From the NCBI RefSeq assembly GCF_900114605.1, contig NZ_FOTP01000001.1, positions 496,001 to 560,000 on the forward strand: DNA of 64,000 nt. Reading direction: 5' to 3'. Below are positions 1 to 64,000 of the stretch, piece after piece. Source of the DNA: Bradyrhizobium sp. NFR13. GTDB lineage: Bacteria > Pseudomonadota > Alphaproteobacteria > Rhizobiales > Xanthobacteraceae. A model generated the notes under the pieces. It saw only the letters and a list, made by a program, of their open reading frames with translations, was not told where the DNA came from and ran no database searches. Each line of letters begins with the position of its first letter. Position 1 is the stretch's first letter. Position numbers and translations under genes: made by a program.

Positions 1-1
1 C

Positions 2-859
2 ATTCGCAACGAGACCGACGCGCTCGCTTATGCGCTGGCCCGCATGCCGGCGACCTATGCGGCCGTGACGGCCAGCCTGAATGCGCTGCAGGAGGTCAGG
101 CCCGATTTCGCACCAGCTTCTCTGCTCGATTGTGGCGCCGGGCCGGGCACCGCGACATGGGCGTGCGCGGAGGCATTCCCGTCGCTCGATGCGTTCACAC
201 TGCTCGATGCCAATCCCGCCTTGCGTGCGCTGGCGCTTGGTTTGGTGCAGGACAGCCACCGCATCCCCGCGATGGACTACACGCTCGGCGATGCCACGGC
301 GAAGATCGCGGATGCGCTGTCAGCCGATCTCGTGATCGCGAGCTATGTCATCAACGAACTCAATGACGCCGCGCGCACCAAACTCGTCGCGGCGATGTGG
401 GCGAAGACGAACGATACGCTAGTCATCGTCGAACCTGGCACGCCCGCCGGATACCAACGCATTCTCGATGCGCGTGCGCAGCTCATCAATACCGGCGCGC
501 ATGTGATCGCGCCCTGCCCGCATGACGATGCGTGCCCGCTGGCGAAGCCGGACTGGTGCCACTTCAGCCAGCGGCTGCAACGCTCCCGCGTGCATAAACA
601 ACTCAAATCCGCAGAACTTCCCTATGAGGACGAGAAATTTATCTATGTCGCGCTGACGCGCGAACCTGTCGCACGGCGGCCATCGCGCGTGCTCGCACAG
701 CCGCTCACGACGAAGATCGCGATCACAGCCAAACTCTGCACGAATGAAGGTGTTATCGCTGCGAGCGCGCCGCGCCGCGCCAAGCAGGCCTATACCAAGT
801 TCCGCAAACTCGACTGGGGCGATGCGGTTTTCGATTCACCGGCATCATCCGCGGAATAA
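2..859 (+). CDS. Rsm22-type ribosomal small-subunit methyltransferase-like protein (5' end cut off)
   Basis: Class I SAM-dependent methyltransferase-like protein of the Rsm22 family, whose mitochondrial members associate with the small ribosomal subunit. The reading frame is open from base 2, so the true start lies left of the window and only the C-terminal ~285 residues are present. Visible are a SAM motif I (LLDCGAGPGTATWA), an acidic post-I strand (FTLLDANP), and the family's cysteine cluster CPHDDACPLAKPDWCHF followed by YEDEKFIYVALTR. In eukaryotic members such cysteines can carry an Fe-S cluster; whether that holds here is inference. It ends about 65 bases before the secreted-repeat gene, with no obvious functional link. 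Confidence 0.85.
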   Translation: MRNETDALAYALARMPATYAAVTASLNALQEVRPDFAPASLLDCGAGPGTATWACAEAFPSLDAFTLLDANPALRALALGLVQDSHRIPAMDYTLGDATAKIADALSADLVIASYVINELNDAARTKLVAAMWAKTNDTLVIVEPGTPAGYQRILDARAQLINTGAHVIAPCPHDDACPLAKPDWCHFSQRLQRSRVHKQLKSAELPYEDEKFIYVALTREPVARRPSRVLAQPLTTKIAITAKLCTNEGVIAASAPRRAKQAYTKFRKLDWGDAVFDSPASSAE

Positions 860-925
860 TTCTCTACAGCTGGCGTTTGTTCTCATGATGCGACTGCGTC
901 GCCAATCATCAGGAGTAACGCTGCA

Positions 926-1306
926 ATGATCAAATCATTCGCCGCTCTCGCGGCTCTGACTCTCGTTCTCGCCTCAAGCTCTGCATCGGCGCAGATGCTG
1001 AAGACCGCCGACACAGCGAAGGGCAAGACCTTCGTCGATGCCAAGGGCATGACGCTCTATACTTTCGACAAAGACGCCGGCGGCAAGTCGATGTGCAACG
1101 GTCCCTGCGCCGAAAACTGGCCGCCGCTGTTCGCGGTGGACGATGCCAAGCCGACTGCCGACATGACCATCGTCGTGCGCGACGACGGCAAGAAGATGTG
1201 GGCCTATAAAGGCAAGCCGCTCTACACGTTCAAGAAGGACACTGCCGCCGGCGACACCAATGGCGACGGCTTCCTGAACGGTGCCTGGCATATGGCGAAG
1301 CCGTAA
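926..1306 (+). CDS. Secreted-repeat (COG4315 / PF03640) periplasmic protein
   Basis: A 126-residue exported protein with a cleavable signal peptide (residues 1-22, ending ASA-Q). It lacks a lipobox cysteine, so it should be periplasmic rather than a lipoprotein. It carries two copies of the family's Y-x-[FWY]-x-x-D motif: TLYTFDKDAGG, followed by the conserved CNGPCAENWPPL, and PLYTFKKDTAAGD. The C-terminus WHMAKP is typical of the family. AGGAG lies 10 bases before the ATG. The function of the family is unknown; members are often found near redox or electron-transfer genes. Here it stands alone between an Rsm22-like gene and a convergent autotransporter. Confidence 0.85.
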   Translation: MIKSFAALAALTLVLASSSASAQMLKTADTAKGKTFVDAKGMTLYTFDKDAGGKSMCNGPCAENWPPLFAVDDAKPTADMTIVVRDDGKKMWAYKGKPLYTFKKDTAAGDTNGDGFLNGAWHMAKP

Positions 1307-1318
1307 GCGGCTTCTTGT

Positions 1319-1497
1319 TCCCCTCTCCCCCGAACGGAGCATAGCGACGTTTGGCGGGAGAGGGTGGATCGAACACGCGAAGCGGGTTCGAGACGGGAGA
1401 GGGGGGCGCCACAAGCAAAGCCCTCTCCCGCCTTCGCTCCGCTCAGGCACCCTCTCCCGCGGCGCGCAGCTTCGCCGCGCTGGGGGAGAGGGGAAGA
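1319..1497. repeat. Intergenic palindromic repeat cluster (CCCTCTCCC / GGGAGAGGG)
   Basis: The gap between the convergent genes holds several alternating copies of CCCTCTCCC and its complement GGGAGAGGG. They are separated by short palindromic pieces such as GCGGCGCGCAGCTTCGCCGC. Arrays of this kind recur between genes in Bradyrhizobium-type genomes. They could fold into hairpins and end transcription from both sides. No coding potential is evident. Confidence 0.7.
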
Positions 1498-1501
1498 AAG
1501 A

Positions 1502-4468
1502 TCAGAACGAATGCCTGATCCGTCCCATCACCTGATGCGCGACGGCATCGTTGCTGCCGACGATGGCATCGTAGTTCACCGACAGCACCGTGAGCGGCGC
1601 CAGTTTGCCGGAGACACCCGCACCGATCACGCCGCGATCGCGCAGCGCGCTGCCGGTTGCGGTGATGAACGAACCCGGCAGTGTGGTATCGGCGAAGCTC
1701 GCGTTGATGCCGCGCACGCCATCGCTGAATTCATGCAGCCAGGCCAGCCGCAATTCCGGCGTCAGCACGCCGCCATTCACCGCGTAATCATAGGCGAAGC
1801 GTGCGCCGACGCTGGAGCGCAGCGATTCCGAACTGTCCGAGCCGACCACGAGGGCCGCCGCACCGCCGCGTTCGGCGAAGCCATCGGTCGTCACCCGCGT
1901 ATATTGCAGGCCGATCTCCGGCGTGACGACCCAGCCGCTGACGCGCAGATCGGTGCCCACCGTGCCGCGGATCGCATAGTGATCGCCGCTGAACGCCGCG
2001 GTGTTCGTCGTGCCGACCGCCACGCGCGTGGTGTCGTAATCGCTGAAGCCATAGAGTCCCATGGCGGTCGCGAACCAGCCGGGCGCCTGATAGGTGCCAT
2101 AGCCGCCGATGGTACCGGTCGAGATCTTGGTGTGGCTGCCGACATTATCGATATCGCCGCGGGTCAGCGCGTAGCCGCCGAACACGCCGGCGACCAGACG
2201 GTCGGTGATATGACGGTCGTAGCCCGCAAGCACGTTGACGGTGTTCGACTTGAAGCCTGGCGCGTCGGTCCGTGCGCCTTCGCGGGCGAAGCTCGCACCC
2301 GACGTGATGAACAGGCCCTGTTCGGCAGCGACAGCTACCGGACGCAGACCCGGCAGAGCCTTGGTCACCGGCGCATAGGCCATCGCATCGGCTGCATTGG
2401 CGCCCCAGCCGGCATCGGCCAGCGCTGAACTTGCGCTGCCAGGGAATCCCGTCACCGCGGCCAGCGCACGATCCGCACTGAAATTCTTGTCGAACATGCC
2501 GCTGTCGAACATCGCCAGCGCATTACCGACACCGGACATATCAGTGCCGAGACCGCCGAGGCGGTTCTGCGTCAGGTGCTGGCCGACCAGCGAGGTCGTC
2601 TGGAACGCGTCGTTCATCGTCATGCGGCCGAGGCCCTGATAGGCCGCGGGCGTGAGTTGCGCCAGGGCCGCGCCGACATCGGCTGCACTGGCAACGCTGT
2701 CGAGCAGGTTGACGATCGAGCCGCTGGTGGCGGTGGCCGGCAGATTGTCGAACAGCGAGGCGACGCCGAGCGAGCCTGCACTGGCAAAGGACGCGAACGA
2801 AGACGACGTTCCGGTGATCACCTCGAACGACGTATAGACCGTACCGCCGATATTCACGGTCTGGCCGGCCTGCAGCGCGGCGCGCTTGGCATCGGTGAGG
2901 CCCGCTTTGTTGTAGTTCAGCGTATCCGTACCGACGCCGCCATCGACCAGACCGACGATGCGCGAGCCCTTCATGATGTTGACGGTGTCGTTGCCGCCTT
3001 CCATGTTCACGGCGCGGCCGTTGTTGCCGATGATGGTTCCGTAGTTGGTCAGAACGTCGTTGCCCTCGCCCATCTGGATCGCCGAGCCATCGCCGCGGAT
3101 GAAGCGGGCAGAGCCGGTGCCGGTATAGGTGACGCCGTTCAGGGTGCCGACGGAATTGGGATCTGCCACGCCCGTATTCATCAGCACGATCGCATTTGGA
3201 TCCGGGATCGCGCCATTGCCGATGATCGTGCCGCGATTGACGATGGTATCGTTGTCGATCGCGGTGCCGGTCTTGTTTTCAAGTCGGATCGCGTAACCGT
3301 TGAGACCCACAATCGTGCCACCGAGATTATTGATGATGGTGGTTGCGGCCACGCCGCTGCGATCGACGTTGGTATCCTTGTTGACCACGATGCCGGTGTT
3401 CGTACCGCTGATCGTGCCGAAATTGGTGATCGTACCGCCGCCGATGGAGATGCCTTCGCTGGCATTGGCGCGCCCGCCACTATCGAAACCGCCGGCGCCG
3501 GTGCCTTCGATGATGCCGTAGTTGATGATGGTTCCGAGATTGTCGATATCGACGCCGTCGCCGTCGCCATTGATCTGCGCGATGCCGTCCGAGTTAAAGA
3601 TGTTGCCGACACCAGCATAGGTGCCGGTGATGCGACCGTAGTTGGTGACGGTGCCGGCGCCGTCGGACCCGACGCCCGAGCCGTTGCGGCCGAGGATCGT
3701 GCCGCCGGCCGCGTTGTTGACCGTGACGTCGGTGTCTGCGGTGATGCCGTGGCGCGCGCCGGAAATCAGGCCGCCGGCCTGATTGTTGACGACGACGCCA
3801 AGATTGCCGCCGGTGTCGATGCCGTCGGACGTGCCGTTGGCACCACCGGACGTATTGGCACCGAAGCTGCGGATGATGCCGAAGTTATTGATGACAGCAT
3901 TGACACCCGGGCGGATCGCATCGTCCGTCAGGGATTCGATCACACCGGTCGCGCGGTTGACGATCGTCATCGACGCGGCGCCGGTCATGCCGCGGAAATC
4001 CAGCGCCTGCCCGAGCGCAGCATAGCCGGAACCGCCGGCCTGGATCAGCCCGGCATTGTCGATGACGATTGTGCCCGACGTCATCGCCAGATTGAACCGG
4101 AACACGTCGTTCTGCGTCGATCGCACGATGGCGCCGACATTGTTGAGGAAGGTGAAGGTCCGGCCAGCCGTGGCACCGGTGGCATCGATGACGCGTCCCG
4201 TGCTGGTGTTTTCAATCACGCCGGAATTGGTGACGACGACGCCGGTCGATGCGCCGTTCCAGCCGATGGTCGCCGTGCCGCTGGTGGAACGCAGCGTGCC
4301 CGTAGCATCGACCGTTCCGGTCTGCGTGCCGCTGAGCGTCTTTGTCACTGTGTCCGTCGTGCCTGCAGGCACAGTGAAAGTCTGGGCCTCCGCTGCCATC
4401 GGCGCGAACAGCGCCGCCACAGCCACACCCATCGCAAGCCGGCTCGCGCCGTTACGCCATTCCCACAT
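1502..4468 (-). CDS. Autotransporter (type Va) with Ile/Gly/Asn-repeat passenger
   Basis: A 988-residue outer-membrane autotransporter. The signal peptide is at residues 1-29 (WRNGASRLAMG... AEAQ). The passenger (about 30-690) is built of short beta-helix-like units rich in NN-G-I/T-I and G-T-I (for example VINNFGIIRSFG). The C-terminal beta-barrel spans about 715-988 and ends in the expected aromatic residue (IRHSF). Around residues 465-515 there are RTX-like pieces (GEGNDVL, GGNDTVN, GVGTDTLNY). The ATG at 4468 is chosen because GGGGAC precedes it; a TTG eight codons upstream is the alternative. It is probably an adhesin or surface protein; the substrate is unknown. No neighbouring gene suggests a dedicated partner. 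Confidence 0.9.
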   Translation of the reverse strand: MWEWRNGASRLAMGVAVAALFAPMAAEAQTFTVPAGTTDTVTKTLSGTQTGTVDATGTLRSTSGTATIGWNGASTGVVVTNSGVIENTSTGRVIDATGATAGRTFTFLNNVGAIVRSTQNDVFRFNLAMTSGTIVIDNAGLIQAGGSGYAALGQALDFRGMTGAASMTIVNRATGVIESLTDDAIRPGVNAVINNFGIIRSFGANTSGGANGTSDGIDTGGNLGVVVNNQAGGLISGARHGITADTDVTVNNAAGGTILGRNGSGVGSDGAGTVTNYGRITGTYAGVGNIFNSDGIAQINGDGDGVDIDNLGTIINYGIIEGTGAGGFDSGGRANASEGISIGGGTITNFGTISGTNTGIVVNKDTNVDRSGVAATTIINNLGGTIVGLNGYAIRLENKTGTAIDNDTIVNRGTIIGNGAIPDPNAIVLMNTGVADPNSVGTLNGVTYTGTGSARFIRGDGSAIQMGEGNDVLTNYGTIIGNNGRAVNMEGGNDTVNIMKGSRIVGLVDGGVGTDTLNYNKAGLTDAKRAALQAGQTVNIGGTVYTSFEVITGTSSSFASFASAGSLGVASLFDNLPATATSGSIVNLLDSVASAADVGAALAQLTPAAYQGLGRMTMNDAFQTTSLVGQHLTQNRLGGLGTDMSGVGNALAMFDSGMFDKNFSADRALAAVTGFPGSASSALADAGWGANAADAMAYAPVTKALPGLRPVAVAAEQGLFITSGASFAREGARTDAPGFKSNTVNVLAGYDRHITDRLVAGVFGGYALTRGDIDNVGSHTKISTGTIGGYGTYQAPGWFATAMGLYGFSDYDTTRVAVGTTNTAAFSGDHYAIRGTVGTDLRVSGWVVTPEIGLQYTRVTTDGFAERGGAAALVVGSDSSESLRSSVGARFAYDYAVNGGVLTPELRLAWLHEFSDGVRGINASFADTTLPGSFITATGSALRDRGVIGAGVSGKLAPLTVLSVNYDAIVGSNDAVAHQVMGRIRHSF

Positions 4469-4799
4469 CACAGTTAAGTCCCCAGCCTTCAAAAGTTAGG
4501 GTTTCATTAGGTTTGGCGGATGACGGCTGGATGACGAATAACGCACAGGCGCTAACCCGCAGGCGATCTGCTGACGTCTCCTGTCGACTGGTGCAACATC
4601 GCAACGGTGCAGACCGACAACATCTCCTTCCAGAGTTGTAGCAGAGGGGCACAAATGACAGGGCCGATGGAGGAGCGTCTTTGAACGTATTCCGCGCCAG
4701 CTGCGACCAACCCGTGCCGCGACATGCCTGCGGTCCCTGCTCTGTGGCCGCATGATCGGCTACGCTGCGGGTTTGATGGTTTCTTTTGGGGGTTCTTAC
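4469..4799. other. Divergent promoter region between autotransporter and lemA
   Basis: About 330 bases separate the autotransporter start from lemA. Short frames run through it, but none has a convincing start or family resemblance. It must hold the promoters of both divergent units. I see no clear operator or riboswitch. Confidence 0.5.
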
Positions 4800-5360
4800 A
4801 TGTCGACCGGTTGGATCGTTCTTGGCGTCATCGTTGTCCTCGTCTTCCTGGCATTTGCTGCCTACAACCGGCTGGTCGCGCTGAGCCAGCGGGTCAACCA
4901 GTCCTTTGCCGATATCGACGTGCAGCTCAAGCAGCGCCACGACCTGATCCCGAACCTGATCGAGACCGTGAAGGGCTATGCGGCGCATGAGCGCGGCACC
5001 CTCGACGACGTCATCAAGGCGCGCAATTCGGCGATGAATGCACAGGGCCCGGCGCAGGTCGGCGCCGCGGAAAACCAGCTCTCCGGCGCTCTCGGCCGGC
5101 TGATCGCGCTGTCTGAAGCCTATCCGGACCTCAAGGCCAATGCGAACTTCCAGCAATTGCAGACCGAGCTCTCGGACATCGAGAACAAGATCGCCGCCTC
5201 GCGCCGCTTCTTCAACAATGCCGTCTCTGAATACAACACCGGCATCCAGCAGATGCCTGCGGCCTTGTTCGCCAGCACCTTCGGCTTCCATTCGAAGGAG
5301 TTCTTCGATCTCGGCGAGACCCGCAAAGAGGTCGAAGCCGTGCCGCAGGTCAAGTTCTGA
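4800..5360 (+). CDS. lemA: LemA family membrane protein
   Basis: LemA family protein of 186 residues, the usual family length. One N-terminal membrane helix (residues about 4-21, GWIVLGVIVVLVFLAFAAY) is followed by the conserved long helical domain with NRLVALSQRVNQSFADID, KQRHDLIPNLIETVKGYA and the C-terminal FFDLGETRKEVEAVPQVKF. GGGGG lies seven bases before the ATG at 4800. An in-frame ATG 48 bases upstream has no such site and is rejected. The gene is 26 bases before an M48 peptidase gene, a frequent pairing, so the two are probably an operon. The molecular role of LemA is not settled. Confidence 0.92.
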   Translation: MSTGWIVLGVIVVLVFLAFAAYNRLVALSQRVNQSFADIDVQLKQRHDLIPNLIETVKGYAAHERGTLDDVIKARNSAMNAQGPAQVGAAENQLSGALGRLIALSEAYPDLKANANFQQLQTELSDIENKIAASRRFFNNAVSEYNTGIQQMPAALFASTFGFHSKEFFDLGETRKEVEAVPQVKF

Positions 5361-5386
5361 TCACGGCCTGAACCGAGCAGCGCATC

Positions 5387-6535
5387 ATGGCCGCCTATGG
5401 TCTCTATACGCATATCGCCTCGAATAAGACGCGTTCGATGCTGCTGCTCGCAGGGCTGTTCCTGCTGATCTACGTCATGGTCTTCGCCGGCGCCCTGATC
5501 GGCGAGGTCGTGGTCAACGGCAACGGCTCGGTCGCCTATTACATCAACGCTGCAACACGCGACCTGATCAAGGCGCTTCCCTTCGCCACCATCGGCGCAG
5601 TGCTGTGGATCATCATCGCTTATTTCGGTCATCAAAAGATGATCGACAGTATCACCGGCAGCGAAAGCGTGACGCGGCAGGAGCAGCCGCGACTCTATAA
5701 TCTCCTCGAGAATCTCTGCATCTCGCGCGGCATCCCGATGCCGAAGCTGAAGGTGATGGAGTCAGATGCGCTGAACGCCTTCGCCACCGGCCTCAACCCG
5801 CGGCAATATGCGATCACCGTCACCACCGGCCTGATGCGCGGGCTGAACGACGACGAGATGGAAGCGGTGCTCGGCCACGAGCTGACGCATATCCGCAACG
5901 GCGATGTGCAGCTGATGGTGGTCGCCGTCATCATCGCCGGTGTGGTCGGCTTCGCGGCCGAACTGTTCTTCCGGATATTCATCAATTCCGGTTTCCGCTT
6001 CGGCGGCCGCTCCTCACGCTCGTCATCGTCATCGAGCGACAACAAAGGCTCCGGCGGCGGCGCAGTCATTGTGATCATCATCGCCGTGGCGCTGATCGCG
6101 CTGGCCTGGGCATTGTCGCTGGTGGTGCGCTTTGCGCTGTCGCGCTCGCGCGAACTACTGGCGGATGCGGGTTCGGTGGAGCTGACCAAGAATCCCGACG
6201 CCATGATCTCGGCACTGCGCAAGATCGAGAACCACGGCGAACTGCCCGGCGCGACATCGGCGGTCATGGAGATGTGCATCGACAACCCCCGCGAGGGATT
6301 TGCCGACCTGTTCGCGACGCATCCTTCGGTGGATTCACGCGTCGCTGCATTGGTGAAATTCGCCGGCGGTCACGATCCCGGGCGGCTGGCGCTGCCATCT
6401 GATACGGACGCAGCAGAGGCTCCAAACGGCACGGAAACGCCGCCACCGCCGCGCTCCGGCCCATGGAGCGACAATGCCGCGCCTACGGGCGGCGCGCAGG
6501 AGCCACTACCAGGCCCTTGGGGCCGTCACGCCTGA
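5387..6535 (+). CDS. M48 family (HtpX-like) membrane zinc metallopeptidase
   Basis: Inner-membrane zinc protease of 382 residues. Membrane helices lie near residues 18-40 and 65-85, with two more around 175-195 and 225-250. The zinc motif is HELTH at residues 164-168, and the third ligand region SRELLADAGS is near residue 255. Between the later helices sits a low-complexity Ser/Gly loop (GGRSSRSSSSSSDNKGSGGG). The C-terminal 60 residues are Pro/Ala-rich. It follows lemA directly. By analogy with HtpX it would act in membrane protein quality control; that is inference. It converges on the next gene with only 8 bases between. Confidence 0.9.
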   Translation: MAAYGLYTHIASNKTRSMLLLAGLFLLIYVMVFAGALIGEVVVNGNGSVAYYINAATRDLIKALPFATIGAVLWIIIAYFGHQKMIDSITGSESVTRQEQPRLYNLLENLCISRGIPMPKLKVMESDALNAFATGLNPRQYAITVTTGLMRGLNDDEMEAVLGHELTHIRNGDVQLMVVAVIIAGVVGFAAELFFRIFINSGFRFGGRSSRSSSSSSDNKGSGGGAVIVIIIAVALIALAWALSLVVRFALSRSRELLADAGSVELTKNPDAMISALRKIENHGELPGATSAVMEMCIDNPREGFADLFATHPSVDSRVAALVKFAGGHDPGRLALPSDTDAAEAPNGTETPPPPRSGPWSDNAAPTGGAQEPLPGPWGRHA

Positions 6536-6543
6536 CGCTTGTC

Positions 6544-7176
6544 TCAGTTGGTGGATTTGCGCAGTTCGAGCGCTTCCGTCTTTTCCGGCTCCGGCGTCTT
6601 CGCAATTTCCTTCGCGGGCTCGGACTTGATCGATCCGACAGCTTCGATCTTGCTGCTCTCGACGCGCGGGGTCGAGACGCGGGTCACCGTATTGTCCGCA
6701 CCGGCGGAGGCGTCGGCCGAACGGGTTGTTGACGGCGCGCGCAGCGAGCGCGGCGCGGACAGCGAGCGGGCCATCAGCATCTGGCCGCGGCCGCCCTGGT
6801 GGCGGAAATCGCAATAGGCGAAGCCCATGCCGGAGACCGAGCCACGGAAGCTGCGCTCGTCATTCTTGTTGAGATTGAAGCACGGCTCGAACGGGATGCC
6901 CTTGATCGAGGCGCAGATGGATTCACCGCGTACCTGGAGCGTGTTGCCGGGCAAACGCATGTTGCGCGCCGGACCCGAGCCTGAGAACTGCACCGCGCCT
7001 GCGGCACCGCCATCATCGAACACGCGGCCTGCGCCGCGTGTGCCGTCGAAACAGGTGAAGGCAAAGACCTTGCCGGCGACGAACTTGCGGGCCTCTTCGG
7101 CCGTCATCGACCCGGCCAGCGCGGGGGTCGCCACCGTGGCGGCGATCACCGCTCCCAACACATAACGCGCAACCAT
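6544..7176 (-). CDS. Exported hypothetical protein with C-terminal Lys/Glu-rich tail
   Basis: A 210-residue protein with a signal peptide (MVARYVLGAVIAATVATPALAG). A compact domain of about 115 residues contains four cysteines (FTCFDG, ESICASI, EPCFNL, AYCDFRH), which could form disulfides in the periplasm. The last ~75 residues are low-complexity, rich in Ser, Ala, Lys and Glu. GGAG lies 8 bases before the ATG. I do not recognise the family. It converges on the M48 protease gene and lies about 120 bases downstream of the reductase gene on the same strand, with no evident operon. Confidence 0.7.
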   Translation of the reverse strand: MVARYVLGAVIAATVATPALAGSMTAEEARKFVAGKVFAFTCFDGTRGAGRVFDDGGAAGAVQFSGSGPARNMRLPGNTLQVRGESICASIKGIPFEPCFNLNKNDERSFRGSVSGMGFAYCDFRHQGGRGQMLMARSLSAPRSLRAPSTTRSADASAGADNTVTRVSTPRVESSKIEAVGSIKSEPAKEIAKTPEPEKTEALELRKSTN

Positions 7177-7301
7177 AGGATACTCCGAACAACCGAGCGC
7201 GGATGATCACCAGAAGTGACCGCCAGATGTCTTTACCCGCTGCTTACCATACCAACCGTGGCAACAATGGAGCAGGTTGGTTGGTAAAGTCTGAACGTGG
7301 T

Positions 7302-8291
7302 TTAGCCGATTTTTACCACGATTCGCCCGCGGACCTGCCCGGCCAGAACCTTGGCACCGGCGTCGATTACCTGGTCCAGCGTGATTTCCTGAGTGATTTC
7401 AGCGAGTTTGGTATGATCCAGATCGGTCGCCAGCCGCGCCCAGGCCTGCTTGCGCAGCTCGATCGGGCACATGACAGAATCGATGCCGAGAAGACACACG
7501 CCGCGTAAAATAAAGGGTGCAACCGAGGATGGCAGGTCCATGCCGGCTGCGAGACCGCAGGCGGCGATGGCGCCGCGATACTTCGTCATCGACAGGAGAT
7601 TCGCGAGGGTGGTCGAACCGACGCTGTCGATGCCGCCCGCCCAGCGCTCCTTTGCCAGCGGCTTGGCCGGGCCGGACAGCTCGTTGCGGTCGATGATCTC
7701 GCTGGCGCCGAGACTCTTGAGATAGCCCTCCTCCGAGGTCCGGCCGGTCGAGGCGATGACCTGGTAGCCGAGCTTCGACAGTACGGCGATCGCGACCGAG
7801 CCGACGCCGCCGGCCGCCCCCGTCACGACGATCGGGCCGTCCGCCGGCTTCAGCCCATGATTCTCAAGCGCCAGCACGCTGAGCATTGCCGTGTAGCCGG
7901 CGGTGCCGACCGCCATGGCATCGCGGGTGGTCATGCCGTCCGGCAGCCGCACCAGCCAGTCGCCTTTCACGCGGGTCTTTTCGGCATAGGCGCCGAGATG
8001 GGTCTCGCCCATGCCCCAGCCATTGCCGATCACCTTGTCGCCGGGCTTCCAGTTCGGATTGGAGGAGGCTTCCACCGTGCCGGCGAAATCGATGCCGGCG
8101 ATCATCGGAAAGCGGCGCACGACTGGCGCCTTGCCGGTGACGGCGAGGCCGTCCTTGTAATTCACCGTGGACCACTCGACCCGTACGGTGACGTCGCCGT
8201 CCATGAGTTCGGTTTCATCGAACTGCGTCAGCGCAACCGTGGTGCCTTTGTCAGCCTTATCGATGCGGACAGCCTTGAACGTTCCCAACAC
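7302..8291 (-). CDS. YhdH/AcuI-type NADPH-dependent oxidoreductase (MDR family)
   Basis: Medium-chain dehydrogenase/reductase of 329 residues, without the zinc ligands, of the YhdH/AcuI group. AcuI members reduce acrylyl-CoA to propionyl-CoA with NADPH. Seen are the substrate-domain segment [26 protein letters not shown], the nucleotide-binding [10 protein letters not shown], and a C-terminal [13 protein letters not shown] at 8291 is chosen as start because GGGAG lies five bases upstream and the family begins there (TFKAVRIDK). The reading frame stays open 39 codons further up, but that part has no family character. The physiological substrate here is not shown. Confidence 0.85.
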
Positions 8292-8358
8292 GAGTCTCCC
8301 GAATTTTGCTTGTGATTTCTGCTGTCGAATTATGCCGTGCCGTGGCGGGAAACGCCAC

Positions 8359-8405
8359 CCGCTACGGCCACTCCAGAGCTTTGCAGCCCTGCCCGGCCGT
8401 AGCGG
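8359..8405. repeat. Long inverted repeat between reductase and ribH
   Basis: CCGCTACGGCC and its exact complement GGCCGTAGCGG stand 25 bases apart just after the ribH stop on the minus strand. Smaller GGCG/CGCC pairs lie beside them. It could end ribH transcription, although there is no clear T-run. Confidence 0.5.
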
Positions 8406-8426
8406 CATAACGCGCCAATTGTGGGA

Positions 8427-8963
<537 letters not shown>

Positions 8964-9020
8964 TCAGGACGTACGGTCACACGCCGGGCATCCGCTTGAG
9001 GCGGTGACCCTGCGCATACC

Positions 9021-9167
9021 CGTTCTCTTTCATCCGGACTATGACCGTCGGCTCCGGCATCGCACCGGATCTGCTGACCCTGAAGGTTGGACCCGTCAGG
9101 CGCTCGCGGGCTCCCGGGCTTGCGCCCGATTACCGCCGGTGGGGATTTTCACCCCGCCCTGAGAACG
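9021..9167 (-). promoter_or_regulatory. FMN riboswitch (RFN element)
   Basis: On the minus strand, 85-230 bases upstream of ribH, the sequence matches the RFN aptamer. The closing helix pairs CGTTCTC at the 5' end with GAGAACG at the 3' end. Inside are the conserved GGCGGGGTGAAAATCCCCACC, GGCGGTAAT, CCCGCGAGCGCC, GACGGGTCCAACCTT, GGTCAGCAGATCCGGTG, CCGGAGCCGACGGT and AGTCCGGATGAAAGAGAACG segments. It binds FMN and represses the downstream gene. The ~85 bases between aptamer and start would carry the expression platform; a simple terminator is not obvious there, so control of translation is possible. Confidence 0.97.
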
Positions 9168-9243
9168 AAGGCCGCTCCGGTTGGAGCGGCCAGTAACAAT
9201 TTTCATCGCTGGAGGTCAGCGAGTCAACGCCGGGAAATGCAGA

Positions 9244-10497
9244 TCACGCCGGCTGCGCAACCGCCCGCTCGACCGGCTTCTCGACGATTGGCAGATTGAT
9301 CAGCGCCGACAACACACCAAACAGCACCGACAGCCACCACACCGGCGTGTAGGAGCCAAACTTGTCGAACACAATGCCGCCCAGCCAGGCGCCCAGGAAG
9401 CCGCCGACCTGATGGCTGAAGAAGGCAAAGCCATACAGTGTTGCCAGCCAGCGGGTGCCGAACATCAGCGACACCAGGCTTGATGTCGGCGGTACGGTGG
9501 AGAGCCAGGCAAGCCCGCTGATGGCGCCGAAGACGAGCGCCGAGGTGGTCGTCAGCGGCAGCATGATAAAGGCCACCGTCGCCAGCGCGCGGGTGAAGTA
9601 GATGAAGGAGAGGATGTAGCGCTTCGGCAGTTTGCCCTGCACATAGCCGACCGTCAGCGAGCCGATGATGTTGAACAGGCCGATGATGGCAATCACCCAG
9701 CCGCCCACAGCCGCCGGCAAGCCGCGATCGACCAGATAGGCCGGCAGATGCATGGTGATGAAAGCGAGCTGGAAGCCACAGGTGAAGAAGCCCAGCACCA
9801 GGAGCACATAGGAGCGATGGCCGAAGGCTTCCGTGAGTGCGCTCTTGAACGACTGCTTCTGCGCCACCGGCGCGTCGGCGGACGCAGCACTCGCGGTCGG
9901 AGTCGCCAACGCAAGCGACAACGGGATCACCAGCAACATCAGCACCGCGAACACCGTGAGCGTCGCCTGCCACCCGGTGTTGTCGATCATCGCCACTGTG
10001 AAAGGCGCGAAAATGAACTGGCCGAACGAGCCTGCGGCGGTGCCGGCGCCGAGCGCGATGCCGCGCCATTCCGGCGGCACCAGTTTGCCGAAGGCGGACA
10101 GCACCAGATTGAACGAGCAACCCGACAGGCCAAAACCGATCAGCAGTCCAGCGCTGATATTCAGCTCGAGCGGTGTCGAGGAATAGCGCATCATCAGCAA
10201 ACCAGCCGCATAGAGGAAGGCGCCGATGCAGATCACGCGCACGCTGCCGAACTTGTCGGCGACGGCGCCGGCGAAAGGCTGGCCGATGCCCCAGAGCAGG
10301 TTTTGCACGGCGAAGGCGAGCGCGAAAACGTCACGACCCCAGCCGAACTCCTGGCTGAAAGGCTGCATGAAGAAGCCGACGCTGGAACGCGGCCCGAAGG
10401 TCAGCATGCCGATCAGCGATCCGCAGATGATGATCACCAGCGGCGTACGCCAGCCCAAACCAGATGCCGGGCGCGTCGCGCCGTCAATTGCCGCCAT
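9244..10497 (-). CDS. MFS transporter (OxlT/monocarboxylate-type)
   Basis: Twelve-helix major facilitator of 417 residues. Signature stretches include LLWGIGQPFAGAVADKFG (motif A-like loop), GLSGCSFNLVLSAFGKLVPP, and in the second half GSLTVGYVQGKLPKRYIL and HQVGGFLGAWLGG. These resemble the oxalate/formate and monocarboxylate branch. The start at 10497 follows GGGGAAACGAC; a possible start 11 codons upstream lacks this. It stands alone on the minus strand between the riboswitch and a terminator, so the substrate cannot be read from context. Confidence 0.85.
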   Translation of the reverse strand: MAAIDGATRPASGLGWRTPLVIIICGSLIGMLTFGPRSSVGFFMQPFSQEFGWGRDVFALAFAVQNLLWGIGQPFAGAVADKFGSVRVICIGAFLYAAGLLMMRYSSTPLELNISAGLLIGFGLSGCSFNLVLSAFGKLVPPEWRGIALGAGTAAGSFGQFIFAPFTVAMIDNTGWQATLTVFAVLMLLVIPLSLALATPTASAASADAPVAQKQSFKSALTEAFGHRSYVLLVLGFFTCGFQLAFITMHLPAYLVDRGLPAAVGGWVIAIIGLFNIIGSLTVGYVQGKLPKRYILSFIYFTRALATVAFIMLPLTTTSALVFGAISGLAWLSTVPPTSSLVSLMFGTRWLATLYGFAFFSHQVGGFLGAWLGGIVFDKFGSYTPVWWLSVLFGVLSALINLPIVEKPVERAVAQPA

Positions 10498-10705
10498 GTC
10501 GTTTCCCCGGATCAAATTCGGATTGAACATTCAGCCGGCCCAAGAGCGCAAGCCCGGTCCGGATTGGACGGGAGATTAATGCATTCGCATGGAAATCCCA
10601 ATGGCGATGATGGGGATTTCGGGGGATGCATTGCTGGGATGCAGGGCCACGCAGACGTCATCACAGCCCAGGGTCGGGATAACATTCTGCGGAATCCGGA
10701 ATGAA

Positions 10706-10735
10706 AAGAGCGATGCCGGGCATGGCATCGCTCTT
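10706..10735 (-). terminator. Rho-independent terminator of the cell wall hydrolase gene
   Basis: A perfect 12-bp stem (AAGAGCGATGCC / GGCATCGCTCTT) with a 6-base loop is followed on the minus strand by TTTTC. It lies 28 bases past the stop of the hydrolase gene. Confidence 0.8.
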
Positions 10736-10763
10736 GGCAGGCTCGGAGGTAAAGTCGTGGCTG

Positions 10764-12218
10764 TTACGGCTTGATTTCGGAGAGCTTGGCGGAGATTTCC
10801 GCCGTCTGCGCCGCAGTGCCCCAGCTTGGTGCTTCGCTGCCGTCGCCCCAGTTACGTGGGCGATAGAAGGAGTGCACGCCGGTCTTATACATCTTCTTCA
10901 TCTCGCGGACCCAGGACGGGTGCACCCAATAGGCATGGTAATGTGTGGACTTCGCGACTTCCGGCAGCCAGATCCGGCCGTCCAGCGTCGCCTTCGCGAT
11001 CTTGCGGGCGCGCTCCCACATATCCGGCTCTTTCACGACATCCGGAATGCCGTCGCAGGCGAAGGTGAACTGGCAGGCCAGGCGGCGATGCTTGTTCTGA
11101 TAGACCACGCCGCAAACTGTCGTGGGATAGAAGCCCGAGAACACGCGGTTCATCACCACCTGCGCCACCGCCATCTGGCCACGTACCGCCTCGCCGCGGG
11201 CCTCAAAATAGATGGCTTCCGTCAGACATTTTTCCTGCTTGCCGCGGGTCTGCTCGGTGAGGCCCATACGTTCGGCCGGCGTCTTCGCACGCTGATTGGC
11301 GCTGTTGACCTCGCCTTTGCCGGCAACGCTTTCGCCGCCGTCGGTCGGGTTGATCGCCGCATTCGGCACCACCGCCGTAGCCTTCATGTCCGGGTCGAGG
11401 CTTGAGCCCGGCATGGCCATGCCGGACACGGCTGTGCCTGGCATTACGATGGTCGGCTCTTCGCCGGGCTGCCAGCGTTCCATTGTCTCGACCGATGCGC
11501 CAAGCGACGAGCTACCGAAAAACAGGCTCGCGGTTTTCACAGAGAAGCCGTCCTTGGCCGGCGCCGGCTCGACGGGGATTACCGCTGCATCGGTCTTGGC
11601 GTCCTCGGTGGGCTGCACAGGCTGCGATGTGTCGTATTGAGCGAGCGGCGGGGCACGCAGCGCTTCATCGAGTTCGGGATCGAGCGGGGCATGCTGCACG
11701 GCCGGCAGTGCATCGACGGTCTTCGCGCCCATCACCGATCTGTTGTCGTCGAATAAATCCTGTCTGGCCGGCTCATCGGGCGCCACGATCTCCGGCGCGC
11801 GGATGGCGAGGCGATCGCCTTTCAGCGAGCGATCCACTTTCGGAAAATCGGCGGCTTCATAGCGGCGGGGCGGCTGCGCCAACGGATTGCGGGTCAGTGC
11901 ACCGGTGATGTCAGTCAGCGCTCCGCTGGCGGCGATGCCGGAATTGTCGAGGCTGGCGAGTTGCAAGGTCGGATTGCGCGAGGCCGTGCCCATTGGGCGA
12001 CCGAACGAGAATGTCGCAACCTGGATGGAGGAGACGGCGGGCGCGAACACGCGCTTCTGCCAGCGTTCGGTCACGCCCGGCTGGCGAGCCAGCAGCGAGG
12101 CGATGTCCTGATAGCCAGATTCTGTCGGGGCCAATGCGAAAACGCAGAGACCGAAGCCGAAGAACGCGCCACGCGCGCCCTTCGGCCGGTTACGCAGTAC
12201 TAACATCGATACGCTCAC
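10764..12218 (-). CDS. SleB-type cell wall hydrolase with long N-terminal region
   Basis: A 484-residue envelope protein ending in a Hydrolase_2 (SleB-like) domain, residues about 330-455. Members cut peptidoglycan. Seen are LTEAIYFEARGE, with the likely catalytic Glu, then GQMAVAQVVMNRV, CGVVYQNKHRR, CQFTFACDG and STHYHAYWVHPSWV. A hydrophobic segment near residues 18-33 (GAFFGFGLCVFALAP) can serve as anchor or signal. Residues 35-320 are low-complexity, Pro/Ala/Asp-rich, and probably disordered. The start is uncertain: GTG at 12218 or ATG at 12206. It is transcribed alone with its own terminator. Confidence 0.85.
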   Translation of the reverse strand: MSVSMLVLRNRPKGARGAFFGFGLCVFALAPTESGYQDIASLLARQPGVTERWQKRVFAPAVSSIQVATFSFGRPMGTASRNPTLQLASLDNSGIAASGALTDITGALTRNPLAQPPRRYEAADFPKVDRSLKGDRLAIRAPEIVAPDEPARQDLFDDNRSVMGAKTVDALPAVQHAPLDPELDEALRAPPLAQYDTSQPVQPTEDAKTDAAVIPVEPAPAKDGFSVKTASLFFGSSSLGASVETMERWQPGEEPTIVMPGTAVSGMAMPGSSLDPDMKATAVVPNAAINPTDGGESVAGKGEVNSANQRAKTPAERMGLTEQTRGKQEKCLTEAIYFEARGEAVRGQMAVAQVVMNRVFSGFYPTTVCGVVYQNKHRRLACQFTFACDGIPDVVKEPDMWERARKIAKATLDGRIWLPEVAKSTHYHAYWVHPSWVREMKKMYKTGVHSFYRPRNWGDGSEAPSWGTAAQTAEISAKLSEIKP

Positions 12219-12512
12219 GCAACGCTTACACCAGCATCGCCCTGCACGGCACTAATCTGCACATCCGTACATTTCGATCTATTTCGTTAGTACGGAATCA
12301 AAGTTGCCGCGGAGTTAATCGGCGATGCAACGACGCCACACGCAAGCTGTACGAACGCAGCGCAAAATCATTCGAAAGCCTTGGTAAACCGCGGCTCCAC
12401 AAAAGTAGTAAACATCGCGTTGACAAAGATGATGAAGAGAAATTTGCACGCGCGTGAAAATGTTTGCGAGTTCCATTCCGACGCACGAACAAACACGGCA
12501 TGAGGCACGCAA
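12219..12512. other. AT-richer intergenic region upstream of the cell wall hydrolase gene
   Basis: About 290 bases, visibly poorer in GC than the flanking genes, containing the hydrolase promoter on the minus strand. Short frames exist on both strands but none has a good start site or recognisable product. No repeat or RNA element was identified. Confidence 0.4.
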
Positions 12513-12547
12513 TAAAAATGGCCGGGGGAACTCCCCGGCCATTTTTC
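12513..12547 (-). terminator. Rho-independent terminator of ppdK
   Basis: The stem GGCCGGGG / CCCCGGCC, extended by flanking AAAAAT/ATTTTT pairs, has an AGTT-type loop. On the minus strand it ends in CCATTTTTATTG, 24 bases past the ppdK stop. The symmetric T-runs make it potentially bidirectional. Confidence 0.85.
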
Positions 12548-12570
12548 AGATCATGAAATCAGCGAAGCAC

Positions 12571-15531
<2,961 letters not shown>

Positions 15532-15649
15532 GGTTCTCAATCAATCCGCGAGAGGAAACGACAGGGAAATGTGCCGCGTTACACCACGTTTCAGGGACGT
15601 GGCGCAAGCAGCCCGGAGGTACCTGTGTAGGTAATAGCCGTGTCAGAAT

Positions 15650-15808
15650 TTAGCCGATTTTGAGCAGCTTGAAGACGCCGAGCCCGACCAGCCCGATAAA
15701 GATCAAATAGATCGCGACGATGAAGTTCAGCAATCGCGGCATCAACAGGATCATGACTCCAGCGATGAGCGCGACGATCGGCTGGATATGAGCTGCCGTG
15801 ATGACCAT
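15650..15808 (-). CDS. DUF3096 small membrane protein
   Basis: A 52-residue protein of the DUF3096 family. After MVITAAHIQ there are two hydrophobic helices, PIVALIAGVMILLMP and LLNFIVAIYLIFIGLVGLG, ending in VFKLLKIG. The PxxALIAGxxIL-P-LLN-xVAIYLIxIG pattern is the family signature. GGAG stands eight bases before the ATG. The function is unknown; the family is small integral membrane proteins. It is upstream of ppdK on the same strand, 118 bases away, and may be co-transcribed or independent. Confidence 0.85.
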   Translation of the reverse strand: MVITAAHIQPIVALIAGVMILLMPRLLNFIVAIYLIFIGLVGLGVFKLLKIG

Positions 15809-16057
15809 GGACTATCTCCGTGAAGGGAATCGATTCGGCGCAATGCGCACTGCGGGGATTTAGCAGCATAAAGACGCCCTGCCCATCAATGGGTTCCCGC
15901 ATACCTGCATGCAATGCATCAAAAACCAGCAATTGCGGGCGGAAAATTCCGGAACGATCGCTGGCCGCATGCATTGGCCGACGGTGAATAAATCAGACCA
16001 GGCTGGATGGCACAGACGGCGAAGCAAGCCGGACATCGTTTCACGAAGGAGAACACC

Positions 16058-16423
16058 ATGCGTAACAAACTCATTGCAGCGGCGGCCCTCGTCGGCGCGC
16101 TCGGCGCACCGCTGGCCGTCCAGGCACAGGGCGTCACCGTCGGTGTATCGGGCGGCGATCGTGTGATCGTCGACAACAACGATCCGGATGGCATCACCGT
16201 GCAGGAGCGTCCGGCCTTTCGTGAATATGTGGTGCGCGAACGCGTACCGGCCTTCACCGTGCCGGATCGCATCGTGGTCGGCACAACGCTGCCTGAGGCC
16301 GGGGTGACCTATTACGACGTCCCGCAGACGGTGGCGACGACACCGTATCGCTACACGGTCGTCAATGGTCAGACGGTTCTGGTGGAGCCGCGCTCACGCC
16401 GCATCGTGCAGGTCATCGACTAG
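16058..16423 (+). CDS. DUF1236 exported protein
   Basis: A 121-residue secreted protein with a signal peptide (MRNKLIAAAALVGALGAPLAVQAQ) and a DUF1236-type C-terminus. The pattern YYDVPQTVATTPYRYTVVNGQ then VLVEPRSRRIVQVID is what Rhizobiales members share. AAGGAG lies seven bases before the ATG at 16058; an in-frame start 17 codons upstream is therefore not used. The role is unknown. It is a single gene followed by a strong terminator. Confidence 0.85.
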   Translation: MRNKLIAAAALVGALGAPLAVQAQGVTVGVSGGDRVIVDNNDPDGITVQERPAFREYVVRERVPAFTVPDRIVVGTTLPEAGVTYYDVPQTVATTPYRYTVVNGQTVLVEPRSRRIVQVID

Positions 16424-16480
16424 CGCATCATGGCTGACACAGGATTCGTTCGGGCGCCGCGAATGGCGACCGGGCGAAGA

Positions 16481-16522
16481 AGCCCCGCCCCGGTCATCCC
16501 CCACCGGGCGGGGCTTTTTTCT
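16481..16522 (+). terminator. Rho-independent terminator of the DUF1236 gene
   Basis: GCCCCGCCC and GGGCGGGGC form a GC stem around a 15-base inner part that can extend the pairing, followed by TTTTTTC on the plus strand. Confidence 0.85.
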
Positions 16523-16532
16523 TTGCGCGCGA

Positions 16533-17633
16533 CTACGAACTCTTCAGCAGCGACAGGATGTGATTGGTCGACTTGTAGCTCGCCACCGCATTGTCGCGGA
16601 AGCTCGGCGTCCAGTTCGACGCAAGGCGCTCCTCGTCGCTCATGCCCGAATAGACATTGAGGATGCCGAGACTGAGCTGGCTGGGATCTCCGCTCTTCTG
16701 GCTGGCCTGCAACGCTTCGAGAATGCTGGCGCGATTGCGGGCATCGAGCACCTGCTTGGCGGCAAAGCTCTCCTCCTTCGAGAACAGACCATCCTGATTG
16801 AGTGAGATCGCCGAGAGCGAACGATTGTCGACCGCCGAGAAATCCGCAAGCTGGCCGGTTTTGCGCCCGCTGTCGTAAACCAGTTCGCCCTTGCCCGCCT
16901 CTTTCGCCGCCTTGGCTTGCGCATCCAGCGCCGCGCGCGCGCTCTTCGCAACGGTGGCGATGTCCTTGACGGGCACGCTCGTATCCGGCTGCGCGAGATA
17001 GGCCGCGACGGGATCGTTGGCGATGCCTGACGGCGCCTTGGTCGGTGTCTGCTCGGTCGCCTGAATGCCCTTCAGCACGGCCTCGCGCTGCGCGGACCAG
17101 GCCGCCGAGGCTTTCTCTTCGCTGCCCGCGGCATCGAGATAATTCAGCGCCGCCTTGTAGATGCCGCTGAAATCGCCGGTGAGCTTGGCCGTCCCCGCGG
17201 CAGGCGCCAGCGCCGCATTGAAGCGATTGCCCAGTTCGGCCTGGGCGACCTTCTGCTCGTCGGCGGTGAAGGTGCCGCCATTGTTGGTGGCCATGGCATA
17301 GAGCGAGCGGCGATCCAGCGTCGAGAGATCGATGGTCAGCTTGCCGTTGGCATCCAGCGGCCCCGTCGCTTTCGCGGCCACATATTGGGCCGCCAGCTTC
17401 GCCCTGACATCCGTGATGACGGTCGCGATATCCTTGTCGGAGCCGGAGCTCGCCAGCTTCGCCCGCGCTGCCTCCGACAGCGTCAGATTGGTCGCCGCGT
17501 CCGACGAAGACGACGATGCGCTCTCATTGCTGTTGAGCGCATTGGCCAGCGACGGCTGGGCGGTGGCGGCGGCGCGCGCATAGGCGGAGCCGTAATTGGC
17601 ATAGGGATTGAGGCCGGTATTGACCGAAGTCAT
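16533..17633 (-). CDS. Hypothetical protein with two related helical modules
   Basis: A 366-residue protein without signal peptide or membrane helix. It begins with a Ser/Ala-rich stretch (SNESASSSSSDAATN). It contains an internal duplication: a module around residues 65-145 (DIATVITDVRAKL, LDRRSLYAMATNNGGTFTADE) reappears around 225-310 (DIATVAKSARAAL, VDNRSLSAISLNQDGLFSKEE). The NNGG-TFTADE and NQDG-LFSKEE turns look like degenerate EF-hand loops. AAGGAT precedes the ATG. I do not recognise a named family. It is flanked by terminators and repeats and seems to be transcribed alone. Confidence 0.7.
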   Translation of the reverse strand: MTSVNTGLNPYANYGSAYARAAATAQPSLANALNSNESASSSSSDAATNLTLSEAARAKLASSGSDKDIATVITDVRAKLAAQYVAAKATGPLDANGKLTIDLSTLDRRSLYAMATNNGGTFTADEQKVAQAELGNRFNAALAPAAGTAKLTGDFSGIYKAALNYLDAAGSEEKASAAWSAQREAVLKGIQATEQTPTKAPSGIANDPVAAYLAQPDTSVPVKDIATVAKSARAALDAQAKAAKEAGKGELVYDSGRKTGQLADFSAVDNRSLSAISLNQDGLFSKEESFAAKQVLDARNRASILEALQASQKSGDPSQLSLGILNVYSGMSDEERLASNWTPSFRDNAVASYKSTNHILSLLKSS

Positions 17634-17794
17634 GGGCGATCCTTGGGCAGTCCTGCCCGCGCTGGGAAGCGACGGTTAAGAAACCGTTACGGAACCGGAC
17701 CATTTCAAGGGTTGGTTAATGTAAGGTAAATGTTTCGGGAGATTGCTGGAAATATCGCGTCAGCCGACGACTGCCGCGCCCTAGGTTCAATCTC

Positions 17795-17877
17795 CGTCAT
17801 GCCCGGCCTCGTGCCGGGTATCCACGCCTCGGCGACAGAGAAAGACGTGGATGGCCGGGTCAAGCCCGGCCATGACG
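17795..17877. repeat. Palindromic intergenic repeat, copy 1
   Basis: CGTCATGCCCGGC... GTATCCACG pairs with CGTGGATGGCCGGG... GGCCATGACG, making a long imperfect hairpin. A related copy occurs at 32031-32133. Elements of this type are dispersed in Bradyrhizobium-like genomes. Confidence 0.75.
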
Positions 17878-17901
17878 TGGGGAGAGGCCCGTGTGTAAGC
17901 C

Positions 17902-20139
17902 TTAGTCTTGGATCTTCGAGAAATCCGCCACCGCACGCGTCGCCGCGCGGATCTCGTTCAACAGCTTCAGACGATTTTCGCGCACCGCCGCATCGTCGTC
18001 ATTGACCTTCACCTTGTCGAAGAACGCATCGACGGCCGGACGCAGCTTGGCCATGGCAGTCATCGCGCCGGCGAAGTCTTCCTTGGCGACTGCCGCGCTC
18101 GCTTCCGGACCGACCTCGGCAATCGCCCTGGCCAATGCCTTTTCTTCATCGAGCTTGAACAACGCGGCATCCGGCGCGCCGTCGAACTTGCGCTTGTCCT
18201 TCTTCTCCTCGATGGCGAGGATGTTGTTGGCGCGCTTGGTGCCGGCCAACAGATTCTTGCCGTCATCGCTGTCGAGGAATTTGCCGAGTGCTTCGACGCG
18301 GCGGACGACCATCAGCAGATCATCCTGACCGTCAATCGTAGCTTTGACAAGATCATGCCGGGCACCTTGATCACGAAGCTGCCCCTCGAGTCTCTCTGCT
18401 AGGTAATTCAAGAGGTCTGCTGCAATCTTGCTTGTAAATTCACTCGCAAACTTGTCTGCCTCTGCTTGTGCAGCAACTTCGGAAACAGGCTCACTAAACT
18501 CAAGCATCTTTTGCTCGACAACAAAATTCGTCACGACAACGTTCAGCAGGAGATGATGCTTCTTACCTTCTGACGATGGGTGCTGATCAATCTGAATCCC
18601 CCTCCGAACAAGCTTCCAGATGAGCTCAACCAAGTTTAGCCGAAGATTGTTATCAAGGATTAGACGGATAACGCCCAATGCGGCTCTACGCAGGGCATAA
18701 GGGTCCTTGCTACCAGTCGGCTTCTCTTTGATTATCCAGAAACCTCGCAATGCATCAAGCTTGTCAGCCAACGCAACTGCGACACTTACAAGATTAGTAG
18801 GCACCCAATCTGTCGGTCCTTGCGGCTTATAGTGTTCCTCACTCGCAGCCGCGACCGAAGAGTCTTCTCCTTGCGCGAGCAGATAATATTTTCCCATAAT
18901 TCCTTGAAGTTCAGGAAACTCACCTACGACTTCACTTAGGCGGTCGGCTCGGGCCAGTCGCGCTGCTCGTTTGGTCTTTTCCGGATCAGCATTAATCAAC
19001 AGCGCCAATTCGACTGCTAAACGCTCAACACGCGCGACATGATCCGATTCCCAACCCAGCTTCTCGTGAAACACGATCTGCTCGAATTTCGGCAGCCGGT
19101 CTTCGAGCTTCGTCTTGAGATCCGTCTCGTAAAAGAACTTGGCATCCGACAGGCGCGCGCGGATGACGCGCTCGTTGCCGGCGATGATCGCGGTGCCACC
19201 GTCGCTCGCCTCTATATTGGCGGTGATGATGAACTTGTTGGTCAGCTTCTGGGTCTTGGGATCGCGGACCACAAAACATTTCTGGTTGGCGCGGATGGTG
19301 GCACGGATCACTTCATCGGGGATCGACAGGAAGTCCTTGTCGAACGAGCCCATCAGCACCACCGGCCATTCGACCAGGCCCGCGACTTCGTCGAGCAGGG
19401 CGGGGTCTTCGACCAGCTCATAGCCCTGCGCGAACGTCAGCTGCCGCGCATCGGCCAGGATGATCTCCTTGCGGCGCTCGGGGTCGAGCACGACCTTGGC
19501 GGCCTGCAGCTTCGCCACATAGTCGTCGAAGCGACGCACCTGGATCGCATCAGGCGCGAGGAAGCGATGGCCGTAGGTGGTCTGGCCGACACTGACGCCG
19601 CTGAGGTCGAACTGCACCACTTCCGGCTCTTCGGTCTCGATGCCGAACGTGGCGACGATGGAATGCAGCGGACGCACCCAGGTCAGGGCGCTGGACTTCG
19701 CCGAGAGCTCGCCCCAGCGCATCTGCTTGGGCCACGGGAAGGTGCGAATGATGAGCGGCAGGATTTCGGCGAGCACGTCGACGGCCGGCTTGCCCGGCTT
19801 CTCGGTGAGCGCAATGTAGAAATCGCCTTTGGGATCGCGCTGGATCTTGGCTTCGTCGAGCGAGTTGAGACCGGTCGCTTTCAGGAAGCCCAGGATCGCC
19901 GCTTCGGCGCCGCCCACACGAGGTCCCTTGCGCTCCTGCTTGAGGTCCGGCTGCCGCGCGGGAATGCCGTGTACGGTAAGTGCGAGGCGCCGCGGCGTCG
20001 CGAAAGCCTTGGCACCTTCATAGACGAGGCCTTCGGCAACCAGTCGGTCGGTCACCATGCGGCGCAGATCCTCCGCCGCCTTGGCCTGCATGCGGGCAGG
20101 GATTTCTTCGGAGAACAGTTCGAGGAGAAGATCGGGCAT
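17902..20139 (-). CDS. glyS: Glycyl-tRNA synthetase beta subunit
   Basis: Beta subunit (745 residues) of the alpha2beta2 glycyl-tRNA synthetase, which charges tRNA-Gly in the cytosol. It starts [18 protein letters not shown], the family's standard N-terminus. GlyQ's stop and the GlyS start overlap by one base (TGATG). The frame is open 50 codons upstream, but that is antisense-like extension inside glyQ. Residues ~370-603 (about 18330-19030) are encoded by DNA with much lower GC and different codons from the rest, although the frame and conserved blocks stay intact. This suggests replacement of part of the gene by a homologue from another lineage. Confidence 0.95.
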
Positions 20140-21071
20140 CAGGCAGCACTTCCGGCTTCGGTATGCACCCACGCTTCGCCGCAGGCCTTGGCGAGTTCGC
20201 GGACGCGCATGATGTAGCTCTGGCGTTCTGTGACCGAGATCACGCCGCGCGCATCGAGCAGATTGAAAACATGGCTGGCCTTGATGCACTGGTCATAGGC
20301 CGGCAGCGCCATCAGGTGTTCTTCGCGCTTGCCGCCCTTCCAGCCGGCATCGAGATACTTCTTGCAGGCGGCCTCGGCCATCTTGAACTGCTCGAACAGC
20401 ATCGTGGTATCGGCATGTTCGAAATTGTGTCGCGAATATTCCTGCTCGGCCTGCAGGAAGACGTCGCCATAGGTCACCTTGTCGGCGCCGTCGCGGCCGT
20501 TGAAGTTGAGGTCGTAGACGCGGTCGACGCCCTGCACGTACATTGCGAGGCGTTCGAGACCGTAGGTGAGTTCGCCGGCGACCGGTGCGCATTCGACGCC
20601 CGCGACCTGCTGGAAATAGGTGAACTGGCTGACTTCCATGCCGTCGCACCAGCATTCCCAGCCAAGGCCCCAGGCTCCCAGCGTCGGGCTTTCCCAGTCG
20701 TCTTCGACGAAGCGCACGTCATGCAGCGCGGTGTCGATGCCGATGGCCTTCAGCGATTGCAGATAGAGATCCTGCAGGTTCGCCGGCGACGGCTTCATGA
20801 TCACCTGGAACTGGTAATAATGCTGCAGCCGGTTCGGGTTCTCGCCGTAACGGCCATCCTTCGGCCGGCGTGATGGCTGCACGTAGGCGGCCTTCCACGG
20901 CTTCGGCCCCAGCGCGCGCAAGGTGGTCGCGGGATGGAAGGTGCCGGCGCCCATTTCCATGTCGTAGGGCTGCAGGATCACGCAGCCCTGCTCGGCCCAA
21001 AACCGCTGCAGAGCGAGAATGAAGCCCTGGAACGAACGTTCCGGGCGCATGTGCGGAGGCAGGGAGTGCAT
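20139..21071 (-). CDS. glyQ: Glycyl-tRNA synthetase alpha subunit
   Basis: Alpha subunit (310 residues from the ATG at 21071) carrying the class II catalytic core of glycyl-tRNA synthetase. Seen are [33 protein letters not shown] (ATP/glycine site), [20 protein letters not shown], and the tail [23 protein letters not shown] 15 codons upstream (21116) is an alternative start without family support. It forms an overlapping operon with glyS. Confidence 0.96.
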
Positions 21072-21477
21072 GGTGGTTTCTGGGCCGTTTTTCCGGGGAT
21101 TCGCCAAGGGGATCAAGGCGGATCAAAGCGCGCGGACCGTATCGGCGCGGCCTTGCGGAATCAAGGCAATGTGGCCCGATTTGGCGGTAGCCGACGGGTA
21201 ACCGCGCCGGCACATCGCCTGATCAGCAGGGGCAGTCGTTAAGTCCCGCGCACTATCCTGAATGGCATCGGTGGGAACGAACCCGGTCATCGGGACTTGC
21301 CCCACTGAACGGTCCGGCAACGACGGTTGCACGGACCGGAGACCTCCAAGTCTTAAGTTGTCCAAACGTCCAGGGCCAAGGGACCTCCAAGCCTGAAAGC
21401 CCAACTTTGTCGCCGGTCTCGAGGACGTGCCCCGTCCTCAGGCCGGCGCAAATGTTTTGGGGGCCTGTTTGCGGCTC
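21072..21477. other. Gene-free 400-base region with strong hairpins (possible structured RNA)
   Basis: No convincing gene lies here. Two strong hairpins do: 21310-21338 (CGGTCCGGCAAC / GGTTGCACGGACCG) and 21412-21447 (GCCGG + GAGGACG against CGTCCTC + CCGGC). Between them GACCTCCAAG occurs twice, at 21341 and 21382. The region could be a long leader of glyQ on the minus strand or an independent small RNA on either strand. I cannot match it to a known RNA family by eye. Confidence 0.35.
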
Positions 21478-21690
21478 CTAGCCCGGCCGATACGCGCCCG
21501 TGACGGGATCGCGGCGCAGGGTTGGGACTTCCGTGGTCCCGCTGCGTTCGGCCACCCGCGCCTGGCGGGCTTCTTCCAACTCATGATTGATCCGCTTGGC
21601 GGTTCTATAGGCCCAGCGGACAACGGCTGCGCTCCCGAGCGCGCCTGCAAGTGCGACCAGCGGCGGCATGTGTCGATTCCTGTCGTTCAT
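21478..21690 (-). CDS. Small hypothetical protein (70 aa)
   Basis: A 70-residue protein: a short charged N-terminus (MNDRNRHMPP), one hydrophobic helix (LVALAGALGSAAVVRWAYR) and a charged, helical C-terminal part ending RRDPVTGAYRPG. GGGGG lies six bases before the ATG at 21690, which is preferred over a start ten codons upstream. It is probably a membrane-anchored protein of unknown role. It sits between glyQ and the S49 protease on the same strand. Confidence 0.65.
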   Translation of the reverse strand: MNDRNRHMPPLVALAGALGSAAVVRWAYRTAKRINHELEEARQARVAERSGTTEVPTLRRDPVTGAYRPG

Positions 21691-21777
21691 CTCAAGCCCC
21701 CTGCGGATAGTCTCGCGCAAGTGCCGGTTTCCCGCAATTGGCTTTTAAGCCACCAAATGCCGCGCAATACCGTCCTG

Positions 21778-22662
21778 CTAAAAACCGTATTTGGACCACA
21801 GCGCGCGAGTCTCCAGCGCCGAGATCAGTTGATCCGGCAGTCCCGACAGGCCGTCCATCGAAAGCTGCGAGCCCGCGCCGGATTTGCGGCCGAGCAGACC
21901 CGACAACATGCCGGATGGCTGCGCGATCACCGGCATCTGCACCTTGTCGCCATAGCGGGCACGCAGCACCGAGCGCAGATCGCCAATGGCATCGCTGAGG
22001 CCGAGCGCGATGGATTTTTCACCGGCCCAGTATTCGCCGGAGAACAACACATCCTCGGCGCCCTTCAGCCGGGCACCGCGGCTCTCCTTCACGAGATTGA
22101 TGAAGATGGCGTGGATCTCGCGCTGAAGCGATTTCAGCCGCGCCACATCATCGGGATCTTCCGGCAGGAACGGATCGAGCATCGCCTTGTGCTCACCCGC
22201 CGTATAGAGACGCCGCTCGACACCGATCTTCCTGATCAATTCCTGAAAACCGAACGTGCCGCCAACAACGCCGATCGAGCCGACGATTGACGACGGATCG
22301 ACAAAGATTTCATCGCCCGCGCAGGCGATCATGTAACCGCCGGATGCGGCGACGTCCTCGACAAACACGAAGACCGGTAGTTTCTTCTCCGCCGCGAGCT
22401 GGCGGATGCGCAGATAGATCTGCCGCGACTGCACCGGCGAGCCGCCCGGCGAATTGATCACCAGTGCAACGGCCTTCGCATTCTTGGTCGCGAATGCCTT
22501 GTCCAGCAGCCTTGCGACGCCTGCGAGCGACAATCCCGGACGCAGCGGCGTGACAGCGCCGATCGTGCCGGACAGACGCACGACCGGAACGACTGCAGAG
22601 GCGCGACGGAAACGCGCAGGCAGCAGCCTTGTGATCGCCGCTTTTAGATTGGATTCGCTCAT
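21778..22662 (-). CDS. S49 family serine protease (SppA/SohB-like)
   Basis: A 294-residue peptidase of the signal-peptide-peptidase family. Seen are VALVINSPGGSPVQS (substrate-binding strand), FVEDVAASGGYMIACAGDE with the nucleophile serine, SSIVGSIGVVGG, and the general-base lysine in TAGEHKAMLDPF. No clear N-terminal membrane anchor is visible, so it may be a short SppA that associates with the membrane or acts on small peptides. GAGGAAA precedes the ATG at 22662; the frame's earlier start is rejected. Transcribed alone. Confidence 0.9.
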   Translation of the reverse strand: MSESNLKAAITRLLPARFRRASAVVPVVRLSGTIGAVTPLRPGLSLAGVARLLDKAFATKNAKAVALVINSPGGSPVQSRQIYLRIRQLAAEKKLPVFVFVEDVAASGGYMIACAGDEIFVDPSSIVGSIGVVGGTFGFQELIRKIGVERRLYTAGEHKAMLDPFLPEDPDDVARLKSLQREIHAIFINLVKESRGARLKGAEDVLFSGEYWAGEKSIALGLSDAIGDLRSVLRARYGDKVQMPVIAQPSGMLSGLLGRKSGAGSQLSMDGLSGLPDQLISALETRALWSKYGF

Positions 22663-22773
22663 TCGAATTTCCTCGACATTAACCAACTTTTATCACGCTG
22701 CTGTCATTGAACCGAGAGACGCTTTCAGCGTTTGAAAACCTTAACAGGCCTTTACGCCGCAGCGGGAGAAGAC

Positions 22774-22872
22774 ATGAAAATCTATCTGCTCATGCTGATC
22801 ATCGGCACGCTTCTGACAGCGATTCATTTCACGTCGGCGCCACAGAAACGCTCCGAAACAGCTCCTCGATAA
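22774..22872 (+). CDS. Putative 32-residue membrane peptide
   Basis: A tiny frame with a good ribosome site (GGGAGAAG five bases before ATG). It encodes MKIYLLMLIIGTLLTAIHFT followed by a short polar tail SAPQKRSETAPR. One membrane helix is likely. It is divergent from the S49 protease and convergent with the methyltransferase. No family is recognised; support is only the start site and the hydrophobic profile. Confidence 0.45.
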   Translation: MKIYLLMLIIGTLLTAIHFTSAPQKRSETAPR

Positions 22873-22898
22873 ACCGACGCGATTAATTACGGCATCGC

Positions 22899-23663
22899 CT
22901 AAAGCGACGACCAAGGCAGAACCGCCTGCCCGGCCAGCACTTGCCGGATATGGAGATCAGGCGCGCCATTCGCATCCCGCAGAAAGATGCCCGGCTCAAT
23001 TGCCGCAGGCGCACGCCCACCCTTTACGGCACGCACCAACACCCTGATTGCCGGCGCCGCCGCATCACCATGGACCGGCATGATTGCGATGCTGCCGAAC
23101 CCGCGACCCAGCGCAGCCAGCACATCGGCCAGACCATCCGCACGCCAGATCAGCGTCAGCACGCCACCGGATTTCAGCACCCGGCGCGCGGCGTGAATCC
23201 ATGTCCGTAGCGTGTCTTCCGTTGCGACATGGGCGACCTCGCGCGATTTGTTCGGCGAAGCACGATGGCGCGCGGGATCGTTGAAGGGCGGATTCATCAG
23301 CACCGCATCGGCGCTGTCTTGCGGCAAACCTGCGGCAGCGAAAACATCGGCACTCGCGGCGATATCGAGCGTAACGACATCCGCTGCGACACCATTCGAT
23401 ACAGCGTTTTCTCTCGCCAGTTCAGCAAGTTGCGGGTCGATTTCGACCAGTGTCAGGGACACACCGGAGACACGTCTGGCCAGTGCCAGCCCCGCCGTCC
23501 CCACGCCTGATCCGAAATCAACGACCCAGTGACCGTCTTGCGCCGAGGTTGCAGCAGCTAGCAGGATCGCATCATGGCCGGCGCGATGACCGGATTTCGG
23601 CTGGCGCAGTCGCAACTGGCCACCCAGAAAGCCGTCCTCCGTGGTCACGATCGCGTCAGCCAT
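22899..23663 (-). CDS. TrmN6-like tRNA1(Val) adenine N6-methyltransferase
   Basis: A 254-residue class I methyltransferase. TrmN6 methylates A37 N6 of tRNA-Val. The order is DGFLGGQLRLRQPKSGHRAG (family N-terminus), SAM motif I VVDFGSGVGTAGLALA, acidic LVEIDPQLAELA, and the N6-adenine motif NPPFNDP. It lies four bases after the DUF2007 gene and is probably its operon partner. TrmN6 versus a related methyltransferase of other substrate cannot be decided from sequence alone. Confidence 0.85.
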   Translation of the reverse strand: MADAIVTTEDGFLGGQLRLRQPKSGHRAGHDAILLAAATSAQDGHWVVDFGSGVGTAGLALARRVSGVSLTLVEIDPQLAELARENAVSNGVAADVVTLDIAASADVFAAAGLPQDSADAVLMNPPFNDPARHRASPNKSREVAHVATEDTLRTWIHAARRVLKSGGVLTLIWRADGLADVLAALGRGFGSIAIMPVHGDAAAPAIRVLVRAVKGGRAPAAIEPGIFLRDANGAPDLHIRQVLAGQAVLPWSSL

Positions 23664-23667
23664 GAGC

Positions 23668-23895
23668 CTAGTCCTGCACCCGCAATTCGTGCGCCAGCCC
23701 CGCTTCGGTCAGGACCCGGCGCGCCTGCAGGTCATCGTCCTCGTGCACCAGAATCCGGCGCGGAATGATGCCGAGCGATCCCTCGATCACGCTCATATTC
23801 TGGTCCAGCACCAGATGGTGGATATTCGCGCCATCGAGCAGCGCGCCCACCGCCGAGACCAGCACCATATCGTTCGTCCGCATGATTTCGCGCAA
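23668..23895 (-). CDS. DUF2007 putative signal-transducing protein
   Basis: A 75-residue protein of the DUF2007 family. It has MREIMRTNDMVLVSAVGALL, VLDQNMSVIEGSLGIIPRRILVHEDD, and LTEAGL. The start is a TTG at 23895 because the family N-terminus includes the M-x-E-x-x-RTND segment, and AGGAG lies about ten bases upstream. The alternative is the ATG four codons in. It is four bases upstream of the TrmN6-like gene. The role is unknown. Confidence 0.85.
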   Translation of the reverse strand: MREIMRTNDMVLVSAVGALLDGANIHHLVLDQNMSVIEGSLGIIPRRILVHEDDDLQARRVLTEAGLAHELRVQD

Positions 23896-24131
23896 TTGGA
23901 GGTCGCTCCTTGCCAGTAACCGGGTGTGTATCTATGGAGAAGTCAAGGTTCCGATGCCCTTGCCGCGCCGCTGCGCAGTTTCTATTGTGCAGCCCGATAT
24001 CGGTCGACGGCAATTCAGCAGATGGGAACACCTGTTTTCAACGTGAATTCGCCCTATTTGAATATAAGCGCTGCCAGTGCCTGCCTTTTTTATGGCCCGA
24101 CGAAGCGCCCTTGTAATTCGGAGAGCCCAGC

Positions 24132-25142
24132 GTGGCGGTGATTGTTCCCTTCGAGAGTCACGCGACAGCGTCGATCGACCAGTTGGTCAGCCTTGTCGCC
24201 CCTGACATGGAGCGCGTCAATGCGACGATCCTGTCGCGGACCGGCTCGGAAGTCACCATGATCCCCGAGGTTGCCAACCACCTGATCTCCTCGGGCGGCA
24301 AGCGACTGCGCCCGATGCTGACGCTCGCGATGGCCAATCTCACCGGCTACACCGGCGATGGCCATATCAAGCTCGCGGCCTCCGTCGAATTCATGCACAC
24401 CGCGACGCTGTTGCATGACGACGTGGTCGACCAGAGCGAACTGCGCCGTGGCAAGCTGTCGGCGCGGATGCTGTGGGGCAACGAGGCCAGCGTACTCGTC
24501 GGCGACTTCCTGCTCGGCCAGGCCTTCCGCATGATGGTCGAAGTCGGCTCGCTGCGCGCGCTCGATATTCTATCCTCGGCTGCCGCCACCATCGCGGAGG
24601 GCGAAGTGATGCAGCTCGCCGCCGCCAAGAACACCGCCACCACCGAAGACGAATATCTCGCGGTCATCCGCGGCAAGACCGCCGAACTTTTTGCCGCCGC
24701 CTGCGAAGTCGGCCCGGTGATCGCGAACCGCCCGAAGGCCGAACAGACCGCGTGCCGTTCGGTCGGCATGAATCTCGGCATCGCCTTCCAGCTCATCGAC
24801 GACGTGCTCGACTACGGCGGCAAGGCCGCCAAGCTCGGCAAGAATGTCGGCGACGATTTCCGCGAGGGCAAGATCACCCTGCCCGTGGTGCTCGCCTTCC
24901 GCCGCGGCAACGACGCCGAGCGCGAATTCTGGATCAAGGCGCTGGAGCGCGGCGAGATCGGCGAAGGCGACCTCGATCACGCCATCGGCCTGATGACCAA
25001 GCACCGCGCACTGGAAGACACGATCAACCGCGCCCAGCATTACGGCGCCATGGCCGTCGATGCGCTGGCGCTTTTTCCGTCGTCACCGATGAAGACTGCA
25101 CTGGAGCAGGTCGTGGCGTTCTGTCTGGCACGGACGCACTAA
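24132..25142 (+). CDS. ispB: Polyprenyl (octa-/decaprenyl) diphosphate synthase
   Basis: Trans-prenyltransferase of 336 residues that builds the ubiquinone side chain from FPP/GGPP and IPP. Both aspartate-rich motifs are present: DDVVD (in ATLLHDDVVDQSELRRG) and DDVLD (in FQLIDDVLDYGG). GGKRLRP is the IPP-binding segment. The start is GTG. Rhizobiales mostly make Q-10, so the product is probably decaprenyl diphosphate; this is inference. Its last 100 bases recur in degenerate form 2.6 kb downstream (27644-27754), which bears on how the following cassette arrived. Confidence 0.93.
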   Translation: MAVIVPFESHATASIDQLVSLVAPDMERVNATILSRTGSEVTMIPEVANHLISSGGKRLRPMLTLAMANLTGYTGDGHIKLAASVEFMHTATLLHDDVVDQSELRRGKLSARMLWGNEASVLVGDFLLGQAFRMMVEVGSLRALDILSSAAATIAEGEVMQLAAAKNTATTEDEYLAVIRGKTAELFAAACEVGPVIANRPKAEQTACRSVGMNLGIAFQLIDDVLDYGGKAAKLGKNVGDDFREGKITLPVVLAFRRGNDAEREFWIKALERGEIGEGDLDHAIGLMTKHRALEDTINRAQHYGAMAVDALALFPSSPMKTALEQVVAFCLARTH

Positions 25143-25151
25143 GGCCAGACC

Positions 25152-26153
25152 TCACTGCACCGCGATGACCACCTTGCCCTTCGCGCGGCCGGTCTCGACA
25201 TAGGCCAGCGCATCCCCGGAGTTCTCGAACGGGAACACCTTATCGACGACCGGCCGGATCACGCCGGCTTCGATCAGGGACGTAATCTCGCTCAACTGCT
25301 GCCCCTGCGCGCGCATGAACAGGAATGAATAGCGTAGGCCGAGGCGCTCGGCTTTTTTCCTCACGCCACGGCTCAGCAGACGCATGATCAGTTTCAGGAA
25401 CAGGTTCAGACCGGCTTCCTTGGCGAAAGCCGGATCGGGCGGACCGGAAATGGAAATGAGCTGGCCGCCCGGCTTGAGCACACCCAGAGATTTATCGAGC
25501 GTCTTTGGATCCTGACTATTCAGCACAAGATCGTAGCCCGACAGGACCTTCTCGAAGTCCTGCGTCTTGTAGTCGATGACCACATCCGCCCCGAGACTTT
25601 TGACCAGTTCGGCATTCTTTGCACTGGTTGTCGTCGCAACTGTAGCGCCGAGATGCTTGGCGAGCTGGATTGCAAAAGTCCCGACACCACCGGAGCCGGC
25701 CTGAATGAAGACCTTCTGGCCGGGCTTCACCTTGCCCACTTCGACCAGCGTCTGCCACGCCGTCAGCCCCACCAGCGGGATGGATGCCGCTTCCGTCATG
25801 CTTAAGTTTTTCGGCTTCAGCGCCACGTCAGCTTCATTGATGGCGATGAATTCGGCGAATGTACCGACCCGATGATCGCGCGGCCGCGCATAGACTTCGT
25901 CGCCCACCTTGAACCGGCTGGCCCTGGATCCTGTCCTGACAACCGTTCCGGCGACGTCGTGACCCAGGATGAAAGGCGGACGATAGGGAAGAATAAGCTT
26001 GAACTCTCCATCCCGGAGCTTGGAATCCAGCAGGTTCACAGCTGTGGCGTGAACCCGGACCAGAACATCAGTGTCCTGCACTTCCGGTTCGGGCACGTTG
26101 GCCAGACGCAGAGCGCCCTTCTTTTTGTATTTATCAACGACGAATGCCTTCAT
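25152..26153 (-). CDS. NADP-dependent quinone-type oxidoreductase (zinc-independent MDR)
   Basis: A 333-residue MDR reductase. Visible are MKAFVVDKYKKKGALRL, ILGHDVAGTVV, the nucleotide-binding GSGGVGTFAIQLAKHLGA, and the terminal segment GDALAYVETGRAKGKVVI. Zinc ligands are absent. GGAGAAAG precedes the ATG. It lies 20 bases downstream of an alpha/beta hydrolase and is probably co-transcribed with it, divergent from an HxlR regulator. Such trios commonly deal with quinones, enals or other electrophiles. The whole cassette is bracketed by copies of the polyprenyl synthase 3' end. Confidence 0.88.
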   Translation of the reverse strand: MKAFVVDKYKKKGALRLANVPEPEVQDTDVLVRVHATAVNLLDSKLRDGEFKLILPYRPPFILGHDVAGTVVRTGSRASRFKVGDEVYARPRDHRVGTFAEFIAINEADVALKPKNLSMTEAASIPLVGLTAWQTLVEVGKVKPGQKVFIQAGSGGVGTFAIQLAKHLGATVATTTSAKNAELVKSLGADVVIDYKTQDFEKVLSGYDLVLNSQDPKTLDKSLGVLKPGGQLISISGPPDPAFAKEAGLNLFLKLIMRLLSRGVRKKAERLGLRYSFLFMRAQGQQLSEITSLIEAGVIRPVVDKVFPFENSGDALAYVETGRAKGKVVIAVQ

Positions 26154-26173
26154 GGGCTTTCTCCAATCTCAAG

Positions 26174-27049
26174 TTAGCAGCGGCGCCAATCGCTCAGAAA
26201 GGAAAGAGCCTTCGGCACGAAATCAGCGTGGTACTGGAATATCCCGCCATGCCCGGCGTCTTCGTAGATCACCAGTTGCGCTCCGGGGATGCGTTCGGCC
26301 AAGTCGGTGCTGTTCACAGTCGGGACCATGATATCGTTGTCGCCATTCGCGATCAGGACGGGGATCTTGATACGGCCGAGATCCTGAGGCGCCTGTCGGC
26401 CCCAGGCTTTGATTGCCTTGAGTTGCCGCAGGAAGGCGCCAGGAGTGGGGCCCTTGTCCCTGTCCGCCTTGCGTTCCTTCAACCGCTTCAGAAAGGCCTT
26501 CGCGGCCTGGCGACCATTGGCCGTAGATGTGAAAAACAGATACAATTTCGGGTCGCGTAGCGTCAGCAGACCCTTGATCATGAGCGGCCGGGACACCGCT
26601 CCGACCTTATCGATACCTTTGCCGCCCGCAGGACCGGTGCCAGTCAGGATGAGCTTTCGCACAAGACCGGGAGCCTTGAGCGCAACATCTTGCGCCACAA
26701 ATCCGCCGAGGGAAAAACCGAGCAGATCGACCTTCTCGAAACCCAGCGCCCGGATCAGCGCAATCGCGTCGCGCGCCATTTCGTCGATAGTCACAGGTGC
26801 TGTTCCGCCCGACGCACCGATGCCGCGATAGTTGGTCGCGATCACGCGGTGTTTGCTGGCGAGGCCGTCAACGATCCGCGGGTCGAAATTGTCCAGCACC
26901 GCGCCCCAATGATTGAGGAGAATGAGCGGCACGCCGCCCCGGGGGCCCAAATCTCGATAGGCAAAAGCAGTCCCCCCGACGTTGATGGAAAGATTGGGCG
27001 CCTCAATGTAGCGCGCGCCCGATCCGGCGTTGCCAGGAGCACTCGTCAT
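26174..27049 (-). CDS. Alpha/beta hydrolase
   Basis: A 291-residue alpha/beta hydrolase. The oxyanion region is VPLILLNHWGAVLDNFDPR, the nucleophile elbow is GFSLGGF, the acid is in VLIANGDNDIMVP, and the histidine is in YEDAGHGGIFQYH. No signal peptide is present. GGAG lies six bases before the ATG at 27049, favouring it over the ATG four codons upstream. First gene of the minus-strand pair, with the MDR reductase after it. The substrate is not evident. Confidence 0.88.
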   Translation of the reverse strand: MTSAPGNAGSGARYIEAPNLSINVGGTAFAYRDLGPRGGVPLILLNHWGAVLDNFDPRIVDGLASKHRVIATNYRGIGASGGTAPVTIDEMARDAIALIRALGFEKVDLLGFSLGGFVAQDVALKAPGLVRKLILTGTGPAGGKGIDKVGAVSRPLMIKGLLTLRDPKLYLFFTSTANGRQAAKAFLKRLKERKADRDKGPTPGAFLRQLKAIKAWGRQAPQDLGRIKIPVLIANGDNDIMVPTVNSTDLAERIPGAQLVIYEDAGHGGIFQYHADFVPKALSFLSDWRRC

Positions 27050-27161
27050 TGTTTGCTCCATTGCCGCAGCACCTGTGCTGTCGCCAACCCGACACGGCTG
27101 CGCTCTCCTGTACTCATCGCTTCTGCCTTCATTTTATCGTGGAACATCCTTGGAGACGATG

Positions 27162-27182
27162 TTACTATCGAATTAATAGTAA
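27162..27182. promoter_or_regulatory. Candidate HxlR-family operator
   Basis: A perfect palindrome, TTACTAT-N7-ATAGTAA, lies 24 bases before the HxlR start in the divergent promoter. It is followed by a smaller TAGT-N5-ACTA. TACTAT/ATAGTA half-sites are known for the YodB/HypR branch of HxlR regulators, so autorepression and control of the divergent pair is a fair inference. Confidence 0.65.
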
Positions 27183-27205
27183 GTCACTACTAAAAAGATA
27201 TCGAC

Positions 27206-27637
27206 ATGAAAAATCTTTCGGACCAGCCATGCCTGATTGCCCGGAGCCTTGCGGTAGTGGGGGACGCATGGAGCATGCTGATCATGCGCGACGCCCATGC
27301 CGGGCTGACCCGCTTCGATGATTTCCGCAAAAGCCTCGGTATCGCCCCGACAATGCTGACGGGGCGGTTGGCAGCCCTGACCGAGGAGGGGCTGCTGGAG
27401 AAACGCCGCTATTCCGACCGTCCGCCACGGGACGAATATGTGCTGACGGAAGCCGGCCGCGACTTTCTGCCGGTGCTGTTTGCGATCGGCGCGTGGGGAC
27501 GCAAGCATCGCGGCGGCGGCGAGGTAACCCGTTTCTTCGACGTCGAGACCGGAACGGAGATCGATCCCGTCACCATCGACCGTGCGACCGGCGCTCCGGT
27601 TGGAACGCGTCCCATTCGCGTTGCCGCACCTGACTGA
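27206..27637 (+). CDS. HxlR-family transcriptional regulator
   Basis: A 143-residue winged-helix protein. The family signature starts CLIARSLAVVGDAWSMLIMRDA, with the redox-relevant N-terminal cysteine position retained. Then come LGIAPTMLTGRLAALTEEGLL (recognition helix) and the wing RRYSDRPPRDEYVLTEAG. It is divergent from the hydrolase/reductase pair, with a palindromic operator between. Some relatives sense quinones, aldehydes or diamide through this cysteine; that would suit a reductase target. Confidence 0.92.
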   Translation: MKNLSDQPCLIARSLAVVGDAWSMLIMRDAHAGLTRFDDFRKSLGIAPTMLTGRLAALTEEGLLEKRRYSDRPPRDEYVLTEAGRDFLPVLFAIGAWGRKHRGGGEVTRFFDVETGTEIDPVTIDRATGAPVGTRPIRVAAPD

Positions 27638-27643
27638 GCCGGG

Positions 27644-27754
27644 CAGTATCGCGGCGCCATGGCCGTCGACGCGCTGGGCTGTTCCCGTCATCGCCGATGA
27701 AGACGGCGCTGGAGCAGGTCGTGGCGCTCCGCCTTGCTTAGACGGACCAAGGCC
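27644..27754 (+). pseudogene. Remnant of a second polyprenyl diphosphate synthase 3' end
   Basis: This stretch aligns with 25035-25146 (the ispB tail plus four bases past its stop) at 92 of 111 positions with one single-base gap, counted by hand. The gap breaks the frame. When restored, the copy reads PMKTALEQVVALRLA-stop (TAG ending at 27741), against PMKTALEQVVAFCLARTH in the intact gene. Several differences inside codons are synonymous, as expected between orthologues rather than in a recent duplication. No other part of the gene is present. Confidence 0.85.
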
Positions 27755-27769
27755 TCCTCACATAACCGA

Positions 27770-28660
27770 TCAAGCGACAGCGCGTGCTTTCCCCCGCGCC
27801 GCCTCGATATCGCGTACCGGCGGTGCACCGAACATGCGGCCATATTCCCGCGTGAATTGCGGCACGCTCTCATAACCGACGGCGAAGGCCGCGCTGCTCG
27901 CGGTCGCGCCCTCCCACAGCATCAGCCGCCGCGCCTCGATCAGGCGCAACTGCTTCTGAAACTGCAGCGGCGTGAGTGACGTCACCGTGCGAAAATGCTG
28001 GTGGAAAGACGACGGGCTCATGCCTGCGACATCTGCCAGGCGTTCGACCAGCACGGGCCGTGCGAATTCAGCACGCAACACCGCGACCGCGCGCCCGATA
28101 CGCTGCGCGTGGCTGTCCGGCCAGCCGAGCCGTCGGATCGCCGGCCCGTGGCGACCAGCCAGAAGCCAGTAGTGCATCTCGCGCACAAGCTGCGCGCGCA
28201 GCACCGGCAATGACGCCCGACGATCGAGCAAGCGCATCAGCCGCAACGCCGCGTCCGCAACTTCGGCATCGGTGGGCTCGACCCGGACACGCGCGAGATC
28301 GGCGCTTGGCTCCGCTTTCATCTCGACAACCAGTTCGGCGATCACGGCCAGATCAAGTTCGAACACCAGCGAGAGATAGGGCGCGGCAATGCTCGCCCGT
28401 GTGATTTGACTGACGATCGGAACATCGGCCGTGATGATCAGCGAATCCCCGGCGGCGAAGACAAAACTCTCCGTGCCCATGGTGACATGCTTGGTGCCCT
28501 GCACGACGAGACAGATCAGCGGCTGGAAGATCGCGTGGATAATGTCGCTGGGTGTGGTTGCGCGCACGGCAGCAAGGCCGAGGATCGGCGTGGTCGCGAT
28601 GCCGGCACTATCAGCATGGGCCTCTGTGTAACGGCGAACGGCATTGAGAAGCGTGGTCAT
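27770..28660 (-). CDS. AraC-family transcriptional regulator (AraC_N type)
   Basis: A 296-residue regulator with an N-terminal cupin-like AraC_N domain (residues about 20-160, including IFQPLICLVVQGTKHVTMG) and a C-terminal double helix-turn-helix (about 195-290). The latter has ERLADVAGMSPSSFHQHFR and AVGYESVPQFTREYGRMFG. It is divergent from an SDR gene. Regulators of this subfamily usually control an adjacent short-chain dehydrogenase or aldo-keto reductase, so the SDR is the likely target. Confidence 0.9.
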   Translation of the reverse strand: MTTLLNAVRRYTEAHADSAGIATTPILGLAAVRATTPSDIIHAIFQPLICLVVQGTKHVTMGTESFVFAAGDSLIITADVPIVSQITRASIAAPYLSLVFELDLAVIAELVVEMKAEPSADLARVRVEPTDAEVADAALRLMRLLDRRASLPVLRAQLVREMHYWLLAGRHGPAIRRLGWPDSHAQRIGRAVAVLRAEFARPVLVERLADVAGMSPSSFHQHFRTVTSLTPLQFQKQLRLIEARRLMLWEGATASSAAFAVGYESVPQFTREYGRMFGAPPVRDIEAARGKARAVA

Positions 28661-28793
28661 GACGCCCAGCCTACATCATCGCAAATGCGCCAGCACATGA
28701 TTTTGGAGGATTAGGCAAGGAACGTCGAGCTTCGGGCAACCAAGCCCGACTTCCCGGAGCGATATCGGAATGGTCACACCACAGGAGCTGACC

Positions 28794-29549
28794 ATGACCA
28801 AGATTACCCTCGTTACCGGCGCCAGCCGCGGTCTCGGCCGCAATACCGCTCTCAACATCGCCCGTCACGGCGGCGATGTCGTCCTCACCTATCAAAGCCG
28901 CAGCGAAGACGCACAGGCTGTCGTCTCCGAAATCCAGCGCATGGGCCGCAAGGCGGTGGCGCTGCAACTCGACACCGGCAAGATTGCCGGCTTCGCCGAC
29001 TTTGCTGGTCGTCTGCGAACAGCACTGCGCGAAACCTGGTCGCGCGAAACGTTCGACCATCTCGTGAACAATGCCGGACACGGGGATTATGCACTGATCG
29101 CCGATACCACCGAGGCGCAGTTCGATGGGCTGGTGAATGTCCATTTCAAAGGCGTGTTCTTCCTGACGCAGACACTGCTGCCACTGATCGCGGACGGCGG
29201 CCGCATCGTGAACCTGTCGTCCGGGCTGACCCGCATGTGCCTCCCCGGCTATGCTGCTTATGCCGCGATGAAGGGCGCCGTCGAGGTGGTGACCATGTAT
29301 ATGGCGAAGGAACTGGGCAGCCGCTGGATCACCGTGAACACGGTCGCGCCCGGCGCAATCGAAACCGATTTCGGCGGCGGTGCCGTGCGTAACAATCCGG
29401 ACATCAACAAGACGATCGCCGGCATGACCGCCCTTGGCCGCGTCGGCCTGCCCGACGATATCGGACCGATGATCGCGAGCCTGCTGTCGGAGGACAATCG
29501 CTGGGTGAACGCGCAGCGGATCGAGGTGTCGGGCGGACAGGGACTGTAG
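28794..29549 (+). CDS. Short-chain dehydrogenase/reductase
   Basis: Classical SDR of 251 residues. The cofactor motif is TGASRGLG at the N-terminus, then NNAGHG, the catalytic Ser in IVNLSSG, and Tyr-x-x-x-Lys in YAAYAAMKGA (Y-A-A-M-K). The C-terminal segment GRVGLPDDIGPMIASLLSEDNRWVNAQRIEVSGG is complete. AGGAG lies seven bases before the ATG at 28794. The substrate is unknown. It is followed by a hairpin and is divergent from its probable AraC regulator. Confidence 0.9.
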   Translation: MTKITLVTGASRGLGRNTALNIARHGGDVVLTYQSRSEDAQAVVSEIQRMGRKAVALQLDTGKIAGFADFAGRLRTALRETWSRETFDHLVNNAGHGDYALIADTTEAQFDGLVNVHFKGVFFLTQTLLPLIADGGRIVNLSSGLTRMCLPGYAAYAAMKGAVEVVTMYMAKELGSRWITVNTVAPGAIETDFGGGAVRNNPDINKTIAGMTALGRVGLPDDIGPMIASLLSEDNRWVNAQRIEVSGGQGL

Positions 29550-29557
29550 ACAAAACA

Positions 29558-29586
29558 ATCCCGGCGCTGACTAGCGGCGCCGGGAT
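29558..29586. terminator. Hairpin after the SDR gene
   Basis: ATCCCGGCGC and GCGCCGGGAT form a 10-bp stem with a 9-base loop in the convergent gap between the SDR gene and an alpha/beta hydrolase. The T-run is weak on both strands. Confidence 0.5.
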
Positions 29587-29618
29587 ACGTTTCGCATATT
29601 CAAGTTGTTGGTCTGATT

Positions 29619-30464
29619 TTAAACTCGCGCGACCAATTCCTTGATCAGCGTCGTGATCCGCCCTGTCGGCGATTCCAGTTCTTTCATGATCGAGAAGTGA
29701 TCCGCGCCCGGGATCTCCTCATAGCTCACCGGCAGACCACGCTGCACGCGATGCGCGGCGAGGTCTGCGGTCTGCTGGCGCAGGATCGGTAATTCGCCGC
29801 CGCCGACCACCAGCGCCAGCGGCTTGTTCGGGCCGCCATCCTGCAGCAGCGGCGACTGGCGCTTCGACATCGCCTCGTCGAGCTTGAGCTTCTCGTTCAG
29901 ATAGGACGCACGGATCGGTTCGAGATCATAGATGCCCGAGATGGCGACGCCGCCCTTCACCTTCGGATGCGACAGCGTCGTTGAGGTCAGATGACCACCA
30001 GCGGACCAGCCGGACACCACGATGCGGTTGGGATCGCCGCCGAGCGACGGCAGCTTCTCGACGAGAGCATCAACACCGGCATGCATCTCGGCGACGATCT
30101 CGTCGAGCGTCGCATCCGGCGCCAGCGTGTAACCAATCGCGGCGACGTTGATGCCGTGGGCGATCGGACCTGCAGCGAAGCAGGTGAAGAAATCCTTCGA
30201 GCGCATCTGCCAGTAGCCACCATGGATCAGCAGCAGTGTCGGTCCGCCCTCGGCAGCCTTGATGAAATCCAACCTGTTGCGCTCGCGCGGGCCATAGGCG
30301 ACGTCGAGATGCGCGGGGTACTTCGCCTTCATGGCATCGGACCGCTGGCCCCATCCGGCGGCGATGTCGGCGCTGCCCGCAACAGCCGTACTGTTGTTGA
30401 GGCCTGCATCGAGCTGCTCGCGCGACATCGCGCGCCAGTTGGAATCGCCGAAAGGCTTACTCAT
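29619..30464 (-). CDS. Alpha/beta hydrolase of the arylformamidase/esterase type
   Basis: A 281-residue hydrolase. The oxyanion motif is LLLIHGGYW (HGG-x-W), the nucleophile elbow VVSGWSAGGH, and the catalytic His near the C-terminus in IPGADHFSIM. The HGGYW form and short length fit the kynurenine formamidase-like/BD-FAE group, but no tryptophan catabolic gene is adjacent. It is divergent from an amidase gene, so the two may act on related amide or ester compounds. Confidence 0.85.
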   Translation of the reverse strand: MSKPFGDSNWRAMSREQLDAGLNNSTAVAGSADIAAGWGQRSDAMKAKYPAHLDVAYGPRERNRLDFIKAAEGGPTLLLIHGGYWQMRSKDFFTCFAAGPIAHGINVAAIGYTLAPDATLDEIVAEMHAGVDALVEKLPSLGGDPNRIVVSGWSAGGHLTSTTLSHPKVKGGVAISGIYDLEPIRASYLNEKLKLDEAMSKRQSPLLQDGGPNKPLALVVGGGELPILRQQTADLAAHRVQRGLPVSYEEIPGADHFSIMKELESPTGRITTLIKELVARV

Positions 30465-30594
30465 GGTTGCATCCCTGCATTGTGTGAGGCGAGAGCGCCT
30501 GCGAGTCCCATTTATGCAGAAAATGGTCTACACGGCTACGTGCCGGACTATCATGCTGCACCTGCCTTTTCTGCATCACACTTTGGAGACGTGC

Positions 30595-32019
30595 GTGGCC
30601 TCTCATCAAGATCTCATCAAAGCAACGGCCTGCGCCGTCGTCGATCAACTCAATAACGGCACGGTGACGCCGCTCGACGTACTGGACGCGCTGGAAGCGC
30701 GCATCAAGGAAGTCGATGGCCAGGTCAACGCGCTGCCGATCCTGTGTTTCGATCGCGCGCGCGATGCTGCGAAAGAGTTGATGAAGAAGCCGCTCGGCGA
30801 ACGCGGCATCCTTGCCGGCCTGCCGGTGCCAATCAAGGATCTCACTGCGGTGGCCGGCGTACGCACCACACAGGGATCGCCGATCTACAAGGACGTTGTG
30901 CCGACCAAGTCCAACGTGCTGGTCGAACGCCTCGAAGAAAACGGCGGCGTGATCTATGCGAAGTCCAACACGCCTGAATTCGGCGCCGGCGCCAACACCT
31001 TCAACGAAGTGTTCGGCGCGACGCTGAATCCGTGGGACCTGTCGAAGTCGGCGGCCGGCTCGTCCGGCGGCGCCGCGGCAGCATTGGCCAGCGGCACGGC
31101 CTGGATCGCGCATGGCTCCGACATGGGCGGCTCGCTGCGCAATCCCGCGAGCTTCTGCGGCATCGTCGGCCTGCGCCCGAGCCCCGGCCGTGTGGCCTCG
31201 ACGCCCTCCGTCGCCCTCGCCCGGATGGTGAGCGTGCAGGGCCCGATGGCCCGCACCGTGGAAGACCTCGCGCTGATGCTCGACGCCATGAGCGGCGAAC
31301 ATCCCGCCGATCTGATCTCGCTGCCGAAACTGCCGACCTCGTTCCGCTCGGCCGTGCGCGCGGGCACCAGGCCGAAGCGCATCGCCTATTCGCCGGATCT
31401 CGGCATCACCCCCGTGGACCCCGAAGTGGTTGCCATCACCCGCAAGGCAGCGATGGCATTCGCCGACGCCGGTGTCATTGTCGAGGAAGCGCATCCCGAC
31501 CTGCGCGAAGCCCACGAATGCTTCCACGTGCTGCGCGCCTATGACTTCGCGATCTCAAAGCTCCATCTGTTGCGCGACAAGCGCGATCAGCTGAAGCCGG
31601 AAGTGATCTGGAACATCGAGCAGGGCTTGAAGCTCACGGTCGATGACCTGGCCAAGGCGGAAGCGCAACGCGTAGCTCTCGCGGCACGCGCTTACGAGTT
31701 CTTCCAGACATACGACCTGCTGCTGTGCCCGGCGACCATCACGCCACCATTCCCGATCGAGCAGCGCTATCTCGCCGAATGCAACGGCACCAAATTCGAC
31801 AACTACGTGCAGTGGCTGGGCATTGTATATGCGATCACGCTGACCTGTTGCCCGGCGCTGTCGATGCCCTGCGGCTTCACATCAACCGGTCTGCCTGTTG
31901 GATTGCAGGTGGTCGGTCCGCCACGCGGCGAAGCCTCACTGCTCGCCGGCGCACGCGTGCTGGAAGACATTCTGGGTCTGCGCGACTCCACGCCGATCGA
32001 TCCGCGCCCGGCGAAGTAA
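30595..32019 (+). CDS. Amidase (amidase-signature family)
   Basis: A 474-residue amidase. The Ser-cisSer-Lys triad can be seen: the Lys in LPVPIKDLTAVAG, the Gly/Ser stretch GSSGGAAAALASG, and the nucleophile region GSDMGGSLRNPASFCG. The start is a GTG with GGAG six bases upstream; the open frame extends 88 codons further up but enters the divergent promoter and the neighbouring gene. GatA-like proteins share the fold, yet no gatB/gatC lies here, so a catabolic amidase is more likely. It is divergent from an alpha/beta hydrolase. Confidence 0.9.
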   Translation: MASHQDLIKATACAVVDQLNNGTVTPLDVLDALEARIKEVDGQVNALPILCFDRARDAAKELMKKPLGERGILAGLPVPIKDLTAVAGVRTTQGSPIYKDVVPTKSNVLVERLEENGGVIYAKSNTPEFGAGANTFNEVFGATLNPWDLSKSAAGSSGGAAAALASGTAWIAHGSDMGGSLRNPASFCGIVGLRPSPGRVASTPSVALARMVSVQGPMARTVEDLALMLDAMSGEHPADLISLPKLPTSFRSAVRAGTRPKRIAYSPDLGITPVDPEVVAITRKAAMAFADAGVIVEEAHPDLREAHECFHVLRAYDFAISKLHLLRDKRDQLKPEVIWNIEQGLKLTVDDLAKAEAQRVALAARAYEFFQTYDLLLCPATITPPFPIEQRYLAECNGTKFDNYVQWLGIVYAITLTCCPALSMPCGFTSTGLPVGLQVVGPPRGEASLLAGARVLEDILGLRDSTPIDPRPAK

Positions 32020-32030
32020 CGGAACTCCAC

Positions 32031-32133
32031 CGTCATGGCCGGGCAGCGCGAAGCGAGCTGCGCCAGGTGACCCGGCCATCCAACTTTACCGTCCGAACGA
32101 AAATGGATGTCCGGCTCGAGGCCGGGCATGACG
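32031..32133. repeat. Palindromic intergenic repeat, copy 2
   Basis: CGTCATGGCCGGG... CCGGCCATCC is matched by GGATGTCCGGCTCGAGGCCGGGCATGACG in reverse. Ends and core resemble the element at 17795-17877, with a different middle part. It directly follows the amidase stop. Confidence 0.7.
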
Positions 32134-32355
32134 ACAGGGAACCTCGTCCCGACGAATTCCTTCGCGCACGCCATCCATAGACTTTCGTCTAAGCCACATT
32201 GTCACATGTCGCAGCTATTCATGCGCGGCCGCGGCGGGGATGCGCACATCGCCTGACAGAACGATACTGCCAGCAGCAATGCATTCCGCGGCATTGGCTT
32301 TTCGTGCCGAGCGTGGCAACGGGACATTTCATTTCACGGAATACGAGGGTTCTAC
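32134..32355. other. Region upstream of the MHS transporter
   Basis: With the repeat before it, about 335 bases here carry no gene. The promoter of the MHS-family transporter should lie here. A frame of 457 codons overlapping in another phase is only a shadow of the transporter. No operator was recognised. Confidence 0.4.
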
Positions 32356-33678
32356 GTGGCAGATTCATTCGCACCGCCGGCGGACGGCAAACTCCATTTC
32401 GACGACGCCAGAAAACGCATCAAGGCGATCTTCATCGGCTCGATGGGCAATCTCGTCGAGTGGTACGACTTCTACGCCTACACCGCCTTTGCGCTGTATT
32501 TCGCGCCGGCCTTCTTCCCGAACTCCGACCCCGTCGTTCAGCAGCTCAATGCGGCCGTGCTGTTCGCCGCCACCTTCCTGATGCGGCCGCTCGGCGGCTG
32601 GCTGTTCGGTTATCTCGCCGATACCTATGGCCGTCGTATATCGCTGACGATCTCGGTCCTGTGCATGTGCTTCGGCTCGCTGATCATCGCCTGCACGCCG
32701 ACCTATGCCACTATCGGCATCGCGGCACCAATCCTGCTCGCGCTCGCCCGCATCATCGAAGGTCTCAGCCTCGGCGGCGAATATGGCGCCAGCGCCACCT
32801 ATCTCTCGGAAGTTGCCGATCCCAAGCATCGCGGCTTCTATTCGAGCTTCCAGTACGTCACCCTGATCGGCGGCCAGTTGACCGCGATCATCGTACTCCT
32901 GCTGCTGCAGAAGGTGTTCCTCACCGAGCAGGAGCTGAAGGACTGGGGCTGGCGCATTCCGTTCGTGATCGGCGCGGGTCTTGCGGTCTTCACCGCCGTG
33001 ATGCGTCGCGACATGCACGAGACCGAACAGTTCCAGGAAGCCAAGAAGCTGGCCAAGCCGCGTGGCTCGCTGCGCGCGCTACTGGCCTATCCGCGCGAAT
33101 TGCTGCTGGTTGTCGGCCTCACCGCCGGTGGCACCGCCGCGTTCTATACCTTCACCACCTACATGCAGACCTTCGTGAAGCTCTCGGTCGGCCTCACCGC
33201 GGACCAGACCACGACGGTGATCTTCGGCACGCTGGTGTTCGCCTGCCTGCTGCAGCCGATCTATGGCGCGATCTCCGACCGTATCGGCCGCAAGCCGCTG
33301 CTGATCTTCTTCGGCGTCGCCGGCACGCTGGCGACTGTTCCGATCCTGACAGCCTTGCAGACCACCAAGTCGCCATTCACGGCGTTCCTGCTGATCTGCG
33401 GCGCCTGGGTATTCGTGGCCGGCTATACCTCGATCAATGCGGTGGTGAAGGCCGAACTGTTCCCGACCAATATCCGTGCCCTCGGCGTCGGCGTACCCTA
33501 TGCGCTGACGGTGTCCATCTTCGGCGGTACGGCGCCCGCGATCGCGCTTTACTTCAAGCAGATCGGTCATGAACAGTGGTTCTACTATTATCTGTCGGGC
33601 ATGATCTTCCTGTCGCTGCTGATTTACGCCACCATGCGCGACACCAAGCACAAGTCGGCGATGCACCGTCACGAGTGA
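32356..33678 (+). CDS. MHS-family (KgtP-like) MFS transporter
   Basis: A 440-residue, twelve-helix carrier of the metabolite:H+ symporter family, which moves dicarboxylates, betaines or similar acids across the inner membrane. Visible are GSMGNLVEWYDFYAYTAF (family N-terminus), RPLGGWLFGYLADTYGRR (motif A), ARIIEGLSLGGEYGASATYL, and GAISDRIGRKPLL in the second half. The start is GTG. Closest by pattern to alpha-ketoglutarate permease; the true substrate is not shown. Confidence 0.88.
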   Translation: MADSFAPPADGKLHFDDARKRIKAIFIGSMGNLVEWYDFYAYTAFALYFAPAFFPNSDPVVQQLNAAVLFAATFLMRPLGGWLFGYLADTYGRRISLTISVLCMCFGSLIIACTPTYATIGIAAPILLALARIIEGLSLGGEYGASATYLSEVADPKHRGFYSSFQYVTLIGGQLTAIIVLLLLQKVFLTEQELKDWGWRIPFVIGAGLAVFTAVMRRDMHETEQFQEAKKLAKPRGSLRALLAYPRELLLVVGLTAGGTAAFYTFTTYMQTFVKLSVGLTADQTTTVIFGTLVFACLLQPIYGAISDRIGRKPLLIFFGVAGTLATVPILTALQTTKSPFTAFLLICGAWVFVAGYTSINAVVKAELFPTNIRALGVGVPYALTVSIFGGTAPAIALYFKQIGHEQWFYYYLSGMIFLSLLIYATMRDTKHKSAMHRHE

Positions 33679-33708
33679 CGGTCAACGTCTAGCCAAGGAG
33701 TGTCAGCC

Positions 33709-34371
33709 ATGACCGAGGACCACACCCCGCCGGAATCCAAGCTGACGCAGACCAAACAGCGCTGGGCGCGCGAAGGCCGGTTTCTCACCGGCAAGATTGC
33801 GCGCCCGGACGACCAGCGGCTCCCGCCCGGCCAGCACCTGACCCAGGACTGGCCGGTGCTGGATCTGGGCATCACACCCGACATCCCCCGCGAGCGCTGG
33901 CGCCTCGATGTCTACGGCGCCGTCGAGACGCCCCTGTTCTGGGATTTCGCCCAGTTCAGCACACAGCCGCAATCGACCTTCATCTCAGACATCCATTGCG
34001 TCACCACCTGGTCGCGTTACGACAACCAGTGGGAAGGTCTTTCGACCCGCGCGCTGCTGGACGCCTGCCAGCCGAAGCCCGAGGCGCGCTTCGTGGTGCT
34101 GGAATCCCATGACGGCTACACCACCAACCTTTCATTGGAAGACTTCGCTGCCGAAGACGCGCTGCTGGCGCATTCGTGGCAGGGCTCTCCGATCGAGCGC
34201 GACCATGGTGGCCCCGTGCGCGTGATCGTGCCGCATCTGTATTTCTGGAAGAGCGCGAAATGGCTGCAGCGCATCCAGTTCGTCACGGACGACAAGCCCG
34301 GCTACTGGGAAATTCGCGGCTATCACAACCGCGGCGATCCGTGGCAGGAGCAACGGTATTCGGACGATTGA
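33709..34371 (+). CDS. Sulfite-oxidase-like molybdopterin oxidoreductase
   Basis: A 220-residue protein with the oxidoreductase molybdopterin-binding domain. No TAT signal is present, so it should be cytosolic. The Mo-coordinating cysteine is in ISDIHCVTTWSRYDN, followed by ESHDGYTTNLSLED and VPHLYFWKSAKWLQRI, and the end GYWEIRGYHNRGDPW. These define the YuiH-like group of short sulfite-oxidase homologues. AAGGAG lies eight bases before the ATG at 33709. The next genes are a DUF2478 protein and a ModE-type regulator, both molybdenum-linked, which supports the Mo cofactor. Confidence 0.9.
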   Translation: MTEDHTPPESKLTQTKQRWAREGRFLTGKIARPDDQRLPPGQHLTQDWPVLDLGITPDIPRERWRLDVYGAVETPLFWDFAQFSTQPQSTFISDIHCVTTWSRYDNQWEGLSTRALLDACQPKPEARFVVLESHDGYTTNLSLEDFAAEDALLAHSWQGSPIERDHGGPVRVIVPHLYFWKSAKWLQRIQFVTDDKPGYWEIRGYHNRGDPWQEQRYSDD

Positions 34372-34434
34372 TGGCCGCGCGTTGCCCGCGAAGGCTGGCG
34401 CAACTGCTCACTCGTTTCAGCCGTGGATGGAATT

Positions 34435-35001
34435 CTATTTCAGCACTTCGCAAACGCTGCGATGGTCCTGACGGATCTGCCCTTCGGTACGGCAGGAGAC
34501 TTTCGCCCACCAGCCGTCGAGCGACTCGCGATCGCATTGCAGCTTGACGCTCATGCCATCGGCAAATTCGATCCATTCGGCAAAGCGATGCGACGGCACA
34601 GCGATCACCACGGGAATATCGCTAGAGAGCGCACGCTCGATCAGATAAGCGAGCCCTTTGCCCTCGCGCTCCTGCTTGCCGAACCGGTTGATGATGACGA
34701 GATCGGCCCCCTCGTCGATGGCATCGGCGACCTGCGTGCCTGCATCGAGCAATTGTCCGACATCCAGCTTGCAGCCTTTTGCGCCGGGACCGAGATCCTG
34801 AAACAAGCGCACCTGCGCACCCGTATGCAGCATCACCGCTATAAGCTTCGGCACGTCGACTTCGCGATGTCCGAGCTGCACCAGCCCGACCGGGCGAACG
34901 CCCCGCTTGCTCAGATCAGCCGCAAAAACCTGCAACACGGCATCGGGGTCCTGGTCCTTTTCATAGACCAGCGCAGCGAGATCGCATTGGGCATCGAACA
35001 T
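34435..35001 (-). CDS. DUF2478 protein (molybdenum-associated NTPase-like)
   Basis: A 188-residue protein of the DUF2478 family, which is usually encoded beside molybdate transport or molybdoenzyme genes. Seen are LAALVYEKDQDPDAVLQVFA, GVRPVGLVQLG, LFQDLGPGAKGCKLD, and DLVIINRFGKQEREGKGL, where the NRFGKxE motif is family-specific. The start at 35001 (MFDAQCDL) is preferred; an upstream Met 18 codons earlier lies in poorly conserved sequence. It is 148 bases downstream of the ModE-type regulator on the same strand and convergent with the sulfite-oxidase-like gene. Confidence 0.85.
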   Translation of the reverse strand: MFDAQCDLAALVYEKDQDPDAVLQVFAADLSKRGVRPVGLVQLGHREVDVPKLIAVMLHTGAQVRLFQDLGPGAKGCKLDVGQLLDAGTQVADAIDEGADLVIINRFGKQEREGKGLAYLIERALSSDIPVVIAVPSHRFAEWIEFADGMSVKLQCDRESLDGWWAKVSCRTEGQIRQDHRSVCEVLK

Positions 35002-35149
35002 TACGGGATTCCAGTTGAGACCCAGCGCGCCCGGGAACGGCCGAGGACATCGCAATGCTAGTCCAGAACAGGGGCATTCGAAAGCGCGATCAGGGTGGCA
35101 GTCGCGATATATTTACACGGATACAACGGTGAAACCGGCGGGTGGAAGG

Positions 35150-35524
35150 CTAGAATCTGCGTTTCTTGCCGATATCGCCCTTCAGGGCCAGCAGCTCCTT
35201 GCGTGCGGCGGTAGCCGCAGCGTTTTCGATACCGCGATAGCGCTTGACCAGCATCAGGCCGAATTGCGTGAGGATGGCACCGCCGCCATTTTTGCCGCCG
35301 GTCTGGCGCTCGACGGCAGGTTGCCCACAGATCCGGTTGAGTTCATCCACCAGATCCCAGGCGCGCTTGTAGGACATCGCCATGGCCCGGCCGGCAGCTG
35401 AAATCGAACCGGTAGCGTGAATATGTTCGAGAAGCAGGATCTTGCCCGGTCCGATCCGTCCCCCGGAATCGAGGTCGATACGGATACTGAGGGCTGGCAC
35501 CGGCGGGCTGGTTGATTTGGACAT
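35150..35524 (-). CDS. ModE-type winged-helix regulator without TOBE domains
   Basis: A 124-residue DNA-binding protein equivalent to the N-terminal domain of ModE. Seen are GPGKILLLEHIHATGSISAAG, AMAMSYKRAWDLVDELN (recognition helix) and VERQTGGKNGGGAILTQFG. It ends after the helical region with KGDIGKKRRF, so the molybdate-binding TOBE/MOP domains of E. coli ModE are absent. It may sense molybdate indirectly or not at all. The context (DUF2478, Mo enzyme) supports a role in molybdenum control. Confidence 0.88.
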   Translation of the reverse strand: MSKSTSPPVPALSIRIDLDSGGRIGPGKILLLEHIHATGSISAAGRAMAMSYKRAWDLVDELNRICGQPAVERQTGGKNGGGAILTQFGLMLVKRYRGIENAAATAARKELLALKGDIGKKRRF

Positions 35525-35748
35525 AGCCGAAATCTACTTCCGCAGACGCAACCTTGCCAGTCCAACGATCAAGGAACGTTTCAGCGTTGGCGGCATTCAG
35601 AGCAAACGACTTCGCCCCTGGTCACATGGGCGATGCCGCGACAAACCCATTTCCGGGCCATCGCATGCAGCGGCCGCCGTGCCAGCTGATAAATGAAATA
35701 TACATCGAGCATTGTGAAATGGAATCCGTTTCGTCGTTGTATAGATAA

Positions 35749-35776
35749 GGCGGCGTCCTGCAATCAGAACGCCGCC
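35749..35776 (-). terminator. Terminator of the wrbA transcript
   Basis: GGCGGCGT and ACGCCGCC form an 8-bp stem with a 12-base loop, 41 bases past the wrbA stop on the minus strand. The T-run is short (TTATC). Confidence 0.6.
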
Positions 35777-35816
35777 TTTCACCTATCAGCCATCTCTTTT
35801 TAGTTAGCTACACAGC

Positions 35817-36416
35817 TTAGCCGTGAAGTTTCTTCGCGGTCTCGGCGATCACCTTGCCCTGATAGCGGGCACCGGCCAGTTCGTTGGCCGAAGGCTGGCG
35901 GCTGCCGTCGCCACCGGTGATGGTGGTTGCGCCGTAGGGCGAACCGCCGGTGACTTCATCGAGCTTCATCTGGCCCTGGAACCCATAGTTCAGGCCGACA
36001 ACGGTCATGCCGAAATGCAGCAGGTTGGTGATGATCGAGAATAGCGTGGTTTCCTGGCCGCCATGCTGGGTCGCGGTCGCGGTGAAAGCACCGCCGACCT
36101 TGCCATGCAGCGCGCCCTTGGCCCACAGACCGCCGGCTTGATCGAGGAAGTTCGCCATCTGCGAGGCCATACGGCCGAAGCGGGTGCCGGTGCCGACGAT
36201 GATCGCATCGTAATTGGCGAGTTCATCGACAGTCGCGACCGGAGCCGCCTGGTCCATCTTGTAGTAGGACGCCTTGGCGATGTCGGCAGGCACCAGTTCG
36301 GGCACGCGCTTGATATCGACAGTGGCGCCGGCTTCGCGGGCACCTTCAGCGACCGCATTGGCCATCGCTTCGATATGGCCGTAAGCTGAATAATACAGAA
36401 CGAGTACTTTGGTCAT
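35817..36416 (-). CDS. wrbA: NAD(P)H:quinone oxidoreductase WrbA
   Basis: Flavodoxin-fold, FMN-dependent quinone reductase of 199 residues, the usual WrbA length. It makes two-electron reductions that avoid semiquinones. Seen are [17 protein letters not shown] (FMN phosphate loop), [19 protein letters not shown], and [24 protein letters not shown] lies eight bases before the ATG. It is downstream of a pirin gene on the same strand, 66 bases apart, both divergent from a LysR regulator: a quinone/oxidative stress unit. Confidence 0.95.
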
Positions 36417-36482
36417 GGTCAGTCTCCGTTGGATTTGGATGAGTGAATTGGGATGACGATCGATGGGCGCGCCTGACCTGCG

Positions 36483-37181
36483 TCAGGCCGCGTCCACCAG
36501 GACGAGTTCGGAATCTTCCAGCGCCGTGATTGTCACATTCGCTTCGTCACGGATTGCGACGCCGTCACGCGCGTTGACGCGAATGCCGTTAATCTCGATC
36601 GAGCCGGCGGCCGGCACGAGGTAACCATTGCGCGCGGTACCGAGCGGATATTGCGCGGTCTCACCGGCTTTCAGCGTCGTCGCCAGCACCCGGGCATCGG
36701 CCCGGATCGGCAGCGCCTCGGTGTCGTCCTTGAAGCCGCTCGCGATGGTCACGAACTGGCCCGAGCGATCCGCCTTCGGGAACGGCTTGGCGCCCCAGCA
36801 AGGCTGGCCGCCCGTTTGGGTGGGCTCGATCCAGATCTGGAAGATCCGCGTGGTCGCCGGCTCCAGATTGTATTCAGAGTGCCGGATGCCCGCGCCCGCG
36901 CTCATCACCTGGACGTCACCGGCCTCGGTGCGGCCCGTGTTGCCCAGACTGTCCTGATGCGTGATCGCGCCTTCGCGGACATAGGTGATGATTTCCATGT
37001 TGGAATGCGGATGCGCCGGGAAGCCGGTATTCGGCGCGATCTCGTCGTCGTTCCAGACGCGCAGGCTGCCGTGGCCCATATTCTCGGGGTCATAGTGGCT
37101 GCCGAACGAGAAGTGATGCTTGGCCTTGAGCCAGCCGTGGTCGGCGCCGCCGAGTTTGTCGAAAGGTCTGAGGTCAATCAT
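36483..37181 (-). CDS. Pirin family protein
   Basis: A 232-residue bicupin. The N-terminus MIDLRPFDKLG and DHGWLKAKHHFSFGSHYDP, LRVWNDDEIAP, then GFPAHPHSNMEIITYV and AGAGIRHSEYN supply the metal ligands (two His, one His, one Glu). Bacterial pirins of this YhhW type can have quercetin 2,3-dioxygenase activity. The start at 37181 matches the family and has GGAG nine bases upstream. The frame is open 23 codons further, which is not family sequence. It is probably the first gene of the pirin-wrbA operon. Confidence 0.92.
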   Translation of the reverse strand: MIDLRPFDKLGGADHGWLKAKHHFSFGSHYDPENMGHGSLRVWNDDEIAPNTGFPAHPHSNMEIITYVREGAITHQDSLGNTGRTEAGDVQVMSAGAGIRHSEYNLEPATTRIFQIWIEPTQTGGQPCWGAKPFPKADRSGQFVTIASGFKDDTEALPIRADARVLATTLKAGETAQYPLGTARNGYLVPAAGSIEINGIRVNARDGVAIRDEANVTITALEDSELVLVDAA

Positions 37182-37264
37182 GACGAAATCTCCGCCTGCT
37201 GATGCATTTGCATCCTTGGGCATCTGGATAAGCGCTCCCTGATGGGGCATAAATAGAAATGATT

Positions 37265-37279
37265 GAAACTCATCGTTTC
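37265..37279. promoter_or_regulatory. Candidate LysR operator
   Basis: GAAAC-TCATC-GTTTC, a perfect inverted repeat of the T-N11-A kind expected for LysR regulators. It lies 10 bases before the LysR start in the divergent pirin/LysR promoter. Confidence 0.5.
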
Positions 37280-37289
37280 GGATTTTGAG

Positions 37290-38210
37290 ATGCCCAAACT
37301 CCCCGACTTCGAGGCGCTGGCGATTTTCGCCAAGGTGGTCGAGCTGCGGTCCTTTGCGGCGGCGGCGACCGAGTTGACCCTGTCTAAGGCCACTGTCTCC
37401 AAAGCGGTCAGCCGGCTCGAGGATCGCCTGGGCGCGCGACTGTTCAACCGGACCTCACGGCGGCTGGCGCTCACCGACGCCGGCAAGACGCTGGCGGTAA
37501 AGGCCACACAGCTTTTGGCCGATGGCGAAGCGCTGGAGAACGAGGCTCTAGCGCAATCGGCCACGCCGCGCGGACTGGTCCGGCTGGCTGTGCCGATGAC
37601 TTATGGCACCAATACCGTGGCGCATCTGCTGCCGGAATTTCTGGCGCAGTATCCGGAGGTTTCCATCGATCTCAGCCTCAGCGACGCTACCGTCGATCTG
37701 ATCGGCGAGGGTTTTGACGCTGCAATTCGCATCGCCACCCTGCCGGATTCATCGCTGATCGCGCGGCGGCTGTGTCCGGTAAAGCGTTCCATCGTGGCGG
37801 CGCCTTCCTACTTCAAAAAATTCGGCCGGCCGACGCATCCGATGCACCTCGCCGACCACAAATGCTTTGGCTACACCTATCTCTCGACTCCCGGCGTCTG
37901 GCACTTCACCAATGCGGCCGGCGAACAGGCCAGCGTGCGGCCAGCCGGGCCGCTGCGCGTCAACAATGGCGAAGCGCTGTTGCCGGCCCTGATTGCGGGT
38001 TTGGGGATCGGCGACCTGCCGGATTTCATCGTTGGCGAGGCCCTTGCCAGCGGCCAGCTTGAAGCCGTGTTGCAAGACTGGTCGCAATCGTCGAGCGGTG
38101 TCTATCTGGTCACGCCGCCGGGAGGTCCGCGCCCTGCCCGCGTCGAGGTGCTGCTGGAATTTCTTGCCGAGAAACTCGCCGCTACCGGCAAGCGCACACG
38201 CCGGACTTGA
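37290..38210 (+). CDS. LysR-family transcriptional regulator
   Basis: A 306-residue regulator. The N-terminal helix-turn-helix is FAAAATELTLSKATVSKAVSRLEDRLGARLF; the effector domain includes RLAVPMTYGTNTVAHLLPEF and IGDLPDFIVGEAL. The ATG at 37290 is used (MPKLPDFEALAIF is the family pattern). A TTG nine codons upstream is possible, but it would bury the palindromic operator. It is divergent from pirin-wrbA and probably controls them, perhaps in response to quinones. Confidence 0.9.
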   Translation: MPKLPDFEALAIFAKVVELRSFAAAATELTLSKATVSKAVSRLEDRLGARLFNRTSRRLALTDAGKTLAVKATQLLADGEALENEALAQSATPRGLVRLAVPMTYGTNTVAHLLPEFLAQYPEVSIDLSLSDATVDLIGEGFDAAIRIATLPDSSLIARRLCPVKRSIVAAPSYFKKFGRPTHPMHLADHKCFGYTYLSTPGVWHFTNAAGEQASVRPAGPLRVNNGEALLPALIAGLGIGDLPDFIVGEALASGQLEAVLQDWSQSSSGVYLVTPPGGPRPARVEVLLEFLAEKLAATGKRTRRT

Positions 38211-38212
38211 GG

Positions 38213-39421
38213 CTAACTCGCCTTCATCATCTGCCCGTAGATGCCGAAATACTGGTCGCGCATATTTGCGATATCGAATTCGGTGACGAAATCCTTCGCC
38301 GTCCTTGCGATCTTCGCGGCGAGCTCGGGCTGCGCTGCAAGCACCGCGATCTTGTCGGCGAGATCCTCAGCGGATCCGACCTTGAATTTGATACCGTTCG
38401 AGCCGTCCACCAGCAGCTCGGCCGGGCCATCGACATCCGCGGCGATAACCGGCAGGCCGACGGCCATGGCTTCGAGCAGCACCAGCCCGAAACCTTCGAA
38501 ACGCGAGGGCAGGACGAAGATATCAGCCTCATCCAGCGGACGGCGCACATCGGTGCGCCCGCACAGGAACCGCACGCGATCGGCAACATTCTCCGCAATC
38601 GCCTGCGCCTTCAGGCTAAGGAGGGTCGACTCGTCTCCCACCGGCGGGCTGCCGACGAAATCGCAACGAATGTCGAGCCCGCGCGCCGCGCAGAGACTGA
38701 CCGCCTTGATCAGGATGTCCTGCCCTTTCTGCTTCGGATAGATGCGGGCGACATTGATCAGACGCAGAGCCGGTCCAAGGCGACGTTGCCGCGCCACCTT
38801 ATCGAAGGTCGCCAGCGGGATACCGTTATGCACCTTGAACAGGCGCTTCAGTTTGACAGATTCACATTCACGCTCGACCGCAGCAGAGATCGCGATGTTC
38901 CAATCGACGAACCGCTGATGCAGCCGAAGCTTCACGCGGTCCCACGCGTTGACGAGGCCGGTATTGTGAATCGTGTAGCCGACGCTCATCGGACGATACA
39001 ATTTACTCAACATGGCGAAGTGCTTGGCTCCGCTGTCATGTGCATGGATGATACGAATATCGTGACGGCGGATGATGTTGAGTAAACTCAGAATGACACG
39101 TGGATTACGGTTCCCGGGTGGACGCTTGAGGAAGTAGACCGGATGACCTGTCGCAGAGAGTTCGGCAGCGAGATCGGGATGGAAAAAGTCGTTGATGACG
39201 ACGAAAACCTGCGGAATATCCTCTCCCGGGGTGCAACTGGCAGCGAAATTGATCAGCAGTCGCTCGGACCCTCCCACGGTCAGCGACGAAATCAATTGAA
39301 GCACAGACCCCACTTTGAAATGCTCCCGGCCCGAATGCCGGGCGACTTCCAAATTCGTCGCACTCCAAACGGCCCGATTGCGAAATAGCGCCAGGTTTTT
39401 TGTCTGTTCGGAGTAATCCAT
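38213..39421 (-). CDS. Glycosyltransferase family 4
   Basis: A 402-residue GT-B enzyme. Family landmarks are LISSLTVGGSERLL (N-terminal strand and loop), IIHAHDSGAKHFAM, LINVARIYPKQKGQDILIKA (donor domain start), and ADIFVLPSRFEGFGLVLLEAMAVGLPVIA (nucleotide-sugar site E-x7-E). It would add a sugar to a surface polysaccharide or lipid. It is a lone GT with no other polysaccharide gene nearby. The first 36 residues do not look like the family; a GTG at 39313 with GGGAG nine bases upstream would give a more usual 366-residue protein. The 5' part and upstream DNA are GC-poorer than the surroundings. Confidence 0.85.
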   Translation of the reverse strand: MDYSEQTKNLALFRNRAVWSATNLEVARHSGREHFKVGSVLQLISSLTVGGSERLLINFAASCTPGEDIPQVFVVINDFFHPDLAAELSATGHPVYFLKRPPGNRNPRVILSLLNIIRRHDIRIIHAHDSGAKHFAMLSKLYRPMSVGYTIHNTGLVNAWDRVKLRLHQRFVDWNIAISAAVERECESVKLKRLFKVHNGIPLATFDKVARQRRLGPALRLINVARIYPKQKGQDILIKAVSLCAARGLDIRCDFVGSPPVGDESTLLSLKAQAIAENVADRVRFLCGRTDVRRPLDEADIFVLPSRFEGFGLVLLEAMAVGLPVIAADVDGPAELLVDGSNGIKFKVGSAEDLADKIAVLAAQPELAAKIARTAKDFVTEFDIANMRDQYFGIYGQMMKAS

Positions 39422-39695
39422 TCCCTATTTCGGCTGACGCTCGTGGCTATTCTGCGGCGCATCAAATGCGCTGCGGAAGCGAATTCTGGCAGAAAGGCGG
39501 CAGAGTTGGGCGGGAACGGGCACTTGGGATGACAGTGAACCAAAACACATCAGATTCCCCGAAAAATGCAAAACTTCCACGCCATTTCCAGCAGCGATAC
39601 ATTCGTTGCTTCCGCTGGATAATATTCAGTCAGCCATTTCATTGACTGGAATCGCACTGAACGTAGCTTTGGCGCACACCATTGCATCAGAGAAA
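39422..39695. other. GC-poorer divergent region upstream of GT4 and the binding-protein gene
   Basis: About 270 bases with promoters for the glycosyltransferase (minus) and the substrate-binding protein (plus). Short frames have no recognisable product. No operator was identified. Confidence 0.35.
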
Positions 39696-40670
39696 ATGAC
39701 CATGACCACCGCCTCCCCCACGCGTCGTTTGCTATCAACGCTCGTCGCCACAGTCTTCAGCGCAACGCTCGCCACCTCCGCTTTCGCAGCCGACCAGATC
39801 ACGCTGCGCGTCGGCGACCAGAAGGGCGGCAACCGTTCGCTACTGGAAGCAGCGGGACTCACCAAGGATCTGCCTTACAAGATCCAGTGGTCGGAATTTC
39901 CTGCGGCCGCGCCGATCCTCGAAGCCATCAATGCCGGTGCGCTCGATGTCGGCCACACCGGCGACCTGGCTTTCCTCTCGGTCTATGCCAACGGCTCGCC
40001 GATCAAGGCGATCGGCGGCGTGCGCGCCAATGCGGACACACAGGCGATCCTGGTGCGCAACGATTCACCGATCAAGACCGCGGCCGATCTCAAGGGCAAG
40101 CGCCTCGCCGGTACGCGCGGCGGCTGGGGCCAGTTCCTGATCGACGCGACGCTGGAGAAGGCCGGCTACAAGATCGCCGATGCGACTTTCGCACCGCTCG
40201 GCCCCGTCGATGCCAAGATCGCGCTGGTCGCCGGCTCCATCGATGGCTGGGCGGTGTGGGAGCCCTATGTCTCCTACGCCGTGCTGAAGGACAATGCCCG
40301 CGTCGTCGCCGACGGCGCCGGGCTCACGCCGACGCTGACCTTCATCATCGCGTCCGATCAGGCCATCGCCACCAAGCGCGAGGCTATCGCCGACTTCCTG
40401 CGGCGCCTCGACAAAGCGCGTAACTGGTCGCGCGAGCACATCGAGGACTATGCAAAGAACACCGCCGAACTGACCAAGCTGCCGGAAGACGTGCTGGTGC
40501 GCGCCTACAAAGCACAGGACACGCGGCCGATCGCCATCGACGATGGCGTGGTGAAGGAGTTCCAGGAAGCGTCCGACCGTGCCACGCGCTACGGAATCCT
40601 GTCGAAGCAGGTCGACATCAGCAACGCCGTCGACCGCAGCTTCACGCAGACTGCGCCGGCGTCGAACTAG
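39696..40670 (+). CDS. Aliphatic-sulfonate-type ABC substrate-binding protein
   Basis: A 324-residue periplasmic binding protein of the SsuA/TauA/NrtA type. The signal peptide is residues 1-33 (RRLLSTLVATVFSATLATSAFA). Core segments are LRVGDQKGGNRSLLEAAG, WSEFPAAAPILEAINAGA, VGHTGDLAFL, and GTRGGWGQFLIDATLEKAG. Ligands of this group are sulfonates, taurine or similar anions. No permease or ATPase gene is adjacent, so it is an orphan component. Its last 29 bases overlap the 3' end of the convergent RhtX-like gene. The start is uncertain (39696 or 39702). Confidence 0.87.
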   Translation: MTMTTASPTRRLLSTLVATVFSATLATSAFAADQITLRVGDQKGGNRSLLEAAGLTKDLPYKIQWSEFPAAAPILEAINAGALDVGHTGDLAFLSVYANGSPIKAIGGVRANADTQAILVRNDSPIKTAADLKGKRLAGTRGGWGQFLIDATLEKAGYKIADATFAPLGPVDAKIALVAGSIDGWAVWEPYVSYAVLKDNARVVADGAGLTPTLTFIIASDQAIATKREAIADFLRRLDKARNWSREHIEDYAKNTAELTKLPEDVLVRAYKAQDTRPIAIDDGVVKEFQEASDRATRYGILSKQVDISNAVDRSFTQTAPASN

Positions 40671-41898
40671 CGGATTGCTGCGCGGCGAGAATGCGCATCG
40701 TCGCGATCGCTGCAATTAGCGACAGCAGTGTGGCGACGCTGAACAGCGTCCCATAGCCGAGCAGATCGGCGATACGGCCCGACAGCATCGAGCCGATGAA
40801 GTAGATGATCAGCTGGGCGCAGGCGAGAATCGTGAAGTCGGTGCCCGGCTGCTCCTTCGACGCCGCGGCCATGAACAGGCTGTAGAGCCCAACGATCTCC
40901 ATGTAGCGGATCAGGGTCTGGAATCCGGCCGCACCGAAAATCGGCCAGAAGCCCGAGATCACACCCAGCGCATGAGCCGTAAACAGCGCGAAGCAGATAG
41001 TGCGGAGAATGCCGAGCAGGCCCAGCGTCCAGCCGGTGCCGCAGCGTCGCAACAGCCACGCCGCACCGGCCGCGCCTGCGAGACCCGCCGTCGTCGCGGC
41101 ACCACCGGAAAGATAACCGATCTGTTTGAGCGGCACGCCGGCATCGACGAGATAGCTGCCCTCCATCGCCTTCACGAGGCCCTCGCTCATCCGGTAGATC
41201 AGTGCGATCCAGAGAATGTTGCGCACATCGCGGCGGCGCAGGAAGGCCATCACGGAAGGCCGCGGCTTCAACGGATCGATCTGCCCGACTTCGTCCTCGC
41301 GCATGGCGAAGGCGGCAAAGAGCGGGATCAGCGAGAAGCCGGCGATGGTCAGCAGCATACCGGTCCAACCGATCTGCGCATAGAGCACCAGCCCGAGCGT
41401 GCCGCCGATCACGACACCGAACGCGACCGAGCCGCCCTGGATGGCGTTACCGATGGCACGATCCTCCGGCGCCAGATATTTCGCAGCATAGCCATCGGTG
41501 GCGATATCCTGCGTCGAGATCAGCAGTGAACCGAACAGGCCCACCGTGATGATGCCCCAGATATTGGTTGCGCCGAGCGGGATCAAACACAGCAGGCTGA
41601 TGATGACCCCGGTTTGGGTCACGATCACCCAACCGGCACGATGCGCGCGCGCGAACGGGCGGATGCGATCCACCACCGGCGCCCAGAAGAACTTCAGCAA
41701 CAGCGGCAGAAACCAGAGGCTGAGATATCCGATCTCGCTGCGCGAGACGCCGGCTTCGCGCATGATCGGCGGCAGGGCGGCGGCGAACAGATAAGACGGG
41801 ATCGCCTGTGCCAGATACAGCCCGCCAAGCACGACGAACAGACGCTTGCGTCCCATGACGGCGACCGGCGCAGATGCGTTAAGCTCCGCGGTGCTCAT
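40642..41898 (-). CDS. RhtX/FptX-like siderophore MFS permease
   Basis: A 418-residue, twelve-helix inner-membrane carrier resembling the RhtX/FptX family that imports whole ferrisiderophores without an ABC system. Seen are GLYLAQAIPSYLFAAALPPIM, LWFLPLLLKFFWAPVVDRIRP, STQDIATDGYAAKYLAPEDR and GNAIQGGSVAFGVVIGG. These are also features shared with AmpG-type carriers. Its ATG overlaps the stop of the 122-aa gene (ATGA), and the TonB receptor is just upstream. The order receptor, small protein, permease, with a divergent AraC regulator, matches the rhizobactin uptake logic. Confidence 0.87.
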   Translation of the reverse strand: MSTAELNASAPVAVMGRKRLFVVLGGLYLAQAIPSYLFAAALPPIMREAGVSRSEIGYLSLWFLPLLLKFFWAPVVDRIRPFARAHRAGWVIVTQTGVIISLLCLIPLGATNIWGIITVGLFGSLLISTQDIATDGYAAKYLAPEDRAIGNAIQGGSVAFGVVIGGTLGLVLYAQIGWTGMLLTIAGFSLIPLFAAFAMREDEVGQIDPLKPRPSVMAFLRRRDVRNILWIALIYRMSEGLVKAMEGSYLVDAGVPLKQIGYLSGGAATTAGLAGAAGAAWLLRRCGTGWTLGLLGILRTICFALFTAHALGVISGFWPIFGAAGFQTLIRYMEIVGLYSLFMAAASKEQPGTDFTILACAQLIIYFIGSMLSGRIADLLGYGTLFSVATLLSLIAAIATMRILAAQQSASSTPAQSA

Positions 41899-42263
41899 GC
41901 GAGGCCACGATGTTCGGCGAGAAAGGCGCGCGCGGCGATCTCGTCCTCGAGCGCCACCAGCGGCATCGGCCAGAGCTTCCGAAACGTCTCTTCCATCTTC
42001 TTGTTGGCGCCGGGGCGTACAATCGCCACAGCACGGCAGCGCGCGGAGATATGGCCGCGCGTCGCCTTGAACCACAGCGCCTGCTCCCGCTCGCCGGCGA
42101 CGGACAGTTTCCCGCCGCCCCCGAACACGGTCAGAAGTTCGAATGGCGCATCATGCTCGCCGACCCGGGCCAGCGCGGCCAGATAATCGCGCTCGTCCGA
42201 CTCCGCATAAGGCGGCAGGAACCGTAGCGTCAGCAGGCTCCCATCAATCTCCAGATCCACCAT
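41895..42263 (-). CDS. Conserved-looking 122-aa protein in the siderophore operon
   Basis: A 122-residue soluble protein of unknown family: MVDLEIDGSLLTLRFLPP, LARVGEHDAPFELLTVFGG, REQALWFKATRG, CRAVAIVRPG and LEDEIAARAFLAEH. The alternating strands and helices and the position of AIVRPG recall SpoIIAA/STAS-like folds, but I would not assign that. It overlaps the permease start by four bases, so translation is coupled. It may assist ferrisiderophore handling in the cytosol, such as reduction or release of iron; that is speculation from position only. Confidence 0.75.
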   Translation of the reverse strand: MVDLEIDGSLLTLRFLPPYAESDERDYLAALARVGEHDAPFELLTVFGGGGKLSVAGEREQALWFKATRGHISARCRAVAIVRPGANKKMEETFRKLWPMPLVALEDEIAARAFLAEHRGLA

Positions 42264-42315
42264 GATGGCAATTAGAACTCCCTGGGAAGTGGCCTTGGAA
42301 GGTTTGTCTCGTTTG

Positions 42316-42362
42316 AGCGTGATCTAATCCGAAAACCGGCGACCACTTTTCGGGATCACGCC
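42316..42362. repeat. Rhizobiales-type palindromic repeat
   Basis: GCGTGATC... GATCACGC ends enclose ATCCGAAAACCGG and CCACTTTTCGGGAT, which pair with each other. Near-identical 45-base palindromes are very common between genes in Rhizobiales. It sits immediately after the TonB receptor stop and may protect or terminate the receptor mRNA. Confidence 0.8.
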
Positions 42363-44567
42363 CTAGAACGTCTTGCGATAGCCGACCGTCACGGTGCGGC
42401 CCCAGGAATAGACCGGCAGGTTGCGCACTGAGGTTGCGGTCGGGTTCTGCAATTCCGCGTCAAACAGGTTGTTGACCGCAGCATAGGCCTCGCCACCATA
42501 GACCGGCCCGCTCAGCGCGGCATTCATCGTAAAGCCGCCTTCAATGGGATAGACCGTATTGGTCAGGTTGATGCCGCGATTGCGAGCGGCATAGCCCTCG
42601 CCCTCGACGCGCAGCTTGATGCCGTTGTCGAAGCGATAGTCGCCGAAGATCAGACCACGCACCGGACTGCCGATCCGGTTGTTGGGCAGCCAGCTATCGA
42701 GCACGCCATCCTTGTTGGTGTCGTAGCGGCCTTCCTTGTAGCCGATCGTGGTACCCAGCGTGAAATTCCGGTTGATCGCCATCTCGCCGATATATTCGAC
42801 GCCGTAGATCATTTCCTTCTGCTGCGAGATCAGGTTGGTGACCGGATCGAACGTCACGCCCTTCTCCGACGTGCTGACAAATCCCGTGATGCTGCCCTTG
42901 TAGGGGCCGTCGCCGCCGCGAATGCCGATTTCGTAATTGTTGACGATCTGGGCTTCCGGCGCGATCGAGGTGAAGGAGATGGTCTGACGCGCCAGCGGCA
43001 GACAGTTCGGCGTCGCTACCGGACAGGCAAAGGCGGTGGAGGACAGGCCGGCCCGGCGTGTATAGGCACCGACATCGGGCAGCGCGTAGCCCTGCGAGAA
43101 GCCACCGAACAGATCGATCTTGTTGTTCAGCTTGAAGGTCGCACCGAGATTGTAGGTCGGCGAGGCATATTCATACTGGCCGCCGATGACATTGAGCGCC
43201 GGGAGAACGAAACGTGTCGTCGGCGAGATCGCCGCATAAGCAGCCGGACGCAGGAAATCATCGACGCTGAGATCGAAATGCTCGTAGCGAACGCCGCCGC
43301 GCGCGGTCAATCGATCGGTGATCGGAACCTGCACCAGCGCAAATCCGGCGGTCGTGACCTGGGTCAGCGGCGTGAACACGTCGCGGCCGTCGGTCAGCGT
43401 CTGCCAGGTCTTGTCATGGATGACGTCGGTGCCCCAGGTCACCTTGGCGCCGTTCCAGATGCGGTCGAGCGGCGTGTCGATGGTGAGGTTGACGCCGCCG
43501 CGCTCGGAATAGAGCGTCGTCTGGTTGGCCGGACTGGTCGGGCTCAGCGGATTGCCGGAATAATAGACCAGCGAGTTATAGGGATAGGAGAACTCCGAAT
43601 AGTTGAAGCGCTTCTTGATGTCGTTATAGAAGCCAACCACGCTGAGATTGCCGAGCACGAAGTCGGTATCGCTGTAGCGCAATTGGAACGAGCGCGAATC
43701 TTCCAGCACGCTCTGCCCGGTATAGAGCTTGGTGAAATCCGGCTTCGCATAAGCTCCGGAATAGTCGGTGAGGTATTTCGGCGTCTGGTCGAGATAGAAC
43801 TGGCTGATCGAGGCTTCGATGCGCTTGCCGCCATCGAAATCGTAACCGATCTTGCCCAGGAAATTGCCGCTGGCGAGACGATCGCCACCTCCCTGCCCGA
43901 GCATGGCGTCCGATGGCAGCTCGCGGCCCGCGCCGTCATAGGTCTTCTGCGCGCCGCGGCCGCTGCCGACGAATACATAGTCGATGCCATTCGTGCCCTT
44001 GCCACTGACCGTCGCCGACATTTCTGGCGCCAGCGAACCGCCGGGATCGACGGTGAAGGTGCGCAGCGCGGTGTTGACGCTGACGCGCGGACCGCCCGGC
44101 TGCGCTTTCTTGGTAACGAAATTCACCGTACCGCCCGTCGCACCGGCGCCATACAGGCTCGATGCACCGGCGACCAGTTCGATGCGCTCGACGGAATTCA
44201 GATCGATCAGCGACAGGACGCGCGAGACGTCGCGGAGCGGCGTCGTCAGCGGCACGCCGTCCATCAGCACCAGAAGGTCGCGGCCGCGATAGCTTTCGGA
44301 AGCACCGGAGATGGTCTGGTTCGACACCGAGAAGCCCGGCAGCAATTTTGCCAGCAGCGCCGATGCGCTGCCGCTCTGCTTGAGCTGCTCGTCGATCTCC
44401 TTCTGATCGACCACCTGCACGGTCTGCGGAATATCCGAAATCGAGCGCTGGGCACGCGCGGCCGTTACCGTGATCTCGTCGAGAGTGACGCCCGCGCTCT
44501 GCTGCGCAACGGCCTGCGACGACATGAGCCCGACGGCGGGGATGAGAAGGAACTGGCTGTAACGCAT
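42363..44567 (-). CDS. TonB-dependent siderophore receptor
   Basis: Outer-membrane receptor of 734 residues. The signal peptide is residues 1-21 (MRYSQFLLIPAVGLMSSQAVA). A TonB-box-like DEITVTAAR follows, then the plug (DIPQTVQVVDQKEID, RGRDLLVLMDGVPLTTP, RIELVAGASSLYGAGATGG). The 22-strand barrel ends in GRTVTVGYRKTF with a terminal aromatic. The plug and length fit hydroxamate/citrate-hydroxamate receptors of the RhtA/IutA kind. It is the first gene of an operon with the 122-aa protein and the RhtX-like permease. The ATG at 44567 is used because the signal peptide starts there. Confidence 0.92.
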   Translation of the reverse strand: MRYSQFLLIPAVGLMSSQAVAQQSAGVTLDEITVTAARAQRSISDIPQTVQVVDQKEIDEQLKQSGSASALLAKLLPGFSVSNQTISGASESYRGRDLLVLMDGVPLTTPLRDVSRVLSLIDLNSVERIELVAGASSLYGAGATGGTVNFVTKKAQPGGPRVSVNTALRTFTVDPGGSLAPEMSATVSGKGTNGIDYVFVGSGRGAQKTYDGAGRELPSDAMLGQGGGDRLASGNFLGKIGYDFDGGKRIEASISQFYLDQTPKYLTDYSGAYAKPDFTKLYTGQSVLEDSRSFQLRYSDTDFVLGNLSVVGFYNDIKKRFNYSEFSYPYNSLVYYSGNPLSPTSPANQTTLYSERGGVNLTIDTPLDRIWNGAKVTWGTDVIHDKTWQTLTDGRDVFTPLTQVTTAGFALVQVPITDRLTARGGVRYEHFDLSVDDFLRPAAYAAISPTTRFVLPALNVIGGQYEYASPTYNLGATFKLNNKIDLFGGFSQGYALPDVGAYTRRAGLSSTAFACPVATPNCLPLARQTISFTSIAPEAQIVNNYEIGIRGGDGPYKGSITGFVSTSEKGVTFDPVTNLISQQKEMIYGVEYIGEMAINRNFTLGTTIGYKEGRYDTNKDGVLDSWLPNNRIGSPVRGLIFGDYRFDNGIKLRVEGEGYAARNRGINLTNTVYPIEGGFTMNAALSGPVYGGEAYAAVNNLFDAELQNPTATSVRNLPVYSWGRTVTVGYRKTF

Positions 44568-44649
44568 GAGCTCGGAATCTTCCGTATGTTCGTGGCGACG
44601 AAGCACTGGAGAGGTCGAGCCGGTCAATTCGACCGAGGCCGCAGCAGTT

Positions 44650-44669
44650 TGGAATCAATGTAAATTCCA
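44650..44669. promoter_or_regulatory. Candidate operator between siderophore receptor and AraC regulator
   Basis: TGGAAT-N8-ATTCCA is an exact inverted repeat in the divergent promoter, about 80 bases before the receptor start. It could bind the AraC regulator or an iron regulator. It is not a textbook Fur or Irr box. Confidence 0.4.
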
Positions 44670-44758
44670 GCCGCAGCTTTACTCTTCTTACGCCTGTGCA
44701 TTCCGTCTATCGTCACAGCGATACGGCACAGCCCATTGCATGACTTGGACTCGGTGAA

Positions 44759-45844
44759 TTGATAGTCGGACTGGAGCGAACGAAGCGGTTTGGATTCGAT
44801 GCTGTGGCAAACGCGCATCAGTCGCGGTCTCCATCCTGCGTCGATGCCGCTCCCGATTGTCCACTCATTCCGCTATGGCTGGTTGCCGACGATATCGACG
44901 ACACGCTGCGCAAGCCGCTCGAGAGCCGTCTGCCGTGGAAGAGCGTGCAGCGCAATTCGCTGGGATCGTTTCGCGCGGCGCCTTTCCAGTCCAAGGCGAT
45001 CCTGCGGATGCAGCCGCATCTCGGGCTGATGTCGTGTTTCGATCCGGCGCCGCTCTGGACCATGCCCGACGATGAGACAAACGATACGGGCGACAACTCG
45101 CCGCAGGATATCCTTGTGTTGCGACCTTCCGACGGCGTCGTGACCGTCCAGCAGGACGGCCAGCGCCTGACATGCATGCCGCGCGAGGCCATCATTCTCG
45201 ATCCCGGGCGCGCCACGACCTTCATCATGAACGATGTAAGCCGTGTCGATTGCCTGCTCGTCGCAGGCAATGGTCGCACCGGAATGCGCCACATCACCCA
45301 GGACAATGGCGGGTTGATTGCACTCGGACATTACGCAGCCGCCGTGATGCGCGGCCTGCTGCCGATGAATTCCGCCGCGCTGACCGGTCTCGCCGTCGAC
45401 TACATGAACGGCCTCGTCGCCACGATGATCGACGAGGCGTCCGCGCCCGAGCGACGCGCGGCATGGCGACAGGATCGTCCGACGATCAGCCTGCTGTCCC
45501 TCAAGGCGGATATCGAGGCCAGTCTCGGCCAGCCGACGCTGTCGCTGGAACGGCTCGCCACGACCCACGGCGTCACCGCGCGCTACTTCCAGAAACTGTT
45601 CGAGGCCGAGGGCCGGACGTTCTCGGATTATCTGCTGGAGCGCCGGCTCGAGCGCGCCTTCCATATGCTGCGCGACGGCAACCGCGGGGATCGCGCTGTC
45701 AGCACCATCGCCTTCGAGGTCGGCTTCGGCGATCTGTCTTATTTCAACCGTACCTTCAAGAAGCGCTTTGGCGCAACGCCTCGCGAGATACGGGCGCGGT
45801 TCGAGGCAATGCTGCTAGATGCAGCGCCAGACGCGGACGCCTGA
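44759..45844 (+). CDS. AraC-family regulator of siderophore uptake (RhrA-like)
   Basis: A 361-residue regulator. An N-terminal ligand-type domain (about 50-220, SLGSFRAAPFQSKAILRM) is followed by a C-terminal AraC double helix-turn-helix (about 255-355): LERLATTHGVTARYFQKLF and IAFEVGFGDLSYFNRTFKKRFG. It is divergent from the receptor operon, as rhrA is to rhtX/rhtA-type genes, so activation of uptake by the cognate ferrisiderophore is likely. The start is uncertain: neither TTG at 44759 nor GTG at 44804 has a good ribosome site. Confidence 0.88.
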   Translation: MIVGLERTKRFGFDAVANAHQSRSPSCVDAAPDCPLIPLWLVADDIDDTLRKPLESRLPWKSVQRNSLGSFRAAPFQSKAILRMQPHLGLMSCFDPAPLWTMPDDETNDTGDNSPQDILVLRPSDGVVTVQQDGQRLTCMPREAIILDPGRATTFIMNDVSRVDCLLVAGNGRTGMRHITQDNGGLIALGHYAAAVMRGLLPMNSAALTGLAVDYMNGLVATMIDEASAPERRAAWRQDRPTISLLSLKADIEASLGQPTLSLERLATTHGVTARYFQKLFEAEGRTFSDYLLERRLERAFHMLRDGNRGDRAVSTIAFEVGFGDLSYFNRTFKKRFGATPREIRARFEAMLLDAAPDADA

Positions 45845-45847
45845 GCC

Positions 45848-46744
45848 TCAATTCGCCTTCGCGACCGCAGTGCCGTTGTCCGGCAGGATCTCCACCGTGG
45901 CCGTGCGCCCTGCGACCAGCGTCGCGCCAGCCGGGACCGGATCGAGCGCGATGCGCACCGGCACGCGCTGCGCGAGACGAACCCAGCTAAAGGTCGGGGT
46001 TACATTGGCCAGCAGATTGCTGCCTTCGGCGCGGTCGCGGTCCTCGATACCGGCGGCGACGCTCTCCACACGGCCGGTGAGCTTGGCGGCATCGCCCATC
46101 AAGTGAATGTGGACGGGATCGCCGACGTGAATGCGCGACAGCTTGGTCTCCTCGAAATAACCGTCCACATGCAGGCTCGACGTATCGACCAGCGCCATCA
46201 CGCCCTTGCCGGCGGTGACATAGGTGCCCGGCCGCAGGTCCATGTTGGAGATGATGCCGGATACCGGCGCATGGACCTCGCTGCGATCGAGATTGAGCTG
46301 CGCCACCGCCCGATCGGCAATGGCTTGATCCAGCGATGCCTTGGCCAGCAGTTGCGTGGCCAGCACCTGCTCCTGCTTCTGCTGCGAGACAGCCGCCGTC
46401 GTCAGGTCCTTATAGCGCCTCAGATCGAGATCGGCCTGCTCCAGGCTGGCCGTACGGCCGGCGACAACGGCTTCGGCCTGCTGTAGCGCCAGTGCGAAAC
46501 GCGCGCGGTCGATCCGCATAATGACATCGCCGCGCGTCACCTTCTGATTGTCCTTCACCAGGATCTCGGTGACGAAGCCGGACACATCCGGGGCCACGGT
46601 GACCACGTCGGCGCGGACGCGGCCGTCACGGGTCCAGGGCGCGTCCATATAGTAGACCCAGAGATAACGTCCCACAGCCAGCGCGGCGACGACGGCCAGC
46701 GCGGTGACGGCGAAACGGCGAATGATACTCACAGTGTTTTTCAT
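45848..46744 (-). CDS. HlyD/AaeA-type membrane-fusion efflux subunit
   Basis: A 298-residue periplasmic adaptor. One N-terminal membrane anchor (FAVTALAVVAALAVGRYLWVY) is followed by DAPWTRDGRVRADVVTVAPD, the lipoyl half-motif VSGFVTEILVKDNQKVTRGD, a helical hairpin, then VHAPVSGIISNMDLRPG and a beta-barrel. This is the AaeA/EmrA pattern. The ATG overlaps the DUF1656 stop by four bases. It is the last gene of the MarR/FUSC/DUF1656/HlyD operon, which resembles AaeXAB for aromatic carboxylic acid export. Confidence 0.92.
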   Translation of the reverse strand: MKNTVSIIRRFAVTALAVVAALAVGRYLWVYYMDAPWTRDGRVRADVVTVAPDVSGFVTEILVKDNQKVTRGDVIMRIDRARFALALQQAEAVVAGRTASLEQADLDLRRYKDLTTAAVSQQKQEQVLATQLLAKASLDQAIADRAVAQLNLDRSEVHAPVSGIISNMDLRPGTYVTAGKGVMALVDTSSLHVDGYFEETKLSRIHVGDPVHIHLMGDAAKLTGRVESVAAGIEDRDRAEGSNLLANVTPTFSWVRLAQRVPVRIALDPVPAGATLVAGRTATVEILPDNGTAVAKAN

Positions 46745-46950
46745 GACAGCAATCCGGAGGATAGATAGACGACGCCGCCCAGCAGGCAGACATAGAGAGC
46801 AAGATCGAACAGTGCGCGGTGCCAGACATAGCGATAGAGGCCCGAGCGTTCGATCACCGGGCGCAGCAACGCACCGATGGCGTAAGTAATGACCAGCCAC
46901 AGCATCAGCGATGGCAACAGCACACCGAACAGATCGATTTCATATCTCAT
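46741..46950 (-). CDS. DUF1656 (AaeX-like) small membrane protein
   Basis: A 69-residue protein with two hydrophobic helices: MRYEIDLFGVLLPSLMLWLV and ALFDLALYVCLLGGVVYLSSG. The sequence pattern IDLFGVLLP-PxLxW is the DUF1656 signature, as in AaeX. It lies between the FUSC permease and the HlyD adaptor with ATGA overlaps on both sides. Its precise job in the pump is unknown. Confidence 0.93.
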   Translation of the reverse strand: MRYEIDLFGVLLPSLMLWLVITYAIGALLRPVIERSGLYRYVWHRALFDLALYVCLLGGVVYLSSGLLS

Positions 46951-49013
46951 GCGGCCACACTCCCGGCGACGAGACCCTGTTCGGGCAGATAAGCGGGCGC
47001 GGCCGGAAACAGTCCGCGGCGAATGCCGACAAGGCCGATCAGCGCGTCCCCGCGCCCTGCCCCGCGTTCGCCCATGGCTTCCGAAAGCGCGTGATCGACT
47101 TTTGCCAGCAGTGGTTCCGGCATCGCACCGCCTTTGTAGTTGCGGAAGCTCACGGCGAGTTCATCCAGCATTGCGTCCATCGCCCTGAGCGTCGGCGGCG
47201 ACAGACGATGACGGGCGCGGCGCAGATCGACGATGTTCAGGCCGACGCGCAGCTCGCGCAGATTATCGACAGCGCGCAGCGGCGAATCCTTCAGGGCCGC
47301 CAGCCGCGGTGCCAGGAGGCCGATACGGTTCAGCATCAAGCCGGCAAAGGCAGCGCGATCGCGGTTGCCGCGCTGCTCGGCAGCCTGCGCAATGGCGATC
47401 CAGCCACGCCGCATCAGCCGTTTCACGCTCCATTCAGAGCCGACAGAGCGGATCAACTGGATCGAGATAACCGACAGTTCGGTGCCGACGAAGAAGGCCA
47501 CGCTTGAATTGGCGAATGTCGCGAAGTCCGCGTTATAGGTCGTCTGCAGCGCCATCAGCGTCGCGGTATTCGCCGCCAGCAGCATGCCGATGAAGAAGGT
47601 CGCGGGGCGTGCGATCAGATAACCGAACAGCAGGAACGGCGGCGCCAGCACGATCACCAGCAGTTCAACGTCGGTAATGGCCGGCAGGATCGCGAACAGA
47701 TAGAGCGCGATGATGACCATCGCGGCCAGCGTCCATTTGGCAAAGCCACGCAGCCCCACCGCGGGATCGTCCATGCTCGCGAAGAACGAGCAACCTACGG
47801 CGGCCATGGTCGGCGCCGTCGCACCGTCGGTCCAGCCTGTGGCGATCCAGAACGCGCAGCAAACGAGGATAGTCACGAACACGCCGGCTGCAGACCACAG
47901 CGCCATGCCGTGATCCACATGCCGCACCGGCGCGACGCCGGCTTCAGCCTGGAAGGCGAGTTTCGCGCCCGGTGGACGGCCGCCTTCGGCAATCGCCTGA
48001 TTGAGCACCCGGCAATCCGCGGAAATATCAACGAGCTCGCGCATCCTCATCAAGAGGCTCGCAATCATGATCTCGGTCCACGATGACGACGCGTTCAGTT
48101 TCGGCTGCTGCGCGGCGATTATGCTGCGCAGCCTGTCGGCCGGTTCGCGGTCGATGTTGTTGTCGGCGATCCAGGCGGAGACGTCGTCGATCAGAGCCAT
48201 CAATTGTGGATGGGACGTCCGTGCATCCGCGCGGAGCACATCGATGCGATCACCCATCGACGACAGTAGCGGCAGGAATGTCAGCATGCGCGTCCGCAAG
48301 GCACGCATCCAGCGCGAGGTCTCGCGCCCGCCGAGCCGGTCATAGGCCAGATGATCGGCCAGTGTATCGATATCCACTGCATCGGCCGCGAGCTTGAGGC
48401 GCAGATCTCGGGTAGCCGGATCGGCGCTGCGGCCGGCCAGCACGTCCTGGGTCAGCTTGCGCGCGCCGGCGAGCCAGGTATCGACCCGCGCTGCGACCGC
48501 AGGGCCGACGCTACGCGGCAGCAGGATCGTGGAGACGAGTGTGGCACAGAGAATGCCGACAATGATCTCCTCGCTGCGCGCCACCGCCGTATCGAAGATG
48601 GCAGCGGGTTCGTTGACCGAGGGAAAGCTGATCAGCGCGCAGGTATAGCCGGCCAGCATGAACATGTAGCTGCGCGGCGTCCGGTCCAGCAGCGAGACAT
48701 AGAGACAGAGCCCCACCCACAGGGCGATGGCGAGGCTGAGCAGTTCCGGCGAATTGACGAGATTGGGCACCAGCGCGACGCTTACGGATGCGCCGACCAG
48801 CGTGCCGATCACCCGGAACAGTGCCTTCGAACGCGTGGCGCCGGCCAACGGTTGCGAAGCGATATAAACAGTGGCCAGCGCCCAATAGGGCCGCGGCAGA
48901 TCCATCGCGAAGCCGACGAGCAGCGCCATCATGCCGGCAATAAAGGTTTTCACGGAGAAGATGATATCGGCGTGACGAACGAGAAACGGTTGCTTGGTCG
49001 CAGCAGAGGTCAT
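46947..49013 (-). CDS. FUSC-family (AaeB-like) efflux permease
   Basis: A 688-residue inner-membrane protein. It has two blocks of membrane helices (about 15-175 and 355-510), each followed by a cytosolic helical domain. Typical stretches are KTFIAGMMALLVGFAMDLPRPYWA, SVALVPNLVNSPELL, GYTCALISFPSV and FWIATGWTDGATAPTMAAVG. This is the AaeB/FUSC arrangement for export of aromatic acids. It overlaps marR upstream and DUF1656 downstream by four bases each. Confidence 0.93.
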   Translation of the reverse strand: MTSAATKQPFLVRHADIIFSVKTFIAGMMALLVGFAMDLPRPYWALATVYIASQPLAGATRSKALFRVIGTLVGASVSVALVPNLVNSPELLSLAIALWVGLCLYVSLLDRTPRSYMFMLAGYTCALISFPSVNEPAAIFDTAVARSEEIIVGILCATLVSTILLPRSVGPAVAARVDTWLAGARKLTQDVLAGRSADPATRDLRLKLAADAVDIDTLADHLAYDRLGGRETSRWMRALRTRMLTFLPLLSSMGDRIDVLRADARTSHPQLMALIDDVSAWIADNNIDREPADRLRSIIAAQQPKLNASSSWTEIMIASLLMRMRELVDISADCRVLNQAIAEGGRPPGAKLAFQAEAGVAPVRHVDHGMALWSAAGVFVTILVCCAFWIATGWTDGATAPTMAAVGCSFFASMDDPAVGLRGFAKWTLAAMVIIALYLFAILPAITDVELLVIVLAPPFLLFGYLIARPATFFIGMLLAANTATLMALQTTYNADFATFANSSVAFFVGTELSVISIQLIRSVGSEWSVKRLMRRGWIAIAQAAEQRGNRDRAAFAGLMLNRIGLLAPRLAALKDSPLRAVDNLRELRVGLNIVDLRRARHRLSPPTLRAMDAMLDELAVSFRNYKGGAMPEPLLAKVDHALSEAMGERGAGRGDALIGLVGIRRGLFPAAPAYLPEQGLVAGSVAA

Positions 49014-49489
49014 GACACCGCGTCCGCCTCCTCGGCGGCCTCATACAGACGATTGGCCGACTGCTCGATCCGCCCGAGCACATCGAAAGCGATGGCGAGC
49101 TCGTCCGGCCCGATGCCCTTCATCAGATCGGCACGCAGCCGGCGCATCACGCGCCTGATTTCTTCGGCTTTGGCTTCGCCGAGCGGGGTCAGATGCAACA
49201 CCTTGGCGCGGCGGTCGGTCGGGTCCTCACGGCGCTCGACCAGCCCTTCGGCAGCCAACAGATCGATCAGCCGGACCACCGACGGTCCCTCGAGCCCCAT
49301 TTCGTCGGCCAGCACGCCCTGGCGCACATTCTCCCGTCCGCCACGGGACAGGATCAGCAGCGGATGAGCCGTGGCTTCGGACAGGCCATGCGCCGACAGG
49401 GTCTGGTCAGCCTTGCGGCGCCAGACCCGTGCCAGTCGCGCAACCAACAAGCCCAATTCGGCTTGGATATGTGCTGGGGAGTGGGGCAT
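49010..49489 (-). CDS. MarR-family transcriptional regulator
   Basis: A 159-residue winged-helix repressor. Seen are LLVARLARVWRRKADQTLSAHGLS, VLADEMGLEGPSVVRLIDLLAAEGLVERREDPTDRRAKVLHLT (recognition helix and wing), and the C-terminal dimer helices. It is the first gene of the efflux operon; its own promoter carries two palindromes (49498-49529). A phenolic or aromatic acid ligand would release repression in the usual MarR way. Confidence 0.92.
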   Translation of the reverse strand: MPHSPAHIQAELGLLVARLARVWRRKADQTLSAHGLSEATAHPLLILSRGGRENVRQGVLADEMGLEGPSVVRLIDLLAAEGLVERREDPTDRRAKVLHLTPLGEAKAEEIRRVMRRLRADLMKGIGPDELAIAFDVLGRIEQSANRLYEAAEEADAVS

Positions 49490-49795
49490 GGGAATTAGAT
49501 AGGATGCTATCGATTAGGCTACAATCTATTTTGTGCAGCGCGTCAATCACGGTCTAGTGAGAACGATCTGCCGGCCGGCGAATCCGCAAGACCGATCGGG
49601 AGGCACAAATTGGCAGGCGATGCCAACGAGGGAGGCCGGGAATTTCTCAATGATTTCCGTGGGACACTTCTTTCAGCGATTGAAATCCCCCTTGTTTCTG
49701 CCATGTTCGCGCCCAAAGCAGGCATCGGGTAGTGTTCTCCAGCGCGCGAATCTCCATCGCGCGGATGCTCCATTTGAAAGCGGCAAAGGAATTCC
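49490..49795. other. Divergent promoter region, marR efflux operon / ParA-like pair
   Basis: About 305 bases without a convincing gene. The first 40 bases next to marR hold overlapping palindromes; the remainder should carry the promoter of the ParA-like genes. AAGGAATT precedes their start. Nothing else was recognised. Confidence 0.5.
49498..49529. promoter_or_regulatory. Candidate MarR operator(s)
   Basis: Two overlapping inverted repeats stand 9-40 bases upstream of marR: GATAG-N4-CTATC (49498-49511) and ATCGATT-N7-AATCTAT (49509-49529, one mismatch). Their position fits autorepression of the efflux operon. Confidence 0.55.
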
Positions 49796-50551
49796 ATGGC
49801 GAAGCCAGCAGTGATTGTCGTCGGCGCGGACAAGGGTGGGGTCGGCAAGACCACGGTATCGCGGACGGTTCTGGATTATTTCAGTGCCAACAACGTGCCC
49901 ACCCGCGCTTTCGACACGGAAGCGCCGCGCGGCACGCTGAAGCGGTTCCATTCGGACATCACCGAAATCGTCGACATGACGACCACCGCCGACCAGATGA
50001 GGATCTTCGATACGCTCAACAGCGTGTCGCCCTCGGTAACCGTGATCGACGTCCGCGCAGGCCTGCTGTCGCGGGCACTGGCCGATCTGCGTGACATCGG
50101 CTTCCTCGATGCCGCCAAGTCCGGCCAGATCACCTTTGCCGTTTTCCATATACTCGGCCCGTCGATCGCTTCGCTGGACGAAATCGCCGAGACCGCCGGC
50201 TTCATGGACGGCGCCAAGTATTTCCTGGTGAAGAACTTCATCAACAACACCAGCTTCTTCGAATGGGACCAGGCGACCTACAATTCGTATTTCCACAAGA
50301 TCAAGGGCGCCACCGAGATCACCATCCCCAAACTGAACGAAATGGCCTATGAGCAGGTCGAAGTCTCCAGCGTGCCGTTCCTGAAATTCGTCGCCAACAA
50401 GGGACCACATGACGAGACGGCGAACTATTCGTTCGTGCTGCGCGGCTATGTCCGGCACTGGCTGGCCAATGTCTGGAGCGAATTCGACCGCATCAAGCTG
50501 ACCGACATCGTCCACGACAAGCCCGGTGCCCGCAGCCCCGGCGAGAAGTAA
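49796..50551 (+). CDS. ParA/MinD-like P-loop ATPase, member 1 of a tandem pair
   Basis: A 251-residue cytosolic ATPase. It has a deviant Walker A, VVGADKGGVGKTTVSR (signature Lys in DKGG), a Walker A'-like strand TRAFDTEAPRGTL, and a Walker B-like strand SVTVIDVRAGLLSRAL. The remaining ~150 residues have no recognised domain. A good ribosome site (AAGGAATT) precedes the ATG. No parB, parS-like repeat, chemotaxis or flagellar gene is near. The next gene, 48 bases on, encodes a diverged paralogue, so the two probably work together. The cargo and role are unknown. Confidence 0.82.
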   Translation: MAKPAVIVVGADKGGVGKTTVSRTVLDYFSANNVPTRAFDTEAPRGTLKRFHSDITEIVDMTTTADQMRIFDTLNSVSPSVTVIDVRAGLLSRALADLRDIGFLDAAKSGQITFAVFHILGPSIASLDEIAETAGFMDGAKYFLVKNFINNTSFFEWDQATYNSYFHKIKGATEITIPKLNEMAYEQVEVSSVPFLKFVANKGPHDETANYSFVLRGYVRHWLANVWSEFDRIKLTDIVHDKPGARSPGEK

Positions 50552-50599
50552 GTCCATTTAACGATTGGAGCGGCGTCGGATTCGCCTGATATTGCGCCG

Positions 50600-51268
50600 A
50601 TGCGACGCACGCCCGTTTATATCATCTGCTCGACGCGACCGATGGTCGGCAAGACCCTCGTCGCGCGCTTGTTGTGCGAATTCCTGAAGCTGCAGCGCGG
50701 CGACGTCACCGCCTTCGATGTCAGCCTGAAAGAACCGTCGCTGCTGGATTTCCTGCCGAAGCTGACCGAGACCGCCGATATCGGCGACACATTTGGCAAG
50801 ATGTCGCTGATGGACCGGCTCATCATCAATGACGACATCGCCAAGGTGATCGACCTCGGCTATTTCGCATTCGACGAATTCTTCAAAATGACCGGCGAGA
50901 TCGGTTTTGCCAAGGAAGCCGCGCGCCGCGGCGTGGCGCCCATCGTGTTCTTCATGGGCGACAGCGACCGCGCCTCATTGCGCGGTTATGAGATGCTGCA
51001 ACAGCAGTTCTCGCGCAATTCGCTTTACGTGATCGACAACGAACACGTGCTGCGCGGCGAAATCCCGGCAGCGCTGGCGCAGGGTCGCTTGCTGCGCATC
51101 GCAGCGCTGCCGCCTTTTCTCAAGACCTATATCGACCGGCTGAGCTTTTCATTCACCGGCTATCTGCGCTCGGAACAGGATTCATCCACCGAGCTGCATC
51201 AATGGATCCGGAAGAACTATTTTGCGTTCCGCGAGATCGAGCTGGGATTGCTGCTGCAGGGGTCGTGA
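50600..51268 (+). CDS. Diverged P-loop ATPase, member 2 of a tandem pair
   Basis: A 222-residue protein alignable by eye with the start of its upstream neighbour: VYIICSTRPMVGKTLVARLL (P-loop keeping GKT but with the KGG part changed to RPM) and DVTAFDVSLKEPSLLDFLP, matching the AFDTEAP strand of member 1. Later are APIVFFMGDSDRASLRG and a C-terminal YFAFREIELGLLLQG. ATP binding is plausible; hydrolysis is uncertain. Same strand, 48 bases after member 1, so an operon is likely. I do not know this family's function. Confidence 0.75.
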   Translation: MRRTPVYIICSTRPMVGKTLVARLLCEFLKLQRGDVTAFDVSLKEPSLLDFLPKLTETADIGDTFGKMSLMDRLIINDDIAKVIDLGYFAFDEFFKMTGEIGFAKEAARRGVAPIVFFMGDSDRASLRGYEMLQQQFSRNSLYVIDNEHVLRGEIPAALAQGRLLRIAALPPFLKTYIDRLSFSFTGYLRSEQDSSTELHQWIRKNYFAFREIELGLLLQGS

Positions 51269-51292
51269 GGGAAGCGCATCAACCTCCCCGTC

Positions 51293-51316
51293 TCGTCCCC
51301 GCGAAAGTGGGGACGA
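51293..51316. repeat. Inverted repeat in the convergent gap before apt
   Basis: TCGTCCCC-GCGAAAGT-GGGGACGA is an exact 8-bp palindrome with an 8-base loop in the 57 bases between the ATPase pair and apt. It may act as a bidirectional terminator; similar GCGAAAGTGGGG elements are dispersed in these genomes. Confidence 0.6.
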
Positions 51317-51325
51317 CGTCCGAGT

Positions 51326-51871
51326 TCAATGCCCGTCGAACGTCATCAGCGTGCGCACCGGCACATCCATCGCCCGCAGCTTGGCCGCGCCGCCAAGATC
51401 CGGCAGATCGATGATGAAGCAGGCGGCGACCACGTCGGCGCCGATCTGGCGCATCAGCTTGACGGCGCCTTCGGCGGTGCCGCCGGTGGCGATCAGATCG
51501 TCCACCAGGATCACGCGTTCGCCGGGCTTGATGGCGTCGGCATGCACTTCCATCTCGTCGATGCCGTATTCAAGCGAGTAAGCGATCCGCACAGTCGTAT
51601 GCGGCAGCTTGCCCTTCTTGCGGATCGGCACGAAACCGGCCGACAGCTGATGCGCGACAGCACCGCCGATGATGAAGCCGCGCGCTTCCATGCCTGCGAC
51701 CTTGTCGATCTTCAGCCCCGCCCAGGGCTGCACCAGCTCATCCACCGCGCGGCGGAACGAGCGTGCATCACCCAGCAATGTGGTGATGTCGCGAAACAGG
51801 ATACCCGGCTTCGGATAATCCACAATGGTGCGGACGGAGGCTTTGAGATCGTGCGCGAGTTCGGGTGTCAT
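51326..51871 (-). CDS. apt: Adenine phosphoribosyltransferase
   Basis: Purine salvage enzyme (181 residues) that converts adenine + PRPP to AMP + PPi. Seen are [21 protein letters not shown], the family loop [35 protein letters not shown], and the PRPP-binding [18 protein letters not shown]. The start [13 protein letters not shown] at 51871 matches the family; the frame runs 31 codons further up into the trp gene region without similarity. It lies 28 bases after trpE(G) on the same strand and may be read through from it. Confidence 0.95.
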
Positions 51872-51899
51872 CAGGGTCTTTCGGTTCTTCAGATGGACA

Positions 51900-54062
51900 T
51901 CAGTTGGGGCGTTGCCCCAACCGAAATGCGTTTTCGACGATACGTAAGCCGACCTCGCCGCCAAGCGACATCAGCGATTCCGGATGAAATTGCACGCCAC
52001 CGACCGGCAGCGTCTTGTGTTCGATGGCCATGGCGACACCGTCCTCGGTCGAGGCCGTCACGGTAAGCACATCGGGCATGCTGTCCTGCTCGACAAACAG
52101 CGAGTGATAGCGGCCGATGACGATTTCATTCGGCAGACCGTTCATCAACTTTCCGCCCCGCACCTGCACGCGCGACGGCCGTCCATGCGCCGGCTGCGCG
52201 AGCTGGCCCAGCACGCCGCCGAAATATTCACCGATCGCCTGCACGCCAAGACAGACACCGAACACCGGCAGTTTCTTGTCCAGCGCGGTATCGAGTGTCT
52301 TGCCGATGCCGAAATCGGCGGGACGTCCCGGCCCCGGCGACAGCACGAGGAGATCGAAACTCTCGCGGTTCAGGACGGTCTGTGCATGGACATGACGAAC
52401 CACGCTGACGGTGGCGCCGACCTGACGGAAGTAATCCGCCAGCATATGCACGAAACTGTCGTCGTGATCGATCAGCAGTACCTTCTTGCCCGAACCGGTT
52501 GCATCCGGCGCAAAGGCCGACAGCCGCTTCGGCGGATCGCCGCGCAGCGCCTGGAACAGGGCTGCAGCCTTGGTCTGGCATTCCTTCTCTTCGGCGACGG
52601 GATCCGAATCGAACAGCAGCGTCGCGCCGACGCGAACTTCGGCGAGGCCATCCTTCATGCGGATCGTACGGATGGTGATGCCGGTATTGATGCCGCCATC
52701 GAATGACACGGCACCAATGGCGCCGGCATACCAACGCCGCGACGAGCGCTCGTTATCTTCGACGAACTGCATCGCCCATAGTTTCGGCGCACCGGTCACC
52801 GTCACCGCCCAGGCATGGGTCAGGAACGCATCGAGTGCATCAAAGCCCGGCCGCAGCATGCCTTCCACATGATCGACAGTATGGAACAGTTTTGAGTAGG
52901 TCTCGATCTGCCGACGCGCCAACACCTTGATCGTGCCGGGCACGCAGACGCGCGCCTTGTCGTTACGATCGACGTCGGTGCACATGTTGAGTTCGAATTC
53001 GTCTTTCTCCGAATTCAGCAACTGCCGGATCTGCTCGGCATCGCCGATGGCATCGACGCCGCGCGCGATGGTGCCAGAGATCGGACAGGTCTCGACGCGG
53101 CGACCGTCGGAGCGCACGAACATTTCCGGCGAGGCAGCGACGAGAAATTCGCCATCGCCGAGATTCATCAGCGCGCCATAAGGTGACGGGTTGATGACGC
53201 AGAGCCGCTGGAACACTTCCGCCGGCGAACGTTCGCAGGGCTCGGCGAACAACTGACCGGGCACGGCCTCGAACAGATCGCCGCGCGCAAAAGCGGCACG
53301 GGCGTTCTCGACAGTCTTCTGATATTCGCCGGGCGCATGATCGGCAAAGCCCTGGCGCGGTGCCTTGTTGTAGCCGCTGTCGGGCGTATCGCGTGGCAGG
53401 CCCTCGGTGGAGCGATCCTTCCAAGTGAAGTCATAGGACATCACCACGCCGCGGCCGGTGGCGCGGTCATAGGCCAGCAGCGTGTCGGGCAGATACAGCA
53501 CGATGTCGCGCTGGTCGGCCTCGCGCGCGCGCTTCTGCTTCAGGTCCTCCATCTGGAACACGAGGTCATAGGCGAAGGCGCCATAGAGCCCGAGCATGGA
53601 ATCGTCTGAGGAGAACAATTGCGCGACCATGTCGCGCACCAGTGACATCACGCTGGCGCGGCGGGTGCGCTGATCTTCCTCGACCGGCGCCTCGCCGCGG
53701 ATGATGTGGCCCTTGAGCTTCGACATCGTCCGCCCGTCGAGCGCGATACAGGGATCCTGCAGCGTGTCGGCGAGAAAGGCGATCAACACCTGGCCACGCT
53801 TGTTCAGCGCCGTCAGCGTGAAATCCGTCCCGGTGGTTTCCAGCAGCAACGGCGGATCGGAAAAACCGAGATCGAAGCTCTCATAGCGGCCGGGCACCGT
53901 GGTGCCCGACGACAGCACCACGCCGCGGCGCTGATCGAGCCGGACGATCAGATCGTCCAGCGCGGTGCCGCCGGTGAAATAATCGACATGGCGCGCCACG
54001 GAGAGACCCGCGCGGGTCTTGTAGGTGCTGTCAGCGGGGAGCGAAAACACAGTCCTGTTCAT
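51900..54062 (-). CDS. trpE(G): Anthranilate synthase, fused TrpE-TrpG
   Basis: A single 720-residue chain carrying both anthranilate synthase activities, the first committed step of tryptophan synthesis from chorismate and glutamine. The TrpE part (residues 1-~510) has [29 protein letters not shown] and [13 protein letters not shown]. The glutamine amidotransferase part (~525-720) has [10 protein letters not shown], the nucleophile in [12 protein letters not shown] and the His/Glu of [12 protein letters not shown]. Fusion is usual in Rhizobiales. AAGAGGACACC precedes the ATG. An attenuator with a Trp-Trp leader peptide lies upstream. Confidence 0.96.
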
Positions 54063-54115
54063 GGTGTCCTCTTAGGAAACATGCCGGAGGGGGCGCCACA
54101 CAGAACAAACAAGCA

Positions 54116-54143
54116 AAGGCCGTCGCACTGCGATGGCGGCCTT
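54116..54143 (-). terminator. Transcription attenuator of trpE(G)
   Basis: AAGGCCG and CGGCCTT, extended by TCG/CGA pairs, form a stem on the minus strand. It is followed by the T-rich TTTGCTTGTTTGTTC. It sits 39 bases after the trpL stop and 53 bases before trpE(G), as expected for a ribosome-controlled attenuator. Confidence 0.85.
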
Positions 54144-54181
54144 CGACGATTGAAAATAAGCAAATCGCACCGACCACCTCT

Positions 54182-54229
54182 TCAGGAGGTGCGCCACCAA
54201 CGACGGCTGTTGCGGACAGGGGTGCTCAT
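54182..54229 (-). CDS. trpL: trp leader peptide TrpL
   Basis: A 15-residue frame, MSTPVRNSRRWWRTS, with two adjacent tryptophans. It is followed by mutually exclusive hairpin sequences and a terminator before trpE(G). Ribosomes stalling at the Trp codons when tryptophan is scarce would let transcription continue. No Shine-Dalgarno sequence precedes the ATG, and the predicted promoter puts the transcription start on its A, so the peptide mRNA is probably leaderless, as described for Sinorhizobium meliloti trpL. Confidence 0.9.
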   Translation of the reverse strand: MSTPVRNSRRWWRTS

Positions 54230-54236
54230 GGCGGGC

Positions 54237-54265
54237 AAATCACCATGGCCGGCCCGGAAGGTCAA
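54237..54265 (-). promoter_or_regulatory. trpL-trpE(G) promoter
   Basis: On the minus strand, TTGACC (54265-54260), a 17-base spacer, then TGATTT (54242-54237). Seven bases later is the A of the trpL ATG. The -35 is near consensus. It lies just before the 3' end of the GNAT gene. Confidence 0.75.
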
Positions 54266-54269
54266 GGGA

Positions 54270-54749
54270 CTAAACGGCCCTCGGCCGCTCCCGGACGAAT
54301 ACCGTCAGTTTAAGCGCCCCGACGCCGTCCTCGATCGGGGTCCAGCCGATGCTCTCGTACCAGGCCCGACGGGGCGGGGCAGCGCAGAGATAGACCCGGG
54401 CATGACCGCGGGAGAAGGCCTCCAGGCAGGCCCGCTCGATCAGCGCCGGGGCGATGCCCTGTTTGCGGGCATCTGGCTCGGTCCAGACCGCCGCCACCCA
54501 GGGCGTATATTGCGGGCGCTCGTCGAGATCGGACACAAGCAGCGAGGCCGTCCCGAGAAAGTCTGCGCCGCGATGCGCCACCAGCGCGATCGGCAGGTCA
54601 GTCCCCTGCATATTCTCGCGCAATCGCTCGACGATATAGGCCTCGGGCACGCCATGACGCTTCCACCACGCCTGCCAGATCCGATCGGCGACGATGTCGA
54701 AGAAGTCGGCCTGCCGGCGCAAATCGGAAATGGTGAAGTTGGCTGTCAT
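54270..54749 (-). CDS. GNAT-family N-acetyltransferase
   Basis: A 159-residue acetyltransferase. The acetyl-CoA motif A is visible as WVAAVWTEPDARKQGIAPALIERACLEA, with R-x-x-G-x-A in place of the classic Q-x-x-G-x-G/A. Then come ARVYLCAAPPRRAWYESIGW. The acceptor substrate cannot be inferred. It is upstream of trpL on the same strand; the trp promoter overlaps its end. Confidence 0.88.
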   Translation of the reverse strand: MTANFTISDLRRQADFFDIVADRIWQAWWKRHGVPEAYIVERLRENMQGTDLPIALVAHRGADFLGTASLLVSDLDERPQYTPWVAAVWTEPDARKQGIAPALIERACLEAFSRGHARVYLCAAPPRRAWYESIGWTPIEDGVGALKLTVFVRERPRAV

Positions 54750-54804
54750 CGGCCTCGACCTACAAGGTCAGGCCTGTCGCATCAAGCTGCCACGCGGCTA
54801 TGCG

Positions 54805-55290
54805 TCACGATGTGCGAGATTCACCGGTGAGCCGCTTCAGCATGGGAAAGGATGACGTCGTGCCGAATTTTCCCTGCGGCACTCCGCAGTCTTCATAGCC
54901 GGCAGACAGATAAAGGCGATGGGCTGTCTCGGTGCTGATCAGATGGCAGACATCGCTGCCATGGTCCCGCGCGGTCGCCTCAAGCTGTGCCAGCATCGCC
55001 TTGCTGACGCCCCGGAACCGGGCATCCGGCGAGACGTAGTTGCACGTAATCTCGCCATCATGTCTGACGATGCCGACGGCGAGCACTGTTTCTTCCTCGA
55101 CCGCGACGAGAACGAAATTGCCCGGATGGGCAATCCAGCCCCCGACTTCCGCTGGCGTCTTGTTGTCGAGCCACCTCTGCAAGATCGCCGGATCGTCATG
55201 ATGATCGGCGCCGCAGAGCTCGGCGATGGAGCGGCGCAAAACATTGCACATCTCGGCCGCCTCATCGGGGCGCGCTCTGCGGATCAGCAT
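54805..55290 (-). CDS. GNAT-family N-acetyltransferase
   Basis: A 161-residue acetyltransferase. The N-terminus MLIRRARPDEAAEMCNVLRRSI is typical of the family. The acetyl-CoA site is ITCNYVSPDARFRGVSKAMLAQLEATA, followed by STETAHRLYLSAGYEDCG. Not closely similar to the neighbouring GNAT, so not a recent duplicate. The substrate is unknown. Confidence 0.88.
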   Translation of the reverse strand: MLIRRARPDEAAEMCNVLRRSIAELCGADHHDDPAILQRWLDNKTPAEVGGWIAHPGNFVLVAVEEETVLAVGIVRHDGEITCNYVSPDARFRGVSKAMLAQLEATARDHGSDVCHLISTETAHRLYLSAGYEDCGVPQGKFGTTSSFPMLKRLTGESRTS

Positions 55291-55304
55291 CCGATCAAAA
55301 GGCC

Positions 55305-55979
55305 TCAGCCTAGATGTTTCTTAAAGAATGCCGTCGCGCGGCCCCAGGCGAGTTCGGCAGCTTCGCGGTCATGGACGCTGACGCGCTGTTCGTTGACGAA
55401 AGCGTGGTCGGCGTCATAGCGGAAGAACTCGGCGGACTTGCCGGCCGCCTTCAGGCCGTTCTCGAAGGCATCGACTACCGCAGGCGTGCACCAGTCATCG
55501 CGATTGGCGAAATGCCCCTGCAGCGGCACCTGCACATCGGCGGGCTTGGCCGCCTGTTCCGGCGGAATGCCATAGAACGCCACGGCGGCCTTGAGTTCGG
55601 GAATCTTGCACGAACCGATGATGGTCACGGCGCCGCCAAGGCAGAAACCGGTAAGACCGACTTTCGCGCCGTTGCGCGACAGGTACTGTGCCGCGCCGCG
55701 CACGGTCTGCGTCGTGGCATCCATGAAATCGAGCGAGTTCATTTCTTTACCAGCCGCGTCCGTGTCGTGATACGGCACGACCACGCCGTTATAGAGATCC
55801 GGCGCCAGCGCATCGAAGCCGGCGAGCGCAAGGCGATCGGCCAGACCCTTGATCTGCTCCTGCAGGCCCCACCATTCCTGGATCACGACCACACCCGGCG
55901 CGTTGCCGGTCGAGGCATTGGCGAGATAGCCCTTGGCTTCCTTGCCGTCCGGCCGCTTGAAGCTGATCGATGTTCCCAT
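55305..55979 (-). CDS. Dienelactone hydrolase family protein
   Basis: A 224-residue hydrolase of the dienelactone hydrolase family. The cysteine nucleophile elbow is GLTGFCLGGAV, the aspartate region GHFANRDDWCTP and the histidine FRYDADHAFVNEQR. Also ISFKRPDGKEAKGYLA and VVVIQEWWGLQEQIKGLADRLA at the N-terminus. GGAGGACACC precedes the ATG at 55979. No chlorocatechol genes are adjacent, so the natural substrate is uncertain. Confidence 0.9.
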   Translation of the reverse strand: MGTSISFKRPDGKEAKGYLANASTGNAPGVVVIQEWWGLQEQIKGLADRLALAGFDALAPDLYNGVVVPYHDTDAAGKEMNSLDFMDATTQTVRGAAQYLSRNGAKVGLTGFCLGGAVTIIGSCKIPELKAAVAFYGIPPEQAAKPADVQVPLQGHFANRDDWCTPAVVDAFENGLKAAGKSAEFFRYDADHAFVNEQRVSVHDREAAELAWGRATAFFKKHLG

Positions 55980-56028
55980 GGTGTCCTCCGCTGGAATGGT
56001 TCGGGGCAACTTATAGACCCCTCACGTG

Positions 56029-57306
56029 TCAACTCAACCGGGCCAGCGCGCGCTGCAGGTCTCGCTTGTAGGTCAGAAAATCGACAAACAGTCCGTGTTC
56101 GCCGCCGTCCCGCCGTGGCGGTTGCGCGAACCATTGCGTGATCTCCTGCCGCAGCGCTGCTGCCGCATCCGGCCGCGCGGCCTTGGCCGCGAGATAGGCT
56201 GCGATCACGCGGGCCTGCAATGCACGCCCTTCCCAGCCCACGCCCGCGCCTTCCAGCAGCCCGGCTACATACAAGCCGTTATCCTCGGACGGAAACATGT
56301 TCATGAACAGCCTGGGCGCACCGATTGCGTCCTGCCAATCGAGTGCACGGAGATCGCCCAAGAACGGAAACGTGATCCGGTAGCCGGTCGCGAGCAGCAC
56401 CAGATCGACCTCGTCGCAGCGGCCATCGGCAAACACGACCAACTTGCCGTTGAATTCGCGGATCGGCTTGCGCAGGGCGACATCGCCCTGGCCGAGATGC
56501 TGCAGCACCAGCGAATTGACAATCGGCGTGCGGTCATAGAGCCGGTGCTGGGGCTTCGGCAGGCCAAAGCGCTCCGGCGCGCCGACGATAAACCGCAGGA
56601 TCGGCTCGTGCAGCCTTGAGCGCACGTTCTTCGGAATGATGAAGCGCTTCGGCTTGTGGTTGCCCTCATCCGCCGGCTTGCCGCCGAGAAACTTCGGCAC
56701 GAAATGATTGCCGCCGCGCACGCTCCACAGCACCTTGTCGGCCCGATGCACCGCATCGACGACGATGTCACACCCGGTATTGCCCATCCCGACCACGAGC
56801 ACGCGCTTGCCCGCGAAGATGTCGGAGGTCTTGTAATCCTTGGCATGCATCACCGGACCATCGAAGCTGCCTGACGTCTTCGGGATCAGGGGATCGCTGA
56901 GATGGCCATTGGCGATGACGACGCCGGCATAGTCTGCTGCCGCACCGTCGCTGAAGACGGCGCGCCATCCGCCGCCTTCCTGCGTCAAACTGCGCACGCC
57001 GGTGTTGAAGCGGATCAACGGATAGAGATCGAAATGCCGGGCATAGCTTTGCAGATAGTCCAACACCTGGCGATGGCCCGGATAGGCCGGCCAGTCCTCG
57101 GGCATCGGGAAATCGGCAAAGGCCGTGGTGCGCTTTGACGAGATGAGGTGCGTCGAGGCATAGACCGCGCTGGGCGCCGCGCCGTAGAGCCACTGACCGC
57201 CGACATCGGCGTTCTGCTCCACGGCTTCGACAGCATGGCCGACAGCCTTGAGGCTCTGGATCGCCGCAAGACCTGCGGGGCCTGCGCCAATGACGAGGAA
57301 AGTCAT
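56029..57306 (-). CDS. Flavin-containing monooxygenase-like NAD(P)/FAD oxidoreductase
   Basis: A 425-residue flavoprotein. The FAD motif is VIGAGPAGLAAI at residue 4, then the FMO-type FDGPVMHAKDY (the F-x-G-x-x-x-H-x-x-x-[FY] fingerprint with one deviation), and the NADPH motif VLVVGMGNTGCDI. Such enzymes oxygenate N, S or ketone substrates. The ATG overlaps the upstream SDR stop (ATGA). It is the last gene of a three-gene unit with a BASS transporter and an extended SDR. Confidence 0.88.
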   Translation of the reverse strand: MTFLVIGAGPAGLAAIQSLKAVGHAVEAVEQNADVGGQWLYGAAPSAVYASTHLISSKRTTAFADFPMPEDWPAYPGHRQVLDYLQSYARHFDLYPLIRFNTGVRSLTQEGGGWRAVFSDGAAADYAGVVIANGHLSDPLIPKTSGSFDGPVMHAKDYKTSDIFAGKRVLVVGMGNTGCDIVVDAVHRADKVLWSVRGGNHFVPKFLGGKPADEGNHKPKRFIIPKNVRSRLHEPILRFIVGAPERFGLPKPQHRLYDRTPIVNSLVLQHLGQGDVALRKPIREFNGKLVVFADGRCDEVDLVLLATGYRITFPFLGDLRALDWQDAIGAPRLFMNMFPSEDNGLYVAGLLEGAGVGWEGRALQARVIAAYLAAKAARPDAAAALRQEITQWFAQPPRRDGGEHGLFVDFLTYKRDLQRALARLS

Positions 57307-58271
57307 GACACCGGCTCCGGGCGCTCGTCGCGATAGCGTTCGAACACAGCGCGCGCGTCAAGCGCAGGCGAATATCCGAATTCGGATTTAAGGCGCGTAT
57401 TATCGAGTACCGGACGATACTGGATGAATTTCACGTTCTGCGCCGTCAACTTCGTCAGGCCGAGCGCATGCAGCAGCCACAGCGCGCCCTTCATCGCGGC
57501 GGGCGGAATCGGAACGAACGGCTTGCCGTTCAGCCGGGCGATCTCGCGCAGGCTAAGTGTGCCATCGCCGGCGAGATTATAGATGCCGCTCTTGCCGGTG
57601 CGCACGGCCTGCGCCAGCGCGGCGACCACATCGGAATCGGCGATCAGCGAGAACGGCGTTGCGGTGCCGCTCAGGCCAGTCACGACGGGGCGCTCGAACA
57701 GCGCAGTGATCTGGTTGTTCGTGGTCGGCCCCAGCACCGTGCAGGGGCGAAACACGGTCTGCCGCAATTGCGGATGATCGCTACGCCAGCGCGCCAACAT
57801 CTCCTCGACCTCGCGCTTGTTGCGCGCATAGGGGAAATCCTCGTTACCGCGCAGCGGATCGGTCTCGCGCAACGGGACGGGATTGTCGGCGTGATAGCCA
57901 TAGGCCGCGCCGCTCGAGGTGACGATGAGGTGGCCAACACCAGCCGCGAGACAGGCTTCCAGCACATTGCGCGTACCCAGCACGTCGATCTCGTAATCGC
58001 GTCTGTCATCCCCGCCGACGGCAACGACCGAGGCAAGATGCACAACCGTGCGCGGCTTCACGCGGGCGATGATCTCCTTCAAGGCGGGATCGCGAATATC
58101 GCCATGCTCATAGGCAATGCCGGAAAGGCGCTGCGACGGAGGTACCTCGCGTAGATCGAGTGCCGTCACGGGACCATCGCCACCGGTCGCCAGTTCGCGC
58201 AGCAAAGCGCTGCCGATGAAGCCTGCCGCGCCGGTGATCAGCACGCCGCTATTCGTCATCGCGTTGCTCAT
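57303..58271 (-). CDS. NAD-dependent epimerase/dehydratase (extended SDR)
   Basis: A 322-residue extended short-chain dehydrogenase. The cofactor motif is VLITGAAGFIGSALLREL, with DIRDPAL, VVHLASVVAVGGDD and the catalytic SSGAAYGY...YARNKRE (Tyr-x-x-x-Lys). The substrate may be a nucleotide sugar, a sterol or another alcohol; it is not evident. The ATG overlaps the transporter stop by four bases, and its stop overlaps the FMO start, so all three genes are translationally coupled. Confidence 0.88.
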   Translation of the reverse strand: MSNAMTNSGVLITGAAGFIGSALLRELATGGDGPVTALDLREVPPSQRLSGIAYEHGDIRDPALKEIIARVKPRTVVHLASVVAVGGDDRRDYEIDVLGTRNVLEACLAAGVGHLIVTSSGAAYGYHADNPVPLRETDPLRGNEDFPYARNKREVEEMLARWRSDHPQLRQTVFRPCTVLGPTTNNQITALFERPVVTGLSGTATPFSLIADSDVVAALAQAVRTGKSGIYNLAGDGTLSLREIARLNGKPFVPIPPAAMKGALWLLHALGLTKLTAQNVKFIQYRPVLDNTRLKSEFGYSPALDARAVFERYRDERPEPVS

Positions 58272-59197
58272 GCCGCACCTTCAATGCGTGCCGGATGCGG
58301 GTCGCGTCGTTTCCACCAGGCCGCCAGCGCCCAGCCGGAGACGAGGTGCCAGACTCCCCAGCCAGCGGCGACCAGCGCAGCCCCGCCAAGGCCGTCGAAT
58401 TGCGTGAGGATCAGCGCCAGCCCCAGGCCGGAATTATGCATGCTGACTTCGATGGTGAGCGCGCGGGTGTCGTAGTCGCTGAGCCCGAGGATCTTCGCGA
58501 CGCCCCAGCCAAGCGCGACGGCGATCGCGTTATGCAGCACGACGAAGGGCAGCACCGAGGTCGAGAACACCGAGATGTAGCGCCAGTTGGTGATCGTCGC
58601 GGCCAGAATAAATCCGATCAGGAACACGAAAGACAGGATCTGCAACGGCCGGCGCAGACGGTCGGCCAGCCCCGGCAGATGACGCACCGTGAGCAGCCCC
58701 GCAACCATCGGCACGCCGAGCAACAGCACGGTCGATCCGATAAACGAGACGGGATCGACGCTCACCTGGCGCAGCAGGGCGGCGGTTTGCGGATTGAGCC
58801 CGGCCCAGAACAGGATGTTCAGCGGCGTCGTGACGGACGCGAGCAAGCTGGAGATGCCAGTCATCGACACCGACAGCGCGGTGTTGCCGCGCGCCATATG
58901 GGTGATGAGATTGGAGATGTTCCCGCCAGGACAGGCCGCCACCACCATCATGCCAAGCGCGATGGAGGGCTGCGGCTTCAACACCATGGTGATCGCCCAT
59001 GTGACCGCCGGCAGGAGGATCAGTTGCGCGGCGAGCCCCGCGAGCGGCGCCGCCGGACGTCGGAATACATCGACAAAATCGGCGACGCGAAGATCGAGCG
59101 CGACGCCATACATGATCAGTGCCAGCACGATGCCGAGCGCCATCTGGCCGCCCGGACTGATGTTCAACAGAATATCGTCGATCGCCCCGCCCGCCAT
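58268..59197 (-). CDS. Bile acid:sodium symporter (BASS) family transporter
   Basis: A 309-residue, ten-helix inner-membrane carrier. The family landmarks are LRVADFVDVFRRPAAPLAGL, the crossover PSIALGMMVVAACPGGNISNLITHMARGNTALSVSMT, and EVSMHNSGLGLAL. Members take up bile acids, pantoate or other organic anions with sodium. It is the first gene of the BASS-SDR-FMO operon, which suggests import followed by oxidation of a steroid-like or carboxylate compound; that is inference. Confidence 0.9.
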   Translation of the reverse strand: MAGGAIDDILLNISPGGQMALGIVLALIMYGVALDLRVADFVDVFRRPAAPLAGLAAQLILLPAVTWAITMVLKPQPSIALGMMVVAACPGGNISNLITHMARGNTALSVSMTGISSLLASVTTPLNILFWAGLNPQTAALLRQVSVDPVSFIGSTVLLLGVPMVAGLLTVRHLPGLADRLRRPLQILSFVFLIGFILAATITNWRYISVFSTSVLPFVVLHNAIAVALGWGVAKILGLSDYDTRALTIEVSMHNSGLGLALILTQFDGLGGAALVAAGWGVWHLVSGWALAAWWKRRDPHPARIEGAA

Positions 59198-59320
59198 CCA
59201 TCCCCCCGATGAGCGTGGATATCCGTGACGCTCACCGAGCCCGCGTCTCCCGCCCTTGCACGAAGCTTAGTCAACGGTTCCCCGAGAATCCATGGTCCGG
59301 GCGCGCACAGGCTGAAAACG

Positions 59321-59347
59321 AAAAAGGGCCCCATCAGGGGCCCTTTT
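59321..59347 (-). terminator. Terminator of the petA-fbcH transcript
   Basis: AAAAGGGCCCC-TGAT-GGGGCCCTTTTT on the minus strand, 20 bases past the fbcH stop, is a classic GC stem with a T-run. Confidence 0.92.
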
Positions 59348-59366
59348 GAAAGAATGTTTGCGACTC

Positions 59367-61433
59367 TCAGTGAGCGTTCGCCCAGACCTTCTTCTTCGTG
59401 AAATACATCAGGAACGCGAAGATGATCAGGAACACCATCACCTGCAAGCCAATACGCTTGCGGGCCTCAAGATGCGGCTCTGCGGTCCACATCAGGAAGG
59501 TCGAAACGTCCTTGGCGTAGTTCTCGACCTTCTGCGGGGTGCCGTCATCATAGGTCACCTGATCGTCGGAGATCGGCTTCGGCATCTTGATGGCGTGGCC
59601 GGGGAAGAACCTGTTGTAGTAGGCGCCCGGCGGCAGCGCAAAATCCTTCGGCGCATCGACATAACCCTGCAGCAGGGCGTCGATATAGTTCGGGCCCTTC
59701 TCCTGGAACTGGGTAAAGAAGTCGAACACGAATTGCGGGAAGCCGCGGTCGTAGTTGCGGGCCTTGGCCATCAACGACAGGTCCGGCGGATAGGCGCCGC
59801 CATTGGCTGCGCGCGCCGCGTTCTCGTTCGGGAACGGCTTCGGGAATGGATCCGCGAGACGACCGGGACGCTCGAACATGTCGCCGGCATCGTTCGGGCC
59901 GTCCTGCACCTTGATCTCGGATGCGACCGCCAGCGCCTGCGCCGCCGAGAAGCCGGGACCGCCTTCATCCGCGAGATTGCGGAAGTGGATCAGGCTCATC
60001 GAGTGACAGGTCGAGCAGACTTCCTTGTAGACCTTGTAACCGCGCTGCAGGGCACCGCGATCAAACTTGCCGAACGGGCCGGCAAAGCTCCAAGAGAGCG
60101 ACGGCGGCGTCGGGCCGCCATGCTCGTCGGCAGCCTTGGCGCTCTGCGCGCCGCCGGCCATCAGACCACCGGCGAGAACCAGTGCAACGATGGCGGAGGC
60201 TGCCTTCTTGCCGTACTTGGCCAGCACATCGTCAGCGATCGAGTTCGGCACCGCGCGCGGCGTTTCGATACGGCTGAGGATCGGCAGAACGATCAGAAAG
60301 TAGGCGAAGTAGCAGAAGGTCAGCACACGGCCGGCAATGATATAGATGCCTTCCGCGGGCTTGCCGCCGAGCCAACCGAGCAGGACTGCCACTACAACGA
60401 ACATCCAGAAGAACTGCTTGGCCAGCGGACGATACTTCGACGACCGGGTCTTGGCGGTATCGAGCCAGGGCAGGAAGGCCAGCACGATGATCGCCGAGAA
60501 CATGGCGATGACGCCGCCGAGCTTGCTCGGGATCGAACGCAGGATCGCGTAGAACGGCAGGTAGTACCATTCCGGCACGATATGTGCGGGCGTCACGCCC
60601 GGATTGGCCATGATGTAGTTATCGGGATCGCCGAGATAGTTCGGGATGTAGAACACGAACCAAGCATAGAAGATCATGAAGCAGACGATGCCGAAACCAT
60701 CCTTGATGGTCGCGTAGGGCGTGAACGGCACCATGTCCTTCTCGGTCTTCGGCTCGACGCCGGCCGGGTTGTTCTGACCGGCGACGTGGAGCGCCCAGAC
60801 GTGCAGCACGACGACGCCGGCGATCACGAAGGGCAGCAGGTAATGCAGCGAGAAGAAGCGGTTCAGCGTCGGATTGCCGACCGAGTAGCCGCCCCACAGC
60901 AGGGTCACGATGCTCTCGCCGACATAGGGTATCGCCGAGAACAGGTTGGTGATGACGGTGGCGCCCCAGAAGCTCATCTGGCCCCACGGCAGCACGTAAC
61001 CCATGAAACCGGTCGCCATCATCAGAAGGTAGATGATCACGCCGAGGATCCAGAGGACTTCGCGCGGCGCCTTGTACGACCCGTAATACAGGCCGCGCAG
61101 CATGTGGATGTAGACGGCGATGAAGAACATTGATGCGCCGTTGGAGTGCAGGTAGCGCAGCAGCCAGCCGTAGTTCACATCGCGAACGATGCTCTCGACC
61201 GAATTGAAGGCCATGTCCACATGCGGCGTGTAGTGCATCGCCAGGATCACGCCGGTGACGATTTGTACGCCGAGCATGAAGGAGAGGATGCCGCCGAACG
61301 TCCACCAGTAATTCAGGTTACGCGGCGTCGGATAGGCAATGAAGGAGGAATGGACGAGGCCGATAATTGGCAGACGCTTTTCAATCCACTGCAAAGCGGG
61401 ATTGGTCGGCTGGTAGGTCGATGGTCCGCTCAT
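59367..61433 (-). CDS. fbcH: Fused cytochrome b / cytochrome c1 precursor of the bc1 complex
   Basis: A 688-residue polyprotein of the ubiquinol-cytochrome c reductase. Residues 1-~405 are cytochrome b, with eight helices, the heme-binding histidines, and [13 protein letters not shown] of the Qo site. A hydrophobic segment with an AKA-ADE signal-peptidase site lies near 415-434. The rest is cytochrome c1, with [13 protein letters not shown] (heme c attachment near 473), the distal Met region and a C-terminal anchor [20 protein letters not shown]. In Bradyrhizobium this fusion is cut after synthesis. It is 59 bases downstream of petA. Confidence 0.97.
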
Positions 61434-61492
61434 GATGCGATCCTGAGAAGAGAAAAACACTATCGGCGCGAGATCGGATGGGATCCGGCAGC

Positions 61493-62020
61493 TCAGCCGA
61501 TCTTGATCTTGGTGTCAGAGACGAAGGCGTAAGGCGGGATCGGCAGGTTGAGCGGCGCCGGACCCTGACGGATGCGGCCCGAAGTGTCGTAGACCGAACC
61601 GTGGCAGGGGCAGAAAAAGCCGTCGTAAGCGCCTTCGTGAGCAATCGGGATGCAGCCCAGATGGGTGCAGATGCCGATGACGACCAACCACTGGTCGTGG
61701 CCTTCCTTGACGCGGGCCTGATCGGTCTGCGGATCGGGCAGGCTCGACACCGGAACGGCGCGCGCCTCTTCGACCTGCTTCTTGGTCCGGTTCATGATGT
61801 AGATCGGTTTGCCGCGCCAGAACACCTTGATGTCCTGCCCCTCGGCGATGGGGGCCAGATCGACCTCGATCGGCGCACCCGCCGCGATGGTCGAAGCATC
61901 TGGATTCATTTGAGAAATCAGCGGCCAGACGGCGGCTGCGGCGCCCACTGCAGCCACTGCCCCAGTGGCCACGAACAAGAAATCACGGCGCGTGTGTTCC
62001 GCCGAAGACGTTGTCGTCAC
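61493..62020 (-). CDS. petA: Rieske iron-sulfur subunit of the bc1 complex
   Basis: A 175-residue Rieske protein carrying the [2Fe-2S] cluster that passes electrons from ubiquinol to cytochrome c1. A twin-arginine signal/anchor ([18 protein letters not shown]) occupies residues 9-30. The cluster ligands are in CTHLGCIP and CPCHGS, with the Qo loop [13 protein letters not shown]. The start is GTG. First gene of petA-fbcH. Confidence 0.97.
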
Positions 62021-62583
62021 GATCCCAACCCTTTCTTATCTGCAGCCGGCTTAGACACCCCCGGTCACGCCTTTGCGTTGACCTGAAGCAAAAAACCGAC
62101 GCCCGCGATTCTCCCCACGGCGGCAGAGGCCTACTAGTCCTTGCCTAACAGGCAGAACACGCAGTCCAGAATCGTTCTATTGGCACCCTTGGTGCGGCAG
62201 TGCAAGCCTACGATCGGCGAAGCAAGATGCGATGCACCACAGAATCAACGCCTTTCCGCGCGGCGGATAATTCGGCACGTCGTGACTATCGGAAACGGCC
62301 ATCAGGCTTTTGGCGGGACAAGGGATCGCGATTCGCAGTCGATCGCGCTCCGCCGCTTTTCCGGACACCTCTCGCGCACTACGATTCGCGCGACCGCCAG
62401 GCAAAAACAGCAACAATTCATGATCGTGAATAATTCTGCGTCGTTTCAGCAACAAATCGCGCTCAAGTAGCGCGTTTGAAGACGTTCTAAATCCCTAATT
62501 CTGTTCTCATTCTTCGCCTGCGCTAAAGCGAAAGCATCCAAATTTTACCGGTAGAGCCGGCCTAACTGGGGCATCGCAGCGTC
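62021..62583. other. 560-base divergent region between petA and the siderophore receptor
   Basis: No gene is convincing here; the longest frames have no start signal or family pattern. It should hold the petA promoter on the left and the receptor promoter on the right. An iron-control-like palindrome occurs at 62475-62491. Confidence 0.5.
62475..62491. promoter_or_regulatory. Candidate iron control element (ICE/Irr box-like)
   Basis: TTTGAAGACGTTCTAAA, 93 bases upstream of the receptor start, matches 11 of 14 defined positions of the rhizobial ICE pattern TTTAGAA-N3-TTCTAAA; the right half is exact. Irr binds such sites in Bradyrhizobium. Position and gene type support it, but the left half is weak. 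Confidence 0.45.
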
Positions 62584-64000
62584 ATGACAACATTCCACTC
62601 CATCGAATCGGCAACTCGGCTGCACATGCTGCGGGCTCTATGTCTTTGCGCCGTCAGCGGTCTCGCTTTGTCGATTCCGACAGGTGCTGCCGACGCTCAG
62701 TCTGCCCTGCCACCAGTGACGGTGGATGCGCCGCAGCAGCGTACGCGTCCGGCGACGGCCAGGCCGACCCAGCGCGCATCGACCAGCCGCGCTGCCCGCA
62801 CCAATCGCACGGCCCGTGCGCCGCAGGCGGCACCGGTGGCACCAGCCAATCCCAACGCCGGTGAGCGCGCCGGCGGCCCCGTGATCGGCTTCGTCGCCAA
62901 TCGCAGCGGCTCCGCCACCAAGACCGACACCCCGATCATGGAAACTCCGCAATCGATCTCGGTGATCACCTCCGACCAGATCAAGACCCAGGACGCACAG
63001 ACCCTCACTCAGGCGCTGCGCTACACCGCGGGCGCCAATGGCGACGTCAATGGCGGTTCCGATACCCGCAATGGCGGCATCCAGATCCGCGGCTTCGACA
63101 TGACGCAGCAGGGGCTGTATCTTGATGGCCTGCGGCTGCCCAGCACGCCCTATATCCATTTCGACAGCCTCGATCCCTTCGGCGCGTCTCGTCTCGAAGT
63201 GCTGAAAGGGCCGTCCTCGGTGATGTATGGTGGCAGCGGGCCGGGCGGCATTCTCAACTATGTCAGCAAGCTTCCGACCGCCCGGCAGTTCGGCGAAATC
63301 TCGGTGTCAGGCGGCAGTTTCGACCGCTATCAGGGCGAGTTCGATTTTGGCGGCCCCGCCAACAAGGAAGGCACGGTGCTCTATCGCCTGACCGGCCTGG
63401 TCCGTGACGGCGGCACGCAGGTCGATGACGCCAGGGACAGCCGCGTCTTCATCGCGCCGGCCGTCACCTTCAAGCCGAACGAAGACACCACACTCACAGT
63501 GCTGGCGAATTATCAGAAGGAGAAGAACGGCTGGGGTCTGCAGTTCCTGCCGGCATCCGGCACGATCTATCCGAATGCGGGCCGTATCATCCCTATCAAC
63601 CGCAACACCGGCGAACCCGGCTTCAACAGATACGACAACGAGATCGCTTCGGTTGGCTACCTGTTCGCACATAACATCAACGATAACCTGACCTTCCGGC
63701 AGAACCTGCGCTACTCGTGGATGCACAACGAATCCGACAGCATCAATGCCGGCGGTTACCTCGACGAAGCCGCCGGGCTGCTCTACCGCTACGGCGGATC
63801 ATCGGCCTCGACGATCAACTCCATCGCCGTCGACAACCAGCTGGAGGGCCACTTCACCACCGGCATCCTGAGCCACACCACGCTGTTCGGCATCGACTAT
63901 CGAAACACGACATCGACCGACGTCAACACGAGCTACAGCGCCGATCCCCTCAACGTCTTCAACCCCGTCTACACCAACAGCTGGACCAAGGGCGCGCTCT
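62584..64000 (+). CDS. TonB-dependent ferrisiderophore (FhuA/FegA-like) receptor, 3' end cut off
   Basis: Open from an ATG at 62584 to the window end (472 codons). The signal peptide (about 1-39, LCLCAVSGLALSIPTGAADA) is followed by LPPVTVDAP (TonB-box region) and an Ala/Arg/Pro-rich linker (about 48-90). The plug has ETPQSISVITSDQIKTQDAQ, QIRGFDMTQQGLYLDGLRLP and RLEVLKGPSSVMYGGSGPGG. The barrel begins after residue ~240. The plug motif order is that of hydroxamate receptors such as FhuA and FegA. Whether a permease follows is outside the window. The Met at 62626 is an alternative start. Confidence 0.93.
   Translation, partial: MTTFHSIESATRLHMLRALCLCAVSGLALSIPTGAADAQSALPPVTVDAPQQRTRPATARPTQRASTSRAARTNRTARAPQAAPVAPANPNAGERAGGPVIGFVANRSGSATKTDTPIMETPQSISVITSDQIKTQDAQTLTQALRYTAGANGDVNGGSDTRNGGIQIRGFDMTQQGLYLDGLRLPSTPYIHFDSLDPFGASRLEVLKGPSSVMYGGSGPGGILNYVSKLPTARQFGEISVSGGSFDRYQGEFDFGGPANKEGTVLYRLTGLVRDGGTQVDDARDSRVFIAPAVTFKPNEDTTLTVLANYQKEKNGWGLQFLPASGTIYPNAGRIIPINRNTGEPGFNRYDNEIASVGYLFAHNINDNLTFRQNLRYSWMHNESDSINAGGYLDEAAGLLYRYGGSSASTINSIAVDNQLEGHFTTGILSHTTLFGIDYRNTTSTDVNTSYSADPLNVFNPVYTNSWTKGAL

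Follow-up and report, generated by a model that had tools for sequence, protein, structure and literature searches.

We found that three genes lying directly behind the polyprenyl diphosphate synthase gene ispB in a 64,000-nucleotide stretch of a Tardiphaga genome (the window) are an acquired insert, and that the second copy of the ispB 3' end beyond them is the scar of the insertion. The three genes code for a quinone oxidoreductase (QOR), an alpha/beta hydrolase (ABH) and an HxlR-family regulator. The conclusion rests on two cassette-free genomes of the sister clade, G010 and G012, in which no more than about 220 nt lie between ispB and the next conserved gene, ABH2 (29619–30464, minus strand; alpha/beta hydrolase-like, named by eye), the first gene of a conserved downstream block. 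A first-pass annotation had proposed such an insert between two ispB ends and had named a cassette present in all close relatives as evidence against it; the two empty sites bear the proposal out. Its forecast that ispB would adjoin the AraC gene in cassette-free genomes failed, since in G010 and G012 the gene at 29619 comes next.

The ispB gene and its second 3' end

The ispB-type gene of the window is complete (24132–25142, plus strand; PF00348, E 1e-73), and among NCBIfam profiles octaprenyl diphosphate synthase fits it best, with a score under that profile's cut-off. The last 108 nt of ispB recur 2.6 kb further downstream at 81% identity. A genome search with ispB returned one full copy and one partial copy (81%, E 1.2e-21), and comparison of the ispB end with 10.9 kb of downstream sequence gave a match with an E value of 5e-25. 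In the repeat search the duplication was resolved into two ungapped pieces, one of 34 nt (25035–25068 and 27644–27677, 88%) and one of 77 nt (25070–25146 and 27678–27754, 81%), which sum to exactly the 92 of 111 matches and one single-base gap counted in the first-pass annotation. The relic (27644–27754, plus strand) is a decayed second 3' end with a one-base deletion and no gene body upstream. Once restored, its frame reads PMKTALEQVVALRLA-stop, so the alternative C-terminus described earlier is present. The objection that the second copy might be part of another conserved gene does not apply. Bases that match before 27644 are few and may be the 3' flank of the HxlR gene itself, because an HxlR copy unlinked to ispB, in G003, likewise continues TGAGCCGC after the gene. 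A reading of the relic start, AGCCGC, as a sister-clade ispB allele was dropped, as it can be HxlR flank.

Over 400 kb of the window genome, four forward repeats were 60–700 nt long, at least 76% identical and 0.8–30 kb apart, and the ispB-end repeat was among them. When four repeats from the 400-kb search were inspected by eye, three looked palindromic or dispersed and the fourth was a GlnD-end repeat.

The cassette and its neighbors

The left junction (25143–25152) leaves fewer than 10 nt between the stop codons of ispB and QOR, and its bases look, by eye, like the 3' flank of a QOR copy that is not linked to ispB. QOR (25152–26153, minus strand; PF13602, PF08240) belongs to the quinone oxidoreductase/zinc-type alcohol dehydrogenase family; its best NCBIfam profile is quinone_pig3, with a score under that profile's cut-off. 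It is followed by ABH (26174–27061, minus strand; PF00561) and by the divergent HxlR gene (27206–27637, plus strand; PF01638, E 3e-19). A palindrome between the latter two, TTACTAT-N7-ATAGTAA (27162–27182), is a putative HxlR operator, and its arms are exact in seven of the 14 HxlR copies examined, namely the six ispB-linked ones and that of G003. An HxlR-domain regulator thus adjoins a quinone-reductase-family gene, with PF01638, PF13602 and PF08240 all above cut-off. The cargo is probably a stress unit under its own regulation, in which HxlR would bind this palindrome. Domain profiles revealed no transposase gene among the three cassette genes. Beyond the relic lie an AraC-family regulator (27770–28660, minus strand; PF06719, PF12833) and an adjoining SDR oxidoreductase (28770–29549, plus strand; PF13561), a separate variable pair that was seen only in G000, G009 and G016 when gene order was compared across Tardiphaga.

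Distribution of the cassette and of the relic

The cassette or a variant of it stands directly after ispB in six of 18 Tardiphaga genomes (G000, G009, G001, G002, G008 and G016); in the G016 variant ABH was not found and an SDR-like gene takes its place. The interval between ispB and ABH2 thus holds, depending on the strain, the QOR cassette, the G016 variant, the operon of G013 or nothing. G011, which has no cassette at ispB, holds a QOR-ABH pair elsewhere in its genome that is 90% identical. Outside Tardiphaga, no cassette was seen beside ispB among 80 loci (ispB sought at >60% identity in flanks of up to 8 kb). Within the genus the cassette has moved horizontally between clades: third-position identity between G008 and the window is 86, 78 and 84 for QOR, ABH and HxlR, and 53–76 for ispB and five neighbors.

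The relic was sought in 81 loci, of which four were too short and were dropped; the reverse strand served as the control and reached a maximum of 37.9 bits. Five of the 77 loci searched exceeded it, all in Tardiphaga: the window, G016, G009, G008 and G013, the last with a different insert. None of 62 loci outside Tardiphaga did so, and the best of them, G345, equaled the control maximum. With relics in these five loci alone, all in one genus, the idea of the ispB end as a family-wide insertion hotspot was rejected. Against the same control, G001 and G002 carry the cassette with no significant relic, and the empty sites of G010 and G012 show no relic trace above it.

The state of the relic accordingly ranges from nearly intact in G016 through decayed in the window to undetectable in G001 and G002. 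In G016, 10 of the 11 codons that differ from the strain's own ispB end are synonymous, with 2, 1 and 9 differences at codon positions 1, 2 and 3. The pattern is weaker in the window (7/3/10; nine synonymous codons and seven others). Compared with each other, the two relics differ by 7/2/5, much as decaying sequence would. Towards its end, the G016 relic is nearly equal to the upstream copies of other strains, as after gene conversion, and for this reason the synonymous pattern in G016 is not independent evidence.

Gene-end scars at other insertions

Elsewhere on this chromosome, too, insertions are enriched in gene-end scars. Comparison of G000 with G016 over 400 kb identified 11 insertions measuring 1 kb or more besides that at ispB. 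Gene-end repeats flank three of these 11, as against seven of 1100 random placements (two of the seven fall on the ispB repeat itself), although the wider flank windows that gave three of 11 were picked after a narrower first scan had given one of 11. The scars belong to an AHSA1-type gene (287 nt), a GlnD-like gene (68 nt) and an MFS gene (55 nt), and the differences at codon positions 1/2/3 at these three loci of the same chromosome region are 5/4/21, 0/1/6 and 4/1/5. Summed over four pairs they are 11/7/41, so that 41 of 59 differences are at the third position. Because the differences between copies sit mostly at third codon positions, as they do between orthologues, the pattern supports the view that one of the two ispB copies is an orthologue's tail. 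The orthologue-like tail proposed in the first-pass annotation is thereby strengthened by G016 and the three other scars, and less so by the window itself. The wider insertion scan thus adds weight to the orthologue-tail reading and takes weight from self-duplication.

A second insert behind ispB

In G013 a different, seven-gene insert occupies the same place after ispB and has its own ispB-end duplication, which begins at about nt 772 of ispB and runs 76 nt beyond the stop codon, whereas the relic of the QOR cassette measures about 110 nt. Because the two G013 copies share these 76 nt and are 98% identical over 120 nt, the insert is more readily explained by a duplication of the strain's own ispB end than by one of foreign origin. 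A search for five of the seven cargo genes in the other 390 genomes of the family gave one weak partial match and otherwise none that was close. The two independent inserts are weak evidence for a special site, since G000 and G016 differ by 11 insertions of 1 kb or more within 400 kb. Only about 17 kb of 400 kb are collinear between G013 and G000, too little for that comparison to be informative.

Mechanism and alternatives

The arrangement is probably best explained by gene import through homologous recombination guided by an orthologous ispB end. The incoming DNA would have carried the QOR-hydrolase-HxlR cargo joined to such an end, and recombination with it would have set the cargo immediately behind the ispB stop codon; the other junction would stem from end joining or from a single crossover of a circularized molecule. 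This would leave ispB whole, with the cargo behind it and, as a scar, about 110 nt of a second, truncated ispB end. ispB is essential; if this holds here, only events that leave a whole ispB would survive, and hence the end would be duplicated and not cut. We infer both this recombination route and the origin of the two ends in different lineages. Several observations count against the explanation: among the loci covered outside Tardiphaga there was no donor with ispB beside the cassette, G001 and G002 have the cassette but no significant relic, and G013 fits self-duplication.

The first-pass annotation had gone further, taking the upstream tail to be foreign, arrived with the cassette, and the downstream relic to be the native tail. 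We hold this to be possible, while leaning against it. At informative sites in the tail (892–1011) the window's clade matches G011/G007 at five and the sister clade at one, while across the remainder of ispB the counts are 10 and 18; the QOR-ABH pair of G011 points the same way. The AHSA1-type locus has just this pattern, its downstream copy being 92% and its upstream copy 83% identical to the empty-site G016. The GlnD-like and MFS scars show the opposite, with the gene-attached copy closer to the empty-site genome. In the tree of the ispB body the window's clade falls with the sister clade (99/95), and the rival grouping is rejected (p 0.004). Against the proposal, the best tree for nt 821–1011 keeps this grouping (66/77), although the alternative, 9.6 log units worse, is not rejected there (p 0.23). 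It also speaks against the proposal that both G016 copies end in ARTH, whereas G011 and G007 end in ARSH, though conversion could account for this. The relic has no fixed position on the ispB tree, 120 nt being too few to tell which copy is native.

If the insertion had made a long duplicate of the recipient's own target, through a staggered break with fill-in or through template switching, no foreign ispB would be needed. G013 speaks for this alternative, both in its shared 76 nt and 98% identity and in five searched cargo genes with scarcely a close match in the family, as do apparent matches of about 4 bp at the junctions, judged by eye. We nevertheless consider it unlikely for the window, where the event, like the three other scars, shows a third-position excess that a decaying self-copy should show less. 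It is very improbable that G010 and G012 once had the cassette too, as an ancestral feature, and lost it when the two ispB ends recombined with each other. Such direct repeats would permit loss, and G008, of the same clade as G010 and G012, has the cassette; but the G008 cassette is far closer to that of the window than the flanking genes are, which fits a later arrival, G011, G003, G005 and G017 are without a cassette at ispB, and the two empty sites lack any relic above the control. Least probable is a degenerate integrase-dependent island with the ispB 3' end as its attachment site. Gene 3' ends are classic attachment sites, and two different cargoes share this one; yet no match to the integrase family lies within 100 kb of ispB among those listed for six assemblies, each of one or two contigs, and the repeat limits differ between the window and G013, so that there is no constant attachment core. 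No gene supporting an integrase island or a transposon was seen for either the cassette or the G013 insert.

Guided import by homologous recombination, if it took place, would have left a natural series beside a housekeeping gene, from an empty site through a nearly fresh scar to a decaying one, and would represent gene gain without integrase or transposon. We also considered, as a rather doubtful generalization, that a sizeable share of small Tardiphaga gene insertions is guided by gene tails, in that cargo on an orthologous 3' end lands behind the gene, with no mobile-element enzyme involved, and leaves an orthologous tail. Cargo between two gene tails would then be homologous to the gene wherever it stands empty and could move by plain homologous recombination. 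If the scar enrichment holds genome-wide, such scars could help to recognize small horizontal gains whose mechanism is now invisible, and to orient and date them.

Comparison with known systems

The literature searched holds nothing on this ispB locus. Units in which HxlR regulates a quinone reductase are known, and the cassette resembles them in placing an HxlR regulator beside a quinone-reductase-family gene; it differs in being known from its sequence alone, with profile scores below equivalog cut-offs. Minimal mobile elements are alternative cassettes, free of mobility genes, that different strains carry at one position between two conserved genes; they spread by homologous recombination in those genes, on either side. 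The interval between ispB and ABH2, with its strain-dependent contents, fits the first part of this description, and the cassette has moved between clades. Unlike the locus described here, the concept uses homology on both sides, and to our knowledge a gene-end scar is no part of it. The term itself is used in PMC2649163. In the 3'-end displacement described for T6SS effectors and Rhs genes (PMC5361080), an incoming module that shares the upstream part likewise pushes the older gene end downstream, but the displaced immunity genes are kept there, whereas the relic decays here. Homology-facilitated illegitimate recombination, described in three competent species (PMC3240628), combines homology at one end with joining at matches of 3–10 bp at the other and a gain of cargo, much as the import route proposed here may do; in the account given there it generally deletes recipient DNA, whereas here recipient-type sequence is doubled. 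The same source describes single crossovers at E. coli lacZ that placed cargo between a gene end and a partial copy of it, with duplications of 109–950 bp. Those events involved an engineered plasmid with known homology, whereas the events at ispB are old and their incoming molecule is only inferred; the arrangement, with cargo between a gene end and its partial copy, is the same in both.

The cassette behind ispB is an insert

In the window, a stretch made up of the final 108 nt of ispB and about four extra bases (25035–25146) occurs again 2.6 kb downstream at 27644–27754. A repeat search matched the two copies at 92 of 111 positions with a gap of one base, and a genome search gave 81% identity. 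With an E value of 5e-25 in the local sequence downstream, the repeat is not a chance match, and the ispB-end duplication described in the first-pass annotation is real. Local repeats of this sort are rare (4 in 400 kb of the window's genome). The downstream copy, or relic, is frameshifted and lies between the stop codon of the HxlR regulator gene and an AraC gene. The three genes enclosed, coding for a quinone oxidoreductase (QOR), an alpha/beta hydrolase (ABH) and HxlR, all score above Pfam cut-offs.

We compared gene order downstream of ispB in 18 genomes of the genus Tardiphaga, the window's own (G000) included. In the window and in T. robiniae LMG 26467 (G009), ispB is followed by QOR, ABH, HxlR, relic, AraC, SDR, ABH2 (the first gene of a conserved block), amidase and MFS; in T. 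robiniae Vaf-07 (G001), Tardiphaga sp. P9-11 (G002) and MAG BWSM_99 (G008), by QOR, ABH, HxlR, ABH2, amidase and MFS; and in genome G016, by QOR, an SDR-like gene and HxlR, then an almost intact relic, AraC, SDR, ABH2 and further genes. ABH2 follows ispB directly in G010 and G012, and after seven different genes and a separate relic in G013. Neither cassette nor ABH2 was found downstream of ispB in G011, G003, G005 and G017 (at least 11.8 kb covered in each), and no cassette in the sequence 3' of ispB in G014 (3.7 kb) and G004 (0.6 kb). The contig stops less than 200 nt from ispB in G015 and G007, and G006 has no full ispB match. Thus, the cassette is an insert. The cassette-free site that had been predicted does exist (G010, G012), but its neighbor is ABH2 and not AraC, as AraC–SDR is variable too. 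This pair (27770–29549), seen in G000, G009 and G016 only, forms a second variable insert, stacked downstream of the cassette. In G016 (locus L035) the cassette hydrolase was not found, and the SDR-like gene occupies its place.

Movement of the cassette genes

Among the best 80 QOR loci of at least 554 relatives, ispB, sought at >60% identity so that a very divergent copy could escape, lay within the fetched flank at four, all Tardiphaga; at four Bradyrhizobium loci, HxlR adjoins QOR and ABH as in the window, without ispB. G011 carries a module of QOR, ABH, SDR and HxlR away from ispB, and the window and G016 cassettes each look like this module minus one gene. The G011 QOR copy (L054, 6666–7663) is broken across two frames near codon 267. 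Third-position identity between G008 and the window is 86% for QOR, 78% for ABH and 84% for HxlR, against 61% for S49, 53% for MTS, 76% for ispB, 70% for ABH2, 68% for amidase and 74% for MFS. A similar excess is seen in G011 for QOR (84) and ABH (77) and not for HxlR (59), and in G007 for HxlR (86) and not for QOR (67). These excesses indicate that cassette genes move within the genus, partly one by one. A palindrome before HxlR, TTACTAT-N7-ATAGTAA (27162–27182), occurs in exact form in 7 of the 14 copies and is a possible operator.

The ispB scar and its decay

The relic exceeded the reverse-strand control maximum of 37.9 bits in 5 of 77 loci: G016 (140 bits), the window (102), G013 (67.7 and 58.3), G009 (42.6) and G008 (42.6); among these 77 loci, those of G001 and G002 had none above the control. 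Compared with its own upstream copy, the G016 relic differs at 2/1/9 sites in codon positions 1/2/3 (10 synonymous codons, 1 other), and the window relic at 7/3/10 (9 synonymous, 7 other). Between the two relics there are 7/2/5 differences (6 synonymous, 6 other), as expected of decaying sequence. Over its last 48 columns, the G016 relic departs at two sites from its own upstream copy and at one site each from those of the window, G009 and G001, which suggests gene conversion.

The G013 insert (L041, about 5300–12100) holds seven genes unrelated to the cassette, including ABC transporter, TetR, creatininase, glutamine-synthetase-type and flavin-reductase genes, and has its own ispB-end duplication. 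Its two ispB ends have 120 nt in common at 98%, 76 of them past the stop, and a further 46 nt upstream at 89%; about 150 nt were lost from the relic between two similar short repeats. Five of the seven genes, compared with 391 family genomes, gave one weak partial match and no close match outside G013.

Gene-end scars elsewhere in the chromosome

G000 and G016 differ by 11 insertions of at least 1 kb over 400 kb. With narrow flanks, one had a long flanking repeat; the flanks were widened after the repeat list revealed a relic just beyond them, and three of the 11 then had a flanking repeat >60 bits (inverted control ≤31.6). Random placements at the same settings exceeded 60 bits in 7 of 1100 cases, two of them on the ispB repeat. 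All three repeats are copies of a gene 3' end. In G000, 287 nt of an AHSA1-type gene flank a 3.25-kb insert carrying amidase and TetR genes (L231, 7287–11836; contig C6, about 347.3–351.8 kb); this site lies some 170 kb upstream of ispB. In G016, 68 nt of a GlnD-like gene (L254, about 4000–6500) flank one gene without family match, and 55 nt of an MFS gene (L253, about 8800–11600) flank an EcKL-type kinase gene. The GlnD-like gene has its profile match on the upstream part, and its frame seems to shift before the end. Upstream and far copies differ at 5/4/21 (AHSA1-type), 4/1/5 (GlnD-like) and 0/1/6 (MFS) sites in codon positions 1/2/3; with the G016 ispB pair, 41 of 59 differences are at third positions. 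Both ispB inserts included, 5 of 5 scars found are gene 3' ends. Overall, the cassette at the window locus was acquired and bears a gene-end scar, and this chromosome has several such scars.

Origin of the two ends

The first-pass annotation took the differences between the two copies as a sign of an orthologue's tail, not of a fresh duplication, and suggested that the upstream ispB tail is foreign and came with the cassette, the downstream copy being the stranded native tail. The other scars of this chromosome lend support to the orthologue reading; either ispB end may be the foreign one. In the tree of the ispB body (1–820), the window falls with G009, G001, G016 and G002 in a clade whose sister group is G008, G010, G012, G013 and G015 (99/95); placing the window's clade with G011/G007 is rejected (p 0.004). 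The tail (821–1011) gives the same best tree (66/77), with the G011/G007 alternative not rejected (p 0.23). Informative sites favor the sister clade over G011/G007 by 18:10 before nt 892 and 1:5 after it. No tested placement of the relic was rejected at 0.05. At the AHSA1-type scar the far copy is nearer the empty-site genome (G016) and native-like, the upstream copy being divergent from G016; at the GlnD-like and MFS scars the copy attached to the gene is nearer the empty-site genome. A single crossover could place the donor end upstream or downstream alike, and would therefore suit both arrangements.

Comparison with known systems

In G005, G010, G011, G013, G016 and G017, none of the tyrosine-recombinase matches listed lay within 100 kb of ispB. 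According to passages of PMC3240628, single crossovers in E. coli produced gene-end duplications of 109–950 bp, and three competent species are known to import DNA through homology on one side. Illegitimate recombination has been proposed as the source of much small-scale variation (PMC2884548, in part), and PMC5361080 (excerpts) puts forward gene-end displacement at Vibrio T6SS and Rhs loci. The literature searched, as listings and passages, held no account of insertions in this group being flanked by gene-end scars. The duplications in the portion of PMC3784515 consulted are much larger than those here, and the closest named concept in these sources is that of minimal mobile elements (PMC2649163, in part).
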